A stretch of 64,000 bases of DNA from Allgaiera indica (GCF_900106675.1 NZ_FNOB01000003.1:1-64000); one strand, 5' to 3'; counted from the first letter of the stretch, positions 1-64,000 are shown. Made by a program: numbers and translations. The notes: generated from the letters alone by a model not told the origin.

Positions 1-290
1 ATTGGCAGAGAAATGATATCAATCAACCCGATCAGCAGGTGCAACGAGTAGCTTAATTTACGCCAGATCCTGTCCAAGAGACGGGGAGTAGCTCACTACT
101 CCCCGACTCTGCCACGCAGTCCCGGCGCCGTCGCAAGTTCGACGATCCCGGGAAGCCTATCTCCCAAGGTGAAGAGCAAACGGCGCCCTTCCCATTCATC
201 GTTCGACAAACACGCCGGGGGGGCAGGGGGCAGCGCCCCCGCCGCCGACACGGCAATTCAAGACCCCGGCTCCGGTGAAGGCCCGCGCCG
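1..290. other. left-edge non-coding stretch
   Basis: No convincing gene is visible in these 290 bases downstream of engB. In many alphaproteobacteria argB follows engB, but no argB start is seen here. The stretch is less GC-rich than the rest of the window at its left end and holds a perfect 10-bp hairpin, listed separately. The short open frames across it have no recognisable domain. Confidence 0.6.
82..105. other. perfect 10-bp hairpin
   Basis: CGGGGAGTAG at 82-91 is exactly complementary to CTACTCCCCG at 96-105, with the four-base loop CTCA. Neither strand has a clear T-run after the stem, so it is not a classical intrinsic terminator. It lies about 185 bases past the end of engB and could end that transcript or bind a regulator. 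Confidence 0.5.
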
Positions 291-938
291 TCAGTCAAGC
301 CCGGCGATGATCGCGCGCAGGGTCGGCAGGCCTATGCCCTTCTCGGCCGAGGTCAGCACGATCTCGGGATAGGCGGCAGGGTGCCGGGCCAGGGCCGCGC
401 GAGTCTGGGCAAGGGTCTTTTCAAGGCCTTCCGCGCTCATCTTGTCGGCCTTTGTCATCACCACCTGGAAGGTCACCGCCGCACGGTCGAGCAGGTCCAT
501 GATCTCGGCATCGACCGGCTTCACCCCATGGCGCGCATCGATCAGCATGAAGGCCCGGCGCAGGGTCGCCCGCCCCGCCAGATAGCTTTTCAGCAGCGCC
601 TGCCACTTCGCCACGACCGCCACCGGCGCATTGGCGAAGCCGTAACCGGGCAGGTCCACCAGATAGCCCTGCGCGCCCAGGGCGAAATAGTTGATCTCCT
701 GCGTGCGTCCGGGCGTATTCGAGGCCCGCGCCAGCCCCTTGCGCCCCGTCAGCGCGTTGATCAGGCTCGACTTGCCCACGTTCGAACGCCCGGCAAAGCA
801 CACCTCGACCCGGTCCGCCGCGGGCAGGCCGGACATCGCCACCACGCCCTTCAGAAACGTCACCTCACCCGCGAACAGCAGCCGGCCCTTTTCGCGGGTG
901 GCCTCGTCAGGATCTTCCGCCAGCGGGAATTGCAGCAT
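291..938 (-). CDS. engB: ribosome biogenesis GTPase EngB (YihA/YsxC)
   Basis: A 215-residue TrmE-Era-EngA-EngB-Septin-like GTPase, a family needed for assembly of the large ribosomal subunit. The G motifs are all in order: G1 GRSNVGKS at 50-57, G2 TPGRTQ at 75-80, G3 DLPGYG at 95-100, G4 TKAD at 162-165 and G5 SAEK at 197-200. Length is normal for the family. The frame is open much further upstream, but the start at 938 (MLQFPLAED) fits family N-termini and overlaps the MOSC stop by one base (TGATG). It is therefore probably translationally coupled as the last gene of yidC-MOSC-engB. Confidence 0.95.
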   Translation of the reverse strand: MLQFPLAEDPDEATREKGRLLFAGEVTFLKGVVAMSGLPAADRVEVCFAGRSNVGKSSLINALTGRKGLARASNTPGRTQEINYFALGAQGYLVDLPGYGFANAPVAVVAKWQALLKSYLAGRATLRRAFMLIDARHGVKPVDAEIMDLLDRAAVTFQVVMTKADKMSAEGLEKTLAQTRAALARHPAAYPEIVLTSAEKGIGLPTLRAIIAGLD

Positions 939-1687
939 CACGATACCTCGATCCGGTCGCCGCGTGCGATGCGGCCAGAGCGGACGACGCGGGCGTAAAG
1001 GCCGAACTCCTGCCCCTGGCCGATGCGCGAAAGCCCGCCCAGGGTGTCGGCGTCGATGCGGCCGGTCTGGGGGTTCGCGGTGGTCGCCTTGCAGCGGGTG
1101 ATGCGTTCCTCGACCCGCAGAACCGCGTCGCCGATCCGCAGATCGCGGCCCAACCATGTGACCTCTTCCCACGGCTCGGGCCCTTCGACCCAGAGGTTTC
1201 CGCGCCAACGGTGCGGGCTGAGATCCTGTCCCAGCTCCGCGCCGAGCGCCCGGTTCGAGGCCATGTTCAGGATCGCGATCGAGGGAAAGGCGCTGTCGGT
1301 CATGCCACGCCCCGGGGCACGCACGATGCGGGCCGGGGCGGCGCGATCGTCGGGCATCAGCGGCGTGATCCAGTCCAGGAAGGCGCGATCGTCGGTTTCG
1401 GGATCGAAGGTCAGGACGGGCAGGTCTGGATGGGTCAGGGTCAGCCGTCCCGAAGCCTCGTCCAACGTGGCCGAGATCGCCATCAGCGCCGGCACCTTGG
1501 CGCCGCGGCTGAAATTGACACAGCGTGCCCAGGTCATCGGCTCGGGCAGCTTGGCGGCCTCATGCGCGACGGCCCAGTGCCGGTCCCAGGGCAGGCAGGC
1601 CCCTTCGGAAAGGGAAACGGACGCGAGTTCCTCGCGTCCGTGAGATTTCAGCGGGTGGCGCCAGATCCCGGCCAGTGTCGGCGTCAT
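938..1687 (-). CDS. MOSC domain-containing protein
   Basis: A 249-residue protein with an N-terminal beta-barrel MOSC_N-like part (starting TPTLAGIWRHPLKSH) and a C-terminal MOSC domain. MOSC domains bind sulfur or molybdenum cofactor in the Moco sulfurase and mARC families. The usual conserved cysteine is seen as RITRCKATTANPQTG, with Cys199. The gene overlaps yidC by four bases (ATGA) and engB by one base, so the three form one transcription unit. A MOSC gene between yidC and engB is a known arrangement in related genomes. The substrate is not known. Confidence 0.85.
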   Translation of the reverse strand: MTPTLAGIWRHPLKSHGREELASVSLSEGACLPWDRHWAVAHEAAKLPEPMTWARCVNFSRGAKVPALMAISATLDEASGRLTLTHPDLPVLTFDPETDDRAFLDWITPLMPDDRAAPARIVRAPGRGMTDSAFPSIAILNMASNRALGAELGQDLSPHRWRGNLWVEGPEPWEEVTWLGRDLRIGDAVLRVEERITRCKATTANPQTGRIDADTLGGLSRIGQGQEFGLYARVVRSGRIARGDRIEVS

Positions 1688-3519
1688 TTACTACTGGCCT
1701 TCTTCTTGCGTCGGAAGCCCGAGATGATGTTGCCGAAGACATCGGGCTTGTGCCCGTGGCTGCGCATGATGATGTACTGCTGGGAGAAGGTGATCGTGTT
1801 GTTGGTGATCCAGTACAGCACCAGCCCCGAGGGGAACGATCCCAGCATGAACATGAACACCCAGGGCATCCAGGCAAAGATCATCTTCTGCGTCGCGTCG
1901 GCGGGGGCGGGGTTCAGCTTCTGCTGCAGCCACATCGAGATGCCCAGCAGGATCGGCAACAGCCCCAACGAGATGATGTGCAGCGGCGAATCGATGCCCG
2001 GCGTCGGCCAGGGGAACAGCCCGAACAGGTTCAGGATCGACGAGGGATCGGGCTGCGACAGGTCGCGGATCCAGCCGATGAACGGCGCCTGGCGCAGTTC
2101 GATGGTGACGTAGATCACCTTGTACAGCGAGAAGAAGATCGGGATCTGGATCAGGATCGGCAGACAGCCCGCCGCCGGATTGACCTTCTTCTCCTTGTAA
2201 AGCTGCATCATCTCCTTCTGCATCATCGCGCGGTCGTCGCCGGCGCGTTCCTTCAGCTTCTCGATCTCGGGCTGAAGCTCCTTCATCCGCGCCATCGAGA
2301 CGTAGGACTTGTAGGCCAGCGGGAAGACCAGGACCTTCAGGAACACGGTCAGCAGGATGATCGCGACGCCCATGTTGCCGACGAGCGAGTGGATGAAATC
2401 CAGGACCAGGAAGATCGGCTTGGTCAGGAAGAAGAACCAGCCCCAGTCGATCGCGTCGATAAAGCGCGGAACACCCTGCTTCTCGTAGCCCTTCAGGATG
2501 TCGTAGACCTTGGCACCGGCGAACAGCCGGGTCTTGGTCTCGACGCTGGCGCCAGGGGCCACGGTTACCGTGGGTTCCTGCACGCTGACTTGGTAGATGT
2601 CGCTGCCGGGCACATATTGCGCGGTCTGGGTCGCCTTCGCGCCCTGCTCGGGCACCAGCGCGGTCATGAAGTACTTCGAGGTAATCCCGGTCCACCCGGT
2701 GCTGACGCCCGGCTGCATCTTGGCGTGGTCGCCCACGTTCTGAACCGGCCCGGCCTTCTTCAGGTCGCTGTAGGAGACCTCCTCAAGCTTGCCGTTGGCC
2801 ATCTGGTAGACGCCCTCGAACAGCAGATAATACATCTTGCCTTTGGGGATGCCGTGGCGCGCGACGATGCCATAGGGCGCCAGCCGCGCCGGCGCGGCAC
2901 CGGTGTTCTGCACCTTCTGGGTTACGGTGAACATGTACTTGTCGTCGATGCTCAGCGTGCGGCTGAAGGTCAGGCCCTTGCTGTTGGTCCAGGTCATGGT
3001 GACCGGGTGGCCGGGGCTCAGCACCGCGTCCTTGGGCGCGGTCCAGACGGTGTTGGGGCCGGGCACGTCGGACGATTGCAAGCTGCCGCCTGGGGCCCAG
3101 CCGTAAAGCGCGTAATAGGGGTCCTCTGTGCCTGCCGGTTTCAGCAGATCCACCAGCGGCGAATTCTTGGCCACAGTCTGACGGTAATTCTTCAACTTCA
3201 GCGAGTCGATCCGCCCGCCCAGCGTCGAGATCGAGCCTTCGAGCGTCGGGGTATTGATGCGGATGCGCGGCAGCTTGGCGACACGCGCGGCGACGGATTT
3301 GTCGGGCGCGGGGGCCGCGCCAGTCTGCGGCGCCTCGGCGGTCGGCGCGGTGGCGGCCAGGCTTGGCGCCTTTGCCTGATCCTGCGTGGTCTGCGCAGCC
3401 TGACCCTTGTCTTGCGGCTTGGGGGTGTTCTCGGGGGGCGGGAACAGCCAGAACCATGCCAGAATCACCGCGAGGCTAAGGGCGGTGGCGAGGATGAGGT
3501 TCTTGTTCTGATCGTCCAT
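1684..3519 (-). CDS. yidC: membrane protein insertase YidC
   Basis: A 611-residue inner-membrane insertase/foldase that inserts membrane proteins alone or with SecYEG. The N-terminal membrane anchor lies at about 7-25, followed by a low-complexity Ala/Pro/Gln linker and the periplasmic beta-sandwich domain (about 85-360). The conserved Oxa1/YidC core fills the last 230 residues, with the signature NPAAGCLPILIQIPIFFSLY. The positive residue in the hydrophilic groove, Arg in E. coli, appears to be Lys here (FLKVLVFPL). The start at 3519 (MDDQNKN) is chosen over an in-frame upstream codon because it matches family N-termini. The gene overlaps the MOSC gene by four bases. rpmH and rnpA, common upstream neighbours, are not here. 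Confidence 0.96.
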   Translation of the reverse strand: MDDQNKNLILATALSLAVILAWFWLFPPPENTPKPQDKGQAAQTTQDQAKAPSLAATAPTAEAPQTGAAPAPDKSVAARVAKLPRIRINTPTLEGSISTLGGRIDSLKLKNYRQTVAKNSPLVDLLKPAGTEDPYYALYGWAPGGSLQSSDVPGPNTVWTAPKDAVLSPGHPVTMTWTNSKGLTFSRTLSIDDKYMFTVTQKVQNTGAAPARLAPYGIVARHGIPKGKMYYLLFEGVYQMANGKLEEVSYSDLKKAGPVQNVGDHAKMQPGVSTGWTGITSKYFMTALVPEQGAKATQTAQYVPGSDIYQVSVQEPTVTVAPGASVETKTRLFAGAKVYDILKGYEKQGVPRFIDAIDWGWFFFLTKPIFLVLDFIHSLVGNMGVAIILLTVFLKVLVFPLAYKSYVSMARMKELQPEIEKLKERAGDDRAMMQKEMMQLYKEKKVNPAAGCLPILIQIPIFFSLYKVIYVTIELRQAPFIGWIRDLSQPDPSSILNLFGLFPWPTPGIDSPLHIISLGLLPILLGISMWLQQKLNPAPADATQKMIFAWMPWVFMFMLGSFPSGLVLYWITNNTITFSQQYIIMRSHGHKPDVFGNIISGFRRKKKASSK

Positions 3520-3664
3520 GAGTGGCCGGCGCCTGTCCTGTGCGAAAGTCAGCCGTGGTTCAACAGTCGCGAGAAGCAAAGGTCAAGCGCTTTTGCCTCA
3601 AATCACCCCAAGGTGCCTGCGCGCCGCGACGGTGCGACGCAGAATTCGCGACCCGGCCCGGCCG

Positions 3665-4288
3665 TCAAGGCAATTCCGCCGAGGGGATCATCGGAAAGAA
3701 CCGCCCCCCCGACCACAGGCCGAACCAGTTGGCGCCATCCGGGGTGCCCTCGGAGGAATGCGCGCCAAGCTCGACCAACCGGTAGAAGCTTTTGCGATCG
3801 ATCAGGGCCTCCAGATTCGCGCGCACCAGCACATAGGGCGCGGGCTCTCCGGTTTGCGGATCGCGCTGGACGCGGATCGGATGGTCGGGGCCGGCCGTCA
3901 CCTCGTCCTCGACATTGGTGACGAAGATCAGGTTCTGGTCGCGGCCCAGGCCCTCGGTTTCGAAATCCACGGCGACGAAGGGCGCATCGTCGACGGTGAT
4001 GCCCACCTTCTCGACCGGGGTGACCAGAAAGTAATCGTCACCGTCCTTGCGGATGATCGACGAGAACAGCTTTACCAGCCCGTGCCGCCCGATCGGGGTG
4101 CCGAGGTAGAACCAGGTGCCGTCGCGCGCGATGCGCATGTCCAGGTCGCCGCAGAACGGCGGATTCCACAGATGCACCGGCGGCGGGCCCTTCTTTGCGG
4201 CCTTGCCCGCAGCCGAGGCCAGGCTTTCGGCCGAGGGGGCGGGCCGGTTTCCCGCGGGTGCGTTTTCCGAGGTGGGCTCTTTTGTCAT
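3665..4288 (-). CDS. DUF1285 domain-containing protein
   Basis: A 207-residue protein of the DUF1285 family, found in many proteobacteria and without an assigned function. The first 37 residues are a low-complexity Ala/Pro/Lys tail. The conserved part starts at WNPPFCGDLDMRI, continues through GTWFYLGTPIGR, and ends with a segment typical of the family (WFGLWSGGRFFPMIP). There is no signal peptide or membrane segment. It is divergent from the MoxR operon, 59 bases away, so the two probably share a promoter region, and it precedes yidC by 145 bases. Confidence 0.85.
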   Translation of the reverse strand: MTKEPTSENAPAGNRPAPSAESLASAAGKAAKKGPPPVHLWNPPFCGDLDMRIARDGTWFYLGTPIGRHGLVKLFSSIIRKDGDDYFLVTPVEKVGITVDDAPFVAVDFETEGLGRDQNLIFVTNVEDEVTAGPDHPIRVQRDPQTGEPAPYVLVRANLEALIDRKSFYRLVELGAHSSEGTPDGANWFGLWSGGRFFPMIPSAELP

Positions 4289-4347
4289 TTGTACCGTGGG
4301 GCATTGTCCGGTCTAATGACCTATATAGAGTCTCACGGAGGGATGTC

Positions 4348-5351
<1,004 letters not shown>

Positions 5352-5355
<4 letters not shown>

Positions 5356-6272
5356 TAGACCCCGCCGCCTCTGCCCGTCTTCGGGGCCGGGCGGAAACGC
5401 TCGCCGGCAGCCTGCCGCCGCTGCTGGCCGAGGCCGAACGGCTGGCGGCCTCGGTGATGCTGGGCGCCCATGGCCGGCGCCGGGCGGGGCTGGGCGATGA
5501 ATTCTGGCAATACCGCCCCGCCCATCCGGGCGATGAGGCGCGCGTGATCGACTGGCGCCGCTCGGCCCGGTCGGATGCGCATTTCGTGCGTGAAAAGGAA
5601 TGGCAGGCGGCGCAATCGGTGGTGTTCTGGGTCGATGGATCGCGCGCGATGGATTTCTCGGGCGATCGGACCCGCCCGCCCAAGGCCGACCGCGCGCGGC
5701 TGTTGGCGCTGGCCGCCTCGGTGCTGCTGGTCAAGGGCGGAGAACGCGTGGGCCTGACCGCGCCCGAGGTCGCGCCGCGTTCGGGCAACGCGCAGGTCCT
5801 GCGGCTGGCGCTGGCACTGGGCGGGCTGGGCGCAAAGGAAGACGCCGATGACCCGGCTGGGGACCGGGACATCCCCGATTACGGCGTTCCCCGGGCCGAC
5901 AGTCTGGCCCCGAATGGCCGGGCGGTCTTTCTGTCGGATTTCCTGGGCGATCCGGCAGAGGTGGAGGCCGCGCTGACGCGGGCCGCCGATGCCGGCGTGC
6001 GCGGCGCGCTGGTCCAGGTGCTCGACCCGGTGGAAGAGGCCTTTCCCTTCGACGGACGAACGATCTTCGAATCGATGTCGGGCGCGCTGCGCCATGAAAC
6101 CCTGCGCGCGGGCGATCTGCGCGGCCGCTATCTGGAACGTCTGGCCGAGCGCAAGGACAGGCTGATGGCGCTGGCCCGGCTGACCGGCTGGCAATACCTC
6201 TGCCATCATAGCGCAGAGCCACCGCTGGGTGCGCTTTTGTGGCTGTACCACGCGCTGGAGGGCGGGCGCTGA
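5352..6272 (+). CDS. DUF58 domain-containing protein
   Basis: A 306-residue DUF58 protein. The family signature is clear: a stretch beginning DEFWQYRPAHPGDEARVIDW, followed by RRSARSD, at about 49-75. A degenerate VWA-like fold follows (VVFWVDGSRAM). DUF58 proteins regularly accompany MoxR ATPases and are thought to be their VWA-type clients; the cellular role is not established. The start is GTG at 5352, overlapping the MoxR stop. The TGA stop overlaps the next ATG by one base. It has no membrane segment, so it is probably cytoplasmic, at the face of the two membrane proteins encoded next. Confidence 0.9.
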
Positions 6273-9079
6273 TGTGGGTGCTGGGTCCGATCGGCTTTGG
6301 CATGCCCTGGCTTTTGCTGGGGCTGTTGGCGCTGCCGGCCCTGTGGCTGTTGCTGCGCGCCGTGCCGCCGGCGCCGATCCGGCGGCGGTTTCCCGGCGTC
6401 GCGCTGCTTCTGGGCCTGCGCGACGACCGCCCCGAGACCGACCGCACCCCGTGGTGGCTGCTGCTGTTGCGCATGCTGGCGCTGGCGGCGGTGATCGTGG
6501 CCTTCGCCGGGCCGGTCCTGAACCCCCGCCAGGACGAGGCCGGGCGCGGCCCGCTGTTGATCCTGACGGATGGCAGTTGGGCCTCGGCGCGCGATTGGTC
6601 GCGCCGCACCGACCGCATCGTCGCGCTCTTGCAGGAGGCAGGGCGTGCCGGCCGCCCGGTGGCCGTGGTGTCGCTGACCGACCTGCCGGCACAGGCGCGG
6701 GACGGCGCGGGCGGGCCGCAGTTCATGGAGGCCCGCGCCTGGGAAAGCCGGCTGCCCAACATCCAGCCCAAACCCTGGGCGCCCGATGCCAGGGCGGTCG
6801 CGCGTTGGGCCGCGGGGCTCAGCGGCCGGTTCCAGACCTATTGGCTGTCGGACGGGCTGGCCCGGGACAGCCACCCGGCGCTGCTGGAGGCGCTGGAACG
6901 TCATGGCCCGGTGCGGGTGATCGAAAGCCGCCGCCCGGTCTATGCGCTGCGCCCGCCGATCTTTCGCGACGGTGCGATCGAGGTGACCGCCCTGCGTGCC
7001 GCGGCCGGCCCCCGCGCCCGGATCGACGTGATGGCCCGCGGCCCCGGGCCCTCGGGGGTCGAGCGGGTCCTGGCGCAGACCGCGCTGACCTTCGCGCCGG
7101 GCGCCTCGGAAGCCACCGCGCGGCTGCAGATGCAACCCGAATTGCGCAACCGCGTCACCCGGTTCCAGATCGACGGCAGCCGCACCGCCGGGGCCATCAG
7201 CCTGACCGACGATGCGCTCAAGCGGCGCAAGGTGGCGCTTCTGGGGCCGCCGGACCGCGAGCGGCTGCAACTGCTGTCGCCGCTGTTTTACCTGCGCGAG
7301 GCGCTGGCGCCGACGACCGACCTGATCGACGGCTCCTTCGACGACATCCTGCTGGCGGCGCCGGATGTGATCATTCTGGCCGATATCGCCAAGCTTAGCC
7401 CGAACGAGGAAACGGCGCTGCTGGCCTGGACCCGCAAGGGCGGCCTTCTGGTACGGTTCGCCGGGCCGCGGCTGGCGGCCAGCGATCTGTCGCGCGAGAC
7501 CGAGGACCCGCTGATGCCGGTGCGGCTGCGGCTGGGCGGGCGCACGGTGGGCGGCGCCATGAGCTGGGGCCAGCCCAAGAAGCTGGCGCCCTTTCCCAAG
7601 GATTCGCCGTTCTACGGGTTGGCGATCCCCGGGGATGTCACGGTCAAGGCCCAGGTGCTGGCCCAGCCCGACCCGACGCTTTCCAAGCGCACCATCGCCA
7701 GCCTTGCCGATGGCACGCCGCTGGTCACCCGCAAGGCGGTGGGCAAGGGGCAGGTGGTGCTGTTCCACGTCACCGCCAATGCCGAATGGTCGACGCTGCC
7801 GCTGTCGGGCCTCTTCGTGCAGATGCTGAACCGGCTGGCGGTCTCGACCCGCCCCGAGCGGCCCGACGCCACACAGATGAAGGGCACCACCTGGGTGCCG
7901 GTGCGGCTGCTGGACGCTTTTGGCGCCACAAGCGACGCGGGCCAGATGGCGGGCCTTGCCGGCGAGCGCCTGATCGCGGCGCGGGCCGGGCCCGAGACGC
8001 CGCCGGGCCTTTACCGCAGCGGTGACCGGCGCCTGGCGCTGAACGTGACCGATGCCAAGACCGTGCTGAAACCCGCCGCCTGGCCGCCGGGCGTCGTGGT
8101 GGAGGGGCTGAACGCCACGCATGAAACCCCGTTGGCCTGGATCCTGCTGTGCGCCGCGCTGATCCTGTTCCTGTTCGACATTCTCGCCTCGATGGCGCTG
8201 TCGGGCCATCTGCGTCGCAGCGCGCGGGCTGGGGTGCGGGGCGGGGCGACGGCGGCGCTGGTGCTGATCGCGCTGGCCGCCTATCCGGGGCCGGGGCGGG
8301 CGCAGAACATCACCAAACCGGGGGACGCCTTCGCGATCCAGGCCACCGCAGGCATGGTTCTGGCCCATGTGCTGACCGGCAACGCCCGTGTCGATGCGAT
8401 CGCACAGGCGGGGCTTCAGGGTTTGTCCGACGTGCTGACCGAACGCACCTCGGTCGAGCCGAAAACCCCGATGGGCGTGAATATCGAGACCGACGATCTG
8501 TCGTTCTTTCCGTTCCTCTACTGGCCGATCACTGCGGATGAGCCGATCCCATCTGCCGGGGCCTATGCCAAGCTGAACGAATATCTGCGCACCGGCGGCA
8601 TGATCGTCTTCGACACCCGCGATGCCGACCTTGCCGTCGGCGGCGTCGTGACGCCGAACCAGCGGCGGCTTCGCCAGATCGCGCTGGGGCTGGACATCCC
8701 GCCGCTGTCGCCGGTGCCCAAGGACCATGTGCTGACCCGCACCTTCTATCTGATCCAGGATTTTCCGGGCCGCTACGACAGCGGCATCACCTGGGTCGAG
8801 GCCGCGCCCCCCGATGCGAAGAAGGTCGAGGGCATGCCGTTTCGCAACCTCAACGACGGGGTGACGCCGGTGGTGATCGGATCGAACGACTGGGCGGCGG
8901 CCTGGGCCGTGAACGCGCATGGCCTGCCGATGTTTCCGGTCGGCAGCGGCTACGCCGGCGAGCGCCAGCGCGAGATCGCCTACCGCTTCGGCGTCAACCT
9001 GATCATGTATGTGCTGACCGGGAACTATAAATCCGACCAGGTCCATGTGCCGGCACTTCTGGAAAGGCTGGGGCAATGA
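6272..9079 (+). CDS. large membrane protein with BatA-like N-terminus and C-terminal DUF4159
   Basis: A 935-residue membrane protein. It begins with two hydrophobic helices around 8-27 and 66-85 in a BatA/aerotolerance-like N-terminal part, followed by a large region resembling a degenerate VWA and glutamine-amidotransferase-like fold. A further membrane helix lies near 617-640, then a conserved DUF4159 domain from about 690 to the end. The start at 6272 is preferred to an in-frame GTG at 6239 because it is coupled to the DUF58 stop (TGATG). It overlaps the next gene by four bases. The MoxR-DUF58-DUF4159-membrane protein unit recurs in alphaproteobacteria. Its function is unknown; envelope stress or complex maturation is inference. 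Confidence 0.85.
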   Translation: MWVLGPIGFGMPWLLLGLLALPALWLLLRAVPPAPIRRRFPGVALLLGLRDDRPETDRTPWWLLLLRMLALAAVIVAFAGPVLNPRQDEAGRGPLLILTDGSWASARDWSRRTDRIVALLQEAGRAGRPVAVVSLTDLPAQARDGAGGPQFMEARAWESRLPNIQPKPWAPDARAVARWAAGLSGRFQTYWLSDGLARDSHPALLEALERHGPVRVIESRRPVYALRPPIFRDGAIEVTALRAAAGPRARIDVMARGPGPSGVERVLAQTALTFAPGASEATARLQMQPELRNRVTRFQIDGSRTAGAISLTDDALKRRKVALLGPPDRERLQLLSPLFYLREALAPTTDLIDGSFDDILLAAPDVIILADIAKLSPNEETALLAWTRKGGLLVRFAGPRLAASDLSRETEDPLMPVRLRLGGRTVGGAMSWGQPKKLAPFPKDSPFYGLAIPGDVTVKAQVLAQPDPTLSKRTIASLADGTPLVTRKAVGKGQVVLFHVTANAEWSTLPLSGLFVQMLNRLAVSTRPERPDATQMKGTTWVPVRLLDAFGATSDAGQMAGLAGERLIAARAGPETPPGLYRSGDRRLALNVTDAKTVLKPAAWPPGVVVEGLNATHETPLAWILLCAALILFLFDILASMALSGHLRRSARAGVRGGATAALVLIALAAYPGPGRAQNITKPGDAFAIQATAGMVLAHVLTGNARVDAIAQAGLQGLSDVLTERTSVEPKTPMGVNIETDDLSFFPFLYWPITADEPIPSAGAYAKLNEYLRTGGMIVFDTRDADLAVGGVVTPNQRRLRQIALGLDIPPLSPVPKDHVLTRTFYLIQDFPGRYDSGITWVEAAPPDAKKVEGMPFRNLNDGVTPVVIGSNDWAAAWAVNAHGLPMFPVGSGYAGERQREIAYRFGVNLIMYVLTGNYKSDQVHVPALLERLGQ

Positions 9080-11169
9080 ACCTGGGGGCGGATATCGGCC
9101 AGGTCGTCTTCGCGCCGCTGATCCCCTGGCCCGTGCTTTGGGTCGCGGCGGGTGTCGCGGTGCTGGCGGTGGCGCTGGCGCTGTGGCGTGGGCTGTCAGG
9201 TTGGTGGCTGCGCGGGCTGACGGCGGCGGTCTTGCTGTTGGCGCTCGCCAACCCCTCGATCCAGACCGAGGATCGCGCGCCGCTGTCGGATATCGTGCTG
9301 CTGGTCACCGACCATTCCTCCAGCCAGAAGATCGGTGACCGGCCCGCCCAGACCGCCGCCGCCGAAGCGCAGATCAAGGCCGAACTGAAGGACCTGCCCA
9401 ATACCGAGGTGCGCGAGGTCTCGGTCGGCGACGCGCCGGGGGATGGTGGCACGCTGATGATGGGGGCGCTGTCGGACGCGCTGGCCGAAGAACCCCGCGC
9501 CCGGGTCGCCGGCGCCATCCTGATCACCGACGGCCAGATCGACGACATGGCCCAGGCCCCCGATGTGCCCGCGCCGGTGAACGTGCTGCTGACCGGCCAC
9601 CGGGACGATTGGGACCGCCGGCTGATCGTCAAGGACGCGCCGGCCTATGCGATCATGGGCGAGCCGGTGAAGCTGACGCTGGAAGTCGCCGACCAGGGCG
9701 CGGTGCCGGCCAGCGCGGGCAAGACCGCGACGCTGGAAATCTCGGTCGACGGCGGCAAGACGCAGAGCGTGCGGGTGCCGGTGGGCAAGCCGCTTGATCT
9801 GCCGGTGACGCTTCCGCATGGCGGGATGAATGTGCTGCAGTTCAACGTGCCCGCGCAGAAGGGCGAGTTGACCGATCGCAACAACGCCGCCGTGGTGCAG
9901 ATCAACGGCGTGCGCGACCGGCTGCGGGTGCTGCTGGTGTCGGGGGAACCGCATGCCGGCGAACGCGTCTGGCGCAACCTGCTGAAATCCGATCCTTCGG
10001 TGGACTTGGTGCATTTCACCATCCTGCGACCGCCGGAAAAGCAGGACGGCGTGCCGGTGTCCGAGCTGTCGCTGATCGCCTTCCCGACGCGCGAGCTGTT
10101 CGTCGAGAAGATCAAGGATTTCGACCTGATCATCTTCGACCGTTACCGGCGGCGCGGCATCCTGCCATCGGCCTATCTGCAAAACGTCAAGGACTATGTC
10201 GAAAATGGCGGCGCCGTGCTGGTCTCGGCGGGGCCGGAATTCGGCTCGGTCGATAGCCTGTGGCGCTCGCCGCTGGGGTCGATCCTGCCGGTGGTGCCGA
10301 CAAGCCAGGTGCTGGTCGGCGGCTTCAAACCCGAGATCACCAAGCTTGGCGACCGCCACCCGGTGACCGAGGGGCTGGCGGCCTTCGGGCCGAAACCGAA
10401 ACCGGGCGAGAAGGGCCCCGGCTGGGGCCGCTGGTTCCGCCAGGTCGAGGTCAAGAACCGCGGCGGCCAGGTCCTGATGACCGGCTATGACCACGACCCG
10501 CTTCTGATCCTCAAGCGCGAGGGCAAGGGCCGCGTCGCGCTGCTTGCCTCGGACGAGGCTTGGCTTTGGTCGCGCGGCTACGAGGGCGGCGGTCCGCAGC
10601 TGGAGCTGCTGCGCCGGCTGGCGCATTGGCTGATGAAGGAGCCGGAACTGGAGGAAGAGGCGCTGACCGCCACCTCCGAGGGCGCCACGATCAAGATCGT
10701 GCGCCGCTCGCTTAGCGAGGGACACGACAGGGTGACGATCACCGGCCCGGACGGCAAGCTTTACCATGCGCCGCTGACGGAAACCGAACCGGGTCGCTTC
10801 ACGGGCAGCTGGACGGCGCCGGGACTGGGGCTTTATCGGCTGGAGGAGGGCGGCAAGAAGGCGGTGGTCGCGGTCGGCCCCAGCGCGCCCAAGGAATTCG
10901 AGGAAACCATCGCGACGCCGGCCAAGCTGCAACCGCTGCTGGCGGTGCATCGCGGCGGGGCGCACCGGGTCGAGGATGGCATCCCCGGCATCCGTCGGGT
11001 CGCCGCGGGACGCGCGGCATCGGGCCGGGGCTGGATCGGGATCACCCCGCGTCACGCCTATGTGACGCGCGATCTACGCGTCAGCCCGTTCCTGCCCGCC
11101 TGGGCGTTTCTGGCGCTCGCGGCCTTCTTCGCGCTGGGCGCCTGGCTGCGCGAAGGGCGGCGGCGGTAG
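9076..11169 (+). CDS. large membrane protein of the MoxR/DUF58/DUF4159 module
   Basis: A 697-residue protein with two N-terminal membrane helices (about 15-35 and 44-60), a long extracytoplasmic region and one C-terminal helix near 672-690 followed by a basic tail. The middle looks like a VWA-type segment (DIVLLVTDHSSSQK) followed by a class I glutamine-amidotransferase-like fold (VLLVSGEPHAGERVWRNLL), without an obvious catalytic Cys-His pair. It is the last gene of the MoxR operon, coupled by a four-base overlap. It probably forms a membrane complex with the preceding 935-residue protein. Family members are known only as hypothetical membrane proteins. Confidence 0.8.
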   Translation: MNLGADIGQVVFAPLIPWPVLWVAAGVAVLAVALALWRGLSGWWLRGLTAAVLLLALANPSIQTEDRAPLSDIVLLVTDHSSSQKIGDRPAQTAAAEAQIKAELKDLPNTEVREVSVGDAPGDGGTLMMGALSDALAEEPRARVAGAILITDGQIDDMAQAPDVPAPVNVLLTGHRDDWDRRLIVKDAPAYAIMGEPVKLTLEVADQGAVPASAGKTATLEISVDGGKTQSVRVPVGKPLDLPVTLPHGGMNVLQFNVPAQKGELTDRNNAAVVQINGVRDRLRVLLVSGEPHAGERVWRNLLKSDPSVDLVHFTILRPPEKQDGVPVSELSLIAFPTRELFVEKIKDFDLIIFDRYRRRGILPSAYLQNVKDYVENGGAVLVSAGPEFGSVDSLWRSPLGSILPVVPTSQVLVGGFKPEITKLGDRHPVTEGLAAFGPKPKPGEKGPGWGRWFRQVEVKNRGGQVLMTGYDHDPLLILKREGKGRVALLASDEAWLWSRGYEGGGPQLELLRRLAHWLMKEPELEEEALTATSEGATIKIVRRSLSEGHDRVTITGPDGKLYHAPLTETEPGRFTGSWTAPGLGLYRLEEGGKKAVVAVGPSAPKEFEETIATPAKLQPLLAVHRGGAHRVEDGIPGIRRVAAGRAASGRGWIGITPRHAYVTRDLRVSPFLPAWAFLALAAFFALGAWLREGRRR

Positions 11170-11257
11170 GGCGGGGGCTCGGGCCTCGTGGTGCTAGGCT
11201 GGCGGGCGGACGCCCCCGCGGCCCCGGAACCGAAACGACGCCAGGGAACTTTCCTTG

Positions 11258-11310
11258 CCTTCTTACTGGTCCAAATATCTCAGGCGGGTCCGGGGGGGTG
11301 AAACCCCCGG
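11258..11310 (-). terminator. terminator with divergent copy of the window's dispersed repeat
   Basis: The gap between two converging genes holds a stem CCGGGGG (11290-11296) / CCCCCGG (11304-11310) with a seven-base loop. Read from the minus strand, the stem is followed by an AT-rich stretch at 11281-11258 resembling a repeat found 3' of four other genes in this window. It would stop transcripts from the GNAT gene, and the stem could also act on the plus strand. A second, looser 8-bp stem lies at 11171-11178 / 11212-11219, right after the MoxR operon. Confidence 0.55.
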
Positions 11311-11346
11311 CGTCGAATTTCGCGACGCCCCGGCGCGCTTGGCCCG

Positions 11347-11946
11347 CTAGCCCAGCCGGCGCACCATCCGCGTCGCTTCGCGATAGCCGAAAAGCACGGC
11401 GCGCGCGCCCAGGCGCTCGCCGCCGGTGGCGGTGAAGCCCGCGCGTTCGTAAAGCGCCCGGGCGCGAAGGTTGTCATCGCTGACGTCAAGGCGAACTTCG
11501 GAATGCCCCCGGGCACGGGCTTCGGCGCAGGCGGCCTCGACCAGCGCCGAACCGACACCACAGCCGCGGGCCTCTTCGCGGACGCACAGGCCCTCGATCT
11601 GGAAGAACCAGGGCTCGCGCTCGGGGCCCAGAAGGCGCCATGCGGCGATGCGCCAGATCGCGCCGAAAGGCCCATAGATCGCGGCCATGTCGTGGCGGTT
11701 GCCATGGGCGAAGGCCCCGGCCCGGGTGCGAAAGCCCGCCAGCCCCAGCAGCACGCCATTGGTGCCGATCGCGCAAAGCGCCTGATCGGCGCGCATGACC
11801 CGGGCCAGATAGGTCAGCGCCAGGTCTTCCGGGCCCATCACCCGGCCCAGCTTGGGCGCGAAGGCCTGCCAGTAAAGCCGCGCGGCCTCGGCGCGGTGGG
11901 CCGAAGCCAGGCCCCGGCGAATGTAGATCTCGGCCATGTCGTGCAA
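11347..11946 (-). CDS. GNAT family N-acetyltransferase
   Basis: A 199-residue GNAT acyltransferase. The acetyl-CoA-binding motif A is seen as REEARGCGVGSALVEAA, followed by the family pattern ending NLRARALYERAGF. The acceptor substrate cannot be told. The first codon taken here is TTG at 11946, which has GGGAG eight bases upstream; an ATG three codons inside (11937) is a plausible alternative but has weaker spacing. The gene stands alone, converging on the MoxR operon. Confidence 0.82.
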   Translation of the reverse strand: MHDMAEIYIRRGLASAHRAEAARLYWQAFAPKLGRVMGPEDLALTYLARVMRADQALCAIGTNGVLLGLAGFRTRAGAFAHGNRHDMAAIYGPFGAIWRIAAWRLLGPEREPWFFQIEGLCVREEARGCGVGSALVEAACAEARARGHSEVRLDVSDDNLRARALYERAGFTATGGERLGARAVLFGYREATRMVRRLG

Positions 11947-12241
11947 TCGGTCGGCTCCCGCGGGACACGGGGTCCCTTCACCCCCGACGATTGCCTAAGT
12001 CGAAGCCCGGCCGCAGTCCAGAGGTTCCGGTGCCGGAACGTCCCCGATGCCGAGGCCGGTCGAGATTGCGCAATTCCTTGCCGACCCGCGCGGGGCGGGG
12101 ATTTGGTGACCTCGGCGCGGCCATCGGCGCCGGCGGGATTCGTTCCATGCGGTGGCGGGTGTCGCCCGAAAAGGCGCGGGACAAGCGGCTGGACAGGGCA
12201 GCACGCCGGGCGGCGGGCAGGATGCCGGGCCGGGCGCCGGA
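11947..12241. other. intergenic stretch without a supported gene
   Basis: These 295 GC-rich bases lie between the GNAT gene and the end of a lipoprotein gene. Open frames of 68-84 codons exist on both strands, but their Arg/Pro/Ala-rich products look like GC-driven shadows and have no recognisable domain. The promoter of the GNAT gene should lie at the left end. Confidence 0.5.
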
Positions 12242-12859
12242 CTAGCCGTCGACCCTGGCTTTGACCGGGGTCTCGGGCTCCAGCTTTTCGGTGTTCACGT
12301 CGGGGTCGGTATCGTAATAGACCCGCGTCTTCACCCCCGGCAGCTTGGCGAAGGCGTCCATCAAGGTCACCGGGAAGAAGGTCTGCGGCAGCGACTGGAA
12401 ACCCGGCAGCTGGCGCAGGATCTTCGAGGTGTTGTCGGCGCAGAACGCCTTGGGCACGGCGCCGTTGGTCTCGACCAGCTTCAGTGCCTCGTCGGCCACC
12501 GCGGGCGGTACCACGATCGTCTGCTCGACCGTGTGCCAGGTGATCCGCGTGTGGTAGTCGAGAAAATTGTCCAGTACCGCCGGCGTCATGCCGAAATGCA
12601 CGTCATTGCGTTCCGGCGCGCGCGGGTTGGTCCAGGTGCCGGCGGGATCGAACATCACCCGCTGCGTATCGTTGATCATCAGCGCCGAATGCCCGCCCGC
12701 GCCGGAGCGGTTGTTGATCACCGTGATCAGCGTCAACGTGCGCGGTCCCGGCGCCGTATAGCGGTAGCGCGCGACTTCGGCATTCGGGGCCCACAGCGAT
12801 TCGGCCCCGCAGGCGGACAGGCTGGCAAGCAGCAGCATACTCAACAGGAGGCGGCGCAT
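12242..12859 (-). CDS. putative lipoprotein of unknown function
   Basis: A 205-residue protein with a clear lipoprotein signal: basic start MRRLL, hydrophobic core and lipobox LSAC with Cys17, so it is probably anchored in the envelope. The mature part has no domain I can name. It contains the segment TVINNRSGAGGHSALMI and two further cysteines or fewer, and resembles hypothetical lipoproteins of Rhodobacterales. It lies downstream of the small oxidase-subunit gene on the same strand, 36 bases away, so the two may be co-transcribed. A link to respiration is only inference from position. Confidence 0.7.
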   Translation of the reverse strand: MRRLLLSMLLLASLSACGAESLWAPNAEVARYRYTAPGPRTLTLITVINNRSGAGGHSALMINDTQRVMFDPAGTWTNPRAPERNDVHFGMTPAVLDNFLDYHTRITWHTVEQTIVVPPAVADEALKLVETNGAVPKAFCADNTSKILRQLPGFQSLPQTFFPVTLMDAFAKLPGVKTRVYYDTDPDVNTEKLEPETPVKARVDG

Positions 12860-12895
12860 CGGCGCTCCTTCTCATGGCAGGCGGATGTCGGGGGA

Positions 12896-13030
12896 TCAGC
12901 TGTTGACCAGCGCCAGGAAGATCAGGGCCAGGATGGCGATGCCGCCGGCCCAGGTGGCCAGCTTGACGAAGCCTTCGAAGGTTTTCTCATGACTGCGGAT
13001 ATCCATGGTACCGCGCTTGTACTCGCCCAT
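12896..13030 (-). CDS. aa3-type cytochrome c oxidase subunit IV
   Basis: A 44-residue protein that matches the short bacterial aa3 oxidase subunit IV family. The N-terminus is polar (MGEYKRGTMDIRSHEKTFEG) and is followed by one membrane helix at about 20-42 ending FLALVNS. In Paracoccus and Rhodobacter oxidases this single-helix subunit sits at the edge of the complex and is dispensable for activity. The ATG at 13030 is chosen because the family protein starts exactly so; the frame runs on upstream without homology. The main oxidase genes are not in the window. Confidence 0.85.
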   Translation of the reverse strand: MGEYKRGTMDIRSHEKTFEGFVKLATWAGGIAILALIFLALVNS

Positions 13031-13146
13031 TCCTCGGTTCTCCGTTGCGTCCCGTCCTGATCCTTGGATAGCCGATTTGCAAGCCTCTGTCACCAGCTTG
13101 GCATACGGTGGGCGGCGCCGTGCAGCGCCGCACCAGAAGGTGCTGC

Positions 13147-14190
13147 CTAGGCCCGCCGCCAGATCCAGGCACCGTCCGGGTCCGTGTCGCGCCGAATCTG
13201 CCCGCGGCGCCACAGATGGTTCAGATGCGCGGCCGTCTCGGACAGTGCCAGCCCGTATTGATCGCCGCCGATCTCGCGCTTGAAGATCGGCACGAAGCAT
13301 TCCCCCGCCTTGCGCGGCGTTTCCAGGTGGTCAAGCAGCCGCGTCAGCGCGTTGATGTGGTTTTCCGCCAGCTGGCGCATCCGCAGCGGCAGGCCGCGAT
13401 ACGGCAGCTTGTGGCCGGGCAGCACCAGATGCCGATCCTCGGCGAAGGCGGCAAGACGGGCGCAGCTGTCAAGCCATTCGCCCACCGGATCGGCGCCCTG
13501 CTCGGTCGTGTGCACCCCGAGGTTGGGCGAGATCGAGGGCAGCAGCTGATCGCCCGCCAGCACCAGGTCGTCGTCGCGGCTCCAGAAGGTGGCGTGGTCG
13601 GGGGCGTGGCCATGGCCGAAGCGCACGTCCCAGCGCCGGCCACCGATCTCGATCACATCGCCGTCCGATATGCGGGTGAAGCCGGACGGCATCGGTGCCA
13701 CCACATCGGAGAAATTGTAGGGCCGTTCGGCGGCGCGCCTGGCATAAACCTCGGGGTCCATCCCCAGCGCGCGCCAGAAGGCCAGGGTCTGCGGGCTGGG
13801 CAGGGCCTCTTCGTCCAGCAGCAGCATCCGCGCCATGAACCAGCCCAGCCGGGGCATCGCCAGTTCCGCGCCGTGTTCGGTCTGGAACCAGCCCGCCAGG
13901 CCCAGGTGGTCGGGGTGGTGATGGGTTGCGATCACCCTGCGCACCGGGCGCCCGGCCAGCGGCCCTTGCAGCAGCCGGGCCCAGATCTTGCGCGCGTGAC
14001 GCGTGTCAAAGCCGGTGTCGACCAGGGTCCAGCCGTCGCCCTCGTCCAGTGCATAGACATTGACGTGATCGAGGCGCATCGGCAGCGGCAGGCGCAGCCA
14101 CAGCACGCCCTCGGCAACCTCGATCGCGCCGCCGTCCGCGGGCGGATCTTGCCAGGGGGTGCGGATCTGCAGGGGCTGCAGATCGGTCAT
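13147..14190 (-). CDS. MBL fold metallo-hydrolase
   Basis: A 347-residue metallo-beta-lactamase-fold hydrolase. The metal-binding motif THHHPDH is at 89-95, with later histidines in FGHGHAPDH and LPGHK consistent with a dinuclear site of the glyoxalase II-like group. The substrate is not identifiable. It has no signal peptide. The start overlaps the stop of the upstream acyl-CoA dehydrogenase gene by four bases (ATGA), so the two are coupled, and the enzyme may process a thioester or related product of that pathway. That link is inference. Confidence 0.85.
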   Translation of the reverse strand: MTDLQPLQIRTPWQDPPADGGAIEVAEGVLWLRLPLPMRLDHVNVYALDEGDGWTLVDTGFDTRHARKIWARLLQGPLAGRPVRRVIATHHHPDHLGLAGWFQTEHGAELAMPRLGWFMARMLLLDEEALPSPQTLAFWRALGMDPEVYARRAAERPYNFSDVVAPMPSGFTRISDGDVIEIGGRRWDVRFGHGHAPDHATFWSRDDDLVLAGDQLLPSISPNLGVHTTEQGADPVGEWLDSCARLAAFAEDRHLVLPGHKLPYRGLPLRMRQLAENHINALTRLLDHLETPRKAGECFVPIFKREIGGDQYGLALSETAAHLNHLWRRGQIRRDTDPDGAWIWRRA

Positions 14191-15896
14191 GCACCCAGAT
14201 CCTCGGCGCTCAGCGCGTACAGATCCTTGGCCCCGGCGCCGGCCTGCGCCAGCAGCGCGGCGTGATCGGGCAACAGCCGCCGGATGAAGACCCGCGCCAG
14301 GCGTCGGCGCGGCCCGTCTGCGCCCTCGGCCATCGCGGCGCGCAGATGGGCATCGGCCCCCAGCACCAGCGCGAAGGCGCGCAGGAACGGCACGGCGCCG
14401 GCAAAACGGTCCTGCATGTCCGCGCCGATCAGCGCCTCGACCCCCTCGCGCAGCGATTCCGCGGCCTCCCAGACGGCGCCGGCCAGTTCGGGCAGGGCGG
14501 CGCGGGCGGCTTCCACGCCTTCCTGGATCTCCTCGATCAGGTGGAAGGCGGCCTCGCCCCCGTCCATCATCTTGCGGCCCACCAGATCCATCGCCTGGAT
14601 GCCGTTGGTGCCCTCATAGATCGCCGTCACTCGCACGTCGCGCAGATATTGCGCCGCGCCCGATTCCTCGATGAAGCCCATGCCGCCGTGGACCTGCATC
14701 CCCAGGCTTGCCACCTCGATGCCGGTATCGGTGCCGAAGGCCTTGGCGATCGGGGTCAGCAGGGCCGCGCGGGCGGCCCAGTCGGCCTCGCCCGTCGCGC
14801 GCGCCATGTCCAGCGCGACGGCGCAGTTCAGCGCGATGGCGCGGGCGGCGAATGTCTGGGCCTTCATTGTCGCCAGCATCCGGCGCACGTCGGCATGGCC
14901 CAGGATCGTCGCGCTGCCGTCCGGTGTGCGGCCCTGACGGCGTTCGCCCGCATAGGCCAGCGCATGCTGATAGGCGCCGTCGGCCACGCCGATGCCCTGC
15001 ACGCCGACGCCGAGCCGGGCGTTGTTCATCATGGTGAACATGGCCTTCATGCCGCCATGTTCCTCGCCCACCAGCCGGCCGGTCGCTCCCTCGTAGGCCA
15101 TCACCGCCGTGGGGCTGCCGTGCAGGCCCATCTTGTGTTCCAGGCTGACCACCGACAGGGAATTGCGCTTGCCCGGATTGCCGTTTTCGTCGGGGATGAA
15201 CTTCGGCACCATGAACAGGCTGATCCCCTTGGTGCCCGGCGCGCCGTCGGGCAGGCGGGCCAGCACCAGGTGGCAAACATTGCCGGAAAAGTCGTTGTCC
15301 CCCCAGGAGATGAAGATCTTCTGCCCGGTGATCGCATAGGTCCCGTCGCCATTCGGCACCGCCTTGGTGGAAAGCGCGCCGACATCCGATCCGGCCTGCG
15401 GTTCGGTCAGGTTCATCGTGCCGCACCATTCGCCCGACACCAGCCGGGGCAGGTAGATCGCCTTCAACGCGTCCGAGGCGTGGTGTTCCAGCGCCTCGAT
15501 CTGGCCCTGGGTCATCAGCGGGTTGAGCTGCAGCGACAGGCAGGCTGCGCTCATCATGTCGTTGACGCAGGTGGTCACGGTCAGCGGCAGGCCCATGCCG
15601 CCATGCGCAGGATCGGCCGAGATCGCGACCCAGCCGCCCGTCGCGATCTGGGCATAGGCCTCGGCGAAGCCCGGGGTGGTGCGCACGACGCCGTTTTCCA
15701 GCACCGCAGGCTGCAGGTCGCCGGTGCGTTGCAGGGGGGCAAGTGCGGTTTCGCACAGCTTGCCGGCCTCGGTCAGGATGGCCTCGACGGTGTCGCCGCC
15801 GGCTTCGGAGAAGCGGTCCGTCGCGGCGACGCGGCCGAAGCCCGCGACATGGTCCAGGATGAAGCGGTATTCGCTGACCGGCGCGCGATAGGGCAT
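14187..15896 (-). CDS. acyl-CoA dehydrogenase, DmdC-like
   Basis: A 569-residue flavin acyl-CoA dehydrogenase of the long type with an extra C-terminal domain. Family segments include GGWVAISADPAHGGMGLPL, LTEPQAGSDVGAL, the FAD-contact region KIFISWGD, and IYEGTNGIQAMDL carrying the probable catalytic glutamate. The length and C-terminal extension match the group that includes 3-methylmercaptopropionyl-CoA dehydrogenase (DmdC), common in marine Rhodobacterales. A fatty acyl-CoA substrate is equally possible, since dmdB and dmdD are not next to it. AGGAG seven bases before the ATG at 15896 supports the start. Confidence 0.85.
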   Translation of the reverse strand: MPYRAPVSEYRFILDHVAGFGRVAATDRFSEAGGDTVEAILTEAGKLCETALAPLQRTGDLQPAVLENGVVRTTPGFAEAYAQIATGGWVAISADPAHGGMGLPLTVTTCVNDMMSAACLSLQLNPLMTQGQIEALEHHASDALKAIYLPRLVSGEWCGTMNLTEPQAGSDVGALSTKAVPNGDGTYAITGQKIFISWGDNDFSGNVCHLVLARLPDGAPGTKGISLFMVPKFIPDENGNPGKRNSLSVVSLEHKMGLHGSPTAVMAYEGATGRLVGEEHGGMKAMFTMMNNARLGVGVQGIGVADGAYQHALAYAGERRQGRTPDGSATILGHADVRRMLATMKAQTFAARAIALNCAVALDMARATGEADWAARAALLTPIAKAFGTDTGIEVASLGMQVHGGMGFIEESGAAQYLRDVRVTAIYEGTNGIQAMDLVGRKMMDGGEAAFHLIEEIQEGVEAARAALPELAGAVWEAAESLREGVEALIGADMQDRFAGAVPFLRAFALVLGADAHLRAAMAEGADGPRRRLARVFIRRLLPDHAALLAQAGAGAKDLYALSAEDLGA

Positions 15897-16057
15897 GGGG
15901 CTCTCCTTGGTGCGGACCGCGGTGCGGCTTGTGATGGGCGCGCCGCACGCGTATGTGGGCAGTGCCGCGCCAACCTAACGCAAGGGCAGCGGCCTTCAAG
16001 CCCAACGCCACGTCACAGCCGCCCCGTCGCCCCGCCGTCCCGTCAAGTTTTCGCGCC

Positions 16058-17026
16058 ATGTCCGACCCGATTGCCACCCACACCCTGCCCGACACCCCCG
16101 AGGGGCTGGCCCATGCCGCCCGGCTGTTGTCCGAGGGCGGCCTCGTCGCCTTCCCGACCGAGACGGTCTATGGCCTGGGCGGTGACGCGCGCTCGGATCA
16201 AGCGGTCGCGCGGATCTTCGAGGCCAAGGGCCGTCCGCGCTTCAATCCGCTGATCGCCCATCTGCCCGATATCGCCGCGGCGCGCGAGATCGCCGTCTTC
16301 GACGACCGCGCCGAGCGGCTTGCCGATGCCTTCTGGCCCGGACCGCTGACGCTTGTGCTGCCGCTGCGCGCGGGCGCGGGGCTGTCGCCGCTGGTCACGG
16401 CGGGGCTGGACAGCGTGGCGCTGCGGGTGCCGGAACATCCCACGGCGCGGGCCCTGTTGCGCGCCTTCGGCGGGCCGGTGGCGGCGCCGTCGGCCAATCC
16501 CTCGGGGCGGATCAGCCCGACGCGCGCCGCGCATGTGCTGGCGGGCCTGTCAGACCGGATCGAGGCGGTGGTGGATGGCGGCGACTGCCCGGTGGGGGTG
16601 GAATCGACCATCGTGAGCCTTTTGGGGGCTGCGCGCCTGCTGCGCCCGGGTGGGCTGCCGCTGGAGGCGCTGGAGGCCTGCCTTGGCGCGGCGCTTTTGA
16701 TCGGGGCCGAGGGCGCCGGCGACAGGCCCAACGCGCCGGGCCAGCTGGCCTCGCATTACGCGCCGGGGGCGGCGGTGCGGCTGAACGTGACCACCCCGGC
16801 GGAAGATGAGCTGTGGCTTGGCTTTGGCCCGGACTGCGCGGGCGCGGCGCTGAACCTGTCGCCCTTGGGGGACATGGTCGAGGCGGCGGCAAAGCTTTTC
16901 CATCTGCTGCACCGCGCTGATGCAATGGCGAAGGGGCGCACCATCGCCGTGGCGCCGGTGCCCGATCATGGCCTTGGCCGCGCGATCAACGACCGCCTGC
17001 GCCGCGCCGCCGCGCCGCGCGGCTAG
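16058..17026 (+). CDS. L-threonylcarbamoyladenylate synthase (Sua5 type)
   Basis: A 322-residue Sua5/YciO/YrdC protein that makes threonylcarbamoyl-AMP from threonine, bicarbonate and ATP, the first step of tRNA t6A37 synthesis. The YrdC domain shows FPTETVYGLGGDA near 30-42 and APSANPSGRISPT near 148. A C-terminal Sua5 domain of about 100 residues makes this the long form. The ATG at 16058 is used; the frame extends upstream into a low-complexity stretch with no homology. The gene is divergent from the acyl-CoA dehydrogenase and about 110 bases ahead of yebC. Confidence 0.93.
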   Translation: MSDPIATHTLPDTPEGLAHAARLLSEGGLVAFPTETVYGLGGDARSDQAVARIFEAKGRPRFNPLIAHLPDIAAAREIAVFDDRAERLADAFWPGPLTLVLPLRAGAGLSPLVTAGLDSVALRVPEHPTARALLRAFGGPVAAPSANPSGRISPTRAAHVLAGLSDRIEAVVDGGDCPVGVESTIVSLLGAARLLRPGGLPLEALEACLGAALLIGAEGAGDRPNAPGQLASHYAPGAAVRLNVTTPAEDELWLGFGPDCAGAALNLSPLGDMVEAAAKLFHLLHRADAMAKGRTIAVAPVPDHGLGRAINDRLRRAAAPRG

Positions 17027-17134
17027 ACTTTGAGGGCGCCCTGCTCCGGCAAGCCCGGGCGCCCGGGCTTGCCCCGCCCCCCGGGCCTGCCGTATAGAAG
17101 CCCGAATTCATGAAGTCGTGGGACGGAGAAGGTC

Positions 17135-17875
17135 ATGGCAGGCCATTCCAAATGGGCCAATATCCAGCATCGCAAGGGTCGGCAGGATGCCGCGCGCTCG
17201 AAGCTGTTCTCGAAATTCGCCAAGGAAATCACCGTGGCCGCCAAGATGGGCGACCCGGATCCCGAAAAGAACCCGCGCCTGCGTCTTGCGGTGAAGGAAG
17301 CCAAGTCGAACTCGATGCCCAAGGACGTGATCGACCGCGCCATCAAGAAGGCGACAGGGGGCGATGCCGAGAACTACGACGAGATCCGCTATGAGGGCTA
17401 CGGCCCCAATGGCATCGCGATCATCGTCGAGGCGATGACTGACAACCGCAACCGCACCGCGTCGAACGTGCGCAGCTACTTCACCAAGCATGGCGGCAAT
17501 CTGGGCGAGACCGGATCGGTTTCCTTCATGTTCGACCGGGTGGGCGAGATCGTCTACAAGCCCGAGGCCGGCGATGCGGATACCGTGATGATGGCCGCGA
17601 TCGAGGCCGGGGCCGAGGATGTCGAGAGCGACGCCGAGGGTCATTACATTTACTGTGCGGATACCGATCTGAACGACGTGTCGGCCGCGCTGGAGGCCGC
17701 GCTTGGCGAAAGCGACACGGCCAAGCTGGTGTGGCGCCCGCAGACCCGGACCGAGGTGGATCTGGAGACCGCGCAAAAGCTGATGAAGCTGATCGACACG
17801 CTGGAAGACGACGACGACGTGCAGAACGTCACGGCGAATTTCGACGTGCCCGAAGAGGTGGCCGCGCAGCTGTGA
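17135..17875 (+). CDS. yebC: YebC/PmpR family transcriptional regulator or translation factor (TACO1 family)
   Basis: A 246-residue YebC/TACO1 protein. The N-terminus [19 protein letters not shown] is diagnostic. The three-domain length is normal, and the conserved segment [20 protein letters not shown] is present. The family was described as DNA-binding regulators, and more recent work supports a role in translation of difficult sequences. In many proteobacteria it lies near ruvC; here ruvC is 16 kb away. A GC hairpin follows the stop codon. Confidence 0.95.
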
Positions 17876-17883
17876 CCGCTGCG

Positions 17884-17906
17884 GCGGGGCCAGAAGCGGG
17901 CCCCGC
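17884..17906 (+). terminator. hairpin after yebC
   Basis: GCGGGGCC (17884-17891) pairs with GGCCCCGC (17899-17906) over a seven-base loop, eight bases after the yebC stop. There is no T-run, so its efficiency as an intrinsic terminator is uncertain. Confidence 0.5.
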
Positions 17907-18100
17907 AAGCTGCTCGTGGCCGCCACCCAACTGCATTCGCTTGGGCCAGGAAAGGGTGTACGGTGATCGCTTCCTGACGATTGGCGCACCTGCCGGGAAT
18001 GTTCCGGCAGGGGGGGTAGGGTCGGGGTGCTGGTGCCATTCCTGCCCGCATAACAGCTTTGGCGCGCGTCTCTGCGGCGGTAACCTTGCTGAGGGGAAGC

Positions 18101-18123
18101 GCTGACCGCACGGCGCGGTCAGC
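18101..18123. terminator. perfect hairpin at the 3' end of the inositol monophosphatase gene
   Basis: GCTGACCGC (18101-18109) pairs exactly with GCGGTCAGC (18115-18123) over a five-base loop. The right arm contains the stop codon of the minus-strand gene ending at 18119. Its place between two converging genes suggests transcript-end formation for either strand. No T-run is seen. Confidence 0.45.
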
Positions 18124-18916
18124 CGGCGCGGAGCACCTTGGCGAAGGGGGCGAAGATCTGGTTGTTCGCGGCGATCACCGCGCCCTTGCCCAGGATGTCG
18201 TCGCTCTCGCGCAGCGGCCCGATCATGCCGCCGGCTTCGCGCACCAGGATCAGCCCGGCGGCCATGTCCCAGCTGTTCAACCCGCGCTCCCAATAGCCGT
18301 CATACCGTCCCGCCGCGACATAGGCGAGGTCGAGCGCTGCCGCCCCCCAGCGCCGCACGCCGGCGCAGACCGGCATCAGGCGGCCCAGGTCGGCCAGCGT
18401 CGCCGGCAGGGTCGAGCGCCCGCCGAACGGCACGCCGGTGGCGAAGATGCATTCCAGCATGTTGCGCCGGCCCGAGACCCGCAGCCGCTGGTCGTTCATC
18501 CAGGCGCCGGCGCCCTTCTCGGCCCAGAACAGTTCATCCTTGGCGGCGTCGTAGACCACGCCGGCGGTGATCTCTCCCTTGTGCTCCAGCGCGATCGAGA
18601 TCGCCCAGTGCGGCAGGCCATGCAGGAAGTTCGTCGTGCCGTCCAACGGATCGACGATCCAGCGCCGGGTCGGGTCCTCGCCCTCGACCGGGGCGCTTTC
18701 CTCGCCGACCCAGCCATAGGTGGGACGGCCTCCCATCAGCTCCTCGCGGATGATCTTCTCGGCGGCGATGTCGGCGCGGCTGACGAAATCGCCCGGGCCT
18801 TTCGAGGACACCTGCAGGTTTTCGACCTCGCGGAAATCCTTGACCAGGCTGCGGGCCGCACGGCGCGCGGCCTTGATCATCAGGTTGAGGTTGGCGCTGC
18901 CCTGCTGCGTGCTCAT
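18119..18916 (-). CDS. inositol monophosphatase family protein (SuhB-like)
   Basis: A 265-residue Mg-dependent phosphatase of the inositol monophosphatase superfamily. The metal-site motifs are GEES in WVGEESAP, DPLDGTTNF in WIVDPLDGTTNFLHG, and the C-terminal WDMAAG. These match SuhB-type inositol-1-phosphatases; other sugar or nucleotide phosphates are possible. The ATG at 18916 (MSTQQGSANLN) fits the family, while the frame continues upstream for about 100 codons without homology. It converges on yebC. Confidence 0.9.
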   Translation of the reverse strand: MSTQQGSANLNLMIKAARRAARSLVKDFREVENLQVSSKGPGDFVSRADIAAEKIIREELMGGRPTYGWVGEESAPVEGEDPTRRWIVDPLDGTTNFLHGLPHWAISIALEHKGEITAGVVYDAAKDELFWAEKGAGAWMNDQRLRVSGRRNMLECIFATGVPFGGRSTLPATLADLGRLMPVCAGVRRWGAAALDLAYVAAGRYDGYWERGLNSWDMAAGLILVREAGGMIGPLRESDDILGKGAVIAANNQIFAPFAKVLRAG

Positions 18917-19339
18917 CGTCCGGCTCCTTCGGTTCGCGGCCCCTATAGGCGCAAAGCCCTTCGAAGGGAAGGGGCCGCAGGGTTCGGGCGGCGTTGCAAG
19001 ACGCGTCAGGCGGCCGGGCCCGTTCGCCGACACGAAGGGCTTTTTTCGCCGCCGGGCGCCGCGGGGCGGAAATGCCGCTTTGCGCGCCGTCGACTTCCGG
19101 GGCCGAGCGTGAAGCTTTGGTAAAAAATGCGTCCGGTACTGTGGACATGAAGGGATGAGGCCCCGATAGTGCGGCCACACCATGTTGACCTTGATCCAGC
19201 CCCGCGCGGCCCGATGGCTCGGCCCGTGCAACGCGCCCTGGCAGTCGGGGGGGAGGAAATCGTTGCCGCAACGCCGCCAGGCGGGTTATTGATCGGATAG
19301 TCAACAAAAAACGAATTCGACCATGGGAGGGACTTTCAG
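18917..19339. other. 423-bp intergenic region upstream of an ABC transporter operon
   Basis: This region separates the divergent inositol phosphatase and ABC-transporter genes and should hold both promoters. Near the transporter a TTGA(N8)TCAA inverted repeat is seen at 19289-19304 (TTGATCGGATAGTCAA), about 35 bases before the start codon. It could be a GntR- or FNR-type operator, though the spacing is two bases longer than an FNR box. A strong ribosome binding site, GGGAGGGA, lies at 19325-19332. The long open frames here look like shadows. Confidence 0.45.
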
Positions 19340-20926
19340 ATGAACGACGAACTGCGTTACCTTGCGGCCCGGGCGGCCGCCGGCCGGCTGAACCGCCGCG
19401 CTTTCCTGGGCCGCGCCGCCGCGCTGGGGGTCACCTCGGTGGCTGCGAACACGATGCTGTCCGGGGCCGCCCGAGCCGCGGGGCCGAAGAACGGCGGCAT
19501 GCTGACGATGGGGCTTGGCGGCGGGCAAAGCACGGATTCGCTGGATCCCGCGCTGGCGGCCAGCCAGGTGCCCTACATGTACCTGCAGACGGCGGGTGAT
19601 CGTTTGACGGATGTGGCGCCGGATGGCTCCGTCATGATGAAGCTGGCCGAAGAGGTTTCCAGCTCCAAGGACGCGAAGACCTGGACCTTCAAGATCCGCA
19701 AGGGGGTGACGTTCCACAACGGCAAGCCGCTGACCCCCGATGACGTCATGAAGACGATGCAGCGCCATTCGGACAAGAAATCGAAATCCGGTGCGCTGGG
19801 CATCATGAAGGGGATCGCGTCGATGAAGGTCGATGGCGACAACTTCATCGTCGAGCTTAATACCGCGAATGCCGACCTGCCCTATCTGATGTCCGATTAT
19901 CACCTTGTCATCCAGCCCGGCGGCGGCATGGGCGATCCCGGCGCGGGGATCTTCGCGGGACCCTACAAGATCGCGCATTTCGAACCCGGCGTGCGGATCC
20001 AGTTCGAGAAGTTCCAGGAGTACTGGGACAAGGACGTGGGGCATTTCGACCAGATCCAGATGCTGGTGATCAACGATTCCACCGCCCGCAACGCGGCGCT
20101 GCAATCGGGGCAGGTGCAGATGGTCAACTCGGTCGAGCCGCGCGTGGCCGATCTGCTGAAGCGGGCGCCGCATCTGGAGGTGGCGGTGACCAGCGGTCGC
20201 GGCTTTTACTGCTTCAACATGTTCTGCAACACCAAGCCGTTCTCGGACAATCACCTGCGCCTGGCGCTGAAGCTGGGCATCGACCGCGAGGAGCTGGTGA
20301 AGAAGATCCTTGCGGGCTATGGCTCGGTCGGCAACGACATGCCGGTGAACAAGGCCTATCCGCTGTTCTCGGACGACATTCCGCAGCGCAGCTATGATCC
20401 CGACAAGGCCCGGCACCACCTGAAGAAATCGGGTCATGACGGTGAGATCGTGCTGATCACCGCGGATGGCGCGTTCTCGGGCGCGGTGGACGCCGCGCAG
20501 CTGTTCCAGCAAAGCGCGGCCAAGGCGGGCCTCAAGATCAAGGTGCAGCGCGCCCCGAACGATGGCTACTGGACGGAAGTCTGGAACAAGAAGCCGTTCT
20601 CGGCCTCGTACTGGGCCGGGCGCCCGACCCAGGACCAGATGTATTCCACCGCCTATATCTCTTCGGCGGCCTGGAATGACACGCGTTTCTTCGACAAGAA
20701 GTTCGACAAGATCATCGTCGAGGCGCGTGGGGAACTGGATCGCGCGAAGCGCAAGGAGCTTTACCGCGAGGCGGGCATGATCATCCGCGACAAGGGCGGG
20801 CTGATCAACCCGATGTTCAATCAGTTCCTCAATGCCTATGACAATACCAGGATCGCGGGGTGGCAAGCGAACCCCAACGGCGACATGATGAACGGCCTGG
20901 CCGGCGTGCTGTGCTATCAGACGTAA
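19340..20926 (+). CDS. ABC transporter substrate-binding protein, peptide/opine family 5
   Basis: A 528-residue periplasmic solute-binding protein of family 5 (DppA/OppA type). A Tat-type signal is visible: RRAFLG at 19-24, a hydrophobic stretch, and an ARA-AG cleavage site near 47. The family core contains RKGVTFHNGKPLTPDDV. It captures the substrate for the permeases and ATPase encoded directly downstream. The ligand cannot be read from the sequence; peptides, opines, nickel chelates and glycosides are all handled by this family. GGGAGGGA ahead of the ATG supports the start. The next gene follows after four bases. Confidence 0.92.
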   Translation: MNDELRYLAARAAAGRLNRRAFLGRAAALGVTSVAANTMLSGAARAAGPKNGGMLTMGLGGGQSTDSLDPALAASQVPYMYLQTAGDRLTDVAPDGSVMMKLAEEVSSSKDAKTWTFKIRKGVTFHNGKPLTPDDVMKTMQRHSDKKSKSGALGIMKGIASMKVDGDNFIVELNTANADLPYLMSDYHLVIQPGGGMGDPGAGIFAGPYKIAHFEPGVRIQFEKFQEYWDKDVGHFDQIQMLVINDSTARNAALQSGQVQMVNSVEPRVADLLKRAPHLEVAVTSGRGFYCFNMFCNTKPFSDNHLRLALKLGIDREELVKKILAGYGSVGNDMPVNKAYPLFSDDIPQRSYDPDKARHHLKKSGHDGEIVLITADGAFSGAVDAAQLFQQSAAKAGLKIKVQRAPNDGYWTEVWNKKPFSASYWAGRPTQDQMYSTAYISSAAWNDTRFFDKKFDKIIVEARGELDRAKRKELYREAGMIIRDKGGLINPMFNQFLNAYDNTRIAGWQANPNGDMMNGLAGVLCYQT

Positions 20927-20930
20927 GCCG

Positions 20931-21887
20931 ATGAATGTCGTCGCGAAACTGGTTGCCCAGCGCATCGCGCTGGGCCTGCTGCTGCTGCTTGCGGCATCGG
21001 TGCTGATCTTCGTGGGCACCAACATCCTGCCCGGCGACGTGGCCCAGGCGATCCTGGGGCAATCGGCCACGCCCCAGGCGCTGGCCAACCTGCGGGCCGA
21101 GCTGGGGCTGAACCAGCCGGCCTATATCCGCTATTTCGAATGGCTGGGGGGTGTGCTGCACGGCGATCTGGGCCATTCGCTGACCAATGGCCAAGATATC
21201 GCGACCGCGATCGCGGGGCGGCTGGCGAACACACTGTTCCTGGCCTCGGTCGCGGCGGTGATCGCGGTGCCGCTGGCGGTGACACTGGGCCTGATCGCGG
21301 TGCGCTACCGCGATCGCTGGCCCGACAAGCTGATCTCAGCGGTGACACTGACCTCGGTTTCGCTGCCGGAATTCCTGCTGGGCTATATCGTGATCTATTT
21401 CCTGGCGGTGCAGCTGCGCATCGCGCCCTCGGTGGCGACGATCTATCCGGGGATGAGCCTTTTTCAGAAACTTCACGCGGTGATCCTGCCGGCCCTGGTG
21501 CTGGTGCTGGTGGTGCAGGGCCAGATGATGCGCATGACCCGCGCGGCGGTGCTGAACCTGATGCAATCGGCCTATATCGAGACGGCCGAGCTGAAGGGCC
21601 TGCGCCCCTTCCTGATCATCGCGCGCCATGCCTTCCCCAACGCCATCTCTCCGATCGTCAACGTGGTGATGATCAACCTCGCCTATCTGGTCGTCGGCAT
21701 CGTGGTGACCGAGGTCGTCTTCACCTATCCCGGCATGGGCCAGTACCTGGTCGATCACGTCGCCAAGCGCGACATCCCGGTGGTGCAGGCCAGCGCGCTG
21801 ATCTTCGCGGCAGTCTATATCGGGCTGAATATGCTGGCCGATGTGATCTCGATCCTGACCAATCCCAGGCTGAGGCACCCGAAATGA
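20931..21887 (+). CDS. ABC transporter permease, DppB type
   Basis: A 318-residue inner-membrane permease with about six membrane helices. The N-terminal helix around 10-30 and the DppB-type segment ILPGDVAQAILGQSAT are present. The cytoplasmic EAA-like loop that docks the ATPase is seen near YIETAELKGLRPFLIIARHA. It should pair with the following DppC-type permease as a heterodimer. It overlaps that gene by four bases (ATGA). Confidence 0.92.
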   Translation: MNVVAKLVAQRIALGLLLLLAASVLIFVGTNILPGDVAQAILGQSATPQALANLRAELGLNQPAYIRYFEWLGGVLHGDLGHSLTNGQDIATAIAGRLANTLFLASVAAVIAVPLAVTLGLIAVRYRDRWPDKLISAVTLTSVSLPEFLLGYIVIYFLAVQLRIAPSVATIYPGMSLFQKLHAVILPALVLVLVVQGQMMRMTRAAVLNLMQSAYIETAELKGLRPFLIIARHAFPNAISPIVNVVMINLAYLVVGIVVTEVVFTYPGMGQYLVDHVAKRDIPVVQASALIFAAVYIGLNMLADVISILTNPRLRHPK

Positions 21888-22702
21888 GGAACATCCCCCT
21901 TTCGGCCCTGGTCGGGCTGATCATAACCGCAGGCTTCTTCCTGGCCGCGATCCTTGCGCCCTGGATCGCCCCCTATCCCCTGGGCGCCGCGGTGGGCGGC
22001 GTCTGGAAGGCGGCCTCGGCCAGCCACTGGCTGGGCACCGACGGCATCGGGCGCGATGTGCTGAGCCGGATGATCTGGGGCGGGCGCACCACGATCTGGA
22101 TCGCCACCGTCGCGACCATCCTCAGCTTCGGCACCGGTGCCACGCTGGGCTTCATTGCCGCCGTCATGGGCGGCTGGGTCGATCAGGCGATCTCGCGCTT
22201 CGTCGATCTGGTCATGTCGATCCCGTCGCTGATCTTCGCGCTGGTGGTGCTGACGGTGATCCCGCCCAGCACCACGGTGCTGATCCTGGTGATGGGCTTT
22301 CTCGACGCCACGCGCCCCTACCGGGTGGCGCGCGCCGTGGCGGTGGACATCACCGTGATGGATTACGTCGAGGCCGCCCGCCTGCGCGGTGAAGGCCGGC
22401 TGTGGATCATCTTCCGCGAGGTGCTGCCCAACGCGCTGAGCCCGCTGGTGGCCGAGATGGGGCTGCGCTTCATCTTCCAGGTGCTGCTGCTGTCGACACT
22501 GTCGTTCCTGGGCCTTGGCGTGCAGCCGCCGCTGACCGACTGGGGCGGCATCGTGAAGGAAAACAAGGATGGGCTGGTTTATGGGGTGACGGCGGCACTG
22601 TATCCGGCGGTGGCGATCGCCGCGCTGGCGATTTCGGTCAATCTGGTGGCCGATTGGATCCTCAATCGCACGACCAGCCTGAAAGGGGGCCGCGGTGGCT
22701 GA
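21884..22702 (+). CDS. ABC transporter permease, DppC type
   Basis: A 272-residue permease with a first helix at about 8-28, then WLGTDGIGRDVLSRMIWGGR, the usual DppC/OppC segment after helix 1. The EAA-type loop is DYVEAARLRGEGRLWIIFRE, followed by the final helices. The start at 21884 is set by the four-base overlap with the preceding permease; the frame is open far upstream but that part is a shadow of the neighbour. Its end overlaps the GTG start of the ATPase gene by eight bases. Confidence 0.92.
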   Translation: MRNIPLSALVGLIITAGFFLAAILAPWIAPYPLGAAVGGVWKAASASHWLGTDGIGRDVLSRMIWGGRTTIWIATVATILSFGTGATLGFIAAVMGGWVDQAISRFVDLVMSIPSLIFALVVLTVIPPSTTVLILVMGFLDATRPYRVARAVAVDITVMDYVEAARLRGEGRLWIIFREVLPNALSPLVAEMGLRFIFQVLLLSTLSFLGLGVQPPLTDWGGIVKENKDGLVYGVTAALYPAVAIAALAISVNLVADWILNRTTSLKGGRGG

Positions 22703-24332
22703 CACGCTTCTGGAAATCCGAAACCTGCGCATCGAGGCCACCGCCTACCCGCCCGGAGAGCCCCCGCAGGAGATCGTCATTGTCGATGACGTGTCCCTCG
22801 CGCTGGAAAAGGGCCGCGTGCTGGGGCTGATAGGCGAATCCGGCGCGGGCAAGTCCACCATCGGGCTTTCGGCCATGGCCTATGGCCGGGGCGGGGTGCG
22901 TATCACCGGGGGCGAGATCGTGCTGAACGGGCGCGATCTGCGCAAGCTGCGCCCGGCGGGAATGCGCGCCGCGCGCGGGCGCGAGGTCACCTATGTCGCG
23001 CAATCGGCGGCGGCGGCCTTCAACCCGGCGAAACGGCTGATGGATCAGGTCATCGAGACCACGCTGCAGCATCGGCTGATGCCGCGCGCGGCCGCAGAGG
23101 CACGCGCGGTGGAGCTGTTCGCCAAGCTGGGCCTGCCGGATCCCGAAACCTTCGGCCGGCGCTATCCGCACCAGGTATCGGGCGGGCAGTTGCAGCGGGC
23201 GATGACGGCGATGGCGCTGTGTCCCGCACCCGACCTGGTGATCTTCGACGAGCCCACGACCGCGCTGGACGTGACCACCCAGATCGATGTGCTGGCCGCG
23301 ATCAAGGAGGCGATCGCCGACACCGGGGTCGGGGCGCTTTATATCACCCACGATCTGGCGGTGGTGGCGCAGGTCAGCGATGACATCATGGTGCTGCGCG
23401 GCGGCAAGACGGTGGAATACGGCCCCGTGCGTCAGATCATCGAGGCGCCTCAGCAGGAATACACCCGCGCGCTGGTCTCGGTGCGCGGCGTCGAGCACGA
23501 AGAGAAGACCCCCACGGCCGAGCCGGTGCTGAGCGTGAAGGGCGTGACCGCGCGCTACAGCGGAACCCGTTTCGACGTGCTCAGGGACATCTCGGTCGAT
23601 CTGTCGCCGGGCCAGACGCTGGCGGTGGTGGGCGAAAGCGGCTCTGGCAAGTCGACGCTGGCGCGGGTGATCACCGGGCTGCTGCCGCCTTCGCAGGGCG
23701 AGATCGTCGTCGCCGGGCGCCGGCTCGGCCCCGATCTGAAGTCCCGCACGCGCGAGGATCTGCGCGAACTGCAGATGATCTACCAGATGGCCGACACGGC
23801 GATGAACCCGCGCCACACGGTCGGCACGATCATCGGCCGGCCGCTGGAATTCTACTTCGGCCTGAAAGGCGCGGCGAAGCGGCGCCGCGTACAGGAACTG
23901 CTGGACGAGATCGAGATGGGCGAGGGCTTCATCGACCGCTACCCGGCCGAGCTGTCGGGCGGCCAGAAGCAGCGCGTCTGCATTGCCCGGGCGCTGGCGG
24001 CCAAGCCGAAGATGATCATCTGCGACGAGGTGACCTCGGCCCTTGATCCGCTGGTGGCGGACGGGATCCTGAAGCTGCTGTTGAACCTGCAGAAGATCGA
24101 GCAGGTGGCCTATCTGTTCATCACCCACGATCTGGCGACGGTGCGCGCGATCGCGGATTCGATCGCGGTGATGTATCAGGGAGAGGTGGTGCGTTACGGC
24201 ACGAAATCCGAGGTGCTGGCGCCTCCGTTCGACGATTACACTGATCTTTTGCTGTCTTCGGTGCCCGAGATGAAGCTGGGCTGGCTGGAAGAGGTGATCG
24301 CGCATCGCAGGATGGAAAGCGCGGGCCACTGA
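22695..24332 (+). CDS. fused ABC transporter ATP-binding protein (DppD-DppF type)
   Basis: A 545-residue protein carrying two complete ABC ATPase domains in one chain, replacing the usual separate DppD and DppF. Domain 1 has Walker [10 protein letters not shown] at 47-55 and signature VSGGQLQRA; domain 2 has Walker [10 protein letters not shown] near 313-321 and signature LSGGQKQR. Both have Walker B and H-loops (ITHDLA). It powers the transporter encoded upstream. The start is GTG at 22695, overlapping the permease gene by eight bases. A repeat-associated terminator follows. Confidence 0.93.
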
Positions 24333-24355
24333 CGCCTCGGCCGCGCGCCGCGAGC

Positions 24356-24439
24356 GGCTGCAAGGCGGCGTGGCCTTCGTAGGCGAAGTTGGGGCTTTGG
24401 TTGCGGGTGCAGCCGGCGTATTTTGGGAACAATGAAAGG
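24356..24439 (+). terminator. terminator with dispersed repeat after the ABC transporter
   Basis: An outer stem GGCTGCA (24356-24362) / TGCAGCC (24408-24414) encloses a small hairpin CTTCG-TAGG-CGAAG (24375-24388). Directly after it comes a copy of the window's dispersed repeat, GTATTTTGGGAACAATGAAA and two further G (24418-24439), whose TTTT run would lie in the transcript. It sits just past the ATPase gene and abuts the end of the converging aldolase gene. Confidence 0.55.
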
Positions 24440-24443
24440 GGGA

Positions 24444-25202
24444 TCAGGTAGCGTAGTCGCTGCCTTCGCGGTCGAGGATCTCGCGCAGGTCGCGCAGATG
24501 GGCGGCTGCACTGTCGACGGGGTAGTCCTCAAGCTCGCGCGCGGTCTTTTCTGCGATCTCGTCGGGCAGGATGCGCAGCGGCCGGCCGGTTTGCAGGGCG
24601 CGGATGTAGGTTTCGGCAGCGCGTTCGAAATAATAGAGCCGGTTGAAGGTTTCGGCAATCGTGTCGCCGATCACCAGCACGCCGTGGTTGCCCATGATCA
24701 TCGTCTTGACCTTGGGGTCGGTCAGCAGGCGGGCGCAGCGGGCGCCCTCGTCCTCGAACGCCAGGCCGCCGTAGGCGCTGTCGATCACCGTGCGATTGAA
24801 GAACATCGCGCAGTTCTGGTCGATCGGCGGCAGGCGCGAGTCGGCGAGGCTGGCCAGGACGGTGGCGTGAATCGAATGGACATGCATCACGCAGCGTGCC
24901 TGCGGGCAGGCGCGGTGGATGCCGCCGTGCAGGCCCCAAGCGGTGGGGTCGGGGGCATCGGGGCGGGTCAGCGTCGCGGGATCCTCGGCGTCGATTTCCA
25001 GCAGGTCCGAGGCGCGGATCAGCGCGAAGTGGCGTAGGTTCGGGTTCATCAGGAAGCGGGTGCCGCTGTCATCCACGGCATAGCTGAAATGATTGGCGAC
25101 GGCTTCGTGCAGGTTCAGCCGGGCGGTCCAGCGGAAGGCGGCGGCCAGATCGCAGCGCGCGTCCCAATGGGTGATGTTGGCGGGGTCGGTTGGGGCGTTC
25201 AT
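24444..25202 (-). CDS. class II aldolase/adducin family protein
   Basis: A 252-residue zinc-dependent class II aldolase/adducin-fold protein. Probable zinc ligands are the two histidines in MHVHSIHA and the histidine in MGNHGVLV. The conserved N-terminal region around [13 protein letters not shown] is present. Members include sugar-phosphate aldolases and epimerases, and many uncharacterised decarboxylases; the substrate here is unknown. It converges on the ABC transporter operon, five bases past the repeat, and could act on what that system imports, but nothing proves it. Confidence 0.88.
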
Positions 25203-25468
25203 GGCATCTTTCCTTGGACGAGGGCAGTGAGGGCGGCGGTGATCGGGGCGACGGCTGGCGTATGCTAGAGACGGCGCGCGGCGCCGGGCGGCCGGCGGTG
25301 TTGCGGATGAGGGCGCGGTTTCAGGTGGAGATCAGGCGGTCATCATCGGGCATGGCGCGTCCTTTCGCGGCCATGATGAAGATTGCCGCCCCGTCCGCAA
25401 GCCCGAAGGCTGGTGCGGGGCCGTCGTGCATGCAAGAACAGGGCCATCCGGCAGCAGAGGGGGCGGCG

Positions 25469-26848
25469 ATGAGCGAACTGACCTGTTTCAAGGCCTATGA
25501 CATCCGCGGGCGGCTTGGCGTGGATCTGGACGAGGGCATCGCCGAGCGCATCGGGCGGGCCTTTGCCCAGGTGCTTGGCGCGCGGCGCGTCGTGATCGGG
25601 CGCGATTGCCGCGCCTCGTCCGAGGCGCTGACCGAGGCGGCGGTGCGGGGCCTTCTGGCGGCCGGGGCCGAGGTTCTGGATCTGGGTCTTTGCGGCACCG
25701 AAGAGATGTATTTCGCGACGACCCATTTCGGCGCGGATGGCGGGATCGAGGTGACGGCCTCGCACAATCCGATGGATTACAACGGCATGAAGATGGTGCG
25801 TGCCGGCTCGGCCCCGCTGGGCGCGGAAAACGGGCTGGCCGCGATCAAGGCGGCGGCGGAGCGGGCCGAGTTCGGCCCTGCGCGGCAAGGCACGCGGCGC
25901 CCGGCCGAGGGCGCGCGCAGGGCCTATGTGGAACGCTGCCTGTCCTTCGTAGACATCGGGGCGTTGCGGCCGCTGAAGATCGTGGTGAACGCGGGCAACG
26001 GCGCGGCGGGCCCCACGTTCGACGCGATCGCCGCGGCGCTGGTCGAGCGGGGCGCGCCGCTGGAGTTCGTGCGCGTGCATCATGCGCCCGATGGCAGCTT
26101 TCCGAACGGCATCCCGAACCCGCTCTTGCCTGAAAACCAGCCGGTCACGGCGGATGCGGTGCGCGCCGCGGGCGCCGACCTGGGCGTGGCCTGGGACGGC
26201 GATTTCGACCGATGCTTCTTCTTCGATGCGAATGGGCGCTTCATCGACGGTGAATACATCGTGGGGCTTCTGGCCGCGGCCTTCCTGGAAAAGAACCCGG
26301 GCGAGACGGTGATCCATGATCCGCGGATTATCTGGAACACGCAGGACATGGTGGCCAGGGCGGGCGGGCAGGCGGTGCAGTCGCGCACTGGCCACGCCTT
26401 CATTAAGCAGGCGATGCGCGACGCGGGCGCGATCTATGGCGGCGAGATGTCGGCGCATCATTATTTCCGCGATTTCGTCTATTGCGACAGCGGGATGATT
26501 CCCTGGCTGCTGGTGGCCGAATTGATCGGCCGGCGCGGGCAGGGGCTGGCGGCGCTGGTCGAGGCGCGCATGGCGGCCTTTCCGTCCTCGGGAGAGATCA
26601 ACTTTCGCCTCGACGATCCCAAGGCGGCGATCACGCGGGTGGTGGCGGCCTATGAACGCGACGCGGAAGCGCGCGACGAGATGGACGGGATCAGCGTGAG
26701 CTTTGCGGATTGGCGCTTCAATCTGCGCTCGTCCAACACCGAGCCGGTGGTGCGGCTGAACGTGGAATCGCGTGGCGACCGGGCGTTGGTGGCGACCAAG
26801 GTGGCCGAGATCCGCGCGCTGCTGGAAGGCGGCGGGGGCGGCGCCTGA
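25469..26848 (+). CDS. phosphomannomutase/phosphoglucomutase
   Basis: A 459-residue alpha-D-phosphohexomutase that interconverts hexose 1- and 6-phosphates for GDP-mannose or glucan synthesis. The phosphoserine loop is [13 protein letters not shown] with Ser98, the Mg loop DGDFDR at 243-248, the sugar-binding loop GGEMSAHH at 324-331 and the phosphate-binding loop [12 protein letters not shown] near the end. The start at 25469 ([15 protein letters not shown]) is standard; the frame extends upstream without homology. It is transcribed away from the aldolase gene across a 266-bp gap that contains no clear motif. Confidence 0.94.
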
Positions 26849-26864
26849 CCCGACGGGCCGCGGC

Positions 26865-26919
26865 GTATTTGGCGAACGATGAAAGGGCTGCGCGGGGCTT
26901 CGCCAAAATGTCGCAGCCC
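26865..26919 (+). terminator. dispersed repeat and hairpin after the phosphomannomutase gene
   Basis: A repeat copy GTATTTGGCGAACGATGAAA plus GG occupies 26865-26886, 17 bases after the stop codon. It is followed by an 8-bp stem GGGCTGCG (26885-26892) / CGCAGCCC (26912-26919). In this copy the stem comes after the repeat rather than before it. Confidence 0.45.
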
Positions 26920-26995
26920 CGGTTGCTCTTCCCCTGAAAGCGCTGATAGGCTTTGCGCGTACCGGCCCCGGCTTGGGCCAGAGAGGAACGGATTC

Positions 26996-27853
26996 ATGCG
27001 ATACGCCATACCCAAAACCGCGGCCGAGGCCGCGTCCTTGCTTATGGAGGAGGCCGCGCGCGTCCTCGCCGGTGGAACCGATCTGCTGGTGCAGATGAAA
27101 TCCGGGGTGCGCAGCCCCGAGGTGATCGTCGACATCAAGCATCTGCCCGGGCTGCGCGACATCAGCCGCGAAGGCGGGGGCTTTCGCATCGGCGCGGCCG
27201 TTTCCGGCGCCGAGATGCAGGAAGATGCGGAACTGGTCGCGGCCTGGCCGGGCGTCGTCGAGGGGGTGAATCTGATCGGATCGACCCAGATCCAGGGCCG
27301 CGCGACGATGGCGGGCAATCTGTGCAACGGATCGCCCGCCGCCGATGGCGTGCCGGCGCAGATCGCGGCGCAGGCGGTGGCGCGGATCGCAGGCCCCGAG
27401 GGCGAGCGCGACTGTCCGGTGGCCGAGATCCCGACCGGGCCTGGCAAGACCTCTCTGGGCCGGGGAGAGTTCATCGCCTCGATCCTGCTGCCGGCCCGGC
27501 CCGATCGGTCGGGTGACGCCTATCTGCGCTTCATCCCGCGCACCGAGATGGACATCGCTGTCGCCGGCGCCGCGGTGAATCTGGTGCTGGCCGAGGACGG
27601 CACGGTCAAGGAGGCGCGCGTTGCCCTGGGCGCGGTCGCGCCGACCGCTATATTGGTGGAAGAGGCCGGCGCCGCGCTGGTGGGTTCCAAGCTGGAAGAG
27701 CCGGCGCTGGCCGCGCTTGTCAGGGCCTGCGAGGCCGCGTGCAAGCCGATCGACGACAAGCGCGGAACCGCCGAGTTCCGCACCCATGTGGCTGGCGTGC
27801 TGGCCAAGCGCGCCGCTCGCATCGCCTATGACCGCGCAGGAGGCCGCGCATGA
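26996..27853 (+). CDS. molybdenum hydroxylase FAD subunit (CoxM/xanthine dehydrogenase subunit M family)
   Basis: A 285-residue FAD-binding subunit of a xanthine-oxidase-family enzyme. The FAD motifs are AGGTDLLVQMKSG near 25 and TMAGNLCNGSPAAD near 104-117, followed by the CO_deh_flav_C domain. There is no extra 4Fe-4S cysteine insert as in 4-hydroxybenzoyl-CoA reductase. Electrons should flow from the molybdenum subunit through the 2Fe-2S subunit to this FAD. The ATG at 26996 is preceded by GAGAGGAA. It overlaps the next gene by four bases. Confidence 0.9.
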   Translation: MRYAIPKTAAEAASLLMEEAARVLAGGTDLLVQMKSGVRSPEVIVDIKHLPGLRDISREGGGFRIGAAVSGAEMQEDAELVAAWPGVVEGVNLIGSTQIQGRATMAGNLCNGSPAADGVPAQIAAQAVARIAGPEGERDCPVAEIPTGPGKTSLGRGEFIASILLPARPDRSGDAYLRFIPRTEMDIAVAGAAVNLVLAEDGTVKEARVALGAVAPTAILVEEAGAALVGSKLEEPALAALVRACEAACKPIDDKRGTAEFRTHVAGVLAKRAARIAYDRAGGRA

Positions 27854-28326
27854 AGAAGATCCATGTATCGACCCGGGTAAACGGCGACGAGGCCGATTTC
27901 GTCTGCGCCCCGGATGAGACCCTGCTGGACGCCCTGCGCGACCGGCTGGGCCTGACCGGCGCCAAGGAAGGCTGCGGCACCGGCGATTGCGGCGCTTGCA
28001 GCGTTACGCTGAATGGCCGGCTGGTCTGTTCCTGCCTGGTGCTGGCGGCCGAGGCCGAAGGCGCCGAGATCGGCACCGTCGAGGGCATCGCCGACGGCGA
28101 CAAGCTGCATGTGCTGCAGCAAAGTTTCCTTGACCATGCCGCGCTGCAATGCGGGATCTGCACGCCGGGTATCCTGGTGGCCTCGAAGGCGCTGCTGGAA
28201 AAGCACCCCGAGCCCACGGATGAGGAGGTACGCTACTGGCTGGCGGGGAACCTTTGCCGCTGCACCGGCTATGACAAGATCATCCGCGCCGTGCAGGATG
28301 CCGCCCAGAAACTGAGGAGTGCGTAA
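27850..28326 (+). CDS. molybdenum hydroxylase 2Fe-2S subunit (CoxS family)
   Basis: A 158-residue iron-sulfur subunit with two 2Fe-2S clusters. The plant-type cluster is bound by CGTGDCGAC and a downstream cysteine, and the alpha-helical cluster by QCGICTPG and NLCRCTGY. Length and order are typical of xanthine dehydrogenase-type enzymes. It lies between the FAD and molybdenum subunit genes, coupled to the former by an ATGA overlap, and is one base from the latter. Confidence 0.93.
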   Translation: MKKIHVSTRVNGDEADFVCAPDETLLDALRDRLGLTGAKEGCGTGDCGACSVTLNGRLVCSCLVLAAEAEGAEIGTVEGIADGDKLHVLQQSFLDHAALQCGICTPGILVASKALLEKHPEPTDEEVRYWLAGNLCRCTGYDKIIRAVQDAAQKLRSA

Positions 28327-28327
28327 C

Positions 28328-30571
28328 ATGGCCTTCGACGAACAGAAGAAGCGTGACTTCAAGGTTGTCGGCACTCGCCCGGTGCGCCCCGATGGGATCG
28401 ACAAGGTCACCGGCCGGGCGATGTATGGCGCGGACCTGTCGGCGCCGGGCATGCTGGTGGCGCGCGTGCTGCGCAGCCCCCATGCCCATGCCAGGATCGT
28501 CAGGATCGACACCTCCAAGGCCGAGAAGATCCCCGGCGTGAAGGCGGTCGTGACCTCGGCCGATCTGGGCCGCCCCGCCGACGAGGCGCTGCGCGACACG
28601 CAGGACAACTGCCTTGCCCATGACAAGGTGCTTTACGACGGGCACCCGGTGGCGGCGGTGGCGGCGACCAGCGCGCAGGCCGCCAAGGCCGCGCTGGCCG
28701 CGATCGAGGTGACCTACGAGAAGCTGCCCCATGTCACCGACGTGGACGCGGCGATGAAGGCCGACGCGCCGGTGGTGCTGGAGGGCCGCGCCTATGAGGA
28801 AGTGCCCGAAGGCTGGTCGCAAAACGTCACCAACCATTGCGAATTCGGCCATGGCGATCTGGAGGACGGCTTTGCCAAGGCCGACCTGATCGTCGAGCGC
28901 AGCTTCAAGACCGAGGCGACGCATCAGGGCTATATCGAACCCCATGCCTGCCTGGCCTCGGTCGGCCCCGACGGGCGGGGCGAACTGTGGTGCTGCACCC
29001 AGGGCCAGTACATGGTGCGCGAGACCTGCGCCGGCATCCTGGAAATGGACGCGAGCCAGCTGAAGGTGACGCCCTCCGAGATCGGCGGCGGCTTTGGCGG
29101 CAAGACCACGGTGTTCATCGAACCCGTGGCGCTGGCGCTAAGCCGCAAGGCCGGGCGCCCGGTAAAGCTGGTGATGACCCGCGATGAGGTGTTCCGCGCC
29201 TCGGGCCCGACGATCCAAAGCTCGACCGACGTGAAGATCGGCATGACCAGGGACGGCCGCATCACCGCCGCCGAGGCGACGCTGCGCTATTCGGGCGGCT
29301 GCTATCCGAACTCGACCTGCATGATGGGCGCGCAGGCGGCTTTCGCCCCCTACGATCTGGAGGCGGTGAAGACGGTCGGCTGGAATGCGCTGACCAACCG
29401 CCCGAAGGAAATTTCCTACCGTGCGCCGGGCGCGCCGACGGCGATCTACGCGGTGGAAAGCGTGATCGACGAGATGTGCCAGGAACTGGGCCTCGACCCG
29501 ATCGACGTGCGGTTGCAGAACGCCGCCGACAAGGGCACCAAGTCAAGCTATGGCGTGACGTTCCAGGACATCGGCCTGAAGGCCGCGCTGGAGGCCGCCA
29601 AGGCACATCCGCATTACAGCGCCCCCCTTGGTCCGAACCAGGGCCGGGGGCTGTCGTGCGGCTTTTGGTTCAACTTCGGCGGCAATTCCTCGGTGACGCT
29701 GTCGGTCAACACCGACGGCACGGTCAGCGTGACCGAAGGCAACCCCGATATCGGCGGTTCGCGCGCGTCCATTTCGATGATCGCGGCCGAGGAACTGGGC
29801 ATCCCCTATGAGCGGGTGCGCACGCTGGTGGCCGATACCGCCAGCATCGGCCATTCCGACACCACCGACGGCAGCCGCGTGACCTTCATGGTCGGCCTTG
29901 CAACGATCCGCGCGGCGCGCGAGGCGACCCAGAAGATGTGCGCCCGGGCGGCGAAGATCTGGGGGATCGAACCCGACGCGGTGGAATGGGTCGATGGCGC
30001 GGCGCAGCCCGCCGGACCCAACGCCGGAAAGTTCCCGCCCATGAGCCTGGCCGAGATCGCCGCCACCAGCCTCAAGACCGGCGGGCCGATCGCGGGCCAT
30101 TGCGAATCCACCGCCGATGGGGCGGGGGTCAGCTTTGGCGTGCATCTGTGCGACATCGAGGTGGATCCCGAGACCGGCTTCACCAAGGTGCTGCGCTACA
30201 CGGTGTTCCAGGACGCGGGCAAGGCGATCCATCCCGATTACGTCGAGGGCCAGATGCAGGGCGGTGCCGCCCAGGGCATCGGCTGGGCGCTGAACGAGGA
30301 ATATATCTACGGCGAGGACGGGCGGCTGCAGAACGCGGGCTTCCTGGACTACCGCATCCCCGTGGCCTCGGATCTGCCGCCGATCGACACGGTGATCGTC
30401 GAGGTGCCGAACCCGGGCCATCCCTATGGGGTGCGCGGGGTGGGCGAGACCTCGATCGTGCCGCCCCTGGCGGCGCTGTCGAATGCGGTCAGCCGCGCGG
30501 CCAGGGTGCGGCTGCGCGAATTGCCGATGTCGCCGCCGAAGATCCTCAAGGCGATGATGGCGAAGGGCTAG
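28328..30571 (+). CDS. molybdenum hydroxylase catalytic subunit (molybdopterin-binding, CoxL-like)
   Basis: A 747-residue large subunit of the xanthine-oxidase family that binds the molybdenum-cytosine-dinucleotide cofactor and oxidises its substrate with water. Recognisable segments are DGIDKVTGRAMYGADL at the N-terminus, GGGFGGKT near 257, and the active-site loop ISYRAPGAPTAIYAVES. The form I CO dehydrogenase motif AYxCSFR is absent, so this is not a classical CO dehydrogenase. GVGETSIVPP near the C-terminus carries the usual catalytic glutamate. The substrate is unknown; aldehydes, purines and N-heterocycles are candidates. The ATG at 28328 is preferred to a GTG at 28319. Confidence 0.9.
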   Translation: MAFDEQKKRDFKVVGTRPVRPDGIDKVTGRAMYGADLSAPGMLVARVLRSPHAHARIVRIDTSKAEKIPGVKAVVTSADLGRPADEALRDTQDNCLAHDKVLYDGHPVAAVAATSAQAAKAALAAIEVTYEKLPHVTDVDAAMKADAPVVLEGRAYEEVPEGWSQNVTNHCEFGHGDLEDGFAKADLIVERSFKTEATHQGYIEPHACLASVGPDGRGELWCCTQGQYMVRETCAGILEMDASQLKVTPSEIGGGFGGKTTVFIEPVALALSRKAGRPVKLVMTRDEVFRASGPTIQSSTDVKIGMTRDGRITAAEATLRYSGGCYPNSTCMMGAQAAFAPYDLEAVKTVGWNALTNRPKEISYRAPGAPTAIYAVESVIDEMCQELGLDPIDVRLQNAADKGTKSSYGVTFQDIGLKAALEAAKAHPHYSAPLGPNQGRGLSCGFWFNFGGNSSVTLSVNTDGTVSVTEGNPDIGGSRASISMIAAEELGIPYERVRTLVADTASIGHSDTTDGSRVTFMVGLATIRAAREATQKMCARAAKIWGIEPDAVEWVDGAAQPAGPNAGKFPPMSLAEIAATSLKTGGPIAGHCESTADGAGVSFGVHLCDIEVDPETGFTKVLRYTVFQDAGKAIHPDYVEGQMQGGAAQGIGWALNEEYIYGEDGRLQNAGFLDYRIPVASDLPPIDTVIVEVPNPGHPYGVRGVGETSIVPPLAALSNAVSRAARVRLRELPMSPPKILKAMMAKG

Positions 30572-30575
30572 GACG

Positions 30576-30821
30576 ATGGTGAAGGTGGCGATCTGGGGCA
30601 GCCTGCGCCACGCCACCGACGGGGCGGCGGAGGTCGAGGTCGAGGCTACGAATTTCAAGCAGCTGCTCGACCGGCTTTCCGCCGACTACCCCGGCCTTGG
30701 GCCGCAGATCGAACGCGGCGTGTCGCTGGCGGTGGATGGCAAGATCTACCGCGAAGCCTGGTTCACCCCGATCAAGCCCGACAGCGAAGTGGTGCTGATG
30801 CCCTACATGCAGGGCGGCTAG
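30576..30821 (+). CDS. MoaD/ThiS family sulfur-carrier protein
   Basis: An 81-residue ubiquitin-like beta-grasp protein ending in Gly-Gly (MPYMQGG), the end that is thiocarboxylated in MoaD and ThiS. The N-terminus VKVAIWGSLRHATDG matches the MoaD-like fold. It follows the molybdenum hydroxylase genes by four bases, which suggests a role in the cofactor supply or maturation of that enzyme. A dedicated partner MoaE is not seen here, so it may instead be a regulatory or accessory carrier. Confidence 0.75.
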   Translation: MVKVAIWGSLRHATDGAAEVEVEATNFKQLLDRLSADYPGLGPQIERGVSLAVDGKIYREAWFTPIKPDSEVVLMPYMQGG

Positions 30822-30908
30822 GGCCGCCGCGGCGCTTGCGCCGGGGCATTGCGCTTGACCGCTGTGCCGCCGCGCCTTACCCCCGGGGCGACCCAGGAGT
30901 GACCGATC

Positions 30909-31781
30909 ATGCCCACCTTTTCCGCCCTGACCACCCTGCCCGGAGAGGGCCCGGCCACCGCGCTTTCGGAGGCGATGGAGCGGATGCAGCCCGCGCCCAC
31001 CGGCGTCGGCGTCTTCGAGATCGAGGACGGGTCGGGCCTGTGGGAGGTGGGCGCCTATTTCGACGCCGCGCCGTCCGAGGCCGACCTTGCCCTTCTGGCC
31101 GCGGCCTTCGACGCCAGGCCCTTCAGCGTGTCCGAACTGCCCGATGTCGATTGGGTGGCCAAGGTGCGGCGTGAACTGGCCCCGGTCGAGGCCGGGCGCT
31201 TCTTCGTCTACGGTAGCCACGATGCCGACAAGGTTCCCCAGGGCAAGATCGCGCTGATGATCGAGGCCTCGATGGCCTTCGGCACCGGGCATCACGGCAC
31301 CACGCTGGGTTGCCTGCTGGCGCTCGGCGCGCTCGACCGGGCGGGGTTCGTGGGCCGCAACGTCGCCGATATCGGCTGCGGCACGGCGGTGCTGGCGATG
31401 GCGGCGGCCTCGATCTGGCCGAACCCGGTGCTGGCCTCGGATATCGACGCGGTCGCGGTCGAGGTGGCGCAGGCCAACGTGGCGGTGAACGGGCTTGGCG
31501 GGCGGGTTCTGTGCCTCGAGGCCACCGGCTTCGACCATCCGCGCCTGGCCGCCGCTGCGCCGTTCGACCTTGTCTTCGCCAATATCCTGATGGGGCCGCT
31601 GGTCGCGCTGGCGCCCGCGATGGCCGATCACGTCGCCCCCGACGGAAGGGTGATTCTGTCGGGGCTGCTCAACACCCAGGCCGAAACGGTGATCAATGCC
31701 TATCAGGAGCAGGGCATTGTTCTCGAAACGCGGCAAATCCTGGGGGATTGGACCACGTTGACACTGAAGCGGGGAAAATAG
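30909..31781 (+). CDS. prmA: 50S ribosomal protein L11 methyltransferase
   Basis: A 290-residue SAM-dependent methyltransferase that trimethylates ribosomal protein L11. Diagnostic segments are MAFGTGHHGTTLGCL at about 120, the SAM loop DIGCGTAVLAMAAA, and FANILMGPLVALAP carrying the NxL/P-type motif. The length equals the family norm. AGGAG lies ten bases before the ATG. It follows the MoaD-like gene by 87 bases and may be independently transcribed. Confidence 0.94.
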   Translation: MPTFSALTTLPGEGPATALSEAMERMQPAPTGVGVFEIEDGSGLWEVGAYFDAAPSEADLALLAAAFDARPFSVSELPDVDWVAKVRRELAPVEAGRFFVYGSHDADKVPQGKIALMIEASMAFGTGHHGTTLGCLLALGALDRAGFVGRNVADIGCGTAVLAMAAASIWPNPVLASDIDAVAVEVAQANVAVNGLGGRVLCLEATGFDHPRLAAAAPFDLVFANILMGPLVALAPAMADHVAPDGRVILSGLLNTQAETVINAYQEQGIVLETRQILGDWTTLTLKRGK

Positions 31782-31859
31782 GGGAAATTTGCCCTAATTC
31801 CGCCACTTTCCCGACGCAGAACAGTCCTTGTGGATGGGGCCTGCTTCGGGAGTTGACGA

Positions 31860-32201
31860 ATGGCAGATCCCAATCTTGCCAATTTCAATGGCCGTCTGAA
31901 ACGTATCCACGACGCCTATCAGCGCGGTGCAAGGTTCGAGACCGCCGACACCGCCCGTCATCAGCGCCGCCATCGGGCGCGCCGGCCCTGGGGGGCGCTC
32001 CTTCGGCCCTTGCTGATCGTGCTGGTGGCGGTCTTCGGGCTCAAGACCATGATTTACAGCCATCTGGGCGCCAGCGCCTATCAGGCCCGCGTGACCGAGA
32101 TGCGCGCCGCCACCGGTTTCACGCATTATGGCGCGGTGCTGATGCAGGCGGATCCGGTCACCCGTTTTCTGGCCGCGTCGACGAAACGACTGCTGCGCTA
32201 G
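31860..32201 (+). CDS. hypothetical small membrane protein
   Basis: A 113-residue protein I do not recognise. The first 45 residues are basic and hydrophilic (RHQRRHRARRP), followed by a single membrane helix at about 49-65 (LLRPLLIVLVAVFGLKT) and a 45-residue tail that would be outside the cell membrane. A GGGAG site lies seven bases before the ATG. Similar short proteins occur as hypothetical proteins in Rhodobacterales, as far as I can judge from pattern alone. It stands between prmA and the DUF1127 gene. Confidence 0.6.
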   Translation: MADPNLANFNGRLKRIHDAYQRGARFETADTARHQRRHRARRPWGALLRPLLIVLVAVFGLKTMIYSHLGASAYQARVTEMRAATGFTHYGAVLMQADPVTRFLAASTKRLLR

Positions 32202-32468
32202 GCGGGCGGGGGCCGGCAGGCCGCCCGACCTTGGGGTCTTCCGGGGGGTGGTGCCGCAGCCTCAAGGACATATGCACTAATCGGGACCGGGCGGGAACTG
32301 GCGCCGCAGCCGCCAAGAGGGCCGGCGTGGCAATGCGAACGCCGGGCAGGGGCCTGCGGTCGCTACCGTTCCGGGGGCTGGAGCCGGGCTTCTGAAATGC
32401 GGAACGCCGCCCCGGTCTTGCGGTGCGGCGTTCGATGGTCCGGCGCATGGAAGGCCGGAAAGAAGGAT

Positions 32469-32681
32469 TTACAGGCGCTGCTTGCCGAGGCCGTCGATAT
32501 CGCCGCGGCACAGGCCGATATCTTCCAGCTCGCGATCGCTCAGCTTGTCCAGCGCGTGGCGGGTCAGACGCACGTCATTCCAGTCGCGCAGCTTATGCAC
32601 CAGGGTCCAGATGCTCTGAACCAGGTGGAAGGTGGTGATGGCGCCAAGGGGCGCCGGGCGGGTCGTCTCATAGGCGGCCAT
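32469..32681 (-). CDS. DUF1127 domain-containing small protein
   Basis: A 70-residue DUF1127 (YjiS-like) protein. The conserved C-terminal motif is seen as LTRHALDKLSDRELEDIGLCRGDI. DUF1127 proteins of alphaproteobacteria are short, basic and often stress- or starvation-induced; some bind RNA and affect small-RNA maturation and phosphate or carbon uptake. A good AGGAAA site precedes the ATG. Its leader contains a small hairpin, GCCCG-AGAAG-CGGGC, at 32703-32717. Confidence 0.85.
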   Translation of the reverse strand: MAAYETTRPAPLGAITTFHLVQSIWTLVHKLRDWNDVRLTRHALDKLSDRELEDIGLCRGDIDGLGKQRL

Positions 32682-33009
32682 GACGGTTTCCTTTCACAAA
32701 CTGCCCGAGAAGCGGGCATCTCCTTTGGATGGCTGCCAATTAGTCGAGCCGATTTGATGCGGCAAGCGGGGCAATCGCATGGCTTCTATGCAATTTTCGC
32801 ATGCCCCCGCAGGTCGGTTTCTTGCACCTGCGGCAATTCGAGCAGTAGCCTTCCAAAACAGTCGCATACAGGCGTTGGAGCGGCGTATTTCTCCTCCTTT
32901 ATGCTGCGATGCGGCATTGCGAATATCGGCGGTGCGGCATGGCGCGGCACTGGCGGGTGTTCGCCATTCGTGCTAGTGCGTGAAAAAAGACACAAATCGA
33001 GGGGGCAGA
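32682..33009. other. 328-bp divergent regulatory region between DUF1127 and ruvC
   Basis: No gene is supported here. It should contain the promoters of the minus-strand DUF1127 gene and of ruvCA. A hairpin, GCCCG (32703-32707) / CGGGC (32713-32717), would lie in the DUF1127 5' leader. The stretch 32755-32900 is relatively AT-rich for this genome (for example CTATGCAATTTTCGCATG). No recognisable SOS box was found in front of ruvC. Confidence 0.45.
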
Positions 33010-33522
33010 ATGCGCGTATTGGGGATCGACCCCGGCCTTCGCAACCTCGGCTGGGGGGTGATCGACGTGGCCGGCACCCGTATCAGCCATGTCGCGAACG
33101 GCATCTGCCATTCCGATTCGGGCGATCTGTCGGCGCGGCTGCTGACGTTGCATACCCAGCTTTCCGACGTGCTGCACCGATATGGGCCGGGCCATGCAGC
33201 GGTGGAACATACCTTTGTCAACAAGGACGCGGTGGCGACGCTGAAGCTGGGGCAGGCGCGGGGGATCGCGCTTTTGGTGCCGGCGCAGTTCGGCCTTGAG
33301 GTGGGCGAATACGCCCCGAACGCCGTGAAGAAGGCGGTCGTCGGCGTCGGCCATGCTGCCAAGGCGCAGATCGACCACATGGTGCGGCTGCAGCTTCCCG
33401 GTGTGCAGATCGACGGGCCGGACGCGGCGGATGCGCTGGCCATCGCCATCTGCCACGCCCATCACCTGCAATCTGCCGGCCGTCTGGTGGCCGCACTGGC
33501 CAAGGCGGAGGCTGGGCGATGA
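33010..33522 (+). CDS. ruvC: crossover junction endodeoxyribonuclease RuvC
   Basis: A 170-residue Holliday-junction resolvase that cleaves four-way junctions with RuvAB. The catalytic acidic residues are visible in [10 protein letters not shown] (Asp7), [21 protein letters not shown] (Glu in the start of that segment) and the C-terminal [10 protein letters not shown] pair. The ATG at 33010 follows a GGGGG-rich site and gives the standard MRVLGIDPG start; a GTG ten codons upstream is less likely. Its stop overlaps ruvA by four bases. Confidence 0.95.
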
Positions 33523-34211
33523 TCGGCCGCATCGCCGGGCGGATCGAATATCGCGGCACCGACCATGTGCTGATCGACGTGCGCGGCGTGGGCTATATCG
33601 TCCATGTTTCGGATCGTACGCTTGCGGCTCTGCCTGGGGTGGGAGAGGCCTGCGCGCTTTATACCGACCTTCTGGTGCGCGAGGAGCTATTGCAGCTTTT
33701 CGGTTTTCCGACGCTTTTGGAAAAGGAATGGCATCGCCTGTTGATGGGCGTGCAGGGCATCGGCGCCAAGGCCTCGATGGCGATCCTGGGGGCGCTGGGG
33801 GCGGAAGGCACGGCGCGGGCGATCGCGCTGGGGGATGCCAAGGCGATCACCGCCGCGCCTGGCGTCGGCCCAAAGATCGCGCAGCGCGTGGTGATGGAGC
33901 TGAAGACCAAGGCGCCTTCGGTCATGGCGCGCGCGGGCGGGCTGGCGGCGGCGGCCGCGCCGTCAGACGACGGCGAGGTGATCGAGCCCGCGGCCCCCAC
34001 GGCCAAGCCTGCGCGTCAGGCCCCGGCGGTGCCCTCGGCGGCGCAGGCGCGGGCGATCCAGGCGGCGGATGCGCTCTCGGCGCTGGTCAACCTGGGGTAC
34101 AACCAGTCCGACGCGGCCGAGGCGGTGGCGCTGGCCTCGGACGCCGACCCCGAGGCCGAGGCCGCCGCTCTGATCCGCGCCGCGCTGAAGCACCTTGCCC
34201 CGAAGACCTGA
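33519..34211 (+). CDS. ruvA: Holliday junction DNA helicase subunit RuvA
   Basis: A 230-residue junction-binding protein that loads the RuvB motor. It has the N-terminal OB-fold ([21 protein letters not shown]), the tandem helix-hairpin-helix region ([14 protein letters not shown] and [13 protein letters not shown]), an Ala-rich flexible linker near 145-175, and a C-terminal RuvB-binding domain. Slightly longer than the E. coli protein because of the linker. It is coupled to ruvC; ruvB, normally next, is not found downstream. Confidence 0.95.
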
Positions 34212-34384
34212 ACGGGCAGGGGCGTACCCCGCGACGTGGATCTTCCTGCCTGCTCGCACCTGCGCGTCGATATCGGGCGGCACCATGCAGGGCGCCCGCG
34301 CCAGGATCGCGTCGCGCCGCCTGCCGTGGGTCCGCCGCGCCCGGAGCGAAACGCGGCACCCGCTCGCCGCTTCCGTCCGATTGC

Positions 34385-34474
34385 CCTTTCATCTTGGCAA
34401 AAATACTCCACGGGGGCGCGCGCATCGTCGCGCCAGCGGTCCGAGCGACAATGACGACGGGGGGCAGGCCCCCG
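34385..34474 (-). terminator. terminator with dispersed repeat after the first FAD/GcvT gene
   Basis: Read from the minus strand, a stem CGGGGG (34469-34474) / CCCCCG (34458-34463) lies 14 bases past the gene end. Farther on is the repeat copy GTATTTTTGCCAAGATGAAA, within 34409-34385, with its T5 run in the transcript. The remaining 34212-34384 gap after ruvA contains only GC-rich sequence with no supported gene. Confidence 0.55.
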
Positions 34475-34487
34475 CCGCCGAGGCCTG

Positions 34488-36923
34488 CTACATCCGCATC
34501 CGTTCGGCCTTGGGGTCATACATCGGCGCAAGGCTTGCTGTTGCCGCCACCCGCCGCCCCGCGATTTCGATCTCATAGGCCGAGGCCAGCACCTCCGCCG
34601 CGCTCTCTCCCGCACAGGGGACATAGCCCAGCCCCACCGCGCCCCCAAGCGCATGGCCGTAATTGCCCGAACTCACCACGCCGATGATCCGTCCGTCCCG
34701 GACCAGCGCCTCGTTGTGGAACAGCATCGCTTCGGGATCCTCCAGCAGGAACTGCACCAGCCGCCGCCCCAGCCCCGCCGCGCGCTTGCGCAGCACCGCC
34801 TCGCGGCCGATGAAATCGCCCTTGTCCTCCCTCACGGCAAAGCCCAGCCCGGCCTCCAGCACATGATCCTCGTCGGTGATGTCATGGCCGAAGTGGCGAA
34901 AGCCCTTCTCGATCCGGCAGCTGTCCAGCGCATGAAGCCCGCAAAGCGTCAGCTCGGGCGCGGCTTCCATCAGCGCCTCGAACACATGCGCGGCCTGATC
35001 GGTGGAAACATAAAGCTCCCACCCCAACTCGCCGACGTAGGAAACCCGATGGGCCCGGGCCAACCCCATGCCGATCTCGATCTCGCGTGCAACCCCGAAG
35101 GGATGGGCGGCGTTCGATAGATCGTCGGGGCTGACCCGGGCCAGCACCTCGCGCGACCCGGGACCCATCAGGCAGAACACCGCCTCGGCCGCCGTAACAT
35201 CGGTGATCACCGCCAGATCCCCGCCCAGATGCCGGCGCAGCCAGGCCAGATCGCGCTGCAAGGTGGCGCCGGGCACAACCAGCAGAAAGGCGGCCTCGGA
35301 TAGCCGCGTCACCGTCAGGTCGCTCTCGATCCCGCCACGGAGGTTCAGCATCTGAGTATAAACGATCCGCCCCGCCGCCACGTCGATCTGGTTTGCACAA
35401 AGCCGCTGCAGGAAGCGCAGCGCGCCCGGCCCCTCGACCCGGATCTTGCCGAACGAGGTCATGTCGAACAGACCCACGCCCTCGCGCACCGCCATATGCT
35501 CGGCGCGCTGGTTCTCGAACCAGTTCGGCTTGCCCCAGCAATAGCGATATTCGGCGGCCTGGCCGTCGCGCGCGAACCAATTCGCCCGCTCCCATCCCGC
35601 GACCTCGCCGAACACCGCGCCGCGGGCCTTCAGGTGTTCATGGATGGGCGATCGCCGCACGCCGCGCGCCGTCGCCATCTGCCGGTTCGGCCAGTGATCG
35701 GCGTAAAGCAGGCCCAGCGTCTCGCTTACCCGTTCGCGCAGATAGCGGCGGTTGCGCTGGAAGGGCTGGGCGCGGCGGATATCCACCTCCCACAGATCGA
35801 AGGGCGGCACCCCGTCTTCCATCCATTGCGCCAGCGCCATCCCGGCGCCGCCTGAACTGACGATGCCGATGGAATTGTAGCCCGCCGCGACCCAGTAGCC
35901 GCCCAATTCCGGCGCCTCGCCCAGATAATAGCGGTCGTCGGGGGTGAAGCTTTCGGGCCCGTTGAAGAATGTATGGATGCCGGCCGTCTGGAACATCGGC
36001 ATTCGCGCCGTCGCCATCTCCAGGATCGGCTCGAAATGCGCGAAATCCTCTGGCAGGGCGTCGAATTCGAATTCCTCGGGGATGCCGGCCATGCCCCAGG
36101 GCTTGGCCTTCGGCTCGAAGGCCCCCAGCATCATCTTGCCCGCGTCGGACTTGTAATAGGCGCATTCGTCCGGCACCCGCAGCACCGGAAGATGGCCCAG
36201 GCCCGCGATCGGCTCGGTCACCAGATAGAAATGCTCGCAGGCATGCAGCGGCAGGCTGACGCCCGAGCTGGCGGCCAGATCGCGGCCCCACATGCCGCCG
36301 CAATTCACCACCATCCCGGCGGCGATATGGCCACGCGTCTCGCCCGCCTGCCAGTCGACGCCGGTGACCCGGCCGCCCGCCTGCGTCACGGCGGTCACCT
36401 TCACGCCCTCGGCGATGCGCGCGCCCCGCATCCGCGCGCCCTTGGCCAGCGCCATGGCGATATTGGCCGGGTCGCATTGCCCGTCGCCCGGCAGATGCAC
36501 CGCACCCACCACATCGCCCACCTCCAGATGCGGATACATTGCCTTCACCTCGGCAGGCCCGATTTCGGCCACTTCGACATCGAAGGCCCGCGCCAGGCTC
36601 GCCTGCCGCAGCAATTCCTCATGCCGCTCCGCCGTCAGCGCGACCGAGATCGACCCCACCTGCCGCAGGCCGGTGGCCACCCCCGTCTCGGCCTCCAGCC
36701 CGGCGTAGAGATCGGCCGAATACTTCGCCAGCCGCGTCATGTTCTGCGATCCGCGCAACTGCCCCACCAGCCCCGCCGCATGCCAGGTGGTGCCGCAGGT
36801 CAGCCGCCTGCGCTCCAGCAGAACCACATCAGTCCAGCCCAGCTTCGCCAGATGATAGGCGACCGAGCAGCCGGAAACCCCGCCTCCGATGATCACCACC
36901 CGCGCCTGTCTCGGAAGCTCCAT
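34488..36923 (-). CDS. FAD-dependent oxidoreductase/aminomethyltransferase fusion (dimethylglycine/sarcosine dehydrogenase family), paralog 2
   Basis: An 811-residue two-part enzyme. The N-terminal DAO-type flavoprotein (about 1-400) has VVIIGGGVSGCSVAYHLAK near 9-27 and GTTWHAAGLV near 44-53, whose histidine matches the covalent FAD-linking residue of dimethylglycine dehydrogenase. The C-terminal half (about 420-811) is a GcvT folate-binding domain. The family oxidises N-methyl groups and passes the one-carbon unit to tetrahydrofolate. The exact N-methylated substrate is unknown. It lies downstream of a paralog of equal length, separated by a terminator. Confidence 0.88.
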   Translation of the reverse strand: MELPRQARVVIIGGGVSGCSVAYHLAKLGWTDVVLLERRRLTCGTTWHAAGLVGQLRGSQNMTRLAKYSADLYAGLEAETGVATGLRQVGSISVALTAERHEELLRQASLARAFDVEVAEIGPAEVKAMYPHLEVGDVVGAVHLPGDGQCDPANIAMALAKGARMRGARIAEGVKVTAVTQAGGRVTGVDWQAGETRGHIAAGMVVNCGGMWGRDLAASSGVSLPLHACEHFYLVTEPIAGLGHLPVLRVPDECAYYKSDAGKMMLGAFEPKAKPWGMAGIPEEFEFDALPEDFAHFEPILEMATARMPMFQTAGIHTFFNGPESFTPDDRYYLGEAPELGGYWVAAGYNSIGIVSSGGAGMALAQWMEDGVPPFDLWEVDIRRAQPFQRNRRYLRERVSETLGLLYADHWPNRQMATARGVRRSPIHEHLKARGAVFGEVAGWERANWFARDGQAAEYRYCWGKPNWFENQRAEHMAVREGVGLFDMTSFGKIRVEGPGALRFLQRLCANQIDVAAGRIVYTQMLNLRGGIESDLTVTRLSEAAFLLVVPGATLQRDLAWLRRHLGGDLAVITDVTAAEAVFCLMGPGSREVLARVSPDDLSNAAHPFGVAREIEIGMGLARAHRVSYVGELGWELYVSTDQAAHVFEALMEAAPELTLCGLHALDSCRIEKGFRHFGHDITDEDHVLEAGLGFAVREDKGDFIGREAVLRKRAAGLGRRLVQFLLEDPEAMLFHNEALVRDGRIIGVVSSGNYGHALGGAVGLGYVPCAGESAAEVLASAYEIEIAGRRVAATASLAPMYDPKAERMRM

Positions 36924-36930
36924 CCTTCAG

Positions 36931-36977
36931 CCCTTCATCTTGGCAAAAATACTCCGGGGTCCGGGGCAGCGCCCCGG
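36931..36977 (-). terminator. terminator with dispersed repeat between the two FAD/GcvT genes
   Basis: On the minus strand a stem CCGGGGC (36961-36967) / GCCCCGG (36971-36977) with loop AGC is followed by the repeat copy containing GTATTTTTGCCAAGATGAA (36931-36955), with a T5 run. It lies just past the stop of the upstream paralog at 36988, and directly before the start of the next gene, so the two paralogs may be separate transcription units. Confidence 0.6.
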
Positions 36978-36987
36978 CCCCGCCCTC

Positions 36988-39423
36988 TCATCCCCGCAAC
37001 CGCTCGTTCCGCGGATCCCACGGTGCCCCGTCCAGTACCTCCGCCGGATACCGCTTTCCGAAGATCTCCACCTCCAGCCGCATCCCCGGCGCCGCCAGAT
37101 CCGCCTGCACCATCCCCAGCGCCAGCGAGGCGCCGACCCGGTGCCCCCAGGCCCCGCTGGTGGTCTCGCCGACCACGCGCTCGCCCTGCCAGAGCGTCGA
37201 CATGTAGGGTGCGTCAAAGGCCCCGGCCGCCACCCGCAGGATCACGAAGCGCCTCGCCACGCCCGCCCGGGCCTCGGCCAGCAGCGCCGCGCGGCCACGG
37301 AAGTCGGGCTTGCCGAAATCCACGAACCGCTCCAGCCCGCCTTGCAACATGGTGTAATCGGTCGAAAGATCGCCCTTCCAGACGCGGTACCCCTTCTCGA
37401 TCCGCAAGCTGTTCAACGCGAACATCCCGAAGGGGCGCAGGCCGTGGGGGGCGCCCGCCGCCATCAGCGCATCCCAGACCGCCGGTGTGTCGGCAGGGCG
37501 CGAATGCACCTCCCAGCCCAGCTCTCCGGCGAACGAGACGCGCAAGAGCCGCACCTTCGCCCCGGCGATCGCGGCCGCCTGCCAGCTCAGCCAGGGCAGG
37601 CCCAGATCGGCGTCGCTCGCCGCCGCAAGGACCCTGCGCGAGGCCGGGCCGGTGACGATCTGACAGGTCCAGTCCCCGGTTTCGTCGACCAGCGTCAGCC
37701 CGGGGTCGAGATGGCCGCGCAGCCACTCGAAATCATGCAATTGCGCCGCGGCGGCGGTGATCAGCCAGATCTCGTCTTCGGCCAGCCGGACCAGCGACAT
37801 CTCGGTGACGATCCGGCCCCGATCGTCGGCGAAATAGCCAAGGCCCACACGGCCAACCCCCGGCACCCGCCCGGTGGTCTGGCGCGCCAGCCACGCCGCG
37901 GCGCCCGGCCCCGACAGCCGGAAGCGCGAGAAGCCGGGCAGATCGAGGATCCCCGCGGCATCGCGCACCGCGGTGCATTCCTCGGCCACGGCGCCGAACC
38001 ACGGCCCCTCGCGGTCCCAGGTCCGGCTTGCGACCTCGGACGTGTTGTCGCCCGGCCGTGCATACCAGTTCGCCCGTTCCCAGCCGTTGTAGGCGCCGAA
38101 GACGCCGCCAAGCGCCGCCATCCGGTCGTGCACGGGCGACAGCTTGCGGCCGCGCCCGGCGGGCCAGGCGTGATGGGGGAAGTGGATGGCGTATTCATGG
38201 CCATAAACCTCCATCCCCTTGGCAATGCAGTAATCTTCGTCCTCGAAGCCGGTGAAGCGGCGCGGATCGCAAGACCACATGTCCCATTCGGTCGCGCCCG
38301 CGGTCACCCATTCGGCCAGCACCTTGCCCGCGCCCCCGGCCTGGCAGATGCCGAAGGTGAAGACACAGGCCTCATAGGCGTTGGGCAGGCCCGGCATCGG
38401 TCCGATCAGCGGGTTGCCATCGGGGGTGTAGGGGATCGGGCCGTTGATCACGCGGGTCAGCCTCGCCTCGGACAACAGCGGCACCCGCGCCATGGCGTCG
38501 CCGATATGCCATTCCAGCCGGTCCAGATCGTCGGGAAACAGCTGGAAGCTGAAATCGTCGGGGAAGGGATCGTCGCCGCCGGTCCAATGCGCCCGGCAAT
38601 CGGCCTCATAGGGTCCCAGATTGAAACCCATCTTCTCCTGCCGCAGGTAGTAGGAGCTGTCGACATCACGCAGAAGCGGCAGCTTGCGGCCCTCGGATCT
38701 CGACCATTCTTCCAGTTCCGGGATCGTGTCGAAGAGCATGTATTGATGGCTCATGACCATCATCGGTACGGCGCGGCCGAACATGGCGCCCACCTCGCGC
38801 GCGTAATAGCCGGCGGCGTTCACCACCACCTCGCAGCGGATCTCTCCCTTCGCGGTCTCGATCACCCATTCGCCGCCCGCGCGCCGCACGCCGGTCACCG
38901 GGCAGAAGCGCTCGACCCGGGCGCCGAGGTCGCGCGCGCCCTTGGCCAGTGCCTGCGTCAGCTGCGCCGGGTCGATATCGCCGTCATGGGGATCATACAG
39001 CGCCGCCGTCAGGTCATGCGTCTCGACGAAGGGGTAGTGCGCGCGCAGATCCTCGGGGCCCAGAACCTCCAGTTCCATGCCCTGATGGCGGCCCATGCCG
39101 CGCACGCGCTCGAATTCCAGCCGCCGCTCGCGCGTGTGGCCCAGGCGGACCGATCCGGTGATGTGATAATTCATCGGATAATCGACCGCTTCGCCCAGGC
39201 CGCGGTAAAGCTCGGCCGAATAGCGCTGCATGTTCATGATCGCCCAGGACGATGAAAACGTGGGCACGTTGCCGGCCGCGTGCCAGGTCGACCCGGCCGT
39301 CAGTTCACTCTTCTCCAGCAGCAGCGCATCTGTCCAGCCGGCCTTCGCCAGATGGTAGAGGCACGAGGCCCCCACTGCCCCGCCGCCGATGATCACGGCC
39401 CTTGCCTGCGTCGGAAACGTCAC
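36988..39423 (-). CDS. FAD-dependent oxidoreductase/aminomethyltransferase fusion (dimethylglycine/sarcosine dehydrogenase family), paralog 1
   Basis: An 811-residue flavoprotein with the same layout and length as its neighbour at 34488: DAO-type FAD domain with VIIGGGAVGASCLYHLAK near 10-27 and GSTWHAAGNV near 44-53, then GcvT and GCV_T_C domains. Sequences differ clearly between the two, including after the FAD-linking motif (here NVPTFSSSWAIMNMQRYS), so they probably use different N-methyl substrates such as dimethylglycine, sarcosine or related compounds. The start is GTG at 39423, preceded by the strong site GGGAGGGG. Confidence 0.88.
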   Translation of the reverse strand: MTFPTQARAVIIGGGAVGASCLYHLAKAGWTDALLLEKSELTAGSTWHAAGNVPTFSSSWAIMNMQRYSAELYRGLGEAVDYPMNYHITGSVRLGHTRERRLEFERVRGMGRHQGMELEVLGPEDLRAHYPFVETHDLTAALYDPHDGDIDPAQLTQALAKGARDLGARVERFCPVTGVRRAGGEWVIETAKGEIRCEVVVNAAGYYAREVGAMFGRAVPMMVMSHQYMLFDTIPELEEWSRSEGRKLPLLRDVDSSYYLRQEKMGFNLGPYEADCRAHWTGGDDPFPDDFSFQLFPDDLDRLEWHIGDAMARVPLLSEARLTRVINGPIPYTPDGNPLIGPMPGLPNAYEACVFTFGICQAGGAGKVLAEWVTAGATEWDMWSCDPRRFTGFEDEDYCIAKGMEVYGHEYAIHFPHHAWPAGRGRKLSPVHDRMAALGGVFGAYNGWERANWYARPGDNTSEVASRTWDREGPWFGAVAEECTAVRDAAGILDLPGFSRFRLSGPGAAAWLARQTTGRVPGVGRVGLGYFADDRGRIVTEMSLVRLAEDEIWLITAAAAQLHDFEWLRGHLDPGLTLVDETGDWTCQIVTGPASRRVLAAASDADLGLPWLSWQAAAIAGAKVRLLRVSFAGELGWEVHSRPADTPAVWDALMAAGAPHGLRPFGMFALNSLRIEKGYRVWKGDLSTDYTMLQGGLERFVDFGKPDFRGRAALLAEARAGVARRFVILRVAAGAFDAPYMSTLWQGERVVGETTSGAWGHRVGASLALGMVQADLAAPGMRLEVEIFGKRYPAEVLDGAPWDPRNERLRG

Positions 39424-39574
39424 CTGCCCCTCCCATCGGTTGGCGCAGCATGCCGCGCCTGGCCGGCGCTTTCAATCCGGCAGAATGAAGCCGTTTGTCA
39501 AAACGCCGATCAAGGGCGCGGGCCCACGGCCGGGGGGGCGCCGGCGCCGGTGCAAGCCGCCATCGCAGGGCGCT

Positions 39575-41092
39575 TCAGGCGAAGCCGGGAAAGTAGTCGA
39601 CACGGATGCGGCGGCGGGCGACGCCCAGTTCGGCAAGCGATTTCTGGAAATGCCGCACCATGCTTCGGGGCCCCGAGACATAGAAGATCCTGTCGCGGAA
39701 ATCCGGCACTTCCCGCGCGATCAAGGCGCAATCGATCCGGCCAGCATGACCGGGGTCGACCTCGGGCTCCGGATCGGACAGGGCGTAGACGGTGCGCAGG
39801 CCGATCCGGGCGCGGGCATCGTCGAGGAGTTCGGAATACGAGATGTCGGCGGCCCGCGTCGCGCCGTACAGCAGGACGGCGGGGCGAAGGTCGCCGGTAT
39901 CCATCATGTGCTGGATCATGCTGCGAAACGGCGTGATACCGATGCCGCCGGCGATGAAGACCAGCTTTTCGGTCCGGCGCGGCGGCAGGGTGAAGCCGCC
40001 GCCAACGCGCGCGCCATGGATCATGTCACCTGGTCGCATCCGCGCCAACGCCTGTTTGAAGGCGCTGGGGGCGGGGTGGAATTTCACTCCCAGCCGAATC
40101 TCGGCGTCGCCGGGCGCCGATGCGATGGTGAAGGTTCGCCGATTGCCGCGATTGTCGGGGGTCGGGACGTCCAGCGTCCAGTCCAGATATTGCCCGGGTC
40201 GGAAGCGCAGCGGCCGGTCCGGGGAGAAGACGTAATCATAGCAGGCCTCGGCGGTGCGCTCGATCCGCTTCAGGCGCAGCCGGTAGCCGCCCTTGTGGCC
40301 GATCGCGAAGGCAAACAGATTTCCGGCCAGCAAGGCCATCTCGGGCGTCGGGTAGAAGCTGCCGAAATGGGTGTTGGGCGATGACAACGCGCCCACGAGA
40401 ATGCCGTAAAGGATGCGTGGGGCGCGGGCCTGGGGGGCGGTCTGCGGCTCTGTCAGCATGGCGAAGCCGGCGAAGAAAAGCGGCGAATAGAGCACCGAGA
40501 ATTGCAGCGTCTGGCCGATCATCGCCAGTGGCGAAGTCGCCAGCGCAAGGCCCAGACTGGTCAGAAGATAGGCGCCAACCATGTCGAAGCGCTGCATCTT
40601 GCGCACCACCAGCACGCCGCCGATCACGACGACCACCAGCAAAAGCGGGCTGCCGTCCACCCACCAGGTTGCGGGCTGGCCCACCGCGAGGGCCGCCGCG
40701 ACCGCACCCAGCGCGACCGGGTTGAACAGGTGCCTGCGCCGCACCGTCAGCAGGAATTTCGACGCGATCGCGGCAGCCGAGGCCACCATCAGCCCCAGCA
40801 CGCCGATATGGTCCCGCGCCGCCACCGGCGGCATCAGAAGCACCAGGATCAGCGCGGTGATATGGACCGAGTCGGTATTCACCGGCACCCGTAAGGCCCA
40901 GGCAAAGGCGCGGTTGACCGCCCAGCAGGTGGCGGTGACGATCATCACCGACAGCGCCAGCTGCGCCGGATCCGCGGGGCTGAGCCCCCAGAAGCCGCCG
41001 ATCAGCGCCACCGCGACCAGCGCCGCGACGTAGTACAGCACCAGGCGGTACATCGTTATCCGGTTCAAGGCCGCGTCCAGAAATCCAGTCAT
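39575..41092 (-). CDS. membrane flavin reductase: NqrB/RnfD-like membrane domain fused to a ferredoxin-NADP reductase-type domain
   Basis: A 505-residue protein with two parts. Residues about 15-265 form an NqrB/RnfD-like membrane domain of roughly eight helices; the family loop is visible as MLTEPQTAP (212-220) and RRRHLFNPVALGA (118-130). Residues about 270-505 form an FAD/NAD(P)-binding reductase: FAD motif RRTFTIAS at 318-325, nucleotide motif GGIGITPF at 382-389, then YVSGPRSMV and the C-terminal DYFPGF. There is no ferredoxin domain and no S/T-G-A-T flavinylation motif in the membrane part. It should move electrons from NAD(P)H across the membrane. The start overlaps apbE by four bases. 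Confidence 0.88.
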   Translation of the reverse strand: MTGFLDAALNRITMYRLVLYYVAALVAVALIGGFWGLSPADPAQLALSVMIVTATCWAVNRAFAWALRVPVNTDSVHITALILVLLMPPVAARDHIGVLGLMVASAAAIASKFLLTVRRRHLFNPVALGAVAAALAVGQPATWWVDGSPLLLVVVVIGGVLVVRKMQRFDMVGAYLLTSLGLALATSPLAMIGQTLQFSVLYSPLFFAGFAMLTEPQTAPQARAPRILYGILVGALSSPNTHFGSFYPTPEMALLAGNLFAFAIGHKGGYRLRLKRIERTAEACYDYVFSPDRPLRFRPGQYLDWTLDVPTPDNRGNRRTFTIASAPGDAEIRLGVKFHPAPSAFKQALARMRPGDMIHGARVGGGFTLPPRRTEKLVFIAGGIGITPFRSMIQHMMDTGDLRPAVLLYGATRAADISYSELLDDARARIGLRTVYALSDPEPEVDPGHAGRIDCALIAREVPDFRDRIFYVSGPRSMVRHFQKSLAELGVARRRIRVDYFPGFA

Positions 41093-41835
41093 GTCACAAC
41101 CAATTCGTTGAAGCCCGAGGTCATGGTCGCGACGCCATCCGCGCCAACCATGTAGCCCTCGAGTCCGGGGGTTTCCTCGATGAAGGTGATGCCGTCCTCT
41201 TCCATGGCGAAGGCGGCAGTGGCGAAGCGGTCGGCCTCCAGCACGTCTGGGCCGATCACGGTCAAGCTGACGATGCGGGTGATCTCGCGGCCCGGATCGT
41301 GGGGATCGTAGATATGCTGGCCTCGGGCCGCGGTGCCCGAGGTGGCGATGCCGCAATCGCTTAGCCCCAGGACCTTGATGATCTCGTCCCGGGCGAAGGG
41401 GTTCGACAGGCCGACGCGCCAAGGCCCGCCCTCGGCATCCAGGCCCGACAGCTCCATGTCGCCGGCGATCTCGACGCAGAAATGCCGGTGCCCCAGCCCA
41501 CGCAGCAGATCGGCCGCGCGCTTCAGCGCCCAGCCCTTGACCACGCCCGACGGGTCGAGCGCGCCGTCTGGGCGCCGGATGCGGAAATAGCCGTGGGTCT
41601 GGGTCTTGGTCATGTCCGCCAGGTCCAGCACGTCGCGCATCTCGGCGCTCAGGTCCCCGGCGGAGATCTCGCCGCGGTCGAAGCGGCACAATTCGCTGTC
41701 CCGGCGATAGGGGCTGAAACGCGCGTCGGCCGCCTGAAGCAGCTTGAAGACCGCACCAAAGGGGGCGAAATCGGCGGTGTCGCGGATCTCGACGATCACG
41801 GGCATGCCCATGATCTGGCAGACATGACGAGGCAT
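41089..41835 (-). CDS. apbE: FAD:protein FMN transferase (ApbE family)
   Basis: A 248-residue ApbE-family enzyme that uses FAD to attach FMN to a serine or threonine of a target protein. The segment LDPSGVVKGWA at 93-103 and the Mg/flavin loop CGIATSGTAARG at 161-172 match the family, as does ADRFATAAFAM near 201-211. The protein is shorter than typical periplasmic ApbE lipoproteins, and no signal peptide is visible, even if the open frame upstream (to 41922) is used. The presumed target is the adjacent FMN-binding protein, encoded four bases upstream on the same strand. Confidence 0.88.
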   Translation of the reverse strand: MPRHVCQIMGMPVIVEIRDTADFAPFGAVFKLLQAADARFSPYRRDSELCRFDRGEISAGDLSAEMRDVLDLADMTKTQTHGYFRIRRPDGALDPSGVVKGWALKRAADLLRGLGHRHFCVEIAGDMELSGLDAEGGPWRVGLSNPFARDEIIKVLGLSDCGIATSGTAARGQHIYDPHDPGREITRIVSLTVIGPDVLEADRFATAAFAMEEDGITFIEETPGLEGYMVGADGVATMTSGFNELVVT

Positions 41836-41839
41836 CTTG

Positions 41840-42208
41840 TCAAAGCGCCCGGTCGAGCGCGCTTTGCAGCGATTCCAGATAGGCGCGGCTGTCAAGCGAG
41901 GCGCCCGAGACGTGGCGCACATGGGTGCTTTGCGCGGCGATCACCTCGCGTTCCAGCCGGGGCAGGGCGCGGCGCGCGATATAGCGGCTGGTCGACCGGT
42001 CGTGGGGCGCGCGCAGCACCTCGACCCGGGCAAGGCGGCCGTGGCGGATGATGGCGCGGACCTGCACCCTGCCGTAATAGGCGCTGTAGCTGCGCCCGGT
42101 ATAGGCGCCGTCGCGCAACCCCCGCGCGACGGCCGGGGCCAGCCCCAGGCCGGCACTGACCGCGAGGGCGGCGCCAAGAATTCGGCAACTCTCTTTCCAT
42201 CTGCTCAT
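41840..42208 (-). CDS. exported FMN-binding domain protein
   Basis: A 122-residue protein with a Sec signal peptide (basic MSRWKESCR, hydrophobic core, probable cleavage after AVA at about 27-29). The mature part is an FMN-binding domain (DGAYTGRSYSAYYGRVQVRAII). The C-terminal SGAS at 101-104 fits the ApbE recognition pattern, with Ser104 the probable FMN-linked residue. It would carry electrons in the periplasm from the NqrB/RnfD-like reductase. It is the first gene of the three-gene flavin operon, divergent from a two-component regulator across 145 bases. Confidence 0.85.
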   Translation of the reverse strand: MSRWKESCRILGAALAVSAGLGLAPAVARGLRDGAYTGRSYSAYYGRVQVRAIIRHGRLARVEVLRAPHDRSTSRYIARRALPRLEREVIAAQSTHVRHVSGASLDSRAYLESLQSALDRAL

Positions 42209-42353
42209 GATAGGCTCATATCTTTTCGTGCTTTGCGTGGGCTTCGGGTACCGTCCTGGCCTGACGTGAAGCTGAAAGCGGTGCGGCGTGGCGATCAGAC
42301 CGGCGTGATCGGGCGGAAGGCCGCCGTCGCCGGGCGTGAAGCGGGAGGGGCAG
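42209..42353. promoter_or_regulatory. divergent promoter region of the flavin operon and two-component system
   Basis: This 145-bp gap between the leftward flavin operon and the rightward response-regulator gene must contain both promoters, and is the natural place for the regulator to bind. I cannot identify convincing -35/-10 or operator repeats by eye. A strong ribosome binding site, GGGAGGGG (42343-42350), precedes the response-regulator ATG at 42354. Confidence 0.45.
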
Positions 42354-43010
42354 ATGCGCGTTCTGTTGGTTGAGGATGATCCCGCTCTGGGGGGGGCGGT
42401 GCGCGAACACATCGCAAGCCTCGGCTATGGCGTGGATCTGGCGCCGACGCTGGAAGAGGCCGAGGCCGCGCTGGGCATGGTCGGTTACGAGATGCTGATC
42501 CTCGATCTTGGCCTGCCCGACGGCGACGGGCTGGACCTTCTGCGCCGCCAGCGCCGCGCCGGGGCTGAGCTGGGGGTGATCATCGTCACCGCGGTGGATC
42601 AGATCGCGCGGCGGATCGAGGGTTTGAATAGCGGTGCCGACGATTACATCGTCAAGCCCTTCGACCTGGATGAGCTGACCGCACGGATCGCCTCGGTCCT
42701 GCGGCGCTACAGCGGCAATCCCAATCCGCTGGCCCGGATCGGCGAGGTCGAGGTGGACATCGCGCGGCGGATCCTGCGCAGGGGAGAGGCGCGTGTCGAC
42801 CTGACGGCGCGCGAATGGGCGGTGCTCGAGCGGCTGCTGCGCCATCCGGGCGCCATCGTCGGCAAGCCCGAGATCGAGGATTCCCTTTACGCCTTCGGGG
42901 CAGAGATCGAGAGCAACGCGGTCGAGGTCTATATCAGCCGGCTGCGCAAGAAGCTGGGCCACGGCGCCATCGCCACCGTGCGCGGTGCCGGCTACCGGGT
43001 CGAGCCTTGA
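42354..43010 (+). CDS. OmpR/PhoB family response regulator
   Basis: A 218-residue regulator with a receiver domain and a winged-helix DNA-binding domain. The acidic pocket is Asp8/Asp9, the phosphorylation site Asp51 (LILDLGLPDGDG), switch Thr79 and Lys101 in IVKPFD. The output domain ends RGAGYRVEP, as usual. The start at 42354 (MRVLLVED) has a strong GGGAGGGG site; a start six codons upstream is less likely. Its stop lies within reach of the sensor kinase start, so they are one operon. It probably controls the divergent flavin operon. Confidence 0.93.
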   Translation: MRVLLVEDDPALGGAVREHIASLGYGVDLAPTLEEAEAALGMVGYEMLILDLGLPDGDGLDLLRRQRRAGAELGVIIVTAVDQIARRIEGLNSGADDYIVKPFDLDELTARIASVLRRYSGNPNPLARIGEVEVDIARRILRRGEARVDLTAREWAVLERLLRHPGAIVGKPEIEDSLYAFGAEIESNAVEVYISRLRKKLGHGAIATVRGAGYRVEP

Positions 43011-43018
43011 GCCGGGCC

Positions 43019-44401
43019 ATGCCCGGGCATCTTCGGCGCGGGCTTCGGCCGGAACCCTCGATCACACGGCGGCTGGTGCTGAGCCTGACGCTGGCGACGG
43101 TGGTGATGTGGTGCCTGGGCGCGGGTTACGCCAGTTATGCCTCTTACCGGCAGGTCAGCGCGGCCTTCGACGCGGCGCTGCGCCAGACCGCGCTGCGCAT
43201 TCTGCCGCTGGCCGCCGACGACGCGATTTCGCACGAGGCGGACGACGCGCGCGATATCGCCCGCATGATGGACGGTGGCGCGGTGCACATCAGTTATGTC
43301 CTCAGCGACGACAGCGGCAAGGTGTTGCTGCGCGAACGCGGCGCGCCGCAGATCCCGTTTTCGAACGACCGCAGGCCGGGGTTTTCCACTGCCCACGGCT
43401 ACCGGATCTATTCCCGCCGCGATCCGGTGAAGGGGCTGACCATCACCATCGTCGAATCGATGCGCGACCGCAGGCGCGCGCTTTACGACAGCATCACCGC
43501 GATGTTGGGGCCCTTGCTGCTGCTGGTGCCGCTGAACATCCTGGCGATCTGGCTGGGGGTGCGCGGGGCGCTGCGCCCGATCGAGCGGCTGCGCGCCGAT
43601 ATCGCCGCCCGCGACGGCCGCAACCTCGCCCCCCTTGACCAATCCGGCCAGCCGCGGGAACTGCGGCCGATCGCCGATGCCGTCGCGCGGCTGATCGAGC
43701 GTCTTGCCCGCGCGCTGGACGCCGAGCGCGCTCTTTCGGCCAACAGCGCGCATGAACTGCGCACCCCCATCGCCGGCGCCCTGGCGCAGACCCAGCGTCT
43801 GCTGGCCGAGACACAGGACCCCCCGGCGCGCGCGCGCGGGCAGGAGATCGAGGCCACCTTGAAACGGCTGGCCCGTCTTTCGGACAAGCTGATGCAACTG
43901 GCGCGAGCCGACGCCGGGATCGGGCTGCATACCACGCCTGTCGATCTGAAACCGATCTTCGACGTGGTGGTGATGGACACGGCGGCCCACTGGAACGCCG
44001 CCACCCGGGTGCAGGTGGCGGCGGGGGGCGTGGAAAGCCTTTGGGCCGCGATGGATCCCGACGCTTTCGCGCTGGTGCTGCGCAATCTGCTGGACAACGC
44101 CCTGGCCCATGGACCCCGGGACGGGGCGGTGCAGGTCACGCTGGACCCCGGCGGCCTGTTGCGTGTCGAGAACGGCGGCCCGGTGCTGCCCGCGAAGGTC
44201 CTCGCGACGCTGACCCGGCGCTTCGCGCGTGGCCGGACCGGGGCCAGCGGCGCCGGGCTGGGCCTGGCGATCGTGCAGACGATCGTCGGGCAAAGCGGTG
44301 GCGCGCTGCGCCTGGTCTCGCCCGCGCCGGGCCGGTCCGACGGCTTCGCCGCAGAGGTGCAGTTGCCGCTTGTCGCGGCCAAGGCCCTCGCCAAGCTCTG
44401 A
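43019..44401 (+). CDS. sensor histidine kinase
   Basis: A 460-residue HisKA-type membrane sensor kinase. Membrane helices lie at about 20-42 and 160-182, with a 115-residue periplasmic sensor domain between them that has no recognised fold. The phosphoacceptor is His245 in SAHELRTP, followed by the ATPase domain with the N box NLLDNALAHG and G box GAGLGLAIVQ. A TTG at 43007 overlapping the regulator's stop (TTGA) is an alternative start; ATG 43019 is used. What it senses is unknown; location suggests a redox or envelope cue. Confidence 0.9.
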   Translation: MPGHLRRGLRPEPSITRRLVLSLTLATVVMWCLGAGYASYASYRQVSAAFDAALRQTALRILPLAADDAISHEADDARDIARMMDGGAVHISYVLSDDSGKVLLRERGAPQIPFSNDRRPGFSTAHGYRIYSRRDPVKGLTITIVESMRDRRRALYDSITAMLGPLLLLVPLNILAIWLGVRGALRPIERLRADIAARDGRNLAPLDQSGQPRELRPIADAVARLIERLARALDAERALSANSAHELRTPIAGALAQTQRLLAETQDPPARARGQEIEATLKRLARLSDKLMQLARADAGIGLHTTPVDLKPIFDVVVMDTAAHWNAATRVQVAAGGVESLWAAMDPDAFALVLRNLLDNALAHGPRDGAVQVTLDPGGLLRVENGGPVLPAKVLATLTRRFARGRTGASGAGLGLAIVQTIVGQSGGALRLVSPAPGRSDGFAAEVQLPLVAAKALAKL

Positions 44402-44535
44402 GCCCACCCGGGCCCGGGGAATCATCGGGCCGGCTATGCCGGGGCCGCGCTACCTGGGCCATCCGCCCCTTGGCAGTGCCGCCCGATCCGACCATGCTGA
44501 CCCGGTTGGATGCGAAGGGTGACGGAGGCCGACAG

Positions 44536-45570
44536 ATGACATTCCAGACCGGCGTTCCCTGCCTGGCCGATGTGCTGGCCGCAGCGCAAAGGATCCTTGG
44601 CATCGCGGCGCGCACGCCACTGGTACCTTCGCCCTTCCTCACCGATCGGCTGGGCGCCGATTTTCTGCTGAAGTTGGAGATCGCCCAGCCCATCGGCGCG
44701 TTCAAGCTGCGCGGCGCGGCCAATGCCATCGCCGCCGTGCCCGATGGCGCGCCTGGTGTCGTGTGCTGCTCGACCGGCAATCACGGCCGGGCGGTCGCCC
44801 ATGCGGCGGCGCGGCGCGGGCTTCGTGCGGTGGTGTGCCTGTCTGCGCTGGTGCCCGAGGCCAAGCTTGCGGGTATTCGCACGCTGGGCGCCGAGCTGCG
44901 CATCGTCGGCCGCAGCCAGGACGACGCCCAGGCCGAGGCCACCCGTCTGATGGCCGAGGCGGGCTTGGCCGAGATCCCGCCCTTCGACGACCCCGCCGTG
45001 ATCGCGGGGCAAGGCACGCTTGGGCTGGAGATCCTGGCCGAGCGTCCCGATATCGGCACGCTCCTGGTGCCGCTGTCGGGCGGCGGGCTGGCTGCCGGGG
45101 TGGCGCTGGCGGCGAAGGCGATCAAGCCCGACGTCCGGGTGATCGGCGTTTCGATGGATCGCGGCGCGGCGATGGCGGCCTCGATCGCCGCGGGCCGCCC
45201 GGTGGCGGTACAGGAAGTGGCCAGCCTGGCCGATAGCCTGGGCGGCGGCATCGGGCTGGACAACCGGCTGAGTTTCGCGCTTTGCCGTGATCTGCTTGAC
45301 GCGGTGGTCCTGGTCACCGAAGAGGAGATCTACCGCGCCCTGCAGGCGCTTTTCCATGAAGACCGGCTGGTTGCCGAAGGTGCCGCTGTCGTCGGCATTG
45401 CGGCGCTCTTGTCGGGCAAGCTGGCGGGCCAGCTGGACGCGGGCGCGCCGGTGGCCACGATCCTGACCGGGCGCAACCTCGACATGGGGGTCTTGGCGCG
45501 GATCGTGACGGGGGCGGATGTGGAACTGGACGGCAAGATCGTGAAGGGGGCGCCATGGCGCAGGACATAA
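44536..45570 (+). CDS. eutB: ectoine utilization protein EutB (PLP-dependent dehydratase)
   Basis: A 344-residue fold-type II PLP enzyme related to threonine dehydratase. The PLP lysine is Lys57 in GAFKLRGA, the phosphate loop STGNHG is at 79-84 and SGGGLAAG lies near 180. Family-specific segments IVGRSQDDAQAE, DRGAAMAAS and LADSLGGGIGLDNR match EutB proteins of hydroxyectoine catabolism, thought to dehydrate the hydroxylated substrate. The start has a GACGGAGG site. It overlaps eutC by 16 bases. beta-Hydroxyaspartate dehydratase is a related alternative, but the neighbours favour EutB. Confidence 0.85.
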   Translation: MTFQTGVPCLADVLAAAQRILGIAARTPLVPSPFLTDRLGADFLLKLEIAQPIGAFKLRGAANAIAAVPDGAPGVVCCSTGNHGRAVAHAAARRGLRAVVCLSALVPEAKLAGIRTLGAELRIVGRSQDDAQAEATRLMAEAGLAEIPPFDDPAVIAGQGTLGLEILAERPDIGTLLVPLSGGGLAAGVALAAKAIKPDVRVIGVSMDRGAAMAASIAAGRPVAVQEVASLADSLGGGIGLDNRLSFALCRDLLDAVVLVTEEEIYRALQALFHEDRLVAEGAAVVGIAALLSGKLAGQLDAGAPVATILTGRNLDMGVLARIVTGADVELDGKIVKGAPWRRT

Positions 45571-46541
45571 GGATCGTGACCGAGGCCCAGCTACGCCAGG
45601 CCCTGCCGCTGGATCTTGCCGCCGTCGAGGCCGTCGAGGGCGCCTTTGCCGCGCTGGCGAAGGGTGGCGTGGTGATGCCGCCGGTCATGTCCATGGATCT
45701 GGCGGCCGCGCATGGCGAAGTCGATGTGAAGACCGCCTATATCCCGGGCTACGACGGCTTCGCCATCAAGGTCAGCCCCGGTTTCTTCGACAACCCGAAG
45801 CTGGGGCTGCCCAGCCTGAACGGGCTGATGGTGCTGTTTTCGGCGCGGACCGGTCTGGTGCAGGCGCTGTTTCTCGACAACGGCTATCTGACCGACCTGC
45901 GCACCGCCGCCGCCGGCGCCGTGGCCGCGCGGCATCTGGCGCCCTCGCGGGTAACGACGGCGGGGGTGATGGGCACCGGCGTGCAGGCGCGCCTGCAGAT
46001 CGCCGCCGCGCATCTGGTGCGGCCCTTCGCGCGCGTCCTTGTATGGGGCCGCGATCTTGCCCGCGCGCAGGCCTGTGCGGCCGACATCGCCCGTGATCTG
46101 GGCGTCGAGGCCCGGGCCGAGGCCGATCCGGCGCGTCTGGTCCGCGACAGCCAGCTGGTCGTCACTACCACGCCCGCGAAGACACCGATCCTGCGCGCCG
46201 AATGGCTGCATCCGGGCCTGCATATCACCGCGATGGGTGCTGACCAGGCGGGCAAGAACGAGATCCAGCCGACCGCGCTGGCCGCTGCCGATCTCTATGT
46301 CTGCGACCGGGTCAGCCAGTGTGAAACGCTGGGAGAGTTGCGTAGCGCGCGTGCCTCGGGTGACTGGACCGGGGCCACACCGCCGGAGCTGGGCGCGGTG
46401 GTTCTGGGCCGCTCGCCGGGGCGGGGTTCGGAGGATCAGGTGACCATCGCCGACCTCACCGGCACCGGGGTGCAGGACACCGCCATCGCCTGCCACGCGC
46501 TTCCCCGGCTGGGGGACGCCGGCAGCGTGATCAGGGCGTGA
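45555..46541 (+). CDS. eutC: ectoine utilization protein EutC (ornithine cyclodeaminase-like)
   Basis: A 328-residue protein of the ornithine cyclodeaminase/mu-crystallin family with an NAD-binding Rossmann domain. Segments EVDVKTAYIPGYDGFAIKVS, FFDNPKLGLPSLNGLMV and DNGYLTDLRTAAAGAVAARH match EutC. It probably reduces the imine formed by EutB in the conversion of the hydroxylated compound to the non-hydroxylated one. It overlaps eutB by 16 bases and is followed after three bases by the asnC-type gene. The related iminosuccinate reductase of the beta-hydroxyaspartate cycle is the main alternative. Confidence 0.85.
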   Translation: MAQDIRIVTEAQLRQALPLDLAAVEAVEGAFAALAKGGVVMPPVMSMDLAAAHGEVDVKTAYIPGYDGFAIKVSPGFFDNPKLGLPSLNGLMVLFSARTGLVQALFLDNGYLTDLRTAAAGAVAARHLAPSRVTTAGVMGTGVQARLQIAAAHLVRPFARVLVWGRDLARAQACAADIARDLGVEARAEADPARLVRDSQLVVTTTPAKTPILRAEWLHPGLHITAMGADQAGKNEIQPTALAAADLYVCDRVSQCETLGELRSARASGDWTGATPPELGAVVLGRSPGRGSEDQVTIADLTGTGVQDTAIACHALPRLGDAGSVIRA

Positions 46542-46544
46542 ACC

Positions 46545-47045
46545 ATGCAGCTTGACCGGCGCGATATCGAAATCCTGCGCGTGCTGTCGCGCGAGGGGCG
46601 GATCACCAAGACGGCGCTGGCCGAAAAGGTGGGCCTGTCGCCCACGCCCTGCTGGGAGCGGCTGAAAAAGCTGGAGAGTGCCGGCATCATCGTGGGCTAT
46701 CATGCCGAGATCGCGCTGAAGCGGATCGGCCCCCATGTCACCGTCTTCATGGCCGCCGAACTGGCCGACCACACCGCCGCGCGCTTTCGCATCTTCGAGG
46801 ACGAGGTGCGCCGGCGTGACGAGATCACCGCGTGCTGGGCGCTGGGCGGCGGCTATGATTACCTGCTGCAGGTCATCGCGCGCGACATCGACGCCTATCA
46901 GCGGCTGGTCGATGATCTGCTAGAGGCCCATATCGGGCTGGCGCGATATTTCACCTATATCGTGACCAAGCCGGTGAAGGGCGCGGGCGTGCCGCCGCTG
47001 GCGCTGATCGCGGGGCTGGGGGCGGCAGAGGATTCCTCTGCCTGA
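46545..47045 (+). CDS. Lrp/AsnC family transcriptional regulator
   Basis: A 166-residue Lrp/AsnC regulator. The N-terminal helix-turn-helix is clear (LDRRDIEILRVLSREGRITK and SPTPCWERLKKLESAGII), followed by the RAM effector-binding domain. The corresponding gene in ectoine clusters (AsnC/DoeX) senses pathway metabolites such as acetyl-diaminobutyrate or diaminobutyrate. It lies inside the eut operon, so autoregulation with the operon is likely. Confidence 0.88.
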   Translation: MQLDRRDIEILRVLSREGRITKTALAEKVGLSPTPCWERLKKLESAGIIVGYHAEIALKRIGPHVTVFMAAELADHTAARFRIFEDEVRRRDEITACWALGGGYDYLLQVIARDIDAYQRLVDDLLEAHIGLARYFTYIVTKPVKGAGVPPLALIAGLGAAEDSSA

Positions 47046-47148
47046 CCCCGGGGTGGGGCGATGAAATCGCCTGCCTGGCGCCCCAAGTTTGGCCCGATCG
47101 TCTGACCGCCTTGGCGCAGTCTTGCGCCGAACGATCAGGATGATTCCC

Positions 47149-48624
47149 ATGCTCGATACAGCCCTCTCGCTTCGCGGCGACATCACCGACAAGCGCCTCG
47201 TGCGCAATTTCTCCTATCTTGGCGGCAAGTGGACGGCGGCGGCGGACGGCGCCACCTTCGTCGTCACCGACCCTGCCAACGGCGCCCAGGTGGGCGAGGT
47301 GGCGGCGCTGACCGCGGCCCAGGCGCGCGACGCGGTGGACGCGGCGCAGGCGGCCTTTCCCGCCTGGTCGGCGCTGCTGCCGCAGGATCGTTCGGCCCTG
47401 CTGCGCCGCTGGTTCGAACTGATGGGCGAAACCCGCGAGGATCTGGCCCGCATCATGGTGCTCGAACAGGGCAAGCCGCTGTCCGAGGCGTGGGGCGAGA
47501 TCGACTATGCGGCCTCGTTCATCGAATTCTACGCCGAGGAGGCGAAGCGCCCCAATATCGAGGGCGTCACCAGCCATCTGCACGACGCCGAGGTCGAGGT
47601 CTGGCGCGAACCCGTGGGGGTGGCGGCACTGATCACGCCGTGGAACTTCCCCGCCGCCATGCTGACCCGCAAGGCCGCCGCGGCGCTGGCCGCGGGCTGC
47701 ACCGTGGTCGCGCATCCTTCGGCCGAGACCCCGTTCTCGGCCCTGGCGCTGGCGGAGCTTGCCGAACGCGCGGGCTTTCCGCCGGGTGTCTTCAACGTGG
47801 TCACCGGCGACGCACCGACGATCGTCAAGCCGTGGACCGAAGACACCCGCGTGCGCGCGCTGTCGTTCACCGGCTCGACCCGGGTGGGGCAGCTTCTTTA
47901 CCGCCAAAGTGCCGCGACGGTGAAGCGGCTGGTGCTGGAACTGGGCGGCCACGCGCCGGTGATCGTCTTCGCCGATGCCGATCTCGACCACGCGGTGGCC
48001 GAGACGATGAAGGCCAAGTTCGCCACCTCGGGCCAGGATTGCCTGGGTGCGAACCGGATCTTTGTCGAGCGCGGCATCTATGACGCCTTCTGCGCGCGCT
48101 TCGCCGAGGCCACGCAGGCGCTGACCGTCGGTCCCGGGATGGACGACCCCGACATCGGCCCGCTGATGAACGAAGCCGCCGTCGCCAAGCAGGAGGAACA
48201 CGTCGCCGACGCGCTGGCGAAGGGTGCGCGCCTTGTCTGCGGCGGCGCGCGGCATCCGCTGGGGCCGCTTTTCTATCAGCCCACGGTGCTTGCCGACGTG
48301 CCCGAGGAGGCGCTGATCCTGGCCGAGGAAACCTTTGGCCCCGTCGCGGCGATCCTGCCGTTCGATACCGAGGACGAGGTCGTCACCCGCGCCAACGCCA
48401 CCGAATACGGGCTGGTCGCCTATCTGCACAGCCTTGATCCGCGTCGGATCTACCGGGTCAGCCGGGCGCTGCAATTCGGCATGGTGGCGGTCAACCGCAC
48501 CAAGGTGACCGGCGCGCCGATCCCCTTCGGCGGCATGAAGCAGTCCGGCATCGGCCGCGAAGGCGCCCGGCTGGGGATGGAGGCCTTCACCGAGGTCAAA
48601 TACGTCTGCCGCAACTGGGCCTGA
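47149..48624 (+). CDS. doeC: NAD-dependent aldehyde dehydrogenase, ectoine-cluster Ssd/DoeC type
   Basis: A 491-residue aldehyde dehydrogenase. The catalytic residues are Glu264 in LVLELGG and Cys298 in SGQDCLG, with the substrate/cofactor segment ITPWNFPAAM at 162-171. The sequence is closest in pattern to succinate-semialdehyde dehydrogenases; in the ectoine pathway this enzyme oxidises L-aspartate semialdehyde to aspartate. AGGA eight bases before the ATG at 47149 supports this start over ATG 47140. About 100 bases after the regulator, in the same operon. Confidence 0.85.
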   Translation: MLDTALSLRGDITDKRLVRNFSYLGGKWTAAADGATFVVTDPANGAQVGEVAALTAAQARDAVDAAQAAFPAWSALLPQDRSALLRRWFELMGETREDLARIMVLEQGKPLSEAWGEIDYAASFIEFYAEEAKRPNIEGVTSHLHDAEVEVWREPVGVAALITPWNFPAAMLTRKAAAALAAGCTVVAHPSAETPFSALALAELAERAGFPPGVFNVVTGDAPTIVKPWTEDTRVRALSFTGSTRVGQLLYRQSAATVKRLVLELGGHAPVIVFADADLDHAVAETMKAKFATSGQDCLGANRIFVERGIYDAFCARFAEATQALTVGPGMDDPDIGPLMNEAAVAKQEEHVADALAKGARLVCGGARHPLGPLFYQPTVLADVPEEALILAEETFGPVAAILPFDTEDEVVTRANATEYGLVAYLHSLDPRRIYRVSRALQFGMVAVNRTKVTGAPIPFGGMKQSGIGREGARLGMEAFTEVKYVCRNWA

Positions 48625-48650
48625 CACCGAATTCAACGAAAGGACGCAAG

Positions 48651-50021
48651 ATGCTGAGAAACGATCAACTTGAAAGCTGGGACCGCGAGAACTTCTTCCA
48701 CCCGTCGACCCATCTCGCCCAGTTCGCCCGCGGCGAGCTGCCCCAGCGCGTGGTCACCGGCGGCTCGGGCGTGTTCATCGAGGACCGTGACGGCAATAAG
48801 CTGATGGATGCCTTCGCCGGCCTCTACTGCGTGAACGTGGGCTACGGGCGCACCGAGATCGCGGACGCCATCGCCGCGCAGGCAAAGGAACTGGCCTATT
48901 ACCACTCCTATGTCGGCCATGGCACCGAGGCCTCGATCACGCTGGCGAAGATGATCCTCGACCGCGCGCCCGCGAACATGTCGAAGGTCTATTTCGGCCT
49001 TGGCGGGTCGGACGCGAACGAGACCAACATCAAGCTGGTCTGGTACATGAACAACATCCTCGGCCGCCCCGAGAAGAAGAAGATCATCTCGCGCTGGCGC
49101 GGCTATCACGGATCCGGCCTGATGACCGGATCACTGACGGGGCTGGAGCTGTTTCACAAGAAGTTCGACCTGCCGCTGACCCAGGTGATCCATACCGAGG
49201 CACCCTATTACTTCCGCCGCCCCGATGCCGCGATGACCGAGGCCGAGTTCACCGCCCATTGCGCGGCCGAACTGGAAAAACTGATCGAGGCCGAGGGCGC
49301 CGACACCATCGCCGCCTTCATCGGCGAGCCGGTGCTGGGCACGGGCGGCATCGTGCCGCCGCCCGCGGGCTATTGGGAAGCGATCCAGAAGGTCTTGAAG
49401 AAGCACGACATCCTGCTGATCGCCGATGAGGTCGTCACCGGCTTTGGCCGTCTGGGCACGATGTTCGGCTCGGACCATTACGGGATCGAGGCCGACATCA
49501 TCACCATCGCCAAGGGGCTGACCTCGGCCTATGCGCCGTTGTCGGGCTCGATCGTGTCGGACAAGGTGTGGAAGGTGCTGGAGCAGGGCACCGATGAATT
49601 CGGCGCCATCGGCCATGGCTGGACCTATTCGGCCCATCCGATCGGCGCGGCGGCGGGTGTCGCCAACCTGCGCCTGATCGATAGCCTTGGCCTGGTCGAG
49701 AACGCCGGGACGGTGGGGGCCTACCTGAACCGCGCGATGAAAGAGGCGCTGGGCGATCACGCCCACGTCGGCGACATCCGCGGCGAGGGCATGCTTTGCG
49801 CCGTGGAATTCGTCGAGGACCGCGACGCGCGACGCTTCTTCGGGGCCGAGCGCAAGGTGGGGCCGCAGATCGCCGCGGCACTGCTGAAGCGCGACGTGAT
49901 CGGCCGGGCGATGCCGCAGGGCGACATCCTGGGCTTCGCGCCGCCCCTGTGTCTGACTCAGGACGAGGCCGACCGCATCGTCGCCGCGACCCAAGAGGCC
50001 GTGAGCGAAGTATTGGGCTGA
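48651..50021 (+). CDS. doeD: class III aminotransferase, ectoine-cluster Atf/DoeD type
   Basis: A 456-residue PLP class III (omega) aminotransferase. The PLP lysine is Lys288 in IAKGLTSAY, and the upstream DEVVTGFGR loop is present. In ectoine degradation the enzyme at this position converts L-2,4-diaminobutyrate to aspartate semialdehyde, which DoeC then oxidises. On sequence alone it could also be another omega-aminotransferase (beta-alanine, taurine or GABA type). AAAGGACG precedes the ATG. A hairpin follows the stop. Confidence 0.85.
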   Translation: MLRNDQLESWDRENFFHPSTHLAQFARGELPQRVVTGGSGVFIEDRDGNKLMDAFAGLYCVNVGYGRTEIADAIAAQAKELAYYHSYVGHGTEASITLAKMILDRAPANMSKVYFGLGGSDANETNIKLVWYMNNILGRPEKKKIISRWRGYHGSGLMTGSLTGLELFHKKFDLPLTQVIHTEAPYYFRRPDAAMTEAEFTAHCAAELEKLIEAEGADTIAAFIGEPVLGTGGIVPPPAGYWEAIQKVLKKHDILLIADEVVTGFGRLGTMFGSDHYGIEADIITIAKGLTSAYAPLSGSIVSDKVWKVLEQGTDEFGAIGHGWTYSAHPIGAAAGVANLRLIDSLGLVENAGTVGAYLNRAMKEALGDHAHVGDIRGEGMLCAVEFVEDRDARRFFGAERKVGPQIAAALLKRDVIGRAMPQGDILGFAPPLCLTQDEADRIVAATQEAVSEVLG

Positions 50022-50036
50022 GGTCTGGAACCCATC

Positions 50037-50064
50037 GGGCGCGCGTCCTGACCGGCGCGCGCCC
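50037..50064 (+). terminator. hairpin at the end of the eut operon
   Basis: GGGCGCGCG (50037-50045) pairs with CGCGCGCCC (50056-50064) over a ten-base loop, 15 bases after the aminotransferase stop. No T-run follows, so the assignment as a terminator rests on its position and stem alone. It lies between two converging genes. Confidence 0.45.
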
Positions 50065-50099
50065 CGACTGGCGCGCGTCTCGCCCTCGCCGGGGCCTTG

Positions 50100-50495
50100 T
50101 TAGGAAATCACCGCGCGCACGGCGCGTTCGATTTCCAGCGGCGAGGACGGTTTGGGGCAGATTCGCGCCCCGGGATAGCGGCGCGCCAGCGCGCCGGGGT
50201 CCGCGTGGCCGGAATGGAAGATGATCGGCACATTGGCGGCATGCAGCGCATCGGCCAAATCGTAAACCTCGCCATCGGTCAACTGGACATCGAGGATCGC
50301 GACGTCGGGCTTGCGCCCTGCCATCGCCGCAAACCCGGAGGCCACCGATGGATAGGGGCCGATCACCGCCAGCCCCATGTCTTCCAGAATGAATTGTAGG
50401 TCGAGGGCCACGATCGCCTCGTCCTCGAGGACAAGAACGCCCAGGCTTGTCCCGATCGCCTCATCCCTGCTCAGAACCATGCTCGCATCTGTCAT
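50100..50495 (-). CDS. stand-alone response regulator receiver protein
   Basis: A 131-residue single receiver domain with no output domain. The pocket residues are Glu24/Asp25, phosphoacceptor Asp69 (ILDVQLTDG), switch Ser95 and Lys115 (CPKPSS). The LTDGEVYDLADAL pattern is typical of receivers paired with HWE-type histidine kinases. The partner kinase is not adjacent. It may act by protein-protein contact or as a phosphate sink. It converges on the eut operon. Confidence 0.88.
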   Translation of the reverse strand: MTDASMVLSRDEAIGTSLGVLVLEDEAIVALDLQFILEDMGLAVIGPYPSVASGFAAMAGRKPDVAILDVQLTDGEVYDLADALHAANVPIIFHSGHADPGALARRYPGARICPKPSSPLEIERAVRAVIS

Positions 50496-51144
50496 AGCTA
50501 AACCTGCTCACGCGCTGTGTTCCCAGCGCCTCGATATGAACCTGCCTTGCAAGCCGAGCGGTCGACAGATTTTTCAGCGTGGTGCCGAAACCTATGGCCG
50601 CGCCCTTGCTTGACGGGAATAACGCGTGATCCCGGAATTCGTTCCACTCAAGCACAGCAATTGCCGTGTTTTCAACCCCTTCGCGAGTCTCGCGCTGCAA
50701 TATCTATTTAATTGTCTCCGAATTGGCGTCAATGCTGGCTTAATATACATGCTTGTATCCAATTGGTAAAAAATTGGTAAACAAGAGGGGCCCGTTTCAG
50801 GCCAAATATATGTGGCCACCGGTGACGGACTTCGACCTTGTGCGCTGCGGCAAGGACGATCTGGCGGGCCTTCGGGGGGGCAGGGGCAGATCGGCCGTGC
50901 GGCACGGCCTGGCGCGGCGGCAGGTCGGACCGGCCCCCGCAGCGACCGGATCGTGCATCGGTGCCGCGCCAGCCAAGTGCAAATTTTCAAGCCCTTCGAG
51001 TTTCGCTTGCCGTCAGGGTACGGCGCGTGGCGAATGGCCGTCCGCGCTCGGTATCGGCGGCGATCACCGAAATGGAGCGACAGGCCAAGCCGCCCCGGCA
51101 GATTGCGACGCGCGAAGGGCGGATCCGTTTTGGCGTGGGGCGGG
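50496..51144. other. 649-bp intergenic region with an AT-rich core
   Basis: No gene is supported here. The part near 50700-50790 is markedly AT-rich for this genome and holds repeats, listed separately; it is a likely promoter/operator for the receiver gene or the remains of another gene. The rest (50790-51144) is GC-rich. Long open frames cross it on both strands, but their products are Arg/Pro/Ala-rich and lack any domain, so I regard them as shadows. Confidence 0.5.
50745..50781. promoter_or_regulatory. possible operator: inverted repeat and direct repeats
   Basis: ATACA (50745-50749) and TGTAT (50754-50758) form an inverted repeat with a four-base spacer. Just after it AATTGGTAAA occurs twice, at 50761-50770 and 50772-50781, 11 bases apart (about one helical turn). 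Such patterns suit TetR- or GntR-type binding sites, but the regulator is not in the window. The nearest leftward gene is the receiver at 50100-50495. Confidence 0.35.
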
Positions 51145-52566
51145 TCAATCGGCCGATCCGGGCCTGGTTCCATCCTTGGCCCTGGTCTTGATGGTGCCGG
51201 CGGGGCCATTGGCGGCCGGGGCGGCGATCCGCCAGCCGCGCCCGACCGCAATCTGCAACTGCGCCCAGCCGGCGGCGCGGGATTGCTGGGCGCTGGCCAG
51301 CGAGAGCTGGGCGCTGGCCAGCGAGCGCTCGTTGGTAAGCAGGTCGATCAGGGTGGTCGTGCCGGCCTGATAGGTCTGGCGCGACAGCGAAACCACCTTC
51401 TGGAATGCGCGAACCGCATCGCGCGCGCGGGCGACCGATTGTCCGGCGCGGATATAGGAGGATTGCGCCGCCTGCACGTTCTGCACCGCGCTCAGCACCG
51501 TGCTTTTCCAGGCCAGTTCGGCCTGTCTGGCGGCGCTCAGCTTGGCGGCGGCGGCGGCGGCCAGGGCGGGCTGGTTCAGGATCGGCGCCAGCAGCGAGGC
51601 GCCGAAGCCCCAGCTTTGGGTGCTGGCGGTGGTGATCGTGCCGGTCAGGCTGATCTGCGGCAGGCGGGCGGCATCGGCCACGCCCACCGCGGCGATGGCG
51701 GCGGCATAGCTGCGTTCGGCCGAACGCACGTCGGGGCGGTTGCGTAGCAGGTCGGCGGGCACGCCCGGCGCGGCATGGGTGCGCGGCGCGGGCTGCGCGC
51801 CACCGCGGCTGAACTGTTTCAGAAGCGGCCCCGCGGGTTCGGCCAGCAGCGTGGCCAGCGCATAGACCGCGCCGTCATAGCCATTTTCCAGCGCCGGCAG
51901 CGTGGCGCGCGATTGCGCCAGCGCGGCGTCGGCCTGGGCCACGTCCAGTTCGGTCGCGGTGCCGGCGTCCAGCTGGGCATGGACGATGCGCAGCGTCTGG
52001 CGGCGCGACGCGATGGTGGCGCGCGTGATCGCCGCGGCGTTCTGATAGTAGCGGGCGTTGATGTAGTTCGACACCAGGCTGGACAGGAAGGTCAGCCTGG
52101 CGGTGCCCACGTCCAGCCTGGCCGCCTGCAGCTGGGCCAGCGCCTGTTCGCGCGCCTGCGCCGCCCCGCCGAACAGGTCCAAAACCAGCGACGGGCTGAA
52201 GCTGGCCTTGTCGGTGTTCGAGACCCCGCCGGTCAGGTTCGTCCCCCGCGTGGCAGAGGCCGACACCCCGCCGCCGATCAGCGACGCTGCCCCGGTGGTG
52301 CGCAGCGTGGCCTCGGCCTGCACGACGCGCTCCAGCGCGGTCCGGATCGACAGGTTCTGCGCCAGCCCCCGCGCGGTCAGCCCATCGAGCATGGGATCGC
52401 GGTAGTCGCGCCACCACATCTGGGTGCTGACATCGCCCACCGTCCGGGCGCTGCCGCCGACATAGCTGGCCGGCAGGGCGATCGTGGGCGCCTTGAACTG
52501 TGGCCCCGCGGCGCAGCCGGCGAGCACAAGCATCGTCAGGGCGGCAAGAGGTCGCGTGGGGGTCAT
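51145..52566 (-). CDS. outer-membrane efflux lipoprotein, NodT/TolC family
   Basis: A 473-residue outer-membrane channel component of an RND pump. A lipoprotein signal with lipobox LAGC (Cys18) is seen in MTPTRPLAALTMLVLAGC. Two outer-membrane efflux protein repeats follow, with coiled helices rich in Ala/Gln (for example SLASAQLSLASAQQS near 425). It is the last gene of a three-gene operon (adaptor, pump, channel) and overlaps the pump gene by four bases. Confidence 0.92.
   Translation of the reverse strand: MTPTRPLAALTMLVLAGCAAGPQFKAPTIALPASYVGGSARTVGDVSTQMWWRDYRDPMLDGLTARGLAQNLSIRTALERVVQAEATLRTTGAASLIGGGVSASATRGTNLTGGVSNTDKASFSPSLVLDLFGGAAQAREQALAQLQAARLDVGTARLTFLSSLVSNYINARYYQNAAAITRATIASRRQTLRIVHAQLDAGTATELDVAQADAALAQSRATLPALENGYDGAVYALATLLAEPAGPLLKQFSRGGAQPAPRTHAAPGVPADLLRNRPDVRSAERSYAAAIAAVGVADAARLPQISLTGTITTASTQSWGFGASLLAPILNQPALAAAAAAKLSAARQAELAWKSTVLSAVQNVQAAQSSYIRAGQSVARARDAVRAFQKVVSLSRQTYQAGTTTLIDLLTNERSLASAQLSLASAQQSRAAGWAQLQIAVGRGWRIAAPAANGPAGTIKTRAKDGTRPGSAD
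51286..51327 (-). repeat. 21-bp tandem duplication in the efflux channel gene
   Basis: Two copies of a 21-base unit starting CTGGGCGCTGGCCAGCGAG lie at 51286-51306 and 51307-51327 with one mismatch. In the protein this gives a seven-residue repeat, SLASAQL then SLASAQQ, in a periplasmic helix, so the reading frame is kept and the helix lengthened by two turns. Confidence 0.7.
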
Positions 52567-55500
52567 GAGGTCTCCGATGGGCGCTTGAAAGACAGGGCCT
52601 GGGTGAGCTTGCGGATCAGAACATAGAAGGCGGGCACAAGGAAGACGCCGATCACCGTCGAGGCGATCATGCCGCCGACCACCCCGATGCCGATGGCGTT
52701 CTGCGCCGCCGCCCCCGCGCCGGTGGCGGTGGCCAGCGGCAGCACCCCCAGGATGAAGGCGAAAGAGGTCATCAGGATTGGCCGCAGCCGCAGCCCGGCG
52801 GCCTCGATCGCCGCCGACAACAGGTCGCGCCCTTCGTGGCGCAGGCGTTCGGCGAATTCCACGATCAGGATCGCATTGCGCGAGGCCAGGCCGATCGTGG
52901 TCAGCACGCCCACCTTGAAATAGACATCGTTCGACTGGCCCAGGAAATAGGCCGCCGCCACCGCGCCCAGCATCCCCACCGGCACCGCCAGCATCACCGC
53001 GAAGGGGATCGACCAGCTTTCATAAAGCGCCGCCAGCGCCAGGAACACCACCAGCACCGACAGCGCGTAAAGCAGCGGCGCCTGCGCCCCGGACTGGCGT
53101 TCCTGATAGCTGATCCCGGTCCAGGCGGTGCCGTAGCCGCCGGGCAGCCGTTGCACCAGCTTCTGTATCTCGTCCATTGCCTGCCCCGAGGAATAGCCCG
53201 CCCCCGCCGAGCCCGAGATCTGCACCGCCGAGACCGCGTCATAGCGTTCCAGCCGCGGCGGCACCGGCTTCCACGAGGTGGTGACGAAGGCCGAGAACGG
53301 CACCATCTCTCCCGTCGTGTTGCGCGCGTACCAGTTCATCACGTCGGAGGGCTGCATCCGGTAGGGCGCGTCGCCCTCGACGATCACCGGGTTCAACTGG
53401 GTGCCCAGCAGGAAATCGTTCACCGTGTCGCCGGCGAAGATCACCGACAGCATCTTGTTGATATCCGACAGCGACAGCCCGTAGCTTTCGGCCTTCTGCT
53501 GGTCGATGTTGATCTGCAGCGCGGCCTGATCGCCGGTCGCGTCGGCGCGCACCGAGGACAGCATGGGATCGCGGTTGGCCTCGTCCGCCAGGGACTTGGC
53601 GGCGGCCTGAAGGGCGGCGCTGCCGTTGCCGGCCTGATCGATCAGGTACATGTCGAAGCCGCCGGAATTGCCGATCCCGCGGATCGCCGGGGGCTGAACC
53701 GCAAAGATCTCGCCGGCGCGGAGCGTGTGGAAATACATGTTGGCGCGCCGCGCCAGCGCGGGCGCCGCCATCGCCGGGTGGCCGGCGCGCACCGAGAACG
53801 GCTTTAGCCGCACGAACAGCATCGCGTGGTTCTGCCCCGACCCCGAAAATCCGAAACCCAGCGCCGCGAAGGTCGAGGCGACGGCGTCCTTTTCCTTGGT
53901 AAGATAGAATTGCTCGACCTGCTTCACGGTGGCCAGGGTCTGCTGGCTGGTGGCACCCTCGGGCAGGGTGATGATGGTCATCAAGACGCCCTGGTCCTCG
54001 GTCGGCAGGAAGGAGGAATTCATCCGGCTGTAGATCATCCAGGCGCCGCCCAGGATCACCGCCAGGATCAGCGGCATGACGATCAGCCGCCGCGCCAGGC
54101 TGCGGGCAGTGCCGCGATAGAAATTGCGCAACCCGTCGAAGCCCTGGTTGAACCAGCGCGCGGGGGCAAAGCGCGGCGCGGCGCCATGGGATTTCAAGAG
54201 ACGCGCGCAAAGAGCCGGCGACAGGATCATCGCCACCGCCAGCGACAGCGTCATCGCGGTGACGATGGTGATGGAAAATTGCCGGTAGATCACCCCCGTC
54301 GCGCCGCCGAAGAAGGCCATCGGCAGGAACACCGCCGACAGCACCACGTTGATCCCCAGCAGCGCCGAGGTGATCTGCCCCATGCTCTTGCGGGTGGCCG
54401 CCATGGCCGACAGATGTTCCTCTTCCATCAGGCGCTGGACGTTTTCCACCACCACGATCGCATCGTCGACCAGCAGGCCGATGGCCAGGACCAGCGCGAA
54501 CATGGTCAGCGTATTGATGCTGAAGCCCGCGACATAGAGCACCGCGAGGGTGCCCATCAGCACCACCGGCACGGCGATCAGCGGGATCAGCGTGGCGCGC
54601 CAGGTGTGCAGGAAGACCAGCAGCACCAGGAACACCAGCACCACCGCCTCGATCAGCGTGTGATAGACCTGCTGGATCGACAGCTCGACGAAGGGAGAGG
54701 TGTCGTAGGCCACCTTAAAGGCGGTCCCCGGGGGCAGGGCGGATGCCAGCTTGGCCAGCGTCGCCTTCACCGCGGCCGATGTGGCGATGGCGTTGGCGCC
54801 GGTTTCCAGCTGCACGCCGAAGCCCGCGGCGGGCTTGCCCGAATAGCGCGAACTGACGCCATAGCTTGCCTGCCCGATCGCCACCCGCGCCACGTCGCCC
54901 AGCCGCACGGTGGCGCCGCCCGAGGTGGTTTTCAGCAGGATGTTCTGGAACTGCGCGACGGTGCGAAGCTGGCTTTGCGCGGTGATCGTGGCGGTGAATT
55001 GCTGGCCCTTCACCGTCGGCTGGTCGCCAAGCGCGCCGACCGAGACGTTGGTGTTCTGCGCCGTCACCGCGCTGACCACGTCGTTGGGCGTCAGCTGGTA
55101 GCGCAGCAGCGCCATCGGATCCAGCCAGATCCGCATCGCATAGCCCGAGCCGAAGATATGGATGCCGCCGACGCCCGGGGTGCGCTCGATCGGCTGCTGC
55201 ACCACATTGGTCAGGATATTGCCCAGCTCGGCCGAGCTGTAGCCGCCCTTTTCCGCCACCAGCGAGCCCACCATCAGGATCGACGACGACCGCCGCGTGA
55301 CTGATACGCCCAGGGTCTGCACCGAGGTCGGCAATTGCCGTTCGATCTGGCCCACCTGGGTTTGCACGTCGCTTTGCGCGGTGACCGGATCGACCGATTG
55401 GTCGAAGGTCACCGTGATCGCGGATGCGCCCTGCGAAGAGGTGCTTTCCATGTAGATCATGCCGTCGAGGCCGGTGAGCGCGTTCTCGATCACCCGGGTC

Positions 55501-55682
55501 ACCGAATCCTCGACCGTCTGGGCCGAGGCGCCGGGGTAACTGGCGCTGATATGGACCTCGGTCGGGGCGATCGAGGGGTATTGCGTGACCGGCAGAAGCC
55601 GGATCGCCGCGACCCCGGCCAGAACCGTCAGAATCGCCAGCACCCAGGCAAAGATTGGTCGGCTGATGAAGAACGTGCCCAT
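52563..55682 (-). CDS. RND efflux pump, HAE1 family inner-membrane transporter
   Basis: A 1039-residue proton-driven RND transporter of the AcrB/MexB (HAE1) family. The proton-relay helix GLLVDDAIVVVENVQR carries the two essential aspartates. Two large periplasmic loops and about twelve membrane helices are present, and the length is normal. It exports drugs or other hydrophobic compounds with its adaptor and channel. Its start lies four bases after the adaptor stop and its end overlaps the channel gene by four bases (ATGA). No local regulator gene is adjacent. Confidence 0.95.
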   Translation of the reverse strand: MGTFFISRPIFAWVLAILTVLAGVAAIRLLPVTQYPSIAPTEVHISASYPGASAQTVEDSVTRVIENALTGLDGMIYMESTSSQGASAITVTFDQSVDPVTAQSDVQTQVGQIERQLPTSVQTLGVSVTRRSSSILMVGSLVAEKGGYSSAELGNILTNVVQQPIERTPGVGGIHIFGSGYAMRIWLDPMALLRYQLTPNDVVSAVTAQNTNVSVGALGDQPTVKGQQFTATITAQSQLRTVAQFQNILLKTTSGGATVRLGDVARVAIGQASYGVSSRYSGKPAAGFGVQLETGANAIATSAAVKATLAKLASALPPGTAFKVAYDTSPFVELSIQQVYHTLIEAVVLVFLVLLVFLHTWRATLIPLIAVPVVLMGTLAVLYVAGFSINTLTMFALVLAIGLLVDDAIVVVENVQRLMEEEHLSAMAATRKSMGQITSALLGINVVLSAVFLPMAFFGGATGVIYRQFSITIVTAMTLSLAVAMILSPALCARLLKSHGAAPRFAPARWFNQGFDGLRNFYRGTARSLARRLIVMPLILAVILGGAWMIYSRMNSSFLPTEDQGVLMTIITLPEGATSQQTLATVKQVEQFYLTKEKDAVASTFAALGFGFSGSGQNHAMLFVRLKPFSVRAGHPAMAAPALARRANMYFHTLRAGEIFAVQPPAIRGIGNSGGFDMYLIDQAGNGSAALQAAAKSLADEANRDPMLSSVRADATGDQAALQINIDQQKAESYGLSLSDINKMLSVIFAGDTVNDFLLGTQLNPVIVEGDAPYRMQPSDVMNWYARNTTGEMVPFSAFVTTSWKPVPPRLERYDAVSAVQISGSAGAGYSSGQAMDEIQKLVQRLPGGYGTAWTGISYQERQSGAQAPLLYALSVLVVFLALAALYESWSIPFAVMLAVPVGMLGAVAAAYFLGQSNDVYFKVGVLTTIGLASRNAILIVEFAERLRHEGRDLLSAAIEAAGLRLRPILMTSFAFILGVLPLATATGAGAAAQNAIGIGVVGGMIASTVIGVFLVPAFYVLIRKLTQALSFKRPSETS

Positions 55683-55686
55683 ATCG

Positions 55687-56973
55687 TCAATTCCCGGCCT
55701 TTGCAGGCGCCTCTTTCGGGGCCGTGGCCGCCACGCCCTTGCCCGCCACGCCCTTGCCCGCCACGCCGTTGCCCGCCGCGCCCGTGGCCGCAGGCCTGGC
55801 CTTGTCGGTGACCACCCCGTCGGGTGTGATCGCCACCGGCGTCGGCGCGATCTTGGCGCCGGCGCGCAGCCGCGACAGCCCGTCGACGATCAGCTCGTCG
55901 CCGGGTTTCACCCCGCCGGTCACGATCCAGGCGTTATGATAGGTGCCGCTGGTGGTCAGGGTCACCTGATGCGCGGTGCCGTCCCGGGCTATGAAGGCGG
56001 TCAGCGCCCCGGTCGAGGCACGCGTCGTCGGCCCCTGCGGCACCAGGATCGCCCGCACGCTGCCAAGCGTCACGTTCACCCGCACGAACATGCCCGGCAG
56101 GATCCGGCGGTCGGGGTTGTCGAACTGGAAGCGGAAGGTCGTGGTGCCGGTCGAGGCCGAGACCGTCGCCCCCGGCGACACCAGCGTGCCCTTGCCCTTG
56201 AACACCTGGCCGCTATCGAATTCGAGGCTGGCCTCGAGCTTGTCGCCCGCCTTCAGCCGCCCTGCGGCGATCGCGTCGCGGACTTCGTTGATGCGGCGGA
56301 TCGATTCCTCGACATCGACATAGATCGGATCCAGCCGCGTCACCGTGGTCAGCGCTGTGGTCTGGTTCGCCGTCACCAGCGCGCCCACGGACACCGTCGC
56401 GACCCCGGCGACGCCGGTGATCGGGCTGCGCACCACCGTGCGGTCAAGGTTCAGCTGCGCCGTTTGCAGGCTGGCCTGAGCCGACAGCAGGCTGGCCTTC
56501 GCCTGCACCACCGCGACCTGGGCCGTGCTGACCTGCTCTGCGGTGATCCCCTTGTTTTCCAAGGCCTTGTAGCGGTTCAGCGTGGCCTGGGCATTGGCCA
56601 GGGACGCCTGCGCCTGCGCCACCGCGGCCTGGGCGGCGGCCGCCTGGGCCTTGTAGTCGTCGCCGTCGATGCGAAACAGCACCTCGCCCTTTTGCACCCG
56701 ATGCCCGGGCCCGTAGGGGATCGCCTGTACCACGCCCTCGACCCGGGGGCGGATGTCGACCTGTTCATAGGCCACGGCGCGGCCGGGCAGGGTGACGCGA
56801 TAGGGCACATCGGATCGCGCCAATGTCACTACCCCCACCTTGGTCGGCCCCACAGGGTGGCCGGGGCCGCCGGGACGCTGCTGCGCCAGGACGGGCGAGG
56901 CCGCGCACAGAAACACAACCGCGGCGCGGCCACACAGCGCCGCGTGACGGCGGGTCAACAACATATCAGGCAC
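55687..56973 (-). CDS. RND efflux periplasmic adaptor protein
   Basis: A 428-residue membrane-fusion protein. The signal sequence runs to about 30 (VLAQQ), then the biotinyl-lipoyl-like domain and alpha-helical hairpin, and the beta-barrel domains with GVAGVATVSVGALVTANQTT. The C-terminal tail is low-complexity, with three GVAGK-like repeats. The start taken is GTG at 56973, close behind AGGGGG; an ATG three codons inside (56964) is a fair alternative. First gene of the adaptor-pump-channel operon. Confidence 0.92.
   Translation of the reverse strand: MPDMLLTRRHAALCGRAAVVFLCAASPVLAQQRPGGPGHPVGPTKVGVVTLARSDVPYRVTLPGRAVAYEQVDIRPRVEGVVQAIPYGPGHRVQKGEVLFRIDGDDYKAQAAAAQAAVAQAQASLANAQATLNRYKALENKGITAEQVSTAQVAVVQAKASLLSAQASLQTAQLNLDRTVVRSPITGVAGVATVSVGALVTANQTTALTTVTRLDPIYVDVEESIRRINEVRDAIAAGRLKAGDKLEASLEFDSGQVFKGKGTLVSPGATVSASTGTTTFRFQFDNPDRRILPGMFVRVNVTLGSVRAILVPQGPTTRASTGALTAFIARDGTAHQVTLTTSGTYHNAWIVTGGVKPGDELIVDGLSRLRAGAKIAPTPVAITPDGVVTDKARPAATGAAGNGVAGKGVAGKGVAATAPKEAPAKAGN
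55731..55775 (-). repeat. three tandem 15-bp units at the adaptor C-terminus
   Basis: CCACGCCCTTGCCCG occurs at 55731-55745 and 55746-55760, and with one change at 55761-55775. In the protein these give a repeated GVAGK pentapeptide near residues 400-415, in a flexible tail that differs between adaptors. Such exact units are prone to copy-number change. Confidence 0.75.
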
Positions 56974-57091
56974 CTGTCCCCCTGGAATTCATCATGGTTC
57001 GCACCGGGACTACCGCGCCCGCCGATCAGCGTTCTACGCGTCGCGCGCCCGCCTCCGTCGCCAAAAGGACATGTCTTGGGGCGAAATGACG

Positions 57092-57109
57092 AAAACGTGA
57101 TCGTCGGGC
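57092..57109. repeat. copy 1 of an exact 18-bp intergenic repeat
   Basis: AAAACGTGATCGTCGGGC is found here, in the 246-bp gap between the efflux operon and the DUF5333 gene, and again exactly at 63282-63299. Both copies lie in gaps between divergent genes, in the same orientation, so a shared regulatory or transcription-start element is possible. Confidence 0.5.
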
Positions 57110-57219
57110 GGCTTCTTGCCGAATGTCGTGGCGGGATTTTCCGCGGCGGGATGCAAGTGGCGCGCGTTACCGCTATATCCGGGGGGCGCAACCGACCACA
57201 GATGAAGCGAGACCCACGA

Positions 57220-57654
57220 ATGACCCAGTCACTCAAGCCGCTTGCCCTTGGTATGATGCTGGCCACCCTGCCCGCCGCGGCGTTCGGACCGGTTGCCGCC
57301 GCCACCGCGCCGGCGGTGCCGCTGGTCCGCAATGCCCACGTCATGGACCAACTGGTCGCGGCGCGTACCGCCGATGTGATCCGCCACCAGTGTCCGACGA
57401 TCTCGGGGCGGCTGATCAAGGCGTTCTTCAAGGCCGAGGAGTTGAAGGCCTATGCACTGAACCATGGCTATTCGGCCGACCAGATCCGTGCCTTTCTGAA
57501 GGACCCCAAGGCGCGCAAGCTGGTCGAGAGCCGGGCCGACGCGCGACTGGCGAAGTTGGGGGCAAAAGCTGGTGACGCGCAAAGCTACTGCAAGGCGGGC
57601 AAGGCGGAAATCGCGTCGGGCTCGCTGGCGGGGTCCCTGCTTTACGCGCGTTGA
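57220..57654 (+). CDS. DUF5333 domain-containing exported protein
   Basis: A 144-residue protein with a signal peptide (about 1-28, hydrophobic core LALGMMLATLPAAAFGPVAA). The mature part matches DUF5333, a Rhodobacterales family: CPTISGRLIKAFFKAEELKAYA, GYSADQIRAFL, and the C-terminal SYCKAGKAEIASGSLAGSLL. Two cysteines, in HQCPT and SYCKA, are conserved and could form a disulfide. The function is unknown. The ATG at 57220 is used; one at 57202 is in frame. It converges on the glycosyltransferase pair. Confidence 0.82.
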   Translation: MTQSLKPLALGMMLATLPAAAFGPVAAATAPAVPLVRNAHVMDQLVAARTADVIRHQCPTISGRLIKAFFKAEELKAYALNHGYSADQIRAFLKDPKARKLVESRADARLAKLGAKAGDAQSYCKAGKAEIASGSLAGSLLYAR

Positions 57655-57712
57655 CGCCGCCGGTCTGGTGGCCCGGCAGGGGCGCGGCTCGATCCCCGGC
57701 GCAAGCCCCAGT

Positions 57713-59158
57713 TCAATTCCCGGCGCACGGCCCGTGCCGGAGGCCGCGTACCTCCGTCGCGGAATAGCTTTTCAGAGTGATGCCACCGCTTTTGCGTTCC
57801 AGCACGCGGGTGGGGCCGACCTGGTTGAACAGGATCTGCGGCGCAAGCGCTGCGGGTCGGGCCTGGATCAGCAGCGCGGGCCGGTCGCACAGATCGCGCG
57901 GGAAGCCGCCGCGAAAGCCCCAGCGTTCGGGTTCGGTCAGGGCCCGGACGGGCACGCCCGGCAGCGCGAAGGCCAAGGCGCCGGTGGTGCCGTAATCGAC
58001 GGTGGCGACCCAGATCGCCCCATCCTGAGCCATCAGCGCGTCGATCTGCCGGGTCAGTGCCGGCCAGCCCTTGGTCTGGTTCGGGGGGTTGTCGCCGCGA
58101 AACACCGGCTTGCCGGGCCAAAGCGCCAGCGTCAGTGCCAACGCCGACAGTCCCAGCGCGCTTGCGGTGGCCAGCGCGCGGCCGGGGCGCAGGTCAGCGC
58201 GCCCCAGTGCGGCCAGCGCCGCAAGTCCCGGAAACAGCGGCACGATCCAGTTCGCCTGAATCGCATGGCCCATCGAATGGACCAGCAGGTAAAGCCACAG
58301 CGGCGCCGAGAACCACATAAGTCTCTGCGCCGCCGCGCCTTCGCGCCACGCGGCGGCCAGCGCGCGCCACAGCAACAGGGGCGTCACCGTCAGCACCGCC
58401 ATGGCGATGAACGGCAAGGTGGCGTTATGGGTGGGCCCGGGCTGATCCAGCCGCCCGAACTGCCGCGCCAGCCCCAGCCAGCCATGTGTCGCGCTCCACC
58501 ACAGGAAGGGGGCCAGCAGCGCGGCGGTCAGCGCCATCGCGGCCCAGGTCACAGGGTGGCGCAGCTGCGCCCGACCGACGGGCGAGGCCAGCAGCCACAG
58601 CGTGACCGCGACCCCCAGGAACAGGTTGGTCAGTTTCGACAGCACGCCCAGCGCCATCCAAAGGCCCGCCAGCGGCCAGTGCCGCGCGGGCGCTTCGGGC
58701 GCGCGCAGCACCGCCAGCGTCGCCAGCGCCCAAAACAGGGTAGAGGGCGCATCCGGCGTGGCGGTGAAACCCAAGGCGAATGGGACCGCCATGCAGTTGA
58801 ACATCAGCGCGGCCCATCGGGCAGCCGCCCCGTCGCCACCGGCCGCGCGGGTGATCGCCGCGGTGATCGGCGTGACCAGGGCAAAGCCCAGCACCGGCAC
58901 CAGCCGCACGGCCAGCGTTCCGTGGCCCAGCAGCGCCTCGCCGATGCGGATCCACAGCGCGATCATCGGCGGATGGTCGTAATAGGCGGGTTGCAGGTGG
59001 GTGGACCAGAGCGCGTAATAGGCCTCGTCCTGAACCAGCCAAAGCCGCGCGGCCAGCACCAGGTGCAGCGCGGCGAAGATCAGGGTGGTCACCCAGACCG
59101 GCGGGGGCGCCATCTCTGGGCGCGAAGAGCCGAAAGACGCGCCCGCGCGCCGGCTCAA
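57713..59158 (-). CDS. ArnT/PMT-like membrane glycosyltransferase (GT39/GT83 type)
   Basis: A 481-residue multi-pass protein that probably transfers a sugar from a polyprenyl-phosphate donor to a cell-surface acceptor. The early segment QDEAYYALWS carries the Asp-Glu pair typical of such GT-C enzymes, and YYDHPPMIALW follows in the first loop. About nine to eleven membrane helices follow. The start taken is TTG at 59158, with a strong GGAGG five bases upstream and a four-base overlap (TTGA) with the upstream gene; ATG at 59113 is the alternative. Paired with a glycosyltransferase that makes the lipid-linked sugar. Confidence 0.82.
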   Translation of the reverse strand: MSRRAGASFGSSRPEMAPPPVWVTTLIFAALHLVLAARLWLVQDEAYYALWSTHLQPAYYDHPPMIALWIRIGEALLGHGTLAVRLVPVLGFALVTPITAAITRAAGGDGAAARWAALMFNCMAVPFALGFTATPDAPSTLFWALATLAVLRAPEAPARHWPLAGLWMALGVLSKLTNLFLGVAVTLWLLASPVGRAQLRHPVTWAAMALTAALLAPFLWWSATHGWLGLARQFGRLDQPGPTHNATLPFIAMAVLTVTPLLLWRALAAAWREGAAAQRLMWFSAPLWLYLLVHSMGHAIQANWIVPLFPGLAALAALGRADLRPGRALATASALGLSALALTLALWPGKPVFRGDNPPNQTKGWPALTRQIDALMAQDGAIWVATVDYGTTGALAFALPGVPVRALTEPERWGFRGGFPRDLCDRPALLIQARPAALAPQILFNQVGPTRVLERKSGGITLKSYSATEVRGLRHGPCAGN

Positions 59159-60294
59159 GGCGCCCTCCAGGTGACCAGAAGGCTTGCCCAGAAGTTCCAG
59201 ATCGCCCCCGCGATCGCGCCGACGACGCTGGCCAGCGCCCATTCCGGCACTGCGCGGAACACCGCGCTGGCGACGCCCAGGTTGATCAGCGCGCCCACCG
59301 AGCAGACGGCATAGAACGACAGCAACCCGCGAAAGAAGGCCCGTCCGCGCAGCCGCCGCTCGCGCCACGTGATGGCGTTGTTGAGCGCGAAGTTCGAGGT
59401 CATCGCGGCCAGCACGCCCAACGCCTGGGCCGGCTCGAAGCCTAGCCCCGGGAAGGCCATGGCCAGGCGCACCACGGCCAGTTGCACGAAGATGCCGGTG
59501 AAGCCGACGAAGCCGAACAGCACCAGCCTGATCGGCAACAGGCCCGAGGTCAGGCGGGTAATCAGCAATCCGAGAAATTCCAATGCTACGGTTCCGTCCA
59601 TCTTGGATTCGCCCGCCACCCGCGGGCGGAAATCATAGGGCACTTCGGCCACCTTCCAGCGTCCGCGGGCGGCCGCCAGCATGTCGGCCAGCAGCTTGAA
59701 GCCCTGGCCCTGCAGCCCGGTCGCGACCTCGTTGAAGGCCGGCCGGCGGACCATGAAGAAGCCCGACATCGGATCGCTTGCGCGGATGCGCAACAGCTTC
59801 AGCGTCAGCGCCGTCGCACGTTCCGATCCCCATTGCCGCACCCGCGACAGCCCGCCCGCCGAAGATCCCCCCGCCACGTTGCGCGACCCGATCACCAGAT
59901 CCAGCTCCGGGTCGGAGCCGAGCACCTCGTACATGGCGCGCAGCCGGGTCTCGTCATGCTGCAGATCGGCGTCGATCACCGCCACCACCGGCGCGGTCGA
60001 GCCCAGGATGCCCTGGATGCAGGCCCCGGCCAGCCCGCGCTGGCCCTTGCGGTGAAGCAGCTGGATGCGGTGGTTTTCGGCGGCGACCGCCGTGACCTCG
60101 GCGGCGGTGCCGTCGGGGCTGTCGTCGTCGACGAAGACCGCCTCCCAGTCGATGCCGTCCAGCGCGGCTTGCAGCCGGGCGACCAGCGGGCGGACATTGG
60201 CGCGTTCGTTGAAGGTCGGGATGACCACGGTCAACGCGGGCCAGCACGGCTCGATCATCGTCCCGTCTTCCCGCCTGCTTCCTGCCGCATCCAT
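59155..60294 (-). CDS. polyprenyl-phosphate glycosyltransferase fused to a GtrA membrane domain
   Basis: A 379-residue fusion. The N-terminal GT2 domain (about 18-240) resembles dolichol-phosphate mannose synthase: VVIPTFNERANV, VDDDSPDGT and DADLQHD (108-114). The C-terminal part (about 250-379) is a GtrA-type domain of four membrane helices, which may flip or present the lipid-linked sugar. It should make the polyprenyl-phosphate sugar used by the ArnT-like enzyme. The ATG at 60294 follows GGGAG closely and fits the family; upstream frame is a shadow. Confidence 0.88.
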   Translation of the reverse strand: MDAAGSRREDGTMIEPCWPALTVVIPTFNERANVRPLVARLQAALDGIDWEAVFVDDDSPDGTAAEVTAVAAENHRIQLLHRKGQRGLAGACIQGILGSTAPVVAVIDADLQHDETRLRAMYEVLGSDPELDLVIGSRNVAGGSSAGGLSRVRQWGSERATALTLKLLRIRASDPMSGFFMVRRPAFNEVATGLQGQGFKLLADMLAAARGRWKVAEVPYDFRPRVAGESKMDGTVALEFLGLLITRLTSGLLPIRLVLFGFVGFTGIFVQLAVVRLAMAFPGLGFEPAQALGVLAAMTSNFALNNAITWRERRLRGRAFFRGLLSFYAVCSVGALINLGVASAVFRAVPEWALASVVGAIAGAIWNFWASLLVTWRAP

Positions 60295-60471
60295 CGTTCT
60301 CCCAATCCGCTCGGCCCTATATCGGGCGAATCTGACGCCAACCTTAACGGTGCCCTCACAGGGCGGGAAGGCCGGCCCCGGCGGCTTGCCCGCAGTCAGG
60401 GGGCGTGCCGGGGGGTACACGGAGCGGGCCGCCCCGGCAAGGGTTGTGGCCAAGGGTTGTGGGGCCGGCGG

Positions 60472-60900
60472 TCAGTCGCGGCCCGTATTGGGCGGGAAGC
60501 GGCCGGTGATCGAGCGCGCCACGACCAGCACCAGCAGCAGCAATGCCAACTCCAGCAGCGCCTCGGCCTGCGCGGTCTCGGCATAGATCCGCTCGATCAT
60601 GTGGCGCAGCACGAAGACGGCGACCACGTCGATCAGCGCCGACAGGCGGATCCGGCGCAGGTGGATATAGTCGATGATCGATCCGAACAGCTCGATGATG
60701 ATGAAGACATCGAGGATGCCGGTCACCAGATCGCGAAACTGCACGTCGTTGAGGGTGACGTTCTTGAGGTTCGGGATCAGGTTGAACAGCGTGGTCAGGA
60801 TATCGGCGAAGGCGAACACCAGGGTGGCCAGCATCACCAGAATCAGCCCGATGACGATGGCATTCACGATGTTTACGTAGATTTTCAGAACCTTGTGCAT
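60472..60900 (-). CDS. PsiE family phosphate-starvation-inducible membrane protein
   Basis: A 142-residue protein with four predicted membrane helices, matching the PsiE family (first helix IVIGLILVMLATLVFAFA, then DIL and loop LNDVQFRDLVTGILDVFIIIEL). PsiE genes are phosphate-starvation-induced in enterobacteria, but the function is unknown. It lies just downstream of feoB, 64 bases away on the same strand, and may be read with it. Confidence 0.82.
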   Translation of the reverse strand: MHKVLKIYVNIVNAIVIGLILVMLATLVFAFADILTTLFNLIPNLKNVTLNDVQFRDLVTGILDVFIIIELFGSIIDYIHLRRIRLSALIDVVAVFVLRHMIERIYAETAQAEALLELALLLLVLVVARSITGRFPPNTGRD

Positions 60901-60964
60901 CGCGGCCTCCCCAAGGTGCCGCGAACCCTATTCCCGGCCCGTGGGCCGCGCAAGCCGGCGCATG

Positions 60965-62842
60965 CTAGCCCCAGCCCAGCAGCACCGCGCCCTGATAGGT
61001 GACGAAGGCCGCGACATAGGCCAGCGCCAGCATGTAGCCGAAGGCCAGCCACATCCATTTCGCGCCGCCGGCCTCGCGCCGGATCACCGCCAGGGTCGAG
61101 ATGCATTGCGGCGCGAAGATATACCACGCCAGCAGCGCCAGGGCCGTGGCCAGGCTCCATTGCTGGGCAAGCACATGGCCGATCTGCGCTTCGCCCCCGC
61201 CCGAGATCGCATAGACCGTGCCCAGCCCTGCCACCGCGACCTCGCGCGCCGCCATTCCCGGCACCAGTGCGACCGAGATCTGCCAGTTGAAGCCCACCGG
61301 GGCCAGCAGCGGATGGATCAGATTGCCGATCATCGCGGCGAAGCTGTAGGTGATCGCGGGTTCGGTGGCGCCGGGGGGCGGCGCGGGGAAGGTGGCCAGC
61401 GCCCAGATCACCACGGTCGCCAGGAAGATCGTGGTACCGGCGCGCTTCACGAAGATCCGGCCGCGTGTGTAAAGGCCGATCGTCACGCTTTTCAGCCGGG
61501 GCATCTTGTAGTCGGGCAACTCCAGCATGAAAGGCGGGGACGGCGCATGCCGCCAGAACAGCAGTTTCGCCGCCAGAGAGACCGCCAGCGCCGAGACGAT
61601 CCCGGCGGCATAGAGGCCGAACATCACCAGACCCTGCAGGCTAAGCACGCCCAGGATCGCGCGATGCGGGATGAAGGCCGAGATGAGAAGCGTATAGACC
61701 GGGATCCGCGCCGAGCAGGTCATCAGCGGCGCCACCAGCATCGTCGTCAGCCGGTCGCGGCGGTTGTCGATCACGCGCGCGGCCATGATGCCGGGAATCG
61801 CGCAGGCGAAGGAGGACAGCAGCGGGATGAAGGCGCGGCCGTGCAGCCCCGCGCCACCCATGATGCGATCCATCAGGAAGGCCGCGCGCGCCATGTATCC
61901 AAGGTCTTCGAGCAGCAGGATGAACATGAACAGGATCAGGATCTGCGGCAGGAACACCAGGACCGAACCGACCCCGGCGATCACCCCGTCTTGCAGGAAC
62001 GACTGGATCAGCCCCGGCGGCAGGGTAGTGCCGACCCGCGCCCCCAACGCGTCGAAGCCTCCCGCGATCAGGTCCATCAGCGGCGCGGCCCAGGTGAACA
62101 CCGCCTGAAACATCACGAACAGGATCACCAGCAGGATCGCCAGCCCCGCCACCGGGTGCAGCAGCACATTGTCGATCCGGTTGGTCAGCGTATGGGGTTT
62201 CGCCGGCGGGCGCACGGCTTGCTTGATCAGCCGGTCCGCGGTGCGCTGGGCTGCGCGCAATTCCAGCGCGCCCGGGGGCGCCCAGCTGTTTTCGGCCGCC
62301 GGCGGCAGGCCCCGGGCCGCCAGCGAGTCAAGCTTGTCCCAAAGCGCCTGCATTCCGGCCTTGCGCACCGCCGTGGCGGGGATCACCGGAATGCCAAGCC
62401 CCGCCTCGAGCGCCGCGATGTCGATCTCTATCCCGCGGTGGCGGGCGATGTCGTACATGTTCAGCACCAGGATCAGCGGCCGCCCGGTGCGCCCAAGTTC
62501 CAGCACCAGCCGCAGCGCCGAGCGCATGTTGGTCGCATCGGCCACCGCCAGCAGCAGATCGGGCGCGGCCTCGCCGGCGCGCCGGCCCAGCACCATGTCG
62601 CGGGTGACTTCCTCGTCGGGGCTACGGGCGCGCAGGGAATAGGTGCCGGGCAGGTCGACCACCTCCAGGCTGTGGCCTGCGGGCGTGCGCAGCGTGCCGA
62701 CCTTGCGCTCGACGGTAACGCCGGCGTAGTTGCCGACCTTCTGCCGTGATCCCGTCAGCGCGTTGAACAGCGCGGTCTTGCCGCAATTTGGCACGCCTAC
62801 CAGCGCCAGCCGGCGCAGCCTGTGTGGTATTCCGTCGGGCAT
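60965..62842 (-). CDS. feoB: ferrous iron transporter B
   Basis: A 625-residue FeoB. The N-terminal G domain shows G1 GVPNCGKT (16-23), G2 around YAGVTVE, G3 DLPGTY and G4 NMYD, followed by the GDI-like helical part. The rest is a multi-helix membrane domain with PLMTCSARIPVYTLLI and a C-terminal segment around APQCIST. It is shorter than the E. coli protein (773) but has both Gate-type regions, so I consider it intact. It imports Fe(II) with FeoA, whose gene precedes it by seven bases. FeoC is not evident. Confidence 0.93.
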   Translation of the reverse strand: MPDGIPHRLRRLALVGVPNCGKTALFNALTGSRQKVGNYAGVTVERKVGTLRTPAGHSLEVVDLPGTYSLRARSPDEEVTRDMVLGRRAGEAAPDLLLAVADATNMRSALRLVLELGRTGRPLILVLNMYDIARHRGIEIDIAALEAGLGIPVIPATAVRKAGMQALWDKLDSLAARGLPPAAENSWAPPGALELRAAQRTADRLIKQAVRPPAKPHTLTNRIDNVLLHPVAGLAILLVILFVMFQAVFTWAAPLMDLIAGGFDALGARVGTTLPPGLIQSFLQDGVIAGVGSVLVFLPQILILFMFILLLEDLGYMARAAFLMDRIMGGAGLHGRAFIPLLSSFACAIPGIMAARVIDNRRDRLTTMLVAPLMTCSARIPVYTLLISAFIPHRAILGVLSLQGLVMFGLYAAGIVSALAVSLAAKLLFWRHAPSPPFMLELPDYKMPRLKSVTIGLYTRGRIFVKRAGTTIFLATVVIWALATFPAPPPGATEPAITYSFAAMIGNLIHPLLAPVGFNWQISVALVPGMAAREVAVAGLGTVYAISGGGEAQIGHVLAQQWSLATALALLAWYIFAPQCISTLAVIRREAGGAKWMWLAFGYMLALAYVAAFVTYQGAVLLGWG

Positions 62843-62849
62843 CTCGGGG

Positions 62850-63131
62850 TCAGCGGGTCAGGATGGCCATCGCCTCGCGGCGCCGCAGCGCCACGGTCGC
62901 CCCGTTCAGGCGAACGGCGATCGGGTCGCGGCCGAACAGGCCTTCATGCAGGATGGTGACCTCGGCGCCTTCTACGAATCCCAGCTCGATCAGGCGGCGT
63001 TCGATCTCCTGGGCGGGAAGGCCGGGGCAATCCTCGCACGGGGCGATCCGGTCGATGCAGCCGCAATAACCCTTCGATGCCTGGCCAAGTGGAAAGGAAC
63101 CTGCCGTCAGCGGCGTGTCGTCGAATTCCAT
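62850..63131 (-). CDS. feoA: ferrous iron transport protein A with an N-terminal cysteine motif
   Basis: A 93-residue FeoA. The SH3-like core covers about 44-93 (LIELGFVEGAEVTILHEGLF and RLNGATVALRRREAMAI). It is longer than a minimal FeoA by about 35 N-terminal residues that contain four cysteines at 23, 25, 32 and 35 (CGC and PCEDC), a CxC-x6-CxxC pattern that could bind a metal or cluster. The start at 63131 is decided by GGAG seven bases upstream; the ATG at 63137 is too close. It precedes feoB by seven bases. Confidence 0.88.
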   Translation of the reverse strand: MEFDDTPLTAGSFPLGQASKGYCGCIDRIAPCEDCPGLPAQEIERRLIELGFVEGAEVTILHEGLFGRDPIAVRLNGATVALRRREAMAILTR

Positions 63132-63529
63132 GCGCATACTCCGTCATTGCCGCGCGACTCGCGCCTGGAGATAGGCGTTTACAACACTCGTGGGCTGGCT
63201 TTGCAACAGAAAACCCACTTTTCTTGTCAAGTTTACCCCGGGGCGCCGGCTGGGACGCCGAAGGCGGCCGGGCAAAGCTGAAAAACGTGATCGTCGGGCA
63301 ACGGGGGACGGACGTTGTGTCCACTTGTGGTTTGCATGATTCCCTCTCTCGCACAAAGGTGATATGCAAGAATCCGTATGTTGGTCCTTCGGGAGTCTTG
63401 ACGGCCCGGATCCTTGCGAGTTCTCGTTGAAGTTGATATTCGCGGCCGTTTCGGGCCCGAATGGTTCGTGGTGGTGCGAGGCAGCAGAAATCCGGAACGG
63501 CGATTTGCCGTCCGCAACAAGGGCGCCAA
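63132..63529. other. 398-bp region between feoAB and a sensor gene
   Basis: No gene is supported here; both divergent promoters should lie in it. On the minus strand a TTGACA hexamer at 63230-63225 could be a -35 box for feoAB, but I see no good -10 at the right spacing. A CTTGTCAAG partial palindrome is also present there. No clear Fur, RirA or FnrL site was found by eye. It also holds the second copy of the 18-bp repeat at 63282-63299. Confidence 0.45.
63282..63299. repeat. copy 2 of an exact 18-bp intergenic repeat
   Basis: AAAACGTGATCGTCGGGC here is identical to the copy at 57092-57109. It lies about 150 bases upstream of the feoA start and 230 bases upstream of the sensor start. Confidence 0.5.
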
Positions 63530-64000
63530 ATGGTGTCGGGCACGGGCAAAGTGGCAGGCGAAGGAAGTGCCAGGCAAGACCCCAACAAGGACGGGGGCAA
63601 AGGCAACGGCAGGTTGCCCGGGTGGCTGAGCGCGGCGCGCGCCTATGCGCTTGCGCTGGTGCCGCTGGTGGCGCTGATGGTTGTCGCGGGCGTCTATTTC
63701 GATGCCACGCGAACCCGCGCCTACATGGCCGAGGTCCGTGCCGATCTGGCCGATCGCATGGATGCGCAGCGCGCGCGAATCGAGGGACGCGTCACGGGCC
63801 TGTCCCTGATGTTGCGCGGATTGGAGGCGGCGATCGAGGCCGATCCCGGGCTGTCACAGAAGCGCTATGCGGCGCTGGCGCGGTTCATGACCCGTGACAA
63901 TCCCGAGATCCTGAATATCGCGGCCGCGCCCGGGTTGGTGGTGAAATACGTCTATCCCCAAGAGCCGAACGCCGCGGTGCTCGGGTTCGATTACCATACC
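63530..64000 (+). CDS. CHASE-domain sensor protein, N-terminal part (runs off the window)
   Basis: The first 157 codons of a membrane sensor, cut by the window end. A Gly/Lys-rich cytoplasmic start (MVSGTGKVAGEGSARQDP) is followed by one membrane helix at about 40-57 (YALALVPLVALMVVAGVYF). The extracytoplasmic part then matches the start of a CHASE domain (IEGRVTGLSLMLRGLEAAI, RFMTRDNPEILNIAAAPG, and LGFDYHT). CHASE domains bind small ligands and lie in front of histidine kinase or GGDEF/EAL outputs; which one follows cannot be seen. Start ATG 63530 is the first in frame. Confidence 0.75.
   Translation, partial: MVSGTGKVAGEGSARQDPNKDGGKGNGRLPGWLSAARAYALALVPLVALMVVAGVYFDATRTRAYMAEVRADLADRMDAQRARIEGRVTGLSLMLRGLEAAIEADPGLSQKRYAALARFMTRDNPEILNIAAAPGLVVKYVYPQEPNAAVLGFDYHT

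Follow-up and report, generated by a model that had tools for sequence, protein, structure and literature searches.

Five flavin and two-component genes were found at positions 39575-44401 of the window, which is the whole 64,000-nucleotide stretch of Allgaiera indica DNA (NZ_FNOB01000003.1) that was analysed. They probably represent a flavinylated electron-export cassette of the NQR/RNF-like type whose controlling two-component system is shared with a different flavin exporter.

Composition of the locus and type of module

The features of the locus were the following (window coordinates):

39575..41092, minus strand: fused protein of 505 aa, NqrB/RnfD-like membrane domain joined to an FNR-type NAD(P)H reductase (PF03116, PF00175)
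41089..41835, minus strand: ApbE FAD:protein FMN transferase without export signal, 248 aa (PF02424, E=2e-34)
41840..42208, minus strand: predicted exported FMN_bind protein, 122 aa (PF04205, 20.3 bits; hydrophobic N-terminus; model match to 8p2a)
41897..41908, minus strand: SGAS codons (residues 101-104) with the predicted FMN attachment site Ser104, from motif alignment
42209..42353, no strand: divergent intergenic region, 145 bp (sequence)
42261..42276, plus strand: predicted regulator-binding direct repeat CTGACGTGAAGCTGAA (conserved CTGAM-N6-CTGAM; single match in the window)
42354..43010, plus strand: OmpR/PmrA-type response regulator, 218 aa (PF00072, PF00486; 47-61% identity to regulators facing other cassettes)
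43019..44401, plus strand: sensor histidine kinase, 460 aa, with two membrane helices flanking a periplasmic sensor region (PF00512, PF02518)

The original prediction named a fused reductase, an FMN transferase and an FMN-binding SGAS protein, and all three were found at 39575-42208 by Pfam and sequence. Its divergent spacing of 145 bases to the regulator and kinase is exact (42209-42353). The operon had been called overlapping. This holds for the ApbE and reductase genes (4 bp), whereas the FMN_bind and ApbE genes are 4 bp apart. As claimed, no terminal reductase adjoins the operon. A conserved terminal reductase beside the module was rejected, with none found in the loci of the genus, of a second family (f2) or of Mesorhizobium. 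There were no iron genes adjoining the module in the window.

All five genes were kept in the three genomes of the window's genus (Acidimangrovimonas); the relatives compared were Acidimangrovimonas sediminis and an uncultured Defluviimonas MAG. A lack of co-occurrence of flavin genes and regulator in relatives had been set beforehand as a refuting test; the co-occurrence was found in 3/3 genomes. The flanking genes of A. sediminis showed no similarity to those of the window. As the five genes were kept although the flanks differ, they are regarded as one unit.

In the fusion, the NQR2_RnfD_RnfE domain (PF03116, residues 153-264) lies N-terminal to NAD_binding_1 (PF00175, residues 379-483), both above the Pfam cut-off. 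An NQR/RNF-like system was defined in 2021 (Meheust) as exactly such a fusion within a flavinylation-associated gene cluster (PMC8238504), that is, with ApbE and/or FMN_bind and at least one export signal, here represented by the hydrophobic N-terminus of the FMN_bind protein. According to Huang 2024, the membrane protein of this type is without the NqrB/RnfD flavinylation site (PMC11334425). A sequence scan found no [S/T]GA[S/T] motif in the fused membrane protein, meaning that the covalent NqrB/RnfD flavin site is absent. Because both the domain content and the missing membrane flavin site fit the published definition, the module is, judged by its sequence, a member of the known NQR/RNF-like flavinylated type. 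The reductase half matched the FAD/NAD domains of flavohaemoglobin and NqrF in a structure-model comparison. There was no NqrB/RnfD chain among the structural matches listed for the fusion model (pTM 0.52), so the identity of the membrane half is taken from Pfam and NCBIfam.

The full-length fusion was present in all three genus genomes (orthologues with 84 and 73% identity) and, with 49-57% identity, in family f2 and Mesorhizobium. It was not found in the 198 other genera of the family, which gave reductase-domain matches only. A genus grouping that includes a Mesorhizobium plasmid sequence (g223; 100% match) had the fusion matched in 50 of 119 genomes, and a distant relative (35%) came from a small contig whose record calls it a Pseudomonas plasmid. 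The Mesorhizobium module is accompanied by a different two-component system (regulator ~40% and kinase ~27% identical) and a PepSY gene, and the f2 module has no two-component system of its own. The regulator near the f2 module is probably PhoB, behind an apparent phosphate-transport gene run that was identified by eye. A single two-component system common to all NQR/RNF-like modules was thus rejected.

Shared regulator, predicted operator and proposed cassette exchange

Of the 198 other genera in the family, 48 had homologues of the kinase (E up to 1e-45). Searched back against genome G000, the kinase from one such genus had the window kinase as its best match (3.7e-92, the next being 4.4e-33), making the two reciprocal best matches. 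The best NCBIfam matches of the regulator were PmrA and QseB, below the curated cut-offs.

In 37 of 51 kinase loci, the slot divergent from the regulator is occupied by DUF2271 and a PepSY_TM/flavodoxin/NAD-binding gene. ApbE was found in 39 of these 51 loci (including two weak matches in genus loci), PepSY_2 in 37, cytochrome b561 in 17 and VIT in 10; these counts are lower bounds, as several loci end at contig ends. The set of DUF2271 and PepSY_TM is the PepSY-like flavinylated system, of which one DUF2271 protein was shown to be flavinylated (PMC8238504). Neither a PepSY_TM membrane protein nor a DUF2271 substrate is part of the window operon, and none of the three genus genomes contains DUF2271. 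In a regulator and kinase tree (FastTree), the genus fell inside the DUF2271-linked group, a placement carried by one support value of 0.96; the DUF2271 loci L161 and L163 were outside the genus-containing clade. The comparison of these sequences shows that control was kept while the electron-export cassette differs between the genus and its relatives. The simplest reading is that a PepSY-like cassette was replaced by an NQR/RNF-like one; the events may have come in another order.

The 260 bp stretches preceding the regulator were compared across 54 loci. A direct repeat with a period of 11, CTGAM-N6-CTGAM, was identified, often as two inverted copies ~33 bp apart. It was present upstream of the regulator in 36 of 37 DUF2271 loci, 3 of 3 genus loci and 9 of 14 others; among 2160 random stretches taken from these loci, 74 had it (the pattern in both counts also allowed G at the last position). 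Overall, the upstream DNA (~14 kb) contained 76 sites and the remaining 840 kb contained 46. The set that defined the motif included the genus, and the 37 DUF2271 loci alone also define it. The only match in the window (42261-42276) lies between the divergent starts, 53-68 bp before the FMN_bind start. The chance expectation is 0.20 matches per 64 kb, with at least one match in 19 of 100 shuffles. Since a single match in 64 kb can be reached by chance, the weight of the site comes from its position and conservation. The stricter form CTGAC-N6-CTGAA occurred 3, 3 and 7 times in the three genus genomes, and the module site alone was common to all. Weak second copies of the repeat were found 33 bp away in two genus relatives. 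A wider regulon was rejected, as the other sites in the three genomes were mostly coding and none was common to them. CTGAM-N6-CTGAM is likely the site of the regulator.

Following this reading, the kinase would sense a periplasmic condition, and the phosphorylated regulator would bind the repeat at 42261 and activate the FMN_bind-apbE-reductase operon, and probably its own gene too. The activation step is suggested by the conservation and position of the operator. Control of the operon by this regulator had been proposed before, as a guess from the neighbouring position of the genes. The conserved predicted operator and the orthology of the regulator speak for it, while the regulator turned out not to be peculiar to the module. 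If the two-component system were a mere neighbour without control of the flavin operon, one could expect what is seen elsewhere, namely that the same regulator family accompanies other cassettes and that Mesorhizobium and f2 carry the module without a window-type regulator. We consider this very improbable, as the predicted operator before the FMN_bind gene is conserved across exchanged cassettes and the arrangement is kept in three species despite differing flanks.

Searches of the open-licence literature gave no account of a two-component system linked to DUF2271/PepSY/ApbE operons, and none of the cassette exchange. The original prediction held that this compact version with its own regulator may be little described; the module itself is known since 2021 and 2024, and the regulator is shared. 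Two unrelated flavin exporters in one control circuit argue for the same job. Moreover, ApbE electron export is hereby connected with a regulator that can be identified and with a short site on the DNA, so that trigger and acceptor become testable across ~50 related genera.

Flavin carrier and place of flavin attachment

The FMN_bind domain (PF04205) scored just under the cut-off (E=9e-4, 20.3 bits against 22 bits). The best PDB match of the AlphaFold model (E=2.9e-5, TM 0.72 on the target) was 8p2a, which is one domain of a multi-FMN protein. The mean pLDDT was 68, with 75-91 for most domain blocks and 59-63 at residues 91-110, the motif region. The N-terminus is signal-like and hydrophobic (maximum Kyte-Doolittle value of 1.95 over 13 residues), and the FMN_bind proteins examined share this hydrophobic N-terminus.

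In the genus, the motif reads RHVSGAS or SFVSGAS, and the usual aspartate is missing. Neither this nor the missing export signal of ApbE had been mentioned in the original prediction. The fused-type FMN_bind motif outside the genus is D-I-[IV]-S-G-A-T, with D-L-I-T-G-A-T in locus L040. The aspartate was called strictly conserved, but changing it to alanine had a minor effect in a test protein, and serine works less well than threonine in the motif (PMC12052999). The DUF2271 proteins of related operons mostly have GITGAS; a serine acceptor and a varied first residue are common there. The missing aspartate was hence rejected as proof of inactivity, given the minor published effect and the variation of the DUF2271 motifs.

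The altered motif, the FMN_bind score under the cut-off and an ApbE without export signal would also fit a carrier without covalent flavin, which binds FMN loosely or has lost its function while ApbE acts elsewhere. This is improbable in our view: the genes are kept in all three species, the catalytic residues of ApbE are kept, the module ApbE and FMN_bind are the only ones of the genome in two of the three species, and related operons commonly have DUF2271 motifs with the same serine acceptor and a varied first residue.

Alignment to solved ApbEs showed that the catalytic Ser, His and Asp positions are kept. The window ApbE starts 8 residues before the first conserved motif. A start 7-10 residues before this motif is possible in 35 of the 36 module ApbE genes examined, the remaining one (L068) being apparently frame-shifted. 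Two genes have a longer in-frame start (37 residues in the window, 15 in L042), in both cases without a hydrophobic stretch. The module ApbE was the sole ApbE in five of six genomes checked. For G199, G200, G259, G204 and G271, the module ApbE and FMN_bind were the only such genes found, with split matches assigned to one gene. In the window genome, contig C37 codes for another ApbE, which carries a Tat-like leader and adjoins an NqrF-like and an FMN_bind-coding sequence. ApbEs of DUF2271 operons are also without signal in nearly all readable loci, and a signal-less ApbE as an oddity of the window locus was rejected for this reason.

According to published work, secreted proteins are flavinylated in the periplasm, and a few cytosolic ApbEs are known (PMC12052999). 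Here, the ApbE without export signal, being the sole one in five of six genomes, suggests that FMN is loaded before export; the argument is weaker in the window genome because of its second ApbE. Either FMN would be attached in the cytosol, to which we give an even chance, or ApbE would get to the periplasm by some other route. In the former case, the FMN_bind precursor would receive FMN on a serine from ApbE, probably while still in the cytosol, and the protein would then be exported. If true, this reverses the usual order, in which exported proteins are flavinylated outside the cytosol. It would also remove the need for FAD export, and it would apply to FMN_bind and DUF2271 alike, two substrates that are unrelated. 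This raises the question of the cell compartment in which exported proteins are flavinylated. No account of a signal-less and often sole ApbE was found in the open literature covered here.

Electron acceptor, signal and comparison with known systems

By homology with the published proposal, the FNR domain would pass electrons from NAD(P)H to the NqrB/RnfD-like domain and on to the periplasmic FMN. Huang 2024 proposed, as had been done in 2021, that electrons run in one direction, from NAD(P)H to an extracytosolic flavin (PMC11334425). The route first suggested for this locus, from NAD(P)H through the membrane to FMN on the small protein, agrees with these proposals (PMC8238504, PMC11334425).

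From the periplasmic FMN, the electrons would go to a diffusible acceptor, most likely an oxidised metal such as Fe(III). In Caulobacter, the PepSY-like cassette is Fur-regulated, induced by iron limitation and needed under EDTA/iron chelation (PMC3751524, PMC12004947), data that point to periplasmic ferric reduction. VIT genes were found near 10 of the 51 kinase loci, and at one further kinase locus the gene immediately downstream codes for a Ferric_reduct protein. Metal reduction is favoured based on the Caulobacter data on the exchanged cassette, the PmrA and QseB matches of the regulator and the Ferric_reduct neighbour. As the module occupies the slot of the other exporter with the same regulator and control site, reduction of a periplasmic metal, probably iron, would be its job. 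We hold the metal as acceptor tentatively, at slightly less than an even chance. The periplasmic acceptor had been left unnamed before; the best guess is now a metal ion and not a reductase protein.

Electrons could instead go to a specific periplasmic or membrane protein, such as a cytochrome or repair reductase, encoded elsewhere. Several ApbE systems serve protein partners (PMC8238504), and cytochrome b561 genes lie beside many related loci and one Mesorhizobium locus. No partner gene is conserved beside the module in the genus, f2 or Mesorhizobium, however, and no second intergenic operator site is common to the three genus genomes. A protein partner is therefore rather unlikely, and a diffusible metal stays the preferred acceptor.

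The signal may be a different matter. Of the 37 DUF2271-linked kinases, 31 carry an ExxE motif that follows directly on the first membrane helix, at roughly the same place as the ExxE of the iron sensor BqsS (PMC12666569). The three genus kinases have no ExxE. As this motif of most relatives is absent from them, the signal of the genus kinase may differ from that of the relatives and may not be iron. The missing ExxE, like the lack of an iron gene beside the module in the window, counts against the metal reading.

Compared with BqsRS/CarRS, the architecture of the predicted operator is the same, with an OmpR-type regulator and two pentamers 6 bp apart (PMC12666569, PMC4682146). The pentamer differs, being CTGAM here and TTAAG there (BqsR operator TTAAG-N6-TTAAG, PMC4682146). 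The ExxE of the BqsRS periplasmic sensor is common to most related kinases and absent from those of the genus.

With Na+-NQR/Rnf, the module shares an NqrB/RnfD-type membrane domain, an NqrF-type reductase domain, an NqrC/RnfG-type FMN_bind carrier and ApbE. In contrast to these pumps, it represents one half of the electron path, and its operon of three genes is without the other pump subunits.

Like other NQR/RNF-like systems, it combines the PF03116-PF00175 fusion, FMN_bind and ApbE in one operon, with a membrane domain free of a flavin site. The differences are an ApbE without export signal, an FMN_bind motif without aspartate and, in addition, a two-component system and an operator shared with another cassette.

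The PepSY-like system has an NAD(P)H reductase, a membrane domain, an exported ApbE substrate and an ApbE without export signal, as does the window module. In 37 of the 51 related loci, the PepSY-like system lies opposite an orthologue of the window regulator, with the same operator. The membrane domain and flavin carrier of the two are unrelated in sequence.

Neighbouring genes of the window

The genes on either side of the module and its two-component system were as follows.

34488-39423: two FAD oxidoreductase/GcvT fusions in tandem (811 aa), sarcosine/dimethylglycine dehydrogenase-like
44536-48624: EutB, an EutC-like cyclodeaminase, an Lrp-type regulator and an aldehyde dehydrogenase, downstream of the kinase

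The tandem fusions share about 34% identity with each other's orthologues. The genes downstream of the kinase are for hydroxyectoine/ectoine utilisation.

Flavinylation modules at other loci

Besides the module's ApbE, the window's own genome encodes a second one on contig C37 (about 48293-51803; L043, L061). It bears a Tat-like leader, and beside it are encoded a reductase similar to NqrF and an FMN_bind sequence. This is probably a full Na+-NQR locus; it was not found in the two congeners.

In Mesorhizobium B2-1-1 (L028:9081-15854), the module is flanked by VIT and cytochrome b561 genes and by a two-component system different from that of the window, with a small PepSY protein; a nos operon lies close by. 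In some Mesorhizobium genomes, the module copies (L068, G1045, G995) likely carry a frame-shifted or split ApbE or fused reductase.

Genome G802 encodes two copies of an unfused RnfD-like protein of 280 aa. Both lack the reductase domain and adjoin FMN_bind genes, and a signal-less ApbE lies beside one of them (L039:8997-11459, L040:9009-10168). A distant NQR/RNF-like module (L029:6965-9948) was located on the 19-kb record NZ_CP081947.1; its FMN_bind protein is lipoprotein-like, and its ApbE has no export signal. Although deposited as a Pseudomonas plasmid, this record looks actinobacterial and chromosomal, judged by its gene order (argS, hom, thrC, thrB).

Surroundings of the kinase and regulator orthologues

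In one genus, the orthologous kinase (L168:7215-8603, reverse strand) is directly followed by a Ferric_reduct membrane protein in place of a flavin cassette.

A small PepSY_2 protein is missing beside the regulator in the window's genus (three genomes) and present there in 37 of the 51 loci around kinase orthologues in other genera of the family (L117-L173). This arrangement resembles that of Vibrio cholerae, where DbfQ accompanies DbfRS (PMC12714742).
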